Made by a program: the position numbers and the translations under genes | In this document: positions 1 to 29,825 of the stretch, one piece after another | How positions within the stretch are numbered: position 1 is the first letter of the stretch | Layout of the letters: each line of letters begins with the position of its first letter | The notes under the pieces: generated by a model | Told to the model about the DNA's origin: nothing | The model's input: the letters and a program-made list of their open reading frames with translations, nothing else | Databases searched by the model: none | Source: a virus | Direction: 5' to 3' (one strand) | Virus record (IMG/VR): IMGVR_UViG_3300031951_000869 | Location: 1-29,825 of that record | DNA length: 29,825 nt

Positions 1-381
1 TTAGATAGTACAGGTGATGCAAATAGTAATGTAGTGGTTAATAGTACTGCAACAGGATTTGCAATAGGAACAGGTGGTATAAATGGCGCACAATTAGCAA
101 AAGCTTGGGTTAATTTTGATGGAATAGGTACTGTATCTATAAGAGATAGTTATAGTGTAAGCAGCATAACAGATTTAGGAACTGGTACTTATGATGTGAA
201 TTTTTCTTCAACTTTTTCTACCATTCCAACTGTAGTAGCATCTACAAGTAATACAACAGTAAATACTAATTATGGTGTAAATGTAAATTCACATACAACT
301 TCTAAAGTACAGATATTTTGCACAGAAAACGGAGTCACTACAGATAAAGGAGTAGTTTCTGTAATTGTATTTAGAAATTGA
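1..381 (+). CDS. Tail fibre protein, C-terminal end (partial at left edge)
   Basis: The frame is open from base 1 and ends at TGA 379-381, so only the last 126 residues are present and the true start lies upstream. The sequence reads AKAWVNFDGIGTVSIRDSY followed by SSITDLGTGTYDVNF and ends in a short beta-rich tail (VVSVIVFRN). The 'AWVNFDG...IRDSYSVSSITD.GTG.Y.VNF' pattern is one I recognise from the C-terminal domain of many phage tail fibres, where it probably forms a trimeric tip or an attachment surface at the distal end of the fibre. Position next to other fibre-type genes fits. The exact fibre (long, short or side) cannot be told from this fragment. Confidence 0.8.
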   Translation, partial: LDSTGDANSNVVVNSTATGFAIGTGGINGAQLAKAWVNFDGIGTVSIRDSYSVSSITDLGTGTYDVNFSSTFSTIPTVVASTSNTTVNTNYGVNVNSHTTSKVQIFCTENGVTTDKGVVSVIVFRN

Positions 382-401
382 AATTAACTATATATAACTG
401 T

Positions 402-629
402 ATGAATGAAAAACGAATAATATACCCAACGGAAAATGGTGGAGTTGCTATAATAATACCATCAATAAATGCAAAAAATGCAGATGAAACTTATGACGAA
501 TTTATCACAAGAATTGCTGCAAAAGATGTACCATCAGGAACATCATATAAAATTGTACCAGTAGACGATATACCAACAGATAGAACCTTCAGAAACGCCT
601 GGGAATATCCTGTAGATCAACAACAATAA
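402..629 (+). CDS. Small fibre-associated phage protein, unknown function
   Basis: This encodes 75 residues beginning MNEKRIIYPTENGGVAIIIP. The frame is open further upstream to a TTG at 378, but ATG 402 starts the conserved-looking part and leaves a 20-base gap after the fibre stop. The C-terminal half contains VPSGTSYKIVPVDDIPTDRT and then FRNAWEY. Small phage proteins with a 'DIPxDRTFRNAWE' ending are common directly downstream of tail fibre genes, often paired with a small helical protein as here. No catalytic motif, signal peptide or membrane segment is visible. A role in fibre assembly is plausible only from position. No Shine-Dalgarno box precedes the start. Confidence 0.65.
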   Translation: MNEKRIIYPTENGGVAIIIPSINAKNADETYDEFITRIAAKDVPSGTSYKIVPVDDIPTDRTFRNAWEYPVDQQQ

Positions 630-635
630 TATCAT

Positions 636-881
636 ATGATAACAATAAATCTTGATAAAGCCAAAGAAATACAAAAAAATAGATGGAGAACCGCAAGAAA
701 ACCTATCTTAGAAAAATTAGATACAGAATTTATGCGTGCTGTTGAAAATGGTGATACAACCAAACAACAACAAATTGTAGCTAAAAAACAAGCTCTAAGA
801 GATGTTACCACCACCGATTTATCCACCATAACCACTCCAGAAGAACTTAAAAATGTTTGGCCGGATATATTAAGTCAATGA
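636..881 (+). CDS. Small helical protein, tail assembly chaperone-like
   Basis: This 81-residue protein starts at ATG 636, seven bases after the preceding stop. It is charged and mostly helical: MITINLDKAKEIQKNRWRTA, then a mid-region with EFMRAVENGD and KKQALRDVT, and a C-terminus TPEELKNVWPDIL. The pattern 'R..R.P.L..LD.EFMRA.E.GD ... KQALRD ... TPEELK..WP' resembles small phage proteins annotated as tail assembly chaperone-like (Phage_tail_APC type). It is paired with the small gene just upstream and sits between two fibre genes, so a chaperone or assembly role for the fibres is the best guess. The family assignment is from memory of the motif and is not certain. Confidence 0.6.
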   Translation: MITINLDKAKEIQKNRWRTARKPILEKLDTEFMRAVENGDTTKQQQIVAKKQALRDVTTTDLSTITTPEELKNVWPDILSQ

Positions 882-893
882 TATTTAATATAA

Positions 894-2213
894 ATGGCAC
901 TCAATCAATTAAGATCGGATCAATTATTAAGCGGATCTCTTTACCCAATAACCAGTAGTTGGGCACTTAGAGCTGTAAGCGCTTCTGTTTCCAATACCTC
1001 TAGTTACATATCCCCAACTTTTATTTCTGCATCCGCTGCAGCATCTGGATTTGGAACAGGCGGCGGATCATCATTGATTACCGGATCTACATATCCGATT
1101 ACAAGCAGTTGGGCAGAAACTTCTAGTATATCAATATCATCATCATTTTCAAATACATCAATAAGTTCGTCTTTTTCAACAACTTCTAGTTTTATATCGT
1201 CCAATTTTATCTCCTCTTCTGCTGCTGCATCTGGCTTTGGTCCACAATTAGTTACAGGATCAACATATCCTATCACAAGTAGTTGGGCAATAACTGCAAG
1301 TTTTTCAACAACATCTAGTTATATTTCGCCTACATTTATTTCAGCATCTGCCGCATCTTCTGGATTTGGTGTTGGTGGCGGCGGTGGCGGTGGAGGGATT
1401 TTAGTAAATACTTCAAGTTTAATTACAGCAACACTAACATCAAGCACTCAACAATTTGTAAGTGATGGAATTACAACGAATTATGGATTAAATGAACTTT
1501 CAAAAAGTGCAACTGATTTTATAGTGTTTGTAAATGGTATAGGACAAAGACCTACCGCAAGTTACAATGTAGTCAGTCAATCTACATTAGTATTTACTTC
1601 ACCACCTACATCAGGAAGTAATGTTGAAGTCAGATATTTTTCTACTGCCTTACAAGTAAGTTTTGCAACATCGTCAATAGGAGCAGAATATTATACAGGA
1701 AATAATAGTTCTTCTTTATTTTTATTGACTCAACAGTATGTGTATCACGATTATGATGTAATTGTTAGTTTGGACGGCCTGATACAAAAACCAACAATTG
1801 ATTATACAGTAAATTCTGGTTCGTATTTATCTTTTACAGTACCACCTCCCGATAATACTGATATTGAAGTTAGATATATAGTGGTTACTACTACTGCAAT
1901 TAGTACTACTCCAAAAGCAGTTCCACCTACTATTTTAACAGGAACAAATATTGATTGGTTAATAAATGATAATTTTGAAAAACAAGTTTCTAATTCCGAA
2001 TCATATACATTTACAAATACATTTTCTGGTAAATCTTTGGTATTTATATTAGCAAATACAGGATCTTCTACTGTTATACCTATATTTCCATCAACAGTAA
2101 AATGGTCTGCTGGTATTTCTCCACAAGGAACACTTTCAAATTATGTTTCGGTTTATACATTTTATAAATCAAATTATTATCTATTGGGAAATTGTGTGGA
2201 GAATTATTTATGA
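894..2213 (+). CDS. Ser/Thr-rich tail fibre protein with internal repeats
   Basis: This 439-residue structural protein has three parts. Residues about 1-165 hold three degenerate repeats built on 'YPITSSWA' followed by 'FIS.SAA.SGFG', then a run of about eight glycines. Residues about 175-345 hold two copies of a fibre module, each with the pattern 'vFVNGIxQxPTxxYxV....L.FT.PP...xxEVRY'. The C-terminal about 90 residues (GTNIDWLINDNFEKQV to the end) look like a compact tip domain with KSLVFILANTGSS and TVKWSAG. Ser/Thr/Ala/Gly repeats of this type occur in the shafts of tail fibres of many environmental phages. ATG 894 follows ATATTTAATATAA without a Shine-Dalgarno box. It overlaps the next gene by ATGA. 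Confidence 0.75.
   Translation: MALNQLRSDQLLSGSLYPITSSWALRAVSASVSNTSSYISPTFISASAAASGFGTGGGSSLITGSTYPITSSWAETSSISISSSFSNTSISSSFSTTSSFISSNFISSSAAASGFGPQLVTGSTYPITSSWAITASFSTTSSYISPTFISASAASSGFGVGGGGGGGGILVNTSSLITATLTSSTQQFVSDGITTNYGLNELSKSATDFIVFVNGIGQRPTASYNVVSQSTLVFTSPPTSGSNVEVRYFSTALQVSFATSSIGAEYYTGNNSSSLFLLTQQYVYHDYDVIVSLDGLIQKPTIDYTVNSGSYLSFTVPPPDNTDIEVRYIVVTTTAISTTPKAVPPTILTGTNIDWLINDNFEKQVSNSESYTFTNTFSGKSLVFILANTGSSTVIPIFPSTVKWSAGISPQGTLSNYVSVYTFYKSNYYLLGNCVENYL
937..1372 (+). repeat. Three degenerate in-frame repeats in fibre shaft
   Basis: Near-identical blocks encoding 'YPITSSWA' lie at about 937-965, 1087-1115 and 1261-1289. Each is followed by a block encoding 'F-I-S-x-S-A-A-x-S-G-F-G' (about 1018-1057, 1204-1242, 1336-1372). 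The copies differ mainly at synonymous positions and in the length of the Ser-rich spacer. They are part of the coding sequence, probably shaft repeats, and could serve as sites for recombination between fibre genes. Confidence 0.75.
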
Positions 2214-2686
2214 CAAACAATTTTTTTGTTTTTTATAGAGCATACGATCCAAATCTTTTAAATTTTCAAGAACCAATAACATTGGAAAATGCAGATCCGT
2301 TTTTGTTTGAAAATACAAGCAGTTACATTTATAAAGAATATACATCCATATTAAATTTTTCATCCCGATATAATAATAGACTTGATCCTGAGTTTGGTAA
2401 CATTACTTTGAATTTAAAAACAAACTACTTTGTTTCAGAATCAATCAATTCAATATCTAATACAATAGATTTGGAAAATAATCGTTCTATACTTTACGAA
2501 AATAACGAGTTAATTTATTTAGAATACAATTTACAAATTACGGCTAGTGCTGAATCTGGAAGTTATAATGTTTCACTAGGAACATATTATTATCCTGCAG
2601 AAAATATTTCCACAGGAAGTACTATTTTATTAGAAAATTCAAGATCTCTTTATTTAGAAGATTTTAGTGAATTTTTACTTGAATGA
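2210..2686 (+). CDS. Unknown virion-region protein, 158 residues
   Basis: ATG 2210 overlaps the stop of the preceding fibre gene (ATGA), which indicates translational coupling; this choice is better than a GTG at 2192. The protein begins MTNNFFVFYRAYDPNLLNF and is rich in Asn, Ser, Tyr and Glu. It contains three spaced 'L/I-x-LEN' blocks (ITLENADPFLFEN, IDLENNRSILYEN, ILLENSRSLYLED), which form an internal imperfect repeat of unknown meaning. No known enzyme motif, signal peptide or transmembrane helix is visible. Its place between fibre genes suggests a virion or fibre-associated protein, but I do not recognise the family. Confidence 0.65.
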   Translation: MTNNFFVFYRAYDPNLLNFQEPITLENADPFLFENTSSYIYKEYTSILNFSSRYNNRLDPEFGNITLNLKTNYFVSESINSISNTIDLENNRSILYENNELIYLEYNLQITASAESGSYNVSLGTYYYPAENISTGSTILLENSRSLYLEDFSEFLLE

Positions 2687-2747
2687 ACGAGTGTCCTTTA
2701 TTAATTATAATAATATAAATTTTTAAAAAGTGATACTTATTATTTGA

Positions 2748-4061
2748 ATGAATAAAGATATTTCATATAGTTTATCTGGTAATGTACGTTTATTTGTAAA
2801 AGAAAATGGACAGATAATTAAAGATAGTGGTAATATCAAAAATTTAATTTTAAATTTGGGAATGGATCAAATCGCATATAAACCATTCGCTGAATTGACA
2901 ACATGTTGTATAATTGGTACCGGCAGTGCTGAAACAAGAAAAACATCAAATCCTGATGTAGTAAATTACACATCGGGAAATGGTTATAATCCAAATAATT
3001 ATAATTCTTTGGTTTATAGAAGTGCAAGTATTGTTACATTTTTGAATACACATCCAACTGCAAGTCCGGTGATTAATTCGGATGTAAATAATGTTATAAA
3101 AATTGAAAACGATGGGGAATATTCTATTTCTTCAATATTATCTCCATTAACATGTAGTGTAACTAATATAAATGGTACGATTCCTACAGGTGTAACATTT
3201 AATAATAATTATACCATTTATCTTGCAAATCAAACCACAATGTCAGCAGAACTATATAGAATAGGAGGTACAAATGACAATTCATTGACTCCTGATTCCC
3301 CATTGGGATATTATGGTGTTTGTTCTTCACAGTTACAAAATAATGGAGTAAAACATACAAGAATTTATTACTTAAATACAGTCACAACGACATTATCTAC
3401 TACAGTTAGAGAAATAGGATTTGGATGGTCACCTGTGTCAAATTCTCCAACATTATTTAGTAGAATAAGATTGACAGAAGGACCAAGTGGTTCGGCAGTA
3501 ACATTAAATAGCGGTCAAGAATTAATAGTTTTATACGAATTAAATATTGGAATAAGTCCAATTACACCCATTTCTTCATCAACTCTTTTATCAACAACTG
3601 TCAGTGGAAGTGTACAATGTGAATCATACGGATTAAGTAAAGTTACACCAAGTGGAAGAACTGGCTATTTTGATGCCGGATTTCACGGAAATGAACCATA
3701 TTATTATAATAATTATAATATATACGGTTTGCCTACAAGTTCATATGGTGGACTTTATATTTATACATCATCTGATTCATCTTCATTTTCCTCTTGGGGA
3801 ACAAATATAAATAGAACAAGTAATTATGTTACAAAATCAATTTATTATGTATCACCATACACATCATCACGATATTCTATAAATAAAGTTGCTATTTTTA
3901 ATGATGCAGAATCAATCAATTCAGATATCAGATCATTCGGAATAGGTGTAAATGATAATAAAAATTTAATTTCATTTTTATTTAATTCTTCTCAAAATAA
4001 ACAAAGCGGATATTTATTAAGTATATCTCAATCATTTAATTGGTCAAGAGTTTTAAGTTAA
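2748..4061 (+). CDS. Putative tail fibre/structural protein, 437 residues
   Basis: The protein starts MNKDISYSLSGNVRLFVKEN and has an N-terminal stretch with KNLILNLGMDQIAYKPFAEL followed by a Cys-Cys pair and IGTGSAE. The 'N.ILN.GLD.I ... F......IGTGS' arrangement resembles the N-terminal domain of phage fibre-type proteins that carry a small sandwich fold. The middle and C-terminal parts are rich in Ser, Thr, Tyr and Asn and look beta-structured (for example STTVREIGFGWSP, near residues 220-230). It follows a 61-base AT-rich gap and precedes the glycine-rich gene cluster by three bases. Host-recognition function is inferred from composition and neighbours only. Confidence 0.65.
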   Translation: MNKDISYSLSGNVRLFVKENGQIIKDSGNIKNLILNLGMDQIAYKPFAELTTCCIIGTGSAETRKTSNPDVVNYTSGNGYNPNNYNSLVYRSASIVTFLNTHPTASPVINSDVNNVIKIENDGEYSISSILSPLTCSVTNINGTIPTGVTFNNNYTIYLANQTTMSAELYRIGGTNDNSLTPDSPLGYYGVCSSQLQNNGVKHTRIYYLNTVTTTLSTTVREIGFGWSPVSNSPTLFSRIRLTEGPSGSAVTLNSGQELIVLYELNIGISPITPISSSTLLSTTVSGSVQCESYGLSKVTPSGRTGYFDAGFHGNEPYYYNNYNIYGLPTSSYGGLYIYTSSDSSSFSSWGTNINRTSNYVTKSIYYVSPYTSSRYSINKVAIFNDAESINSDIRSFGIGVNDNKNLISFLFNSSQNKQSGYLLSISQSFNWSRVLS

Positions 4062-4064
4062 AAT

Positions 4065-5201
4065 ATGCCAACAAGAATTTCAGATTTATCAGAGTTTTAT
4101 ACGGTAAGCGCATCTATGTATGTGCCTATCGTTGATTTATTGGCAACGGGATCAAATAAAAATAAAAAAATTAGTTTGATTGAGTTGTTTAAGTTTTATC
4201 AAACAACATCATCATATACAACAACTACTCCTGGATTTTTCTATTTTGGAGACAATAGAGACGGCGACGGTAATTTTTCAAGCAGTGTTCAAGTAAGTTC
4301 GTCATTTTCATCGGTAACTGATGGAGATCCCATAATAAAAAATTTTAGCAGTTTATTTATATCAGAAAGTTTATTGATTTCTCCAACTAATAGATGTGAC
4401 GGAATGTTAATATTTGTTGATGGAGATTGCATAATCAGCGGATCATTGAGTATGACTGCAAAAGGCGCATCTGGTGTTGGTATAGACGCATCATTCTTTC
4501 CATTAAATCCTCCAAATTTAGGATATTATTGGAATGATGTAGTTTTTCCATCATCTTCATATAGATCATTAGTTTCTTTTACCGGATCTGCCGGAAACTC
4601 AAATTCGGTTAGTACTACAGGTTCAAATGGTAGATCTTTACAATTATTAGGATCTGGAAGTGGATATAGTGGTGGCGGTGCATCAGGAGGATCAGGAGCT
4701 GTTCCAACATTTGGTGGATCTGGAAGTGCAGGAACATCTTTTAGTGGTGGCAGTGGTGGCGGTGGAGCTGGTTCTGGTTCTGCATTTTTTGGAGGACATG
4801 CTGCATTAAATGGAGGTGCAGGTGGAAATGCAGGAAGTGGTGGAGGTGCTGGTGCGGGTAATCCTGGAGGCAATCCTAATGGAGGAGAAGGTACAGGTGG
4901 ATTGTTAATATTAATGGTAAAGGGAAATTTACTTATTGGTCCATCAGGAAGTATTAGATCAAACGGATCAAATGGTGGAAATGCGGTATCAGTTAATGGT
5001 GGTGGTGGTGGTGGTTCCGGTGGTGGTGTAGTGTATGTATACTATGGAAAATCATTTACTAGTAGTAGTTCGTCACCCGCTATAACTGTAACAGGAGGAA
5101 TTGGTGGGGCTGGTTCTGGATCTGGTTTAAGAGGAGGAGATGGCGGAACAGGAAGTTTAATAATTTCAAATTTATACCAAAGATATCCTATCATATATTA
5201 A
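4065..5201 (+). CDS. Glycine-rich tail adhesin-like protein, paralog 1
   Basis: This 378-residue protein has an N-terminal adaptor of about 45 residues (MPTRISDLSEF...VPIVDL...KKISLIELF), a beta-rich section with a conserved block RCDGMLIFVDGDCIISGSLS, and then a glycine-rich domain from about residue 190 to 370. Within the Gly domain are runs such as GGSGGGGAGSG and two conserved hydrophobic strands, 'GTGGLLILMVKGNL' and 'GGGVVYVYYGKSF'. Two paralogs with the same architecture follow at once. The 'RISDL......L.VVDL.....KKISL' adaptor is common at the N-terminus of phage fibre proteins, where it probably docks on the virion. Gly-rich domains of this type recall the polyglycine-II adhesin gp38 of phage S16; that comparison is inference. 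Confidence 0.75.
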   Translation: MPTRISDLSEFYTVSASMYVPIVDLLATGSNKNKKISLIELFKFYQTTSSYTTTTPGFFYFGDNRDGDGNFSSSVQVSSSFSSVTDGDPIIKNFSSLFISESLLISPTNRCDGMLIFVDGDCIISGSLSMTAKGASGVGIDASFFPLNPPNLGYYWNDVVFPSSSYRSLVSFTGSAGNSNSVSTTGSNGRSLQLLGSGSGYSGGGASGGSGAVPTFGGSGSAGTSFSGGSGGGGAGSGSAFFGGHAALNGGAGGNAGSGGGAGAGNPGGNPNGGEGTGGLLILMVKGNLLIGPSGSIRSNGSNGGNAVSVNGGGGGGSGGGVVYVYYGKSFTSSSSSPAITVTGGIGGAGSGSGLRGGDGGTGSLIISNLYQRYPIIY

Positions 5202-5205
5202 CATT

Positions 5206-6255
5206 ATGCCAAATAGAAGAATTACAGATTTAACCGAATCAACCATGACAACAAGCAGTTATTATATGACTGTTTATGATCCAAACGAAACAAGTGATAT
5301 ACAGCCAGACGGATATATTGATTATAATAAAAAAATTGCATTGAAAAATTTTGCTAATTTGCCTAGTCAATCCGCATTAACTTGGTATGGTACAGGAGCT
5401 GATGGTGATTTTACATCTACTGGAAGTGTAAGTTTTACTACTACAAATGATCAAGATGTATTGGTAAAAAACTATAAAAATTTCACTTTAAATGTAGGAC
5501 ATACCGTTACTGTATCTAATAGATGTAAAGGGTTGTTAATTTATATAGGAGGAGATTGTGTAATAGATGGTACTTTAACAATGACCGGAAAAGGAGCAAA
5601 TTCAATTGGAAGTGTTGCACATTATGTGTATCAAGCCAAAGGATTTATGGGTAGTTATGTGCCTATGTTATTTTTTCCTACATCATCTTTAACTGGTCAT
5701 ATACCTATATATCCTCAAGGTGCTGCTGGTGGTGGACCTGGTGCAAATGGAGTTGCTGCATCGCTTGGACAAACTGGCGGAGGAGGTGGTGGATACTTAG
5801 GTAATTCTGGAAGTTTTGGTACAAGTTGGAGTGGTGGTTCTGGTGGTGGTTCGGGACCATCCGCAACAGCTGGTGCATTGTATGCCGGTGCAGGTGGAAA
5901 TGCAGTAACTACAAATTTTGGTGGAGGTGCAGGAAATCCTGGTGGTACATCAGGTGGTGGTACAGGTGTATCAGGTGGTACAGGAACTGGTGGACTTATT
6001 ATGTTGGTTGTAAAAGGATCATTAACAATTGGATCTACTGGAATTATTAGTGCAAATGGAGTATCAGGAGGAACAGGAACAGCTGGCGGTGGAGGTGGAT
6101 CAGGAGGAGGAAGAGTAATTATTTTATATACTAGATCATATGTAAATAATGGAAGCATTACAGTTAGTGGTGGTGCTGGTGGTGGTACTGCGCCATTAAA
6201 TGGTGGAACAGGTGGTGCAGGATCTGTAACTTTAAGAGAAATATCAATATTTTAA
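5206..6255 (+). CDS. Glycine-rich tail adhesin-like protein, paralog 2
   Basis: This 349-residue protein is the second member of the tandem trio. It begins MPNRRITDLTEST, the adaptor seen in its neighbours, followed by 'DYNKKIALKNF'. The middle block NRCKGLLIYIGGDCVIDGTL matches the RCDG block of paralog 1 and the PCRG block of paralog 3. The Gly-rich domain starts near residue 170 (AAGGGPGANG) and ends with the strand pair 'GTGGLIMLVVKGSL' and 'GGGRVIILYTRSY', and finally GGTGGAGSVTL. The gap to paralog 1 is four bases and to paralog 3 twelve bases. It probably is a receptor-binding or fibre-tip protein. A long proline-rich frame on the opposite strand is only the shadow of the Gly codons. 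Confidence 0.75.
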   Translation: MPNRRITDLTESTMTTSSYYMTVYDPNETSDIQPDGYIDYNKKIALKNFANLPSQSALTWYGTGADGDFTSTGSVSFTTTNDQDVLVKNYKNFTLNVGHTVTVSNRCKGLLIYIGGDCVIDGTLTMTGKGANSIGSVAHYVYQAKGFMGSYVPMLFFPTSSLTGHIPIYPQGAAGGGPGANGVAASLGQTGGGGGGYLGNSGSFGTSWSGGSGGGSGPSATAGALYAGAGGNAVTTNFGGGAGNPGGTSGGGTGVSGGTGTGGLIMLVVKGSLTIGSTGIISANGVSGGTGTAGGGGGSGGGRVIILYTRSYVNNGSITVSGGAGGGTAPLNGGTGGAGSVTLREISIF

Positions 6256-6267
6256 AAATTTAATATT

Positions 6268-7464
6268 ATGGGAATAAGAATATCAGACATGCCTGTTTTG
6301 ACAGGAAGTAAAACAAATGACAATTCATTGCTTTTGATTACCGACTTATCTGGATCTACATCAGATCTACAAAATAGAAAATTAAAAATTTCTACATTCA
6401 ATCAAATTTTTAGTAACAATAAATTATTGGATGGACTATCTTCATATGAAAATTTTTATGGAACAGGAGAAGAAGGCGATGTTATATTTTCATCAAATAC
6501 TAATATTCCATCGGATAATCATGGAGAAATAGTAGTAAAACAATATAAAAATTGTACAATTAATTTAGGTGTTACTGTTACAACATCAAATCCATGTAGA
6601 GGTTTAGTGATTTTTTGTACAGGAGATTTAAATGTTGCCGGTACATTAACAATGACTGCGAAAGGTGGTGGTGTAGGTAATAAAGCAACAGAATTTAATT
6701 ATAACATTCCTGATACTTCTTTGAGTTTCAATACATCCAGCAATGGTGGATCAGGTGTTCAAAGTTGGAATTTTTCCCCTAGTGGAAGCATATGGTATCC
6801 TAAATATAGACAAACAGTACCATTAAGAAATCCGGTTGCTGTTACTGTAGCACCTGCAGCAGGTACAGCTGGTGTATTTTCTTGTGGTGGGGGTGGAGGT
6901 GGTGGTGTCGGAGGAAGCACTTGCCCTACTGGTCCTTCTGCTGGAGGTCCTGGCGGAAATGGTGGTTATGGATCTTTATTTGCCGGAGGTGGAGGTGGTG
7001 GAGGTGGTGGTGCGGCATGGTGTTCGTTTGCGCCTGCTGGTACCAGTGCTATAGGTGAAATTGGTGGTTCAGGTGGTTTTGCCACAACAGGTGGACCTGG
7101 TGTAGGTGGTGGTGGGGGTGGTGCAGGTACACCAGCAGGAACTGGTGGGTCATCTTCAGCTGGAAGTGGTACCGCAACACCTAGTTCGCCAGGATCAACA
7201 GGAACAGGTGGATTGCTCATTGTTATTGTCAGAGGAAATGTATCCAATACAGGAACAATAAGTTCAAATGGATCTAATGGTGGTGCCGGTGGAACAGGAA
7301 ATGCTGCCAGTGGGGCTCCTGGAGGATCTTCTGGAGGTGGAAGAATAATTATTGTTTATGGAGGCACTTACAGTAATACAGGAACAGTACAAGCTAATGG
7401 AGGTGGATCGCCTGGTTCATCTGGCGGTGCGGGTTCAATTACAGTACAAAAAGTTGATCAATGA
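6268..7464 (+). CDS. Glycine-rich tail adhesin-like protein, paralog 3
   Basis: This 398-residue protein is the third and most glycine-rich copy. The N-terminus MGIRISDMPVLTGSKTNDNS with 'LLLITDLSGSTSD' is the clearest version of the adaptor. The block NPCRGLVIFCTGDLNVAGTL matches the two upstream paralogs. The Gly domain (about residues 195-395) has runs of up to nine glycines, a few cysteines near its start (CGGGG, CPTG, WCSF), and the conserved strands 'GTGGLLIVIVRGNV' and 'SGGGRIIIVYGGTY'. Its stop overlaps an ATG (7461-7464). It likely forms an adhesin or fibre tip in the virion. The mucus or receptor partner cannot be read from sequence. Confidence 0.75.
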   Translation: MGIRISDMPVLTGSKTNDNSLLLITDLSGSTSDLQNRKLKISTFNQIFSNNKLLDGLSSYENFYGTGEEGDVIFSSNTNIPSDNHGEIVVKQYKNCTINLGVTVTTSNPCRGLVIFCTGDLNVAGTLTMTAKGGGVGNKATEFNYNIPDTSLSFNTSSNGGSGVQSWNFSPSGSIWYPKYRQTVPLRNPVAVTVAPAAGTAGVFSCGGGGGGGVGGSTCPTGPSAGGPGGNGGYGSLFAGGGGGGGGGAAWCSFAPAGTSAIGEIGGSGGFATTGGPGVGGGGGGAGTPAGTGGSSSAGSGTATPSSPGSTGTGGLLIVIVRGNVSNTGTISSNGSNGGAGGTGNAASGAPGGSSGGGRIIIVYGGTYSNTGTVQANGGGSPGSSGGAGSITVQKVDQ

Positions 7465-7475
7465 TATTTATAGAT

Positions 7476-7772
7476 ATGAAATATATTATAATACACAACA
7501 TAGAAGATAAACAAAGTAGGGAATTTGTTGCAACATATGGTTCTAGAGAAGATGTTGAAGTTGAATTGGATGATGGAGGACCAATACGGATAAAATATCC
7601 ATATTTAAGTGCATTTCCTACAGTTATAATACCAGTTCCTGATTATAAAATATATAATGATGATTTATCGTATACATTGGTTACAGGATCATTGGATTAT
7701 ATTAGATGTCCTGATTCTTGGGCACAAGTCCAAGAAAGAATTGATTATTGGAACATTAGAAAAAACTTTTGA
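7476..7772 (+). CDS. Small protein of unknown function in fibre region
   Basis: The frame is open from ATG 7461, which overlaps the preceding stop, but I favour ATG 7476 because it directly follows ATATTTATAGAT, the same element found in front of several other starts; that gives 98 residues instead of 103. The protein begins MKYIIIHNIEDKQSREFVAT and is acidic, with a C-terminal region CPDSWAQVQERIDYWNIRK. It is similar in size and placement to the small gene at 402-629, and could be a fibre-associated or assembly factor. I recognise no family and no catalytic motif. Confidence 0.6.
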   Translation: MKYIIIHNIEDKQSREFVATYGSREDVEVELDDGGPIRIKYPYLSAFPTVIIPVPDYKIYNDDLSYTLVTGSLDYIRCPDSWAQVQERIDYWNIRKNF

Positions 7773-7783
7773 TAATTATATAA

Positions 7784-10700
7784 GTGAGAAAATTATCAAC
7801 AGAACTAATTAAGAGTGGAAGTTTCCTTGGATCTTTCACAGGAAGTTTCAGTGGTAGTATAGATTATTCTATCACTGCAAGTTATGCATTAACTTCTAGT
7901 GTAACATCTTATGCTGACTATGCTGTTAGTTCTAGTTATACAACATTTGCATTATCCTCTCTTAGTTCTAGCAATTCTATTACTGCAAGTTATGCTGCAA
8001 ATGCACAAGCAAGAATTATTACAGGAAGTGGTGTTCTTACAACTGATTCATTTGATGATGTATCAGTTCAAAATTCTTATAATAATATAGTTACCGCATT
8101 TAAATCGCAAGAAGGAGAAGGATTATCAAGATACGATTTAATCAATGGATTTATTGACGATTTTAACAATGATCTTGGTATTTTTAAATCGTCTTCATTT
8201 TTCTTTTATCCAAGTGGTTCTTATGGATCAAAAGGATACTTTACAAATGAATTGCCATTGGGCGATTTATATTTTATTTATACAGATCTATTATTACATT
8301 TTAGTGGATCAAATAATACTACATCGTCCTTTGATTCTAGTGCAAGAAGTTCTAGTCTATTTTATTTTGGTGATGCAGTTGTAACATCTAGTCAATATAA
8401 ATTTAATAGTTCGTCATTATCTGTTAACGGAAATGGATTTATAACATCATCCGCATTAAATTTAGGATCTGATTATACCGTTGAATTTTGGGCTAGATCT
8501 ACAGTTTCTTCGTTCGTACCATCAAAAAATATATTTTCTCTTGGAAACGCTGGTATTTTTTCGCAAGATTCATCTAATAGCGTTCTGTGGAGTTTGTTAC
8601 CTTCAAGTGTAAATGTTCCTAGTATTAATAACTGGAATCATTATGCGTTTACTAGAACCAATAATATTATTAGATTTTATCTAAATGGTCAATTACAATT
8701 ATCTGGAAGCAATAGTTCCTCTGTTTCAAATGAAATTTTAAATTTGGGAAGAGCTTCTACAGGCGGTGGAACAACATATTGGAGTGGTTTTATTGATGAG
8801 TTTAGAGTTACAGGTGATGTTTCTAGATATCAATCAAATTCATTTACAACACAATCTATTGAGTTTTATGATAATATAGGATCAGATCCTACAGGCAGTG
8901 CATTTTCTAGTTCGTTGTTTACTGATTATAAGTTGTGTAATACAAATGTAGAAAATGTAAGTGTAGTAATATTAGCAGAACCAGTTACGTCTTCGTTTAA
9001 CTTAAATAATAATTTTAATTTATATATTACGAAAGACAGTGGTAGTACCTATTATGGTTCTGTTCTTTCTTCAGGATCTTTTTATAGTTCAAGTATACAA
9101 ATATATACTTCAACATTGAATTTATCATATCTTACCGCATCTAATTTTATAGGAATTGCAATTAGTTCATCTGTCAGTCCTGTAAGAATATATGGTGTTG
9201 GTGTTGTTTCAAACAAAAGTTTAAGAAGAACTACATTAGCAACGACAGGCTTGGTTGGTATCAATTTTACAACCGCATCTAGTAATGGAGTATCATCAAG
9301 TTATAATATTGGAGATACTACATATGATATATCCAATACGATGGTTTTTTTGAGTGGATCTTCAATGATTCCATACAAAGATTTTACATTAACAGATGGT
9401 CAATTGGCACTCACATCTGTACCAGACACAAATCAAAAAATCTCATTATTTAAATTTACATCATTAGTTGCTGAGTCTAATCCTAATACATCTGTTATTG
9501 ATTTACAAAATATTGATGTAGCAATAAGTCAATCAGTATTTACATTAAGTCAACAAGTAACTATACCAAAAAATATAATAGTTACCAATAACGGATTAGT
9601 AAAAAATCTGTCCGTAGATTATACGATTTCTGGTAGTAGATTTTTAGTATTTAATTCTCTTCAAACACCAGGAGATAAAATTACTGTTAGATATATAAAT
9701 TCGGTTGGAAATGCTAATATTGAAGTTTATAAGTATACTGGAAATGGAATTTCGTCAAGCTTCAGCGTATCATCTAGTTTAAATAATCCAAATGGATTGT
9801 TGGTAAGTATTAATGGTATATTACAAACACCAACAACGCACTATTATATTGATAGTTCTTCTTATTATGATTCGGTAGTTTTAGATGCTGCACCAAGAGC
9901 GGGAAGTTTAATTGAAATTAGAAAAATTCAATATGCATCTCCATATTCAACGTTAACTTCAAGTTTTTCAACCACTGCTAGCTATGCATTAAATGCAGAT
10001 GTAAGTCTAACAGCAAGTAATTTAGTACAAAATGTATTATTAAATTTTAGTCAAAGTCAAGAGTATACACTTACAAATTTGCCATTAGATGGTAATAATT
10101 GGAACATTAATATAATTGATGAGTGGAATTCAGGCAGTGTTGTATTGGATCAATTTTATGATTCATGTAGTTTGTTACTACATTTTAGTGGATCAAATCA
10201 ATCCAGAACATTTTTGGATAACAGTAAAAATAACTATACCGTTTCTATTAGCGGATCTCCTGTAATAAGTACACAAAGATATAAATTTACAAATTCTAGT
10301 TTATTTTTAACAAATAATTCATTTTTATATTATTCTCCAATATTACCTACTGCAAGTGCATTTACTGTTGAAACATGGGTATATCCAATTAATTATTCAA
10401 ATCAACCAGTGGTTTGGTCTCAAGGAACTGGATATCCACTTGGATCTAATAGAACACAATTATATATTAATTCAAATGGAAATGTAATTGTTCAAAATGG
10501 TGTTAATATAATTACATCATCAAATGTTTTGCCTGTTAGTGAATGGACAAACATTGCATTTGTAAAGTCATCTAGTTTTCAGTATTTATATATTGATGGT
10601 ACTTTGGCTGCAAGTGGTTCAATTTCTGATGTAGAAAGTGCTCCATTTTTAATAGGAAACAATTATCTTTTAACTTCTCAATTTTTTAACGGTAATATTG

Positions 10701-11464
10701 ATGAATTTAGAGTAACAAATTATCCAAGATACACTTCCAATTTCACACCTAGTAATGCAAGATTTAATGATACATCATCTGCTGTACAACCTTTTGTAAG
10801 ATTATACGCAACTGTAGGTGGTTTGAATGACAATTATGTAGATTATGGAGTTCAAAAATTATCAGATACTTCTTTAAAAGTAGTAAGATTAACAAAAACA
10901 ACTCCACTTTTAAGTGGTTCTTTATATCTATCCGATTCACCCAATACAACTTATATTAATGTTGTAGATAATTCAAAAGCATTAATTCAAGTATTAAGAT
11001 CGGCGTATGCTACTTCTGCGTTAACTTCAAGTTTTGCTATTACTTCAAGTTTTGCAAGTACAAGTTCATATTCATCACTTGCAAAAACAAGTGAATCTTC
11101 AAGTTACATTAGTGCAAGTATAATAAATGTTACGGGTTTGATGAGAATTACTGGTTCGTTACAGATTTCTGGTTCTTCTTCAGGAGTGTATTTGTTTACA
11201 CAATCAATTGCATCATCTACGTGGAATATTACACATAGTCTTGGTTCTAGATATCCTGTGATTCAAGTATATAGTGCAAGTTACCAATCAGTATCTCCTA
11301 ACGATTATACAATAACATCAGTAGATGAAAATAAAACTAGACTAGTGTTTACAGGTTTAGTTACAGGAAGTGCGACCATTATGGCTACTCCTGTAAGTGT
11401 AATATCTACAACACTAAGATCAACCACAATATTTACTCCAAATAATATAGTATTTGGAATTTAA
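7784..11464 (+). CDS. Giant tail fibre protein with two LamG-like lectin domains
   Basis: This 1226-residue protein starts at GTG 7784 (no ATG nearby; the sequence MRKLSTELIKSGSFLGSF is a typical fibre start). Residues 10-75 are 'SGSF.GSF.GS..YS.TASYALTSS' repeats. Two LamG/concanavalin A-like jelly-roll domains follow, at about 167-360 and 790-995; each has 'LLLHFSGS', a 'YTVEFWA' or 'FTVETWVY' strand, an 'NxWNHYAFTR' or 'EWTNIAFVKS' strand, 'FYLNGQL' or 'LYIDGTL', and 'FIDEFRVT' or 'NIDEFRVT'. Between them are two 'VNGILQTPTTHY'-type fibre modules. The C-terminus (about 1130-1226) carries 'STWNITHSLGSRYPVIQVY', a tip module. LamG domains usually bind glycans, so this is likely a receptor-binding tail fibre. 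Confidence 0.8.
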   Translation: MRKLSTELIKSGSFLGSFTGSFSGSIDYSITASYALTSSVTSYADYAVSSSYTTFALSSLSSSNSITASYAANAQARIITGSGVLTTDSFDDVSVQNSYNNIVTAFKSQEGEGLSRYDLINGFIDDFNNDLGIFKSSSFFFYPSGSYGSKGYFTNELPLGDLYFIYTDLLLHFSGSNNTTSSFDSSARSSSLFYFGDAVVTSSQYKFNSSSLSVNGNGFITSSALNLGSDYTVEFWARSTVSSFVPSKNIFSLGNAGIFSQDSSNSVLWSLLPSSVNVPSINNWNHYAFTRTNNIIRFYLNGQLQLSGSNSSSVSNEILNLGRASTGGGTTYWSGFIDEFRVTGDVSRYQSNSFTTQSIEFYDNIGSDPTGSAFSSSLFTDYKLCNTNVENVSVVILAEPVTSSFNLNNNFNLYITKDSGSTYYGSVLSSGSFYSSSIQIYTSTLNLSYLTASNFIGIAISSSVSPVRIYGVGVVSNKSLRRTTLATTGLVGINFTTASSNGVSSSYNIGDTTYDISNTMVFLSGSSMIPYKDFTLTDGQLALTSVPDTNQKISLFKFTSLVAESNPNTSVIDLQNIDVAISQSVFTLSQQVTIPKNIIVTNNGLVKNLSVDYTISGSRFLVFNSLQTPGDKITVRYINSVGNANIEVYKYTGNGISSSFSVSSSLNNPNGLLVSINGILQTPTTHYYIDSSSYYDSVVLDAAPRAGSLIEIRKIQYASPYSTLTSSFSTTASYALNADVSLTASNLVQNVLLNFSQSQEYTLTNLPLDGNNWNINIIDEWNSGSVVLDQFYDSCSLLLHFSGSNQSRTFLDNSKNNYTVSISGSPVISTQRYKFTNSSLFLTNNSFLYYSPILPTASAFTVETWVYPINYSNQPVVWSQGTGYPLGSNRTQLYINSNGNVIVQNGVNIITSSNVLPVSEWTNIAFVKSSSFQYLYIDGTLAASGSISDVESAPFLIGNNYLLTSQFFNGNIDEFRVTNYPRYTSNFTPSNARFNDTSSAVQPFVRLYATVGGLNDNYVDYGVQKLSDTSLKVVRLTKTTPLLSGSLYLSDSPNTTYINVVDNSKALIQVLRSAYATSALTSSFAITSSFASTSSYSSLAKTSESSSYISASIINVTGLMRITGSLQISGSSSGVYLFTQSIASSTWNITHSLGSRYPVIQVYSASYQSVSPNDYTITSVDENKTRLVFTGLVTGSATIMATPVSVISTTLRSTTIFTPNNIVFGI

Positions 11465-11485
11465 ATTTGTTAGATATATATTAAT

Positions 11486-14380
11486 ATGGCAAGAACGCAA
11501 ATTAATCAATATATTTTTACACCGTCTGGTCCAGGATCAGGCATCGTAAAAGTACCAAATTGTGTAGATTTATCCAAATTGTTATTAATTCAAAATATAA
11601 CATCAGGCGTAACAATTTATAATTTTAGTGATCCATTAGCAAGTGCTAGTAGATCTTTTAATCCGTTTGATACGACTACATTTCCAAACAGTTTAGATGG
11701 ATGTACTACATTTACTTTAAGTGCGGATACATCTGGACAAAGTTCTACAGATGTATTGTCTATTTATATAGAGTCAGATGTAATAAATGTAGCATTGCCA
11801 ACAATAGGAACAGATGCGGTAAATAAAACAAGAGTTTCTACTGCGTTTTCTTTAATTGATGCGGATTTTGAATATGGTATTCAAAATACAAAATGGCAAT
11901 CTGCAGGTGCATCAAGAGGAATACCTTCAGTATTTGAATTACCAGGTGGAGATATTACTATATTTTCTGTAACTAGTAGTGGAACAAATCCATCACAAAT
12001 ACAAGTTTCATGTTCAGTTTCTCATAGTTTAAGAGCAGGATCTGTATTTAGTATTTTTGGATTAGATGGATCATCTACTGACCGAGCAGAAGGATTTTTT
12101 GTGGTCGCATCAACTGCATCTGCTACTTTATTTAATTATGAATCTAGAGGACGAATACTTCCATCAGGTAGTAATTTATCAACTACATATTCAAATTTAA
12201 GAGCCGGTGGATTTTATGCATCTTCTGCATTACCTGTCATTAGCTTAATCGGTAATAATGTTTCTCCTACATCTTCACTCACCGCATCAACATCATCTCC
12301 ACATGGACTAGTACCAGGCGCACCATTAATTATTACAGATACAGGTTCTTTTGGACACGTTGGACAATTTTTCGTTGAAAATGTTCCTGACGGTAATACA
12401 TTTATATTTACATCCAAATCACAACAAAGTGGATCTCAAGTTATAAGTTCTGCATCATTTTATGCAAGAAACGAAAGTTTTTTCATCCATAGACCTTTTG
12501 ACGGTGGTGTTTTGTTAGGTACTGCCTTACCAATATATGGTTTAGAAGCAAAAAGACAAAGTAAACGATATTTTAGATATCAATCAGGCAAAAGTATAAT
12601 GTGGTCAACAGGTGTTTTATTTGCACCTTCATTTGATATTAATAATGCAACATATAGTTCATCTTATATTACAATTAATACTGATCCAGAACACTATTTA
12701 CAAAAAGGAGCAACTATAAAATTAAGTGGAATTAATTCATTTGGTTATAGTGGTAGTTTTAGAGTATATGACATTTTGAACAGCAATTCATTTAGAATCA
12801 GTTCGTCAAATGGAACTCCTGCAGATGTCACAGGTTCTTTATCTCTACAACCAAAAATTAGCGTTACAAATTGGATAGGTGCAAATGTAAGAGCAGGTTT
12901 GTTTGATGATTCAAATGGAATGTATTTTGAATATGATGGCAATACATTGAGTGTAAATAGAAGAACGTCTACTTTACAATTAGCTGGAACAATATCTGTT
13001 ACACCAAATTCATTTCAAATTACTGGATCTGGCACTAGGTTCTCACAACAATTAAAAACAGGCGATTCTGTAAATATAAGAGGAATGTTATATACCATCA
13101 GTTCCATCTTCAGTGATAATTTAATGACGATTGTACCTGCATATAAAGGGGTGAGATCTTTTAATTCATTAAAAATGTCATTGGTATCAGATTTAAAAAT
13201 TCCTCAATCTCAATTTAATATAGATAAACTAGACGGTACTGGTCCATCAGGATATGTTCTTGATATATCAAAAATGCAAATGATGGCATTGCAGTATAGT
13301 TGGTACGGTGCAGGATATATTGACTTTGGATGTAGAGGTCCGATAGGTGATTATATTTGGTGTCATAGAATAAAAAATAACAATGTGAATAGTGAAGCTT
13401 TTATGCGATCAGGTAACTTACCTGCTCGTTATGAGTCTTCAAATTATGCAGCAATTTCTACATTAGTTTCATCTTCTGGATTTGGAAATAATAATTTATT
13501 TATTTCTGACGGTAGATATTTTCCAACCGCATCTGTTGAATATCCTGTTCAATGTTTATTAACAAGCAATCAAAGCGGAACAATTTATAATGAAATTATA
13601 TCATATACAAATATTACATCAAGCGTTGGCAATTCTCTCATTTTAGGAGGCGTAACTAGAAATACAACATACAGTCCATATATTTACCAAGAATTTAAAA
13701 ATTTTACTGGAGCTAATATTTCACTAAATCATCCATCAGGTAGTACAATATTTGTTTATAGTAATACATTTGCTCCTACTCTAAGTCATTGGGGAAGTTC
13801 TGTAATAATTGATGGTAATTTTGATCAAGATCGTGGATATCAGTTTAATTTATCCAGAACAAATGTATCACTGTCTGCCAATCAGACATCAACAGTTTTA
13901 TTATTTAGATTGGCACCAAGTGTAAGTAATACTATACAAGGTGATTTAGGGGATAGAGAAATTATTAACAGATCTCAGGTTTTGTTAAAAAGATTAGAAG
14001 TTACTGCTACCGCAAAAATGGAAGTTTATGGAGTTCTTAATCCTACTAACATTTCATCTTCTTTCGGATATACATCATCAGCTGCAGTACAAGTTCAAGG
14101 ATCAAATGTAACTGCAACTCAACCATCCTTTAGTCAATATAGTACTTCATTCACATCAGCACCAACTCAAGGTGAAATATTGTTTCGTATAACTGTTCCT
14201 GCATCTGCAGCCTTAAAGAGTGAAATTGATTTGACTCAAGTAAAAGATTTAAATAATAGTATATTTGGTGGTAGAAATACATTTCCTGATGGTCCCGATG
14301 TTTTAGCTATTGTAGCAACATGTGGAGCTAGCACAGGTATATTAGATTTGTTATTACAATGGCAAGAAGCTCAGGCTTAA
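11486..14380 (+). CDS. Large virion structural protein of marine T4-like type
   Basis: This 964-residue protein begins MARTQINQYIFTPSGPGSG. At about 330-380 it holds FFIHRPFDGGVLLGT and KRQSKRYFRYQSGKSIMWST, and at about 575-655 it holds KLDGTGPSGYVLDISKMQMM, SWYGAGYIDFGCRGP and AFMRSGNLPARYE. I recognise these blocks from large structural proteins of cyanophage-like and other marine T4-like myoviruses, where they are tail or baseplate associated. Three degenerate beta modules precede or flank them (near 155-220, 245-315, 390-445), each with 'L..G....I.......G.F.V......F.....'. It sits between the lectin fibre and the tail tube gene region. The exact place in the tail is not known to me. Confidence 0.75.
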   Translation: MARTQINQYIFTPSGPGSGIVKVPNCVDLSKLLLIQNITSGVTIYNFSDPLASASRSFNPFDTTTFPNSLDGCTTFTLSADTSGQSSTDVLSIYIESDVINVALPTIGTDAVNKTRVSTAFSLIDADFEYGIQNTKWQSAGASRGIPSVFELPGGDITIFSVTSSGTNPSQIQVSCSVSHSLRAGSVFSIFGLDGSSTDRAEGFFVVASTASATLFNYESRGRILPSGSNLSTTYSNLRAGGFYASSALPVISLIGNNVSPTSSLTASTSSPHGLVPGAPLIITDTGSFGHVGQFFVENVPDGNTFIFTSKSQQSGSQVISSASFYARNESFFIHRPFDGGVLLGTALPIYGLEAKRQSKRYFRYQSGKSIMWSTGVLFAPSFDINNATYSSSYITINTDPEHYLQKGATIKLSGINSFGYSGSFRVYDILNSNSFRISSSNGTPADVTGSLSLQPKISVTNWIGANVRAGLFDDSNGMYFEYDGNTLSVNRRTSTLQLAGTISVTPNSFQITGSGTRFSQQLKTGDSVNIRGMLYTISSIFSDNLMTIVPAYKGVRSFNSLKMSLVSDLKIPQSQFNIDKLDGTGPSGYVLDISKMQMMALQYSWYGAGYIDFGCRGPIGDYIWCHRIKNNNVNSEAFMRSGNLPARYESSNYAAISTLVSSSGFGNNNLFISDGRYFPTASVEYPVQCLLTSNQSGTIYNEIISYTNITSSVGNSLILGGVTRNTTYSPYIYQEFKNFTGANISLNHPSGSTIFVYSNTFAPTLSHWGSSVIIDGNFDQDRGYQFNLSRTNVSLSANQTSTVLLFRLAPSVSNTIQGDLGDREIINRSQVLLKRLEVTATAKMEVYGVLNPTNISSSFGYTSSAAVQVQGSNVTATQPSFSQYSTSFTSAPTQGEILFRITVPASAALKSEIDLTQVKDLNNSIFGGRNTFPDGPDVLAIVATCGASTGILDLLLQWQEAQA

Positions 14381-14402
14381 TTTGAATTTATGAAATAAAT
14401 TG

Positions 14403-14412
14403 TATATTTATA
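14403..14412 (+). promoter_or_regulatory. ATATTTATA element four bases before start codon
   Basis: TATATTTATA is followed by ATAT and then ATG 14417. The same arrangement, ATATTTATA-ATAT-ATG, stands before the gene at 20791. A TTG lies 18 bases upstream, so the spacing would also fit a Bacteroidota-type promoter (TTG, 17-23 bases, TAnnTTTG-like). It may be a phage promoter, an A/U-rich ribosome landing site, or both. No Shine-Dalgarno box is present. Confidence 0.4.
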
Positions 14413-14416
14413 ATAT

Positions 14417-15019
14417 ATGATAAGACTAAAGTCTATTGTTAAAGAAATATTTGACGCAAATTTATTAGAAAATAGTGTTGAAATAACAATATATTGTGAC
14501 ATGGATGGTGTACTATGTGACTTTGATAAACAATTTGAAAAATTGACAAGTAAACCACCAAAAGAATTTGAAGCATCCAATGGAACAAAAGAATTTTGGA
14601 ATGTTATTTTAAAAGACGGTGAAAAATTCTGGTCAACAATGGATACGATGCCAGAATTTGATTATTTTAAAACAGAATTAACCACTATTGCATCTGATGG
14701 TAGATTCAAATTGAAATTTTTAACCAGTACAAGCGCAGCTCAAATATTGAGAAATTATCCTCGTCAAGAAGCTGTGGACTATATTAAAAATATAGAATCA
14801 GGTAAAAGATCTTGGTTAAGAACACATTGGTCTGGTCCAATTTCTATAATTTTCAGCGATTCTGGCAAAAGCAAAGCCAAGTATGCAACTCCAAATAGTA
14901 TTCTAATAGATGATTTATCTCCCAATATTGAAGCGTTTATTGCTTCTGGAGGTAATGGTATCATTTTCACAGATGCACATCAAGCCATAGATGAACTAAA
15001 GGCTAAAATAAAAATATGA
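14417..15019 (+). CDS. HAD-family phosphatase, 5'(3')-deoxyribonucleotidase-like
   Basis: This 200-residue protein carries the HAD signature: motif I YCDMDGVLCDF (nucleophile Asp28 and acid/base Asp30), motif II FLTSTS (about 102-106), a lysine-rich loop SKAKYA (about 152-157) and motif IV LIDDLSPNIEAF (Asp165, Asp166). The DMDGVLxDF form and small size fit the deoxyribonucleotidase (NT5C-like) branch, which removes phosphate from deoxynucleoside monophosphates in the cytoplasm. About 20 residues (MIRLKSIVKEIFDANLLENS) precede the core, which normally starts almost directly at motif I; this extension is discussed as a finding. The gene overlaps the following nucleotidyltransferase gene by ATGA and is likely co-translated with it. 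Substrate is inferred. Confidence 0.75.
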   Translation: MIRLKSIVKEIFDANLLENSVEITIYCDMDGVLCDFDKQFEKLTSKPPKEFEASNGTKEFWNVILKDGEKFWSTMDTMPEFDYFKTELTTIASDGRFKLKFLTSTSAAQILRNYPRQEAVDYIKNIESGKRSWLRTHWSGPISIIFSDSGKSKAKYATPNSILIDDLSPNIEAFIASGGNGIIFTDAHQAIDELKAKIKI

Positions 15020-15696
15020 AGGTAAGAATCTATAACGATACACTAAATCCTAATATCTGGGATAATTTAGAATTAAAACCGGAAATTAAAGAAAAACTAT
15101 TACAAATAGGCAAAGATTTTTATACGGACACAGAAACTGATGCGCCTTTAAAGGATGTATTGTTTGTAGGTAGTTTAGCAAATTATAATTGGTCAGATAC
15201 AAGTGACTTCGATGTGCATGTAGTAATAGACTTCAAAGATGTTGATGAAAATGTAGAGCTTGTTGAAAAATTAGTCAATGCGCTTAAATCAAAGTGGAAT
15301 GATGAACATGATATTCATCTCAAAGGACACAATGTTGAAGTTTATATTCAAGATGTAACTAAAGAAAATAGATCAACAGGTGTGTATTCATTAATGCAAG
15401 ATAAATGGTTGAGTGAACCGCAAAAAGAAAATATTGAAATTGATAAAGAAAAAATTCAAGAAAAATATAATGATTTTGTCAGAAAAATTAATTCTGCGCT
15501 TAAAGCGCAAGATATTGATAAGCTTAAATCAATAATCAAAGATGTTTATGATATGCGCCAAGCAGGTTTAGATAAATCAGGAGAATTAAGCACAGAAAAT
15601 TTAGTATTTAAGATTTTGCGCAACAGGAATTATATAGAAAAACTAAAACAGGAAATTATAAACCTGTACGATAAAAAACAAAGTTTAAACAATTAA
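15016..15696 (+). CDS. MNT-type nucleotidyltransferase (pol beta superfamily)
   Basis: This 226-residue protein has the minimal nucleotidyltransferase motif VGSLANYNWSDTSDFDVHVV: Gly52-Ser53, then Asp64-x-Asp66 as two of the metal ligands, and a candidate third carboxylate in HNVEVYIQD (Glu108). Pol beta-superfamily enzymes of this type transfer a nucleotide to a protein, RNA or small molecule. The C-terminal half is helical and highly charged (IDKEKIQEKYNDFVRKINSA). It starts inside the stop of the HAD gene, so the two are coupled. Related small phage nucleotidyltransferases are common but their substrates are mostly unknown. Host tRNA or protein modification or an antitoxin-like role are all possible; none is shown by the sequence. 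Confidence 0.75.
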   Translation: MKVRIYNDTLNPNIWDNLELKPEIKEKLLQIGKDFYTDTETDAPLKDVLFVGSLANYNWSDTSDFDVHVVIDFKDVDENVELVEKLVNALKSKWNDEHDIHLKGHNVEVYIQDVTKENRSTGVYSLMQDKWLSEPQKENIEIDKEKIQEKYNDFVRKINSALKAQDIDKLKSIIKDVYDMRQAGLDKSGELSTENLVFKILRNRNYIEKLKQEIINLYDKKQSLNN

Positions 15697-15799
15697 AAGC
15701 GCATCAAGCGCATTGCGTAAGCAAATTATACAAATAATTGAAAAATTGTCAACATATTTTAATTTATTATTATATTTATAACTAAAGGAATAAACAATT
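15697..15799 (+). promoter_or_regulatory. Leader of tail tube gene: promoter candidate and SD box
   Basis: This 103-base gap holds a GCGCATCAA direct-repeat-like patch at its start, then TTG 15746-15748, TATATTTATA at 15771-15780 (22 bases after the TTG), and AAAGGA at 15784-15789, ten bases ahead of ATG 15800. The AAAGGA box is the clearest Shine-Dalgarno sequence in front of any gene in the window. The arrangement fits an autonomous, strongly expressed transcription unit for the tail tube, closed by the terminator at 16311. The promoter assignment is inference. Confidence 0.45.
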
Positions 15800-16291
15800 A
15801 TGGCAGACCTATTAAATAGTAACGAAATCTTCTTTAGCACATTTGAACCAAAAGTTAAAAACAGGTTCATTTTGTACTGTGACGGTATCCCAAGTTTTTT
15901 GATTAAGAAGTGTAAGAGACCATCACCAAAAAGCGAAAAGAAAACTCTTGACCATATCAACATTCAAAGATATTATAAGGGTAAGACCACTTGGGAAGAT
16001 ATAAACATGGAATTATATGATCCAATTGTACCATCTGGTGCTCAAACAGTAATGGAGTGGATTCGTCTTGGGCACGAATCTGTTACTGGGCGTGATGGTT
16101 ATAGTGATTTTTATAAAAAAGATTTGACTATCAATGTTCTTGGACCTGTTGGTGATAAAGTAGAAGAATGGACACTTAAAGGTGCATTTATCACTAGTGC
16201 AGATTTCGGTGAATTGGATTGGAGTGATAGTGGTGAAGCAATGACAATTAGTTTAACTTTAAGCGTAGATTATTGTATTTTACAATATTGA
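15800..16291 (+). CDS. Tail tube protein (T4 gp19-like)
   Basis: This 163-residue protein matches the T4 gp19 tail tube family in length and layout: N-terminal NRFILYCDGIPSFLIKKCKR, then 'YYKGKTTWEDINMELYDPIV' (the tube-fold strand with the K-x-T-W pattern), 'WIRLGHESVTGRDGYSDFYK', and C-terminal 'LKGAFITSADFGELDWSDSG' with 'ISLTLSVDYCILQ'. Hexameric rings of this protein stack to form the inner tube through which DNA leaves the head. It has a Shine-Dalgarno box at 15784-15789 and an intrinsic terminator 20 bases after the stop, which fits a protein needed in high copy number. It lies apart from any sheath gene, which would be outside this window. Confidence 0.9.
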   Translation: MADLLNSNEIFFSTFEPKVKNRFILYCDGIPSFLIKKCKRPSPKSEKKTLDHINIQRYYKGKTTWEDINMELYDPIVPSGAQTVMEWIRLGHESVTGRDGYSDFYKKDLTINVLGPVGDKVEEWTLKGAFITSADFGELDWSDSGEAMTISLTLSVDYCILQY

Positions 16292-16310
16292 TTCAAATTA
16301 TATTCTTTTT

Positions 16311-16347
16311 ATCCCTCTAACTAAAATTAGAGGGATTTTTTATTTTA
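16311..16347 (+). terminator. Rho-independent terminator after tail tube gene
   Basis: ATCCCTCTAA (16311-16320), a six-base loop CTAAAA, and TTAGAGGGAT (16327-16336) form a perfect 10-bp stem, followed by a T-rich tail (TTTTTATTTT). It is the only clear intrinsic terminator in the window and ends the tube transcript. The same structure has an A-rich 5' side, so it could also work weakly in the other direction. Confidence 0.9.
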
Positions 16348-16367
16348 TACAAGGATATTTATTGTAT

Positions 16368-17213
16368 ATGAAGAAACATGTAGCATTTGCATTTGGTAGA
16401 TTCAATCCTCCTACGGTAGGACATAAAAAGTTAATTGATACGGTAGTTGATGCATCAGATGGTGGTGATTTTTATATTTTTACAAGTCAATCACAAGATC
16501 CTGATAAAAATCCACTTGATTATCAAACCAAAGTAAGTTTTTTAAAGAAACTATTTCCTAGTATACAAGATAAGATTGTATACGATATGACAATCAAGAA
16601 TGTACTACAAGCCGCAGATAAATTAAAGGCAAATGGTTATACTGATGTTACATTTGTTTGTGGTAGTGATAGAGTACCAGAATTTACAAAGTTATTGAAT
16701 ACTTGGAATGGTATGGATAAAACACCAAGATTTGGTACTTTAAACATTGTAAGCAGTGGTGAAAGAGAAGATGGTGCAGAAGGAGTAGAAGGTGTAAGTG
16801 CCAGTATGGCTAGAGAATTTGTTAAAAACAACGATTTCGAATCATTCAAAGGTACTGTACCAAACAACCCTCAATTGGCAAAAGAATTATTTGATGCAGT
16901 AAAACAAGGAATGGCAACATCAAAGAAAAAGATTAAGGAGTGTCTTATACGACTTATCAGTGAAATATTGAGTGAAGATGATTCTAAAGTTAAACAAGCG
17001 GTTAAAAAAACTAATCAAGCATTGTATCAACAAAGACAGGTTGAAAAAAGAGATGCACAAGATAAATTGAAAATAGCCGCAGCCAAACAAAAAATGGCTA
17101 AGTCAATTGATGACAGAAAGAAAGCTGGGGAAGAATTTACAAAAGCCAAAGATGTAGTAAAATCAAAAGATGATTTGGTAAAAGCTGCTCAAAAACAAGT
17201 TCAATCGTCTTAA
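16368..17213 (+). CDS. NMN/nucleotide adenylyltransferase-like protein with helical tail
   Basis: This 281-residue protein starts at ATG 16368 (MKKHVAFAFGRFNPPTVGHK), which puts the nucleotidyltransferase T/HxGH motif (TVGH, residues 16-19) at the expected distance from the start. Further marks are 'TFVCGSDRVPEF' near residue 100 and an SxSMAR block near 145-150, the counterpart of the ISSTxxR motif. The fold is that of NMN adenylyltransferase and cytidylyltransferases, which join NMN or a similar group to ATP or CTP. From about residue 187 a non-enzymatic tail follows: KKIKECLIRLISEILSEDDS, then about 75 charged, Ala/Lys-rich residues likely to form a coiled coil. Substrate is not certain. 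It lies between the tube and gp26-like genes, and GATATTTATT stands before the start. Confidence 0.75.
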   Translation: MKKHVAFAFGRFNPPTVGHKKLIDTVVDASDGGDFYIFTSQSQDPDKNPLDYQTKVSFLKKLFPSIQDKIVYDMTIKNVLQAADKLKANGYTDVTFVCGSDRVPEFTKLLNTWNGMDKTPRFGTLNIVSSGEREDGAEGVEGVSASMAREFVKNNDFESFKGTVPNNPQLAKELFDAVKQGMATSKKKIKECLIRLISEILSEDDSKVKQAVKKTNQALYQQRQVEKRDAQDKLKIAAAKQKMAKSIDDRKKAGEEFTKAKDVVKSKDDLVKAAQKQVQSS

Positions 17214-17230
17214 ATTAAATAAAATAAAAA

Positions 17231-17271
17231 TTATAACTTTATACTATATATTGGTATACTGAAAGTTATAA
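17231..17271 (+). repeat. Long inverted repeat directly before the gp26-like start
   Basis: TTATAACTTT (17231-17240) and AAAGTTATAA (17262-17271) are perfect inverted copies, with inner ATAC/GTAT pairs extending the stem around a TATATATTG loop. The 3' arm ends three bases before ATG 17275, so the folded RNA would cover the whole ribosome landing region. There is no T-run after it, so it is not a normal terminator. A translational control hairpin or protein-binding operator is the likely role. Confidence 0.65.
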
Positions 17272-17274
17272 TTT

Positions 17275-18111
17275 ATGGACGACTATACAATTCCTATTAC
17301 AAAACCAGCCAGTCAATTTGCTGGAAATGTTTCTCAACAAAAACAAGAAACTACATATCCATCCGAAGTGGTTGATTTGCCAAGTCAAGGTCATTTTTAT
17401 GATCATTCAAGTCCATTGAGTAATGGTACTATTAATTTAAAGGTAATGACTGCCAAAGAAGAAGATATTCTTACCAATCAAAATTATATCAAAAAAGGTA
17501 TTGTATTGGATAAATTGATTGAGTCACTTATAGTAGATAAAGATATAAAACTTGATGATTTGTTATTAGGAGATAAAAATGCTATCTTTGTAGCTACCCG
17601 AAGATTTGCTTATGGCGATAGTTATGGGCCACTTCAGATTAAATGTCCATCATGTAGAGAAAACAATGAATGTACATTCAATTTAGGTGAATTAAAGTAT
17701 AAAGATGTAGATATATCAAAGTATCCACCAGGATCAAATCAATTTGACTTTGTTTTGCCATATTGTAAGAAAACGGTAACTTGTAAATTATTAACATCTG
17801 GAGATGAAAAACAAATTGATAATGAATTGAAGATGTTACAGAAAATTAAAACAGGTAATACTTCAGAAGTTACCACCAGATTAAGATACACAATTATAGC
17901 TATTAACGGAAATACTGACAAAGCAGAAATTAAGAAATTTGTTGAAAATGAATTTACTTCCAGAGATAGTTTGGAACTGAGAAAAACTATTAAAGAAATT
18001 ACACCCGACGTAGATCTTAATTTTGATTTCAAGTGTGAACAATGTAATCATGAGGAAAGGATAGGTGTACCGCTAACGGTACAGTTTTTTTGGCCTGACT
18101 CCGGCAGATAA
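17275..18111 (+). CDS. T4 gp26-like baseplate hub/tail assembly protein, zinc-binding
   Basis: This 278-residue protein carries the hallmark block of the T4 gp26 family: 'VVDLPSQGHFYDHSSPLSNG' (about 32-51) followed by MTAKEEDILTNQ and KKGIVLDKLIESLIVDK (about 58-90). It has two CxxC pairs, Cys124/Cys127 (CPSC) and Cys254/Cys257 (CEQC), likely forming one zinc ribbon, and ends with VPLTVQFFWPDSGR. T4 gp26 is needed for hub assembly, yet to my knowledge is not seen in the finished T4 baseplate structure, so an assembly role is likely. The frame ends in a T7 run, after which a second frame continues toward the tape measure; see the frameshift entry. A strong hairpin precedes the start. Confidence 0.85.
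   Translation: MDDYTIPITKPASQFAGNVSQQKQETTYPSEVVDLPSQGHFYDHSSPLSNGTINLKVMTAKEEDILTNQNYIKKGIVLDKLIESLIVDKDIKLDDLLLGDKNAIFVATRRFAYGDSYGPLQIKCPSCRENNECTFNLGELKYKDVDISKYPPGSNQFDFVLPYCKKTVTCKLLTSGDEKQIDNELKMLQKIKTGNTSEVTTRLRYTIIAINGNTDKAEIKKFVENEFTSRDSLELRKTIKEITPDVDLNFDFKCEQCNHEERIGVPLTVQFFWPDSGR
18085..18092 (+). promoter_or_regulatory. Candidate +1 programmed frameshift site (seven T)
   Basis: The gp26-like frame reads CAG TTT TTT TGG and stops seven codons after the T run. A tRNA-Phe on TTT 18088-18090 can move one base forward onto TTT 18089-18091 with perfect pairing, and the next codon is then GGC, which continues in the frame of the small downstream gene. A -1 slip would hit TGA 18096-18098 after two codons, so +1 (or -2) is the only productive shift. 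A single-base error in the T run during sequencing is the alternative. Confidence 0.55.
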
Positions 18112-18316
18112 GTTGTTGATTCACGAGCAGATATTTAGTCTATCATATCATTCACAAGGTGCGTTTACACAGGATATTGTATATAAATTACCTGTGTTCT
18201 TGAGAATTTTCTATTTAAAGAAGCTAATAGAAACAAAAGAAAAGGAAAAAGAAGCTATGGAAAAGGGATCAAAGTCTTCTGATAAATCTGTATCAAAGAA
18301 TCCTAGAGGAAAATGA
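18092..18316 (+). CDS. Frameshift extension / small tail assembly chaperone upstream of tape measure
   Basis: This frame is open from 18077 to TGA 18316 but has no ATG or GTG start; the only in-frame candidates are TTG codons at 18113 and 18116 without a Shine-Dalgarno box. Read across the T run it gives QFF-GLTPADKLLIHEQIFSLS, a smooth continuation that looks like real protein rather than untranslated sequence. The rest is SYHSQGAFTQDIVYKLPVFL, then RIFYLKKL and a Lys/Glu/Ser tail. It lies directly before the tape measure gene, the fixed place of frameshifted tail assembly chaperones (gpG/gpGT of lambda, E/E' of P2). I infer a fusion of the gp26-like protein with this extension that would bind the tape measure. 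Independent initiation at TTG cannot be excluded. Confidence 0.6.
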   Translation, partial: GLTPADKLLIHEQIFSLSYHSQGAFTQDIVYKLPVFLRIFYLKKLIETKEKEKEAMEKGSKSSDKSVSKNPRGK

Positions 18317-18326
18317 TTAAAAGTAT

Positions 18327-18349
18327 TGTTTATTATATATTTATAAACA
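18327..18349 (+). promoter_or_regulatory. Hairpin with TATATTTATA before the tape measure gene
   Basis: TGTTTAT (18327-18333) and ATAAACA (18343-18349) are inverted copies flanking TATATATTT; the TATATTTATA element lies at 18336-18345 within it. ATG 18358 follows eight bases after the 3' arm. It may be a promoter, an operator or a translational control structure; the AT content makes chance pairing possible. Confidence 0.35.
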
Positions 18350-18357
18350 TATAATTT

Positions 18358-20769
18358 ATGGCAACGCCTTTAGAAACATTAACTGAAAGTCAATTAAAGT
18401 TGGAAAGAGAACAACTGGAAAACGCACAGACACTTTCAGATACTGAAAAACAGAGATTGCAATTTATTACAGATAGACTTTCTGCACTTGACGAAGAAAG
18501 ATCTAAAACAAAAGATTTAGCAAACAGTTTATCTAAACTATTAAAATTAGAATCGTCTCAAAGTGAAATACTTAAATCCACTGTAATTTCATTCGGAGAA
18601 ATGGGTGAGCGTGCTTCAAATTTATATAAAACTGTATTAAATTTAAAAAATCCTTCTACAATATTTTTGGAATTGTTGAAATTATCTGTAGATAGATTTA
18701 TAGAATTAGATAAAGCCGGTCAATCTTTCAGAGAAACTACGGGGTTTTTAGCGGATCAAACATCAAATGTAGAAATTACGTTAAGAAGAACCAGTAGAGA
18801 TTTAGCAACATTTGGAGTAAATGTTGAAAATGCAAATGCCGCAGCCCAAAAGATAGCAGAAACATTTTCTAGTGTATCTCTAGTTACTGATGAAATAGTT
18901 GGTCATGTCGCATTGATGGAAAAAAACTTAGGTGTTTCTGTTGATGATAGTACAGCAGTAATGCAAAATTTCATGGGTATTGGACAACTTAGTTCAACTG
19001 TTGCTAATCAAACAGCTGCAGCTGCAGCAAGTTTATCAAAAGCAGCTGGTGTTCCTTTTAGTAAAGTGATGAAAGATGTTGCAACCGCAGGTGGTGAAGC
19101 TTATAAATTAATAAGAGGAAGTGTTGATGCTTTAATTAAAGGAGCAATTGAAGCTAGAAGACTTGGTTTAGAATTAAAAGATGTAGCTGCTGCTGCTGAT
19201 AAATTTTTAGATTTTCAAACTAGTATAAATAGTGAAATGGAAGCCAGTGTACTTTTTGGAAAAGATATAAATTTTACTAGAGCAAGAGAATTGTCTTATG
19301 CTGGTGATTTGGCTGGATTAGCAAAAGAACAGTCTAGAATCTTAAAAGAAGTGGGTAATTTAAGAAAACTTGACGCATTTCAAACAAAAGCATTAGCAGA
19401 ATCAATGGGGTTAAGTGTAGACCAATTGATAAAAATGAATGCTAAGCAAGAAGAATTAAATGAATTAAGAAGGAAGAATCCAGATTTAGCTGCACAATAT
19501 GAAAAAGATTTGGATGTATTAAATGCAACAAATGAAACGTTGGAACAAAAAGCCAAGAGAGAAATTCAGTCAAGACAAATAGCAAGTCAACAACAAAAAA
19601 TAATGAATGACATTCAACAAATTATGGTTGAATTGAGCGAAATATTATTGCCTATTGTTAAATTGTTTTTTGCGATATTGGTTCCAGTTATTAAAATTGG
19701 TGCAGCTTTAGTAAAACTTATTCTTACTCCTATACGACTAATTAATGATTCGTTAGAAGGGTGGTACAAAAATTCTGAAACATTTAGAAATGGCATTAAT
19801 AGTATTGCTTCTGGATTTCAAACAGCAGTAAATTCAATGGATACAGAAATAGGAAAATGGGTAGGCGGTATAATTGGTTCGATTGTTATTATAGGTTATA
19901 TCATAAAAAAAGAGTTAATTCAAAATATGTTGAGTTATTTGAAACTTTTTAAAAATATACCTGCTACAATTCCAACTCCCACGACATCACCAGTTACTGG
20001 TTTATCTGCACAGAGATCATTTAGATCTGGACTGCTTCAAATTCCATCGGCAGCTACATCGTCTGCTGCAGTAACTGCTCCTACTGCACCAGGTGCAGGT
20101 GCAGCTGGATTTATGAATTCAACAAAAGGAATTAATCCTGCGACTGTATTATCATTGGGTGCAGCATTAATTATGTTTGCTGGTTCTATGTATATTTTGG
20201 CAAAAGCCGGACAACAATTTAACACTGTAGATTGGAGTTCGCTTGGAAAGATGGGTGCTATATTGGCTGTATTAGGTGCAACTATAGCGACTTTGATGTA
20301 TACTGGAGTATTAGAAACTGCTGCTGGTGGTATTGCTTTATTGGGACTTGCATTTATACCATTTGCAATATCCGCAATGGCTGCTGGCAAAGCTATGCAA
20401 ATGTTTGGTCAAGGGATTGAATCTATTGGTACTGGAATAAAAGATATAGCTGCAAATATATCTGCTCTCGCATCTTTGGATGATACATTGTCAATATTTA
20501 AAGATGCTAGTTTAATTCTTGGTATTTATGCGATGGCAAATGCTATAGGCGCACTTAATACTGAATTGAATGGAGTTGCTACTAATTTACCTGCGTTAAA
20601 AAATTTAGAATCTATTAGAACTGCAACTGGTGGTGGAAACGGTGAACTTGTTGCAAAATTGGATGAATTGATCATATTGATGAAAAATGGTGGTATTGCG
20701 GTTAATCTGGATGGTACCAAGGTAAGTACTGCACTTGGTGTTGCTACAAAATTTAGAGGTGCATATTAA
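18358..20769 (+). CDS. Tape measure protein (T4 gp29 role)
   Basis: This 803-residue protein has the features of a myovirus tape measure. Residues about 1-130 are helical and likely coiled coil (ESQLKLEREQLENAQTLSDT onward); about 130-420 are helical with Ala/Lys-rich segments; hydrophobic stretches follow at about 420-465 (ILLPIVKLFFAILVPVIKIG), 501-518 (VGGIIGSIVIIGYIIK), 594-620 (VLSLGAALIMFAGSMYILAK) and 630-680 (AILAVLGATIATLMY, GGIALLGLAFIPFAISAMAA). The membrane-like segments are typical of tape measures that act during DNA delivery. It sets tail length during assembly. It is longer than T4 gp29 (590 residues), so a somewhat longer tail than T4 is expected. The putative chaperone frame lies just upstream and the tube initiator just downstream. 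Confidence 0.85.
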   Translation: MATPLETLTESQLKLEREQLENAQTLSDTEKQRLQFITDRLSALDEERSKTKDLANSLSKLLKLESSQSEILKSTVISFGEMGERASNLYKTVLNLKNPSTIFLELLKLSVDRFIELDKAGQSFRETTGFLADQTSNVEITLRRTSRDLATFGVNVENANAAAQKIAETFSSVSLVTDEIVGHVALMEKNLGVSVDDSTAVMQNFMGIGQLSSTVANQTAAAAASLSKAAGVPFSKVMKDVATAGGEAYKLIRGSVDALIKGAIEARRLGLELKDVAAAADKFLDFQTSINSEMEASVLFGKDINFTRARELSYAGDLAGLAKEQSRILKEVGNLRKLDAFQTKALAESMGLSVDQLIKMNAKQEELNELRRKNPDLAAQYEKDLDVLNATNETLEQKAKREIQSRQIASQQQKIMNDIQQIMVELSEILLPIVKLFFAILVPVIKIGAALVKLILTPIRLINDSLEGWYKNSETFRNGINSIASGFQTAVNSMDTEIGKWVGGIIGSIVIIGYIIKKELIQNMLSYLKLFKNIPATIPTPTTSPVTGLSAQRSFRSGLLQIPSAATSSAAVTAPTAPGAGAAGFMNSTKGINPATVLSLGAALIMFAGSMYILAKAGQQFNTVDWSSLGKMGAILAVLGATIATLMYTGVLETAAGGIALLGLAFIPFAISAMAAGKAMQMFGQGIESIGTGIKDIAANISALASLDDTLSIFKDASLILGIYAMANAIGALNTELNGVATNLPALKNLESIRTATGGGNGELVAKLDELIILMKNGGIAVNLDGTKVSTALGVATKFRGAY

Positions 20770-20776
20770 ACTATTT

Positions 20777-20786
20777 GATATTTATA
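20777..20786 (+). promoter_or_regulatory. ATATTTATA element four bases before start codon
   Basis: GATATTTATA is followed by ATAT and ATG 20791, the same string (ATATTTATAATATATG) as before the HAD gene at 14417. The element fills the whole 21-base gap between the tape measure and the next gene. Its repeated placement suggests a start-proximal signal; the type is not resolved. Confidence 0.4.
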
Positions 20787-20790
20787 ATAT

Positions 20791-23100
20791 ATGGCAAACC
20801 TTAATAATTTAGAATCACCCGCTCCATTATCTACTACCAATACACAAATTATTGGTGCAGGTTATACATTGCCATCTGGATTTAATGATTTAAGACAGCC
20901 TGGGGAATTGAGTGTATTATATGCTCAAAACAGTGATGCAATTTATAACAAGTATAAATTACAAACTGATAGTACCAATCCCCTTTTAAAGTTTGGACCA
21001 AAACAACCATTTTTTAGTTTTACTCCAAATACAGGAACAAAAGGATTAAATTCATTAAAAAAATATGAAAATAGAGCTGCACCAGTTGGTTCAGGTCCAC
21101 AAGACATATTAAGAATAACAAAATTTACAATTAGTGCAAATGGTGTAATTTTTGCTACTGCACAAACATTACTACAAGGATTTAATCCATTTCCTGAAAC
21201 AAAAGTTTATAATCCAGCAATGCCAATATTGGCTGCTACTAGTATTGCTTCATTGGGATTAATTGAAAGACCAACTAGATTTATTGAACCAAATGGTATT
21301 GGCGCATTAGCTGCTCTTGGTTTAAAAGGCTCTTTAAAAAATCTTACTCCACCAAAAGGAACTGTTGGTAACAGTAATCAAGCTGCATTATCAAAGTTAA
21401 GTTTAGATGGTGGTAAAGGATTTTTAAGAGCACCAACAGCAACTGCGGGAGATAAATCATTAAAAACAAAATGGGTAGGAAAACAATCTTCCTCTGGAAT
21501 TGCTGATTTCTTTAAATCAAGCACATTATTTGGCGCATTTACAAATCCTAAACAACCAAACGATCCTTTATACAGAGCAGATGAAGCAACATATGGTGTA
21601 ATGGCATCCACCACTGCTGTATTTGAACAACCAACCGGAACTTTAAAACATACATTTGATAAGAAAGTAATACAAAAATGGTATGCTGGTACTAGTGATA
21701 ATACTGTAAGAAAAGGTGACACTGACGAAACAACTGGTGTTAGAGGCAGATATTTTAGACAAGCTGACGGTACTTATTTATTAATTGGTAAAAGAGGACC
21801 ATGGGAAGGCACATCAATTGGTACATTTCCAAAAATATTTGGTCAAGAAGTTGAACTTTCTTTAAGATATGATGCATATCAATTTTATGGAAAAGCAGTT
21901 GGATATAATATTGAACCAAATCAAGAATTTAAAAATTCTGAAATGTTGATTAATTTGGCATATTATGCAGATTCAAAACAAAAATATCCAACTAAATTTA
22001 TAGATAAAGAATCTGATGCGGTAAAGAATATAGAAGACAATTTAAAACAAGTAATTGATAATATCAAAAGTGCAGGATATAAATTTGAAGGAGAAACTGA
22101 AAATGATTTGATTAATCCACAATTTTCAGATGGAAAATTAAAAGGATATGATTATATCAGTGAATTGACAAAGGATATATATTCACAAAAACAAAAAGTA
22201 AATCCATTAAATTATAATAAAGGTGCTTATATTAGAAAATTTGCATTTGGTAAAAGAAAATTATTATTGGATGATATTGAAGGAAAAGGATTTTCAGGTG
22301 CAAAATACGGAGATAAAATTAATTTATTAGAAGTTTTATCCGAAGAATTATTTAAAGAAAAATATTCAGAAGATAATGATTTAATAAAATTTTATTTTAA
22401 TGATATTGTAAATAATAAATATATTCCGTTTAGAGCCACAGTTACTGGATTGAATGAAAATTTAAATGCGGATTGGTCGCCAATTGAATATATTGGGAGA
22501 GCTGATAAATTACAATCATACAAAGGATTTTCAAGATCATTAAGTTTTAAATTCAATGTTGTTGCTAATAGTATAAAAGAATTGTTGCCAATGTGGCAAA
22601 GAATTAATTACTTAGTAAGTTTGACCAAACCAGCTAATTATACACAAGGTGATCAAACCAATAATAATATATATTCTAAATTTATGATACCACCATTGGT
22701 TAGATTTACAATTGGCGATATATACAAAAATCAACCTGGAGTAATTAAAAGTATTGGATTAAATATACCAGATAATTGTGTATGGGAAACATTAAGTGAA
22801 GAATATGCCGAAAAAAATGATTGGAGTTATTTAAATGGCGCATTTACACCAAGTGGAGTGATACAATGGACTGATAGCAAAGGAAAATATGCACAATTTC
22901 CACGAGAATGTGAATTAAATTTACAAATGGATTTATTGGAAAAAGAAAGACCTATTGTTGGTGGAAATAATTTTGGTAATTCTGTTAGACAACTTAATGC
23001 GCAAGGTGATTATATAAATCCAAATAATAGTGATTCATTTTCTAGAAAAATACTTGTAGTAGATGAACAGTTTGCAAACAATGTTCAAGTACCTGCTTAA
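20791..23100 (+). CDS. Tail tube initiator/baseplate cap protein (gp48/gp54-like C-terminus)
   Basis: This 769-residue protein has an N-terminal part of about 540 residues that I do not recognise (MANLNNLESPAPLSTTNTQI...) and a C-terminal domain with FRATVTGLNENLNADWSPIE, YIGRADKLQSYKGFSRSLSF, VVANSIKELLPMWQRINYLV, then PPLVRFTIGDIYKNQPGVIK, WETLSEEY and FPRECELNLQMDLLE. This block resembles T4 gp48/gp54 and related proteins, which join the baseplate hub to the first ring of the tail tube. It follows the tape measure, as gp48 and gp54 follow gp29 in T4. At 769 residues it is about twice the size of T4 gp48 or gp54, so it may combine two functions or carry an added domain. Confidence 0.7.
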   Translation: MANLNNLESPAPLSTTNTQIIGAGYTLPSGFNDLRQPGELSVLYAQNSDAIYNKYKLQTDSTNPLLKFGPKQPFFSFTPNTGTKGLNSLKKYENRAAPVGSGPQDILRITKFTISANGVIFATAQTLLQGFNPFPETKVYNPAMPILAATSIASLGLIERPTRFIEPNGIGALAALGLKGSLKNLTPPKGTVGNSNQAALSKLSLDGGKGFLRAPTATAGDKSLKTKWVGKQSSSGIADFFKSSTLFGAFTNPKQPNDPLYRADEATYGVMASTTAVFEQPTGTLKHTFDKKVIQKWYAGTSDNTVRKGDTDETTGVRGRYFRQADGTYLLIGKRGPWEGTSIGTFPKIFGQEVELSLRYDAYQFYGKAVGYNIEPNQEFKNSEMLINLAYYADSKQKYPTKFIDKESDAVKNIEDNLKQVIDNIKSAGYKFEGETENDLINPQFSDGKLKGYDYISELTKDIYSQKQKVNPLNYNKGAYIRKFAFGKRKLLLDDIEGKGFSGAKYGDKINLLEVLSEELFKEKYSEDNDLIKFYFNDIVNNKYIPFRATVTGLNENLNADWSPIEYIGRADKLQSYKGFSRSLSFKFNVVANSIKELLPMWQRINYLVSLTKPANYTQGDQTNNNIYSKFMIPPLVRFTIGDIYKNQPGVIKSIGLNIPDNCVWETLSEEYAEKNDWSYLNGAFTPSGVIQWTDSKGKYAQFPRECELNLQMDLLEKERPIVGGNNFGNSVRQLNAQGDYINPNNSDSFSRKILVVDEQFANNVQVPA

Positions 23101-23104
23101 TTTT

Positions 23105-23401
23105 ATGAATAGATATACATTTGCACAACAAGATAAGAGATGGGATGGAAAGAGGGTATATAAGTCATTATTATATCCAGTGATACCTGTTGCTTATAAT
23201 GACATATATGTTATAACAAATGAAGTATCTACTTTTGATGCTTTGGCTAATAAGTATTATAAAGATCCTACATTATGGTGGATATTGGCTCAAGCTAATA
23301 ATTTAGGCAATGGTAGATTGAGTGTACCAGCAGGTATTCAATTAAGAATCCCACAAAATATTTATAATATTATAGGAGATTTTAAGTTATTAAATTCATA
23401 A
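23105..23401 (+). CDS. Baseplate wedge protein, gp53-like with LysM-type fold
   Basis: This 98-residue protein starts at ATG 23105 (MNRYTFAQQDKRWDGKRVYK), four bases after the previous stop; earlier in-frame codons overlap that gene and are less likely. Residues about 33-83 form a LysM-like module: 'DIYVITNEVSTFDALANKYY', 'DPTLWWILAQANN' and 'LSVPAGIQLRIP'. In T4 gp53 a LysM-like domain binds the baseplate wedge subunits together, and small LysM proteins in tail clusters of many myoviruses do the same. Its position between the tube initiator and the hub gene fits. The 'YKSLLYPVIP' segment before the LysM part is also seen in gp53-like proteins. Peptidoglycan hydrolysis is not expected as no catalytic domain is present. 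Confidence 0.8.
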   Translation: MNRYTFAQQDKRWDGKRVYKSLLYPVIPVAYNDIYVITNEVSTFDALANKYYKDPTLWWILAQANNLGNGRLSVPAGIQLRIPQNIYNIIGDFKLLNS

Positions 23402-23404
23402 GTT

Positions 23405-26317
23405 ATGGCAACAACACCAGATAATAGACCGTGGGCACCACATCCAATACCATCTTGGGTAATTAAAGAATTTACAAGAAGACAGAATGATATTGGTTTT
23501 GAATATCCAGTACCCGTAAGTATTAATTGGGATGATAATGGTAATTGGCAAACATACAAAGGTCCAATGACTGCTTGGGCAAGAGTATTTTCAAATGGAA
23601 CCGGTAGAGTAAGTGATAAAAGCAATTTTCCTAGCAGAAATGGTTTTATTTTGCATGGAGGCGAAGGATTTGATAAAAGTTATGGTGTTGTTAATAATAG
23701 AAATGTATTGGGATATGATTCTGAAGGTGTAGAACATGTATTGGATTTATCAAGTGATGGTAATTTTGTTTCATTTCCAAATTCGTTATCAAATGAAAAT
23801 AGAACCGTTCAAAAGTTTTTGCCTGTTCCTGGTATCACATCTATTGATGCGGTAATACAAAAAGAAAGAATCAGAAAAGTTACTGTTAATTGGAAATGTT
23901 ATGGTTTTGCTCAATTGGAATATATGACTCCATATTTTCTATCTCCAAAAATAAGTGCATTTGTTGAATTTGGATGGAATCACTTCAATCCTTCGTCATT
24001 ACTTGATTTAAGAGCTCGTAATTTAGACAATTTAAAAGAATTGTTTACCAATAGCGGATCTTTATTATATGATCAAAATATAAGAAATTCCTATGGATTG
24101 TATGACGTAACAATGGGAATAATTAGTGGATTTGATTTTAGTAGTCAAGATGGTATTACATACGAATGTAAGACTGAAATATTATCTAAACATGCAAATT
24201 ATTCAGGTGTATTAGTTAATACTGCAGCAAAAGTTTCGTCTGATAAAAATAAAAGTTCTGTTCAATCTACCTTTGCAGAATATTTAGAAAAAAGGTTGAC
24301 TAAAATACCAAATTGTATTTTACAGAAAAAAAATTTCATGGACCCGTTGGATGCAGAAGAAGAAAAAGCACAAAAAAATTTAACATTTTTATCGTCAACT
24401 TTTCCATTTTATAAATATGATAATGGAAACTATACTAGAAAATCAAGCGATGGTAAAGATGTAAAAAGACCTGAAGATAGATTTTTCATGGGAAGAAGAT
24501 TAGAATATGGCGATTCTGCAAGAATGTCAGGAATGGCAGATTATGATTGGGATAGAAAGGATCAAAAAGATATATGGGTTACTATGGGATTTGTTGTGGA
24601 ACTTGCAAATGTATTTTTTAACAAACAAATTAATATACAATTAAAAGATGCTAAAGATTATAATTTATATGAAATTGATATTGACGATGTAAAAATAGGA
24701 GCACATCCAAATTTAATTTCATGTGATGGTAGTATTTTATTAATTCCAAATCAAAAAGCACCTAAATATAATCTTGGAGCTATGTTTCCAACAGTAGATC
24801 CTACCAATAATGATTATCAAAAACAAAAATTTGGAAAAGGTGCAAATTTATCTTTGTTTTTTTCTGAAAAGTTAGGTACTCCATTTTCTTCTTTATATGA
24901 TAATACTTTATTTAGAATATTTAGAACTGGATATCAACCATTTAATCCTACATATGAACCAGATTACTTTCAAAGATTGCTTGATACTCAAATAGAAAAT
25001 AGTTTAATTTTAAAATATGTTGGTAAACGAAGTGATGCGCAAATCATAGAAGATAAAGGAAAACAACCTATTTTACTTCAAGTTTTTAGAGATAATTTGG
25101 ATGGTATAATTAATAGATTTATATATGATAACGATCCTGCTCAAGGAACAAAATCATTTCCTCAATGGGTGGATGACAGTGAAACTCAGAAACCAGCAGG
25201 TTATTGGGGTTATCTAAAAGATTTATATGTAAATAAAAATGTATTAATTGAATGTGCAAAATCTTCAGATACGGTTGAAATATTTTATAACTCATTGTTA
25301 GGAAAAATTAATGCAGCTGCAGCTAAAATATGGGAACTTGCAGTAGTAGAAGACAGTGAAGATTCTGGTAAATTGAGAATTGTGGATAAAAAGTACGTTC
25401 AATATAATAAAATGAAAATCTATCAATTTGATGTAGGTGCATCAAATAATTTCATTAAAAGTATTAATTTCACTGCACAACTTTCAAATGTAGCAGCAAA
25501 CCAAGTAATTTCATCCGCATCGTCAAATAAAACATCAGATAATAATTCTCCGAATGGTGAAGTAAATTCAAATCAAATACTTTTATTTCCATATGGTGAT
25601 AGATTCAATAAAGATGTTCCTTTACAATTAAGAAAAATAGATGAGAACTTAGAAAGTATAAGACAATTGCAAAACAGTCCACAATCATCAACTGCGACAA
25701 AAGGTTCTTATATAATGTCGTTTAAATCATATATATCAAGAGCTGCGGCAGCAACTGCAACATCCGGGCCAAGAACAACTACTCCTCTAAATCCAAACAA
25801 TCCTGCACCACCTTCAAGAGCTGCAGCTTCTGGTCCTAGAACCACTACACCATTAAATCCAAACAATCCTGTACCACCTTCAAGAGCTGCGGCAGCAACT
25901 GCAACATCCGGGCCAAGAACAACTTCCCCATTAAATCCAACAGTATCAGGAGTTGAAAGTGGATGGAACATAGTGAATTTGGTATTACCAAATGATTCAT
26001 TATTAATTGCAATAATGAACGATATGGATTTTACAAATAACACTAATATTTATGGTGGACAACAGCCAGGATTTACTGTAGAAATGACATTACAGGGTAT
26101 ATCTGGATTAAGAACATTTCAATTATTTAGTTTAAAAAACTTACCAAGTCCATACTCTGAAAGAGAAATTATTTGTCAAATTGTAGATGTATCACATAAA
26201 GTTGACGCTGGTAATTGGACAACTACAATAAAAGCAGGTATTCGTTCAATTAGAGGACAATCAATATCATTTACTACTGACGGTACAAATGAATATTCAA
26301 TTAATATAATAAAATGA
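23405..26317 (+). CDS. Very large baseplate hub-like protein with Pro/Ala repeat linker
   Basis: This 970-residue protein has an N-terminal region (about 130-270) with RIRKVTVNWKCYGFAQLEYM, PKISAFVEFGWNHFNPSSLL and a following strand-rich section, resembling structural hub proteins of marine T4-like phages. A flexible linker at about 778-845 carries SRAAAATATSGPRTTTPLNP repeats. The C-terminal about 115 residues (LPNDSLLIAIMNDMD, TVEMTLQGISGLRTFQLFSL, EREIICQIVDVSHKVDAGNW, then TTTIKAGIRSIRG) match the pattern of the C-terminal hub domain found in many contractile tail hubs. No lysozyme or other hydrolase motif is visible, so cell-wall degradation must lie elsewhere if present. The stop overlaps the next start (ATGA). 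Function in the hub is inferred from motifs and order. Confidence 0.65.
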   Translation: MATTPDNRPWAPHPIPSWVIKEFTRRQNDIGFEYPVPVSINWDDNGNWQTYKGPMTAWARVFSNGTGRVSDKSNFPSRNGFILHGGEGFDKSYGVVNNRNVLGYDSEGVEHVLDLSSDGNFVSFPNSLSNENRTVQKFLPVPGITSIDAVIQKERIRKVTVNWKCYGFAQLEYMTPYFLSPKISAFVEFGWNHFNPSSLLDLRARNLDNLKELFTNSGSLLYDQNIRNSYGLYDVTMGIISGFDFSSQDGITYECKTEILSKHANYSGVLVNTAAKVSSDKNKSSVQSTFAEYLEKRLTKIPNCILQKKNFMDPLDAEEEKAQKNLTFLSSTFPFYKYDNGNYTRKSSDGKDVKRPEDRFFMGRRLEYGDSARMSGMADYDWDRKDQKDIWVTMGFVVELANVFFNKQINIQLKDAKDYNLYEIDIDDVKIGAHPNLISCDGSILLIPNQKAPKYNLGAMFPTVDPTNNDYQKQKFGKGANLSLFFSEKLGTPFSSLYDNTLFRIFRTGYQPFNPTYEPDYFQRLLDTQIENSLILKYVGKRSDAQIIEDKGKQPILLQVFRDNLDGIINRFIYDNDPAQGTKSFPQWVDDSETQKPAGYWGYLKDLYVNKNVLIECAKSSDTVEIFYNSLLGKINAAAAKIWELAVVEDSEDSGKLRIVDKKYVQYNKMKIYQFDVGASNNFIKSINFTAQLSNVAANQVISSASSNKTSDNNSPNGEVNSNQILLFPYGDRFNKDVPLQLRKIDENLESIRQLQNSPQSSTATKGSYIMSFKSYISRAAAATATSGPRTTTPLNPNNPAPPSRAAASGPRTTTPLNPNNPVPPSRAAAATATSGPRTTSPLNPTVSGVESGWNIVNLVLPNDSLLIAIMNDMDFTNNTNIYGGQQPGFTVEMTLQGISGLRTFQLFSLKNLPSPYSEREIICQIVDVSHKVDAGNWTTTIKAGIRSIRGQSISFTTDGTNEYSINIIK
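25736..25942 (+). repeat. In-frame tandem repeat encoding Pro/Ala linker
   Basis: Three units start at 25736 (78 bases), 25814 (66 bases) and 25880 (partial, to about 25942), all in codon phase. Units 1 and 3 share their first 45 bases exactly, while unit 2 lacks twelve bases and differs at synonymous sites. The unit encodes SRAAAATATSGPRTTTPLNP and then a few more Asn/Pro residues. Its GC content is above the local average, and the identity of units 1 and 3 suggests recent copying within the gene. Confidence 0.85.
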
Positions 26318-26694
26318 TTACACCAGATCAATATCAAAATTTAGGTGGGGATATTTTATCCGATATTACATTTCCAAGTTATTATAAACCTAATGTAACT
26401 AAAAATGATTATTTAAAAGGATATATTAATCGTTATCTTGTTCAAAAAATAAACGACTTAACAATTACCGAAGTAATTAAAGAAAATTACAATGGTATTT
26501 CCAACAATTTTTATAATAAATTAGTTATACAATGGACGATATCAGGTCCTAAAAACAATCAATATAATAATAAAATTCTTGAAAAAAAAGGTGTTCAAGA
26601 ACAAAATACACAAACATTGATTGAAAATGAAAAGAAAATGAAGGGATTAAAAAATTATTTGAATAACCCGCTTGAATTTTGGGGTGGTAAATAA
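26314..26694 (+). CDS. Unknown small protein after the hub gene
   Basis: This 126-residue protein begins MITPDQYQNLGGDILSDITF. The ATG overlaps the hub gene stop (26314-26317), so it is likely coupled to it. It has an N-terminal 'DYLKGYINRYLVQKINDLTI' and a central 'KLVIQWTISGPKNNQYN', and then a Lys/Glu-rich helix ending in LEFWGGK. No family is recognised. Size and place suggest a minor baseplate component or assembly factor for the hub protein. A promoter for the next gene begins right after its stop (TTGACT at 26695). Confidence 0.6.
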   Translation: MITPDQYQNLGGDILSDITFPSYYKPNVTKNDYLKGYINRYLVQKINDLTITEVIKENYNGISNNFYNKLVIQWTISGPKNNQYNNKILEKKGVQEQNTQTLIENEKKMKGLKNYLNNPLEFWGGK

Positions 26695-26723
26695 TTGACT
26701 TATAGTTGTTATAGTGTTACATT
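26695..26723 (+). promoter_or_regulatory. Sigma70-like promoter before DNA polymerase gene
   Basis: TTGACT (26695-26700), a 17-base spacer, and TACATT (26718-26723) match the -35 (5 of 6) and -10 (4 of 6) consensus with ideal spacing. It begins one base after the stop of the preceding gene. A start site about seven bases after the -10 box would fall at ATG 26730, which implies a leaderless or nearly leaderless transcript. It marks the change from late tail genes to replication-type genes. Confidence 0.6.
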
Positions 26724-26729
26724 GTGTCA

Positions 26730-28082
26730 ATGGTGTGTCTGGATAAACAGTCCTATTCTAAATTCTTAGATTCGCATATTTCATCTGATTTTATTCTTGA
26801 ATGTATTCAATCAGATGAAAAAGTACATCCATGTATAGATGAATTGTGTATGGTGTTAATCCACATACTCAAATCCAAAACCACCTATATAATCAATCTA
26901 AGTCACCCAGATTGTAATATCTTTATTGATAAAGAAACATTAATCAGTGATTTTAACAGACTTAAAGGCAAGAAATGGGTATTTGATAAGAAAAAGTGTT
27001 TACACCTATTTCCTACAAACAATCTGTTTGATATTAACATCATTTTCTTTATTAGTGATGGTAAAGTTGAAGATTATAGTGAATTTGATACAACTGCACA
27101 TAATGTCATCAAAACTAAGTTTCAAAAATATGGTGAATTGAATAAAGCAATTCCGATGGTAAAACATTTGGAAAAGTTTGAAAGTATGTATGATGCGGTG
27201 TTAATTAGACTCAAATCCATCAAGATCGATAATAGTTTTTATAGTATCAATAGTACCATTACAGATAATCTTAGAGTTCTTGAACAGAATGGGTTGAAAG
27301 TGGATGTAGAATTGTTTAATATGCATTTTGAGAACAAAACGGTCAAAGATAAGGATGGTTATGTTTATACACAATATAACCTATATACCGCAACAGGACG
27401 ACCAAGTAATAGGTTTGGTAACGTTAACTATAGTGCATTGAACAAAGAAAATGGTTGTAGATCATCATTTATCAGCAGATATGGTGATGATGGTATGTTG
27501 TTTATGATTGATTATAGCGCCTACCACCCCCACATAGTTGCAAAGTTAATCAATTATAATCTTCCTCTAAACGCTTATGAATATCTTGGTAAACTATACT
27601 ATGGTAAGGATAAGTTATCAGATGATGAAATCAAAGCGTCAAAGAACCTAACATTCCAGTGTATGTATGGTAATATTCCCGAAGAATTATTGGAAATACC
27701 ATATTTTAAAAAAATGAGTGATTATATTGCTCATAGATGGAAATTCTTTAGTGAAAATGGATATGTAGAAACGCCGATTTATAAAAGAAGAATCACTACA
27801 AACCATATAAATGAACCAAATCCAAACAAATTGTTCAATTATATCTTGCAAGCCAGTGAAACTGAATTTGGAATGCAATCATTGGTAAGAGTCAATGAAT
27901 ACTTGAATGGTAAACAAACCAAGGCTATTTTGTATACTTATGACAGTGTTTCGTTTGATTGTCATAAGAATGATAAAAAAGAAACATTGGTGGAATTGAA
28001 ACGGTTGATGTCAAACAATCAATTTCCTGTAAAGTGTTACATTGGTAAGAATTATGATAGTATGACGGTGGTAGATATTTAA
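26730..28082 (+). CDS. Divergent family A DNA polymerase, short form without exonuclease
   Basis: The 450-residue protein (ATG 26730; a GTG at 26724 would add two residues) has the family A palm and fingers motifs. These are EQNGLKVDVELF (near 190), TATGRPSNRFGN (about 221-232), motif A FMIDYSAYHPHI (catalytic Asp261), motif B KNLTFQCMYG (Lys305, Phe309, Tyr313) and motif C LYTYDSVSFD (Asp405). The Lys, Phe and Tyr spacing matches the O-helix of Pol I. Motif C reads Tyr-Asp-Ser where the classical form is His-Asp-Glu. I see no 3'-5' or 5'-3' exonuclease motifs in the first 200 residues, and the protein is much shorter than T7 or E. coli Pol I. It likely copies phage DNA, maybe with partners elsewhere. 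Confidence 0.8.
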   Translation: MVCLDKQSYSKFLDSHISSDFILECIQSDEKVHPCIDELCMVLIHILKSKTTYIINLSHPDCNIFIDKETLISDFNRLKGKKWVFDKKKCLHLFPTNNLFDINIIFFISDGKVEDYSEFDTTAHNVIKTKFQKYGELNKAIPMVKHLEKFESMYDAVLIRLKSIKIDNSFYSINSTITDNLRVLEQNGLKVDVELFNMHFENKTVKDKDGYVYTQYNLYTATGRPSNRFGNVNYSALNKENGCRSSFISRYGDDGMLFMIDYSAYHPHIVAKLINYNLPLNAYEYLGKLYYGKDKLSDDEIKASKNLTFQCMYGNIPEELLEIPYFKKMSDYIAHRWKFFSENGYVETPIYKRRITTNHINEPNPNKLFNYILQASETEFGMQSLVRVNEYLNGKQTKAILYTYDSVSFDCHKNDKKETLVELKRLMSNNQFPVKCYIGKNYDSMTVVDI

Positions 28083-28096
28083 AAACAATTTGATTT

Positions 28097-28126
28097 TCGT
28101 GTATATATCAATATTTATATATACGA
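28097..28126 (+). promoter_or_regulatory. Imperfect inverted repeat TCGT...ACGA with ATATTTATA before start
   Basis: TCGT-G-TATATA (28097-28107) pairs with TATATACGA (28118-28126) leaving one bulged base; ATATTTATA at 28111-28119 overlaps the loop and 3' arm. The repeat ends directly at ATG 28127 and fills most of the 44-base gap after the polymerase gene. A very similar TCGT...ATATACGA block occurs at 29769-29803. It may be an operator or promoter for non-structural genes. Confidence 0.4.
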
Positions 28127-29825
28127 ATGAATATAGACGACGATGTAAAATTAAAAGACTTACAAGTTAAGTTACAACAGGTTGAGACTGTTATGCCATT
28201 GCCATTCAGTCAACAATTGAGAGAAAGTTTTCCTTTATATAAGATATTTGGCGAAAATGGAGATTATTATCCAAAAGAAAAAGACACAATCAAAAAGTGG
28301 TTAAAATTATCTGAAGAAATAGAAAAGATATTAAAGAGCATACAACAATTAAATAATCCTGCAATAATTACTGCTGTTGGTAAAAATAAATTATATCAAA
28401 ATTATGCTGATATAAAGGCTAGAATTGAATTGGCATCTGGTACTAGTGTAACATTGGCAAATGTAACAACTACAAAACCAACCGGATTTATTCATCAAGA
28501 CATCAAAAAGTTCTATGAATCATTCAATAAGAGTGGTTATGCCAGTAAAGATAAGAAAAAAGAAAACACTGCTGATGCGGTGTTGTTATATAATTGTAGT
28601 ATATCGGAAATTCAAATTGCTTTAAAAGATAAAAATGTAAGTGGTACCAACGAAAGTTTGTGTGAAATAACTGGTACTGGAAAGAAATTCGCAATGGTTT
28701 CTTTAAAAGCTGGTGGGGATAGTTATCGAATTGGTAGAATGAAAGGTGCTTTTGATATTTTACCGGACAAATTAAGTTTTTCAGGTACACCCGCAGAAAG
28801 AGAAAAATACTATCAATGGTTACAGTCACAACAACCAGATGGAAAACCAATTGAAAAAGATCCACGCAGTGTATTTAGTGGTGGTGCTCCTGTGTTTGAA
28901 GAAATTTATATTGGTAAAACATTACTAACTGAAATTGAATTTATATCATCGTTAAAGTCATCACTCAATAGAATTTCATCAAAAATTGGAGATTTGTCTG
29001 CAGAATTGACAAAAGGATGGTCCGATTTTATACAAAAAGTTAAAAATACCGTTGTTAAAATATTTGGTAATATTGAACAAAAATGTCAAGAAGACATGAA
29101 TTATGCTAGAAATCAATATTCTAATATGTTTAATAGTTGGGATGCTATTGAAAAAGAAATTGGTGTTTTATCCGAAGCAAGAGAAGCCGATGAAGTATTG
29201 GTAAAAATGACCGATTCATTAAAGAAAAATGTCACAATCTTTATTCAACAAATTAATAGAATTCAACCAGATTCTTTATTTAGTACCATAAACGAAAAAG
29301 TAAGATTAATTGATAATAAGAATTTGTTTATGGTTCAACTTACTGGTACTACACCAGAAGATATAAAACAAGTCAAGAATGCTTCTATTAAGGTTTATAA
29401 TGATTACTTTAATCCATCTACTAAAGGTGATGTTCCGATGAATAAAGGTGCTTTTAGACCAATGAACATCTTTAATTCTAACATCGCAGCTATAAAGTTT
29501 TATGAAAAGTTCATTGAACGATTCATGAATGTAGGCAATGAAGCTCAAATCAAGAAAGAATTTATTCAATTTGCAAGTCAAATATCTGCCGAAGCAATCT
29601 TTGGTAACAATGATAGTTTACCACTTGTAGTATTTAATGGTAAGACAATTAACAGAATGGGAACCAAGTCTGAGTTTTCAAGTGGTAAAAAGTTAATTGA
29701 TGCAAGTGAAAATAAAAATTTTAGATTAAGTAAGTTTGAAGTAAGTAAAAATAAAGAAGGAACATATTTCGTTGTATATTTATATATTATATTCGATATA
29801 CGAGAAGAAGAGGAAAATGGAAAGG
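28127..29825 (+). CDS. Unknown large protein, possible PD-(D/E)XK-like core (partial at right edge)
   Basis: The frame is open from ATG 28127 to the end of the window with no stop, giving at least 566 residues starting MNIDDDVKLKDLQVKLQQVE. Residues about 1-75 are helical and charged. A block at about 146-205 reads ENTADAVLLYN, then 33 residues, then KKFAMVSLKAGGDSYRIG: an Asp (150) on a strand followed by a strand with S-L-K (192-194), which is the layout of a PD-(D/E)XK nuclease-like core, though the acidic residue before the Lys is replaced by Ser-Leu. The region from about 285 to 420 is helical and likely coiled coil. I do not recognise the family. It follows the polymerase gene with its own candidate regulatory repeat. 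Confidence 0.7.
   Translation, partial: MNIDDDVKLKDLQVKLQQVETVMPLPFSQQLRESFPLYKIFGENGDYYPKEKDTIKKWLKLSEEIEKILKSIQQLNNPAIITAVGKNKLYQNYADIKARIELASGTSVTLANVTTTKPTGFIHQDIKKFYESFNKSGYASKDKKKENTADAVLLYNCSISEIQIALKDKNVSGTNESLCEITGTGKKFAMVSLKAGGDSYRIGRMKGAFDILPDKLSFSGTPAEREKYYQWLQSQQPDGKPIEKDPRSVFSGGAPVFEEIYIGKTLLTEIEFISSLKSSLNRISSKIGDLSAELTKGWSDFIQKVKNTVVKIFGNIEQKCQEDMNYARNQYSNMFNSWDAIEKEIGVLSEAREADEVLVKMTDSLKKNVTIFIQQINRIQPDSLFSTINEKVRLIDNKNLFMVQLTGTTPEDIKQVKNASIKVYNDYFNPSTKGDVPMNKGAFRPMNIFNSNIAAIKFYEKFIERFMNVGNEAQIKKEFIQFASQISAEAIFGNNDSLPLVVFNGKTINRMGTKSEFSSGKKLIDASENKNFRLSKFEVSKNKEGTYFVVYLYIIFDIREEEENGK
29769..29803 (+). repeat. Second TCGT...ATATACGA element near the right edge
   Basis: TCGT-TG-TATAT (29769-29779) pairs with ATATACGA (29796-29803), with TATATTTATA at 29775-29784 inside. 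It resembles the block before ATG 28127 but lies inside the open frame of that gene. A purine-rich AGAAGAAGAGGAAA and ATG 29817 follow, so it may be the control region of a next gene that overlaps the end of this one. Only nine bases of that gene would be in view. Confidence 0.3.

What the first reader, a model, noticed from the sequence alone, without database searches (positions are those of the whole stretch)
17275..18316. Candidate +1 programmed frameshift joins gp26-like protein to a chaperone extension before the tape measure
The gp26-like frame ends CAG TTT TTT TGG plus seven more codons, while the small frame in front of the tape measure has no ATG or GTG, is open only from 18077, and reads on naturally (FFGLTPADKLLIHEQ) if one T is skipped. 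Re-pairing of tRNA-Phe is perfect at +1. Position before the tape measure and the two-product layout are those of the lambda gpG/gpGT, P2 E/E' and Mu tail chaperones, which use -1 or -2 shifts. This layout is not, to my knowledge, standard knowledge for T4-like tails. It would recast gp26 as a tail assembly chaperone, in keeping with its apparent absence from the finished T4 baseplate.
Basis: partly seen in the sequence, partly recalled or inferred. Interest (0 to 1): 0.85.

Follow-up and report, generated by a model that had tools for sequence, protein, structure and literature searches.

The report
Conserved +1 frameshift in tail chaperone
In a large group of T4-related phages, mostly of marine Bacteroidota, ribosomes very probably skip one base near the end of the gp26-like tail-assembly chaperone gene to make a second, longer chaperone; T4 instead uses two gene copies, and cyanophage relatives carry the signals of a backward shift at the same place.

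Summary
The gp26-like gene (17275-18111; PF12322) ends CAG TTT TTT TGG CCT plus four more codons. Skipping one T opens a 74-codon frame ending just before the tape measure gene. In all 84 relatives carrying the site, including Flavobacterium and Microcystis phages, the frame-0 stop follows within 3-6 codons and the +1 frame stays open. Every site lets tRNA-Phe re-pair perfectly at +1 (UUU_Y). The two slip codons are the most synonymously conserved of 65 columns compared, the base before the run is never T, and 15 of 79 complete +1 frames hold no ATG. Variants that break the T run argue against sequencing error, polymerase slippage and -2 shifting.

Beyond the finding: a short hairpin lies just 5' of the site in many lineages. 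Orthologues in cyanophages, Aeromonas and Rhizobium phages carry the mirror image, a T_TTT_TTN -1 heptamer with a stem-loop 3' of it. T4 gp51 is a gp26 paralogue already fused to an extension.

That gp26/gp51 are the T4 tail assembly chaperones is already published (Vladimirov 2022, not readable here); +1 chaperone shifts are known elsewhere. Apparently new: +1 shifting in a T4-type lineage and the mirrored signals. No protein evidence exists.

The parts
17275..18111 (+). gp26-like protein, frame 0, 278 aa: the short chaperone (lambda gpG-like role)
   Evidence: PF12322 E=5.3e-15, phrog_150 baseplate hub E=1.7e-15; AlphaFold model pLDDT 86, pTM 0.81
18066..18083 (+). 5' hairpin, TGTACCG-CTAA-CGGTACA, 7 bp, ending one base before the T run
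   Evidence: RNA fold -9.3 kcal/mol; hairpins at this place are more stable than synonymous and dinucleotide shuffles across 61 representatives
18085..18091 (+). slip site UUU_UUU_U(GG): P-site tRNA-Phe moves one base forward
   Evidence: sequence; site variants in 84 loci all keep an in-frame UUU_Y; synonymous fixation
18092..18316 (+). +1-frame extension, 74 codons plus stop, small helical domain (lambda T-like role)
   Evidence: conserved in the +1 frame in 79 complete loci, differences at codon positions 1/2/3 of 48/36/59%; AlphaFold pLDDT 83, three helices; profile similarity to small ORFs of relatives
18358..20769 (+). tape measure protein, presumed client of the chaperone
   Evidence: phrog_167 tail length tape measure protein E=6e-6
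15800..16291 (+). tail tube protein, gp19-like
   Evidence: PF06841 E=3.8e-7, phrog_4542 E=9e-28

Best explanation
The locus makes two tail-assembly chaperones from one gene. Most ribosomes read the gp26-like frame to its stop at 18109 (short form, 278 aa). [quoted passage not shown] A hairpin directly 5' of the site may re-form behind the ribosome and favour forward over backward slipping. By analogy with lambda gpG/gpGT, the short form would coat the tape measure protein and the long form would recruit the tail tube protein. Shown: the anatomy, its conservation, selection on the site, and homology to T4 gp26. Inferred: shifting in vivo, its efficiency, the role of the hairpin, and the chaperone function.
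For: 84 loci share the site and the +1 frame: TTTTTTTGG 63, TTTCTTTGG 9, TTTTTTTAC 7, TTCTTTTGG 2, TTCTTTTAC 1, TTTCTATGG 1, TTTCTATTC 1; 23 further loci have it. An in-frame UUU_Y is present in all; UUU_Y is a documented +1-prone tetranucleotide in bacteria, and CUU_U is the prfB site, UUU_U in a minority of species (PMC5009743). The frame-0 stop comes 3-6 codons after the slip codon in all. The slip codons are the most synonymously conserved of 65 columns; the base before the run is never T in 84 of 84 (P about 1e-4 on 19 lineages), as expected if a -1 heptamer T_TTT_TTT is avoided. 15 of 79 complete +1 frames contain no ATG, and 52 of 79 none before about +100. 5' hairpin: mean z -1.36 against synonymous shuffles, earlier windows between -0.4 and +0.2 except the overlapping -15 window at -0.73; mean z -1.33 against dinucleotide shuffles, 44% of representatives in the best 5%. 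T4 gp26 and gp51 residues 1-201 are paralogues in PF12322, and the gp51 C-terminus matches the small ORF that follows gp26 in cyanophages (E=3e-7).
Against: No protein, ribosome-profiling or reporter data. Two of 84 sites (L054, L084: TTT CTA) allow the shift only on the first Phe codon. The hairpin is absent in several loci (L013, L020, L024), its register slides between lineages, and L199 and L205, which have lost the shift, still fold weakly there. In the CTT variants it cannot be told whether UUU_C or CUU_U is used. Direct profile similarity of the extension to T4 gp51's tail is negligible (E=0.13) and is bridged only through other groups. The predicted gp26 fold has no significant PDB match.
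Confidence: 0.87

Rival explanations
1. The extension is a separate small gene translated by coupled re-initiation at a non-ATG codon or after the gp26 stop; no frameshift.
For: Some relatives do use a separate small gene with an ATG next to the gp26 stop: L199 and L205, L085, L187 and L189, Cygsa01 L092. ATG, TTG or GTG codons occur in the +1 frame up to +45 in about half of the loci.
Against: Those relatives lack the open +1 frame and have the small gene in the other frame. In the 84 loci the conserved +1 peptide begins at the slip site itself (GL or TL followed by a conserved stretch), 37 of 79 have no ATG, GTG or TTG up to +45, and 15 have no ATG at all. The T run would not then be under synonymous selection.
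Confidence: 0.06
2. Transcriptional slippage: RNA polymerase adds or drops a U at the T7 run, helped by the preceding hairpin.
For: 70 of 84 sites are runs of seven T preceded in many lineages by a hairpin, which also resembles an intrinsic terminator.
Against: 14 of the 84 sites break the run (TTTCTTT, TTCTTTT, TTTCTAT), and a further 14 loci have TTCTTTTGG with the hairpin kept; runs of 3-4 T do not support polymerase slippage (general knowledge). The in-frame UUU_Y rule holds for all and is a ribosomal, not a polymerase, requirement.
Confidence: 0.05
3. A -2 ribosomal shift, as in phage Mu, which reaches the same frame and adds one residue (FFF instead of FF).
For: Same reading frame; feasible on an uninterrupted T7 run.
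Against: In TTC TTT TGG and TTT CTT TGG variants a -2 move mispairs the P-site tRNA (TTT to TCT, CTT to TTC) while +1 pairs well.
Confidence: 0.04
4. Assembly or sequencing error, or a decaying gene, at the T7 homopolymer.
For: Homopolymers are error-prone; reads are not available here.
Against: The same site recurs in 84 loci from many projects, in isolate genomes (immuto, Mel-JY01) and in variants without a seven-base homopolymer. The frame beyond the site is under protein-level constraint.
Confidence: 0.01

Closest known systems
lambda gpG/gpGT and other tail assembly chaperone frameshifts (reviewed in Atkins 2016, PMC5009743)
   Different: Most known cases are -1 (lambda, P2) or -2 (Mu); here +1 at UUU_Y with a hairpin on the 5' side. 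The same review states that T4 is the exception without such a shift
[quoted passage not shown]
   Same: Same PF12322 domain; gp51 is a gp26-like domain plus a C-terminal extension
   Different: T4 encodes the two forms by two separate genes, one of them already fused; here a single gene with a frameshift
gp26 plus small gp51-like ORF of cyanophages, Aeromonas, Vibrio and Rhizobium phages
   Same: Orthologous locus and layout; small domain in an overlapping frame
   Different: T_TTT_TTC/T/G heptamer, small ORF in the -1 frame, stem-loop 3' of the site. PMC12846349 says polyT -1 signals in T4-like chaperone genes were reported by Vladimirov 2022
bacterial release factor 2 (prfB) +1 frameshift
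   Same: YUU_U slip by a P-site tRNA; the CTT_T variants use the same tetranucleotide
   Different: prfB uses a stop codon in the A site and a Shine-Dalgarno-like stimulator; here the A-site codon is mostly TGG or TAC and no conserved Shine-Dalgarno-like element was seen
Halorubrum virus HSTV-2 chaperone
   Same: A myovirus tail chaperone very likely made by +1 shifting (PMC5009743)
   Different: Archaeal virus; homology with PF12322 not tested here

Membership tests
PF12322 T4_baseplate (T4 gp26/gp51 family) | Sequence match above the curated cut-off | tested here: met
   56.1 bits against a cut-off of 24.5, residues 48-272
Frameshift-type tail assembly chaperone (gpG/gpGT kind) | Gene lies between tail tube and tape measure genes | tested here: met
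   Tube 15800-16291, tape measure 18358-20769; one nucleotidyltransferase-like gene (16362-17213) intervenes in this window
[quoted passage not shown]
   84 loci
Frameshift-type tail assembly chaperone (gpG/gpGT kind) | Both products made, in an unequal ratio | not testable with these tools
   Needs mass spectrometry or a reporter
Frameshift-type tail assembly chaperone (gpG/gpGT kind) | Binds tape measure protein and is absent from the finished virion | not testable with these tools
   Known for lambda (PMC5009743); T4 gp26/gp51 are listed as hub assembly chaperones (PMC3004832)
Frameshift-type tail assembly chaperone (gpG/gpGT kind) | Fold like solved tail assembly chaperones | tested here: inconclusive
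   No PDB match with E<=0.001; the match with the highest probability among 350,542 chains is the HK97 tail assembly chaperone 2ob9 (prob 0.21, TM 0.47 on the target)
-1 heptamer frameshift as in cyanophage gp26 | X_XXY_YYZ heptamer and small ORF in the -1 frame | tested here: not met
   Small frame is +1; base before the run is never T in the 84 loci
prfB-type +1 site | CUU_UGA with upstream Shine-Dalgarno-like element | tested here: not met
   A-site codon is TGG or TAC in 83 of 84; no shared SD-like element in the alignment; the CUU_U tetranucleotide occurs only in the 9 CTT variants

The most novel reading that the evidence does not exclude
The same chaperone locus has settled on opposite frameshift directions in related phage lineages with mirror-image RNA signals: -1 lineages place a stem-loop 3' of the slip site, and the +1 lineage places a hairpin 5' of it. 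The 5' hairpin would zip up as its 3' arm leaves the ribosome and pull the mRNA so that the ribosome steps forward, a +1 stimulator that acts from behind the ribosome.
Probability: 0.35. Interest if true: 0.78.

Novelty: new variant of a known kind. Interest (0 to 1): 0.62.

Why it matters
T4-type phages have been described as the exception to the conserved tail-chaperone frameshift (PMC5009743). Here a large, mostly uncultured T4-related group carries an unannotated frameshift in the rarer +1 direction, while related groups carry -1 signals or two gene copies. One orthologous locus thus shows four ways (+1 shift, -1 shift, separate coupled gene, duplicated and fused gene) of making the same pair of proteins, which gives a natural experiment on how shift direction is set. 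It also means that gene callers miss or truncate the long chaperone in these genomes, for example Flavobacterium phage immuto and Microcystis phage Mel-JY01.

Tried and rejected
Downstream RNA structure for the +1 clade is only weakly better than chance (mean z -0.2 to -0.8), and the window's own downstream stretch is not (z 0.16). The extension alone has no Pfam, PHROG or PDB match. A profile search of gp26 against PDB sequences found nothing relevant. No tRNA gene in the window. A shared TATAATTTATG leader before the gp26 and tape measure genes is not above chance. Vladimirov 2022 is not in the library, so its content is known only through citing papers. A literature search for a frameshift in this Flavobacterium phage group found nothing.

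Full report
WHAT IS THERE. The window is an IMG/VR virus record. Gene order is tail tube (15800-16291), a nucleotidyltransferase-like gene, the gp26-like gene (17275-18111), tape measure (18358-20769) and further baseplate genes. The gp26-like protein matches PF12322 (T4_baseplate, E=5.3e-15) and phrog_150. Its frame ends GTA CAG TTT TTT TGG CCT GAC TCC GGC AGA TAA. Dropping one T gives FFGLTPADKLLIHEQ... for 74 codons, to 18316.

CONSERVATION. Those 80, the window, and three annotated phage records (Flavobacterium phage immuto L082, Microcystis phage Mel-JY01 L083, a 484-kb uncultured phage L084) give 84 loci with one arrangement: slip codons, TGG or TAC (once TTC), CCT (twice CCA), frame-0 stop 3-6 codons later, and 64-113 codons of +1 frame after the slip in complete loci. 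Site counts: TTTTTTTGG 63, TTTCTTTGG 9, TTTTTTTAC 7, TTCTTTTGG 2, TTCTTTTAC 1, TTTCTATGG 1, TTTCTATTC 1. Later searches added 23 loci, among them Flavobacteriales and Winogradskyella MAG contigs and a subgroup with TTCTTTTGG. In every case an in-frame UUU is followed by U or C, so tRNA-Phe can move one base forward with full pairing. Atkins 2016 calls UUU_Y especially prone to +1 shifting in bacteria and CUU_U the conserved prfB site (PMC5009743).

SELECTION ON THE SITE. Phe is TTT in 77% of codons elsewhere in these genes, but TTT in 73 of 73 Phe codons at slip position 2 and 81 of 84 at position 1; these are the two most fixed codons among 65 conserved columns, where the median top-codon share is 63%. 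The base before the run is never T in the 84 loci although Asn and Asp codons there would usually end in T; keeping one representative per lineage below 55% identity (19 lineages) this has P about 1e-4 under gene codon usage. A T there would build the -1 heptamer T_TTT_TTT. In the TTCTTTTGG subgroup, where that heptamer cannot form, T does occur before the site (5 loci). The extension evolves as a protein in the +1 frame: differences at codon positions 1, 2, 3 are 48, 36 and 59%, with one Y, one P and one R invariant.

NO START CODON NEEDED. Of 79 complete loci, 15 have no ATG anywhere in the +1 frame, 52 have none before about +100, and 37 have no ATG, GTG or TTG up to +45. Public annotations start the small ORF at a TTG inside gp26 (Mel-JY01) or well inside the domain (immuto).

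EXCEPTIONS THAT PROVE USEFUL. L199 and L205, nested inside the +1 group in a tree of the domain, have no open +1 frame after the stop; their small gene is in the other frame with an ATG 5-8 bases after the start of the stop codon. L085, L187 and L189 (huge-phage-like) likewise have a separate small gene. Loss of the +1 arrangement and change of frame go together.

RELATIVES AND T4. In cyanophages (P-SSM5 and 80 contigs), Aeromonas phages (phiAS5 group), Vibrio VmeM-32 and Rhizobium phages LG08 and RL38J1, gp26 ends in T_TTT_TTC/T/G and the gp51-like small ORF is in the -1 frame; in the Aeromonas and Vibrio phages the conserved peptide starts upstream of any usable ATG. These have a stem-loop starting a few bases after the heptamer (mean z -2.7 for +7 to +47) and nothing upstream (mean z -0.05; 15 representatives, mononucleotide shuffles). 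T4 gp51 residues 1-201 match PF12322 with E=3.9e-52, as gp26 does with 8.8e-64; gp51's C-terminus matches the cyanophage small ORF (E=3.3e-7). So T4 carries the short form (gp26) and the long form (gp51) as two genes. The duplicated T4-type proteins form one group in the tree (long branches, so deeper joins are unsure). That T4-like phages hold one short and one fused gene was published by Vladimirov, Gautam and Davidson 2022, cited in PMC10885494; PMC12846349 credits the same paper with polyT -1 signals in T4-like chaperone genes. I could not read it. No +1 case in this family was found in the papers I could search.

RNA SIGNALS. In the +1 group the 24-30 bases just 5' of the run fold better than synonymous shuffles (mean z -1.36, median -1.64; 61 representatives; earlier windows between -0.4 and +0.2 apart from the overlapping -15 window at -0.73) and better than dinucleotide shuffles (mean z -1.0 to -1.3; 44% in the best 5% for the 24-base window; 19 lineages: -1.1 to -1.25). 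In the window it is TGTACCG-CTAA-CGGTACA, 18066-18083. With the slip codon in the P site, the 5' arm would lie just outside the mRNA exit and the 3' arm still inside, so re-formation would pull the ribosome forward; this geometry is inference. The hairpin is not universal and its register slides, so its role is a hypothesis.

STRUCTURE. gp26-like: pLDDT 86, pTM 0.81; no significant PDB match, but the highest-probability match is the HK97 tail assembly chaperone 2ob9 (prob 0.21), which is suggestive only. Extension: three helices, pLDDT 83, no match.

VERDICT. The frameshift is very likely real and +1; the chaperone reading is likely and partly published; what appears new is the +1 mode in a T4-type lineage and the mirrored signal layout.

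Noticed in passing
L087, L094-L173 (cyanophage-type), L089 and L174-L177 (Aeromonas), L090 (Vibrio), L088 and L091 (Rhizobium): gp26 ends in a T_TTT_TTC/T/G heptamer with the gp51-like ORF in the -1 frame and a strong stem-loop 3' of it; records annotate two separate genes, sometimes starting the second one inside its conserved domain (phiAS5) or omitting it (VmeM-32).
   Followed up: partly
L086 5480-6229 (T4 gene 51) and 4803-5429 (gene 26): T4 gp51 is a paralogue of gp26 with a small extension fused on; both hit PF12322.
   Followed up: yes
L199 and L205: Members nested in the +1 group that have lost the +1 arrangement and instead have a small gene with its own ATG in the other frame, a recent switch of strategy.
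   Followed up: partly
window 20791-23100 and 23063-23401: Two adjacent baseplate-region genes overlap by 38 bases if the listed ATG of the second is right; the second matches phrog_7145 (baseplate wedge subunit).
   Followed up: no
window 25650-26000: Tandem repeats in the protein of 23405-26317 (about SRAAATATSGPRTTTPLNPNNPxPP, three copies).
   Followed up: no
window 16362-17213: A nucleotidyltransferase-like gene (GRFNPPTVGHKKL motif) sits between the tail tube and chaperone genes.
   Followed up: no
window 894-14380: A run of long Ser/Thr- and Gly-rich tail-fibre-like proteins, several with shared ITSSWA-type motifs.
   Followed up: no
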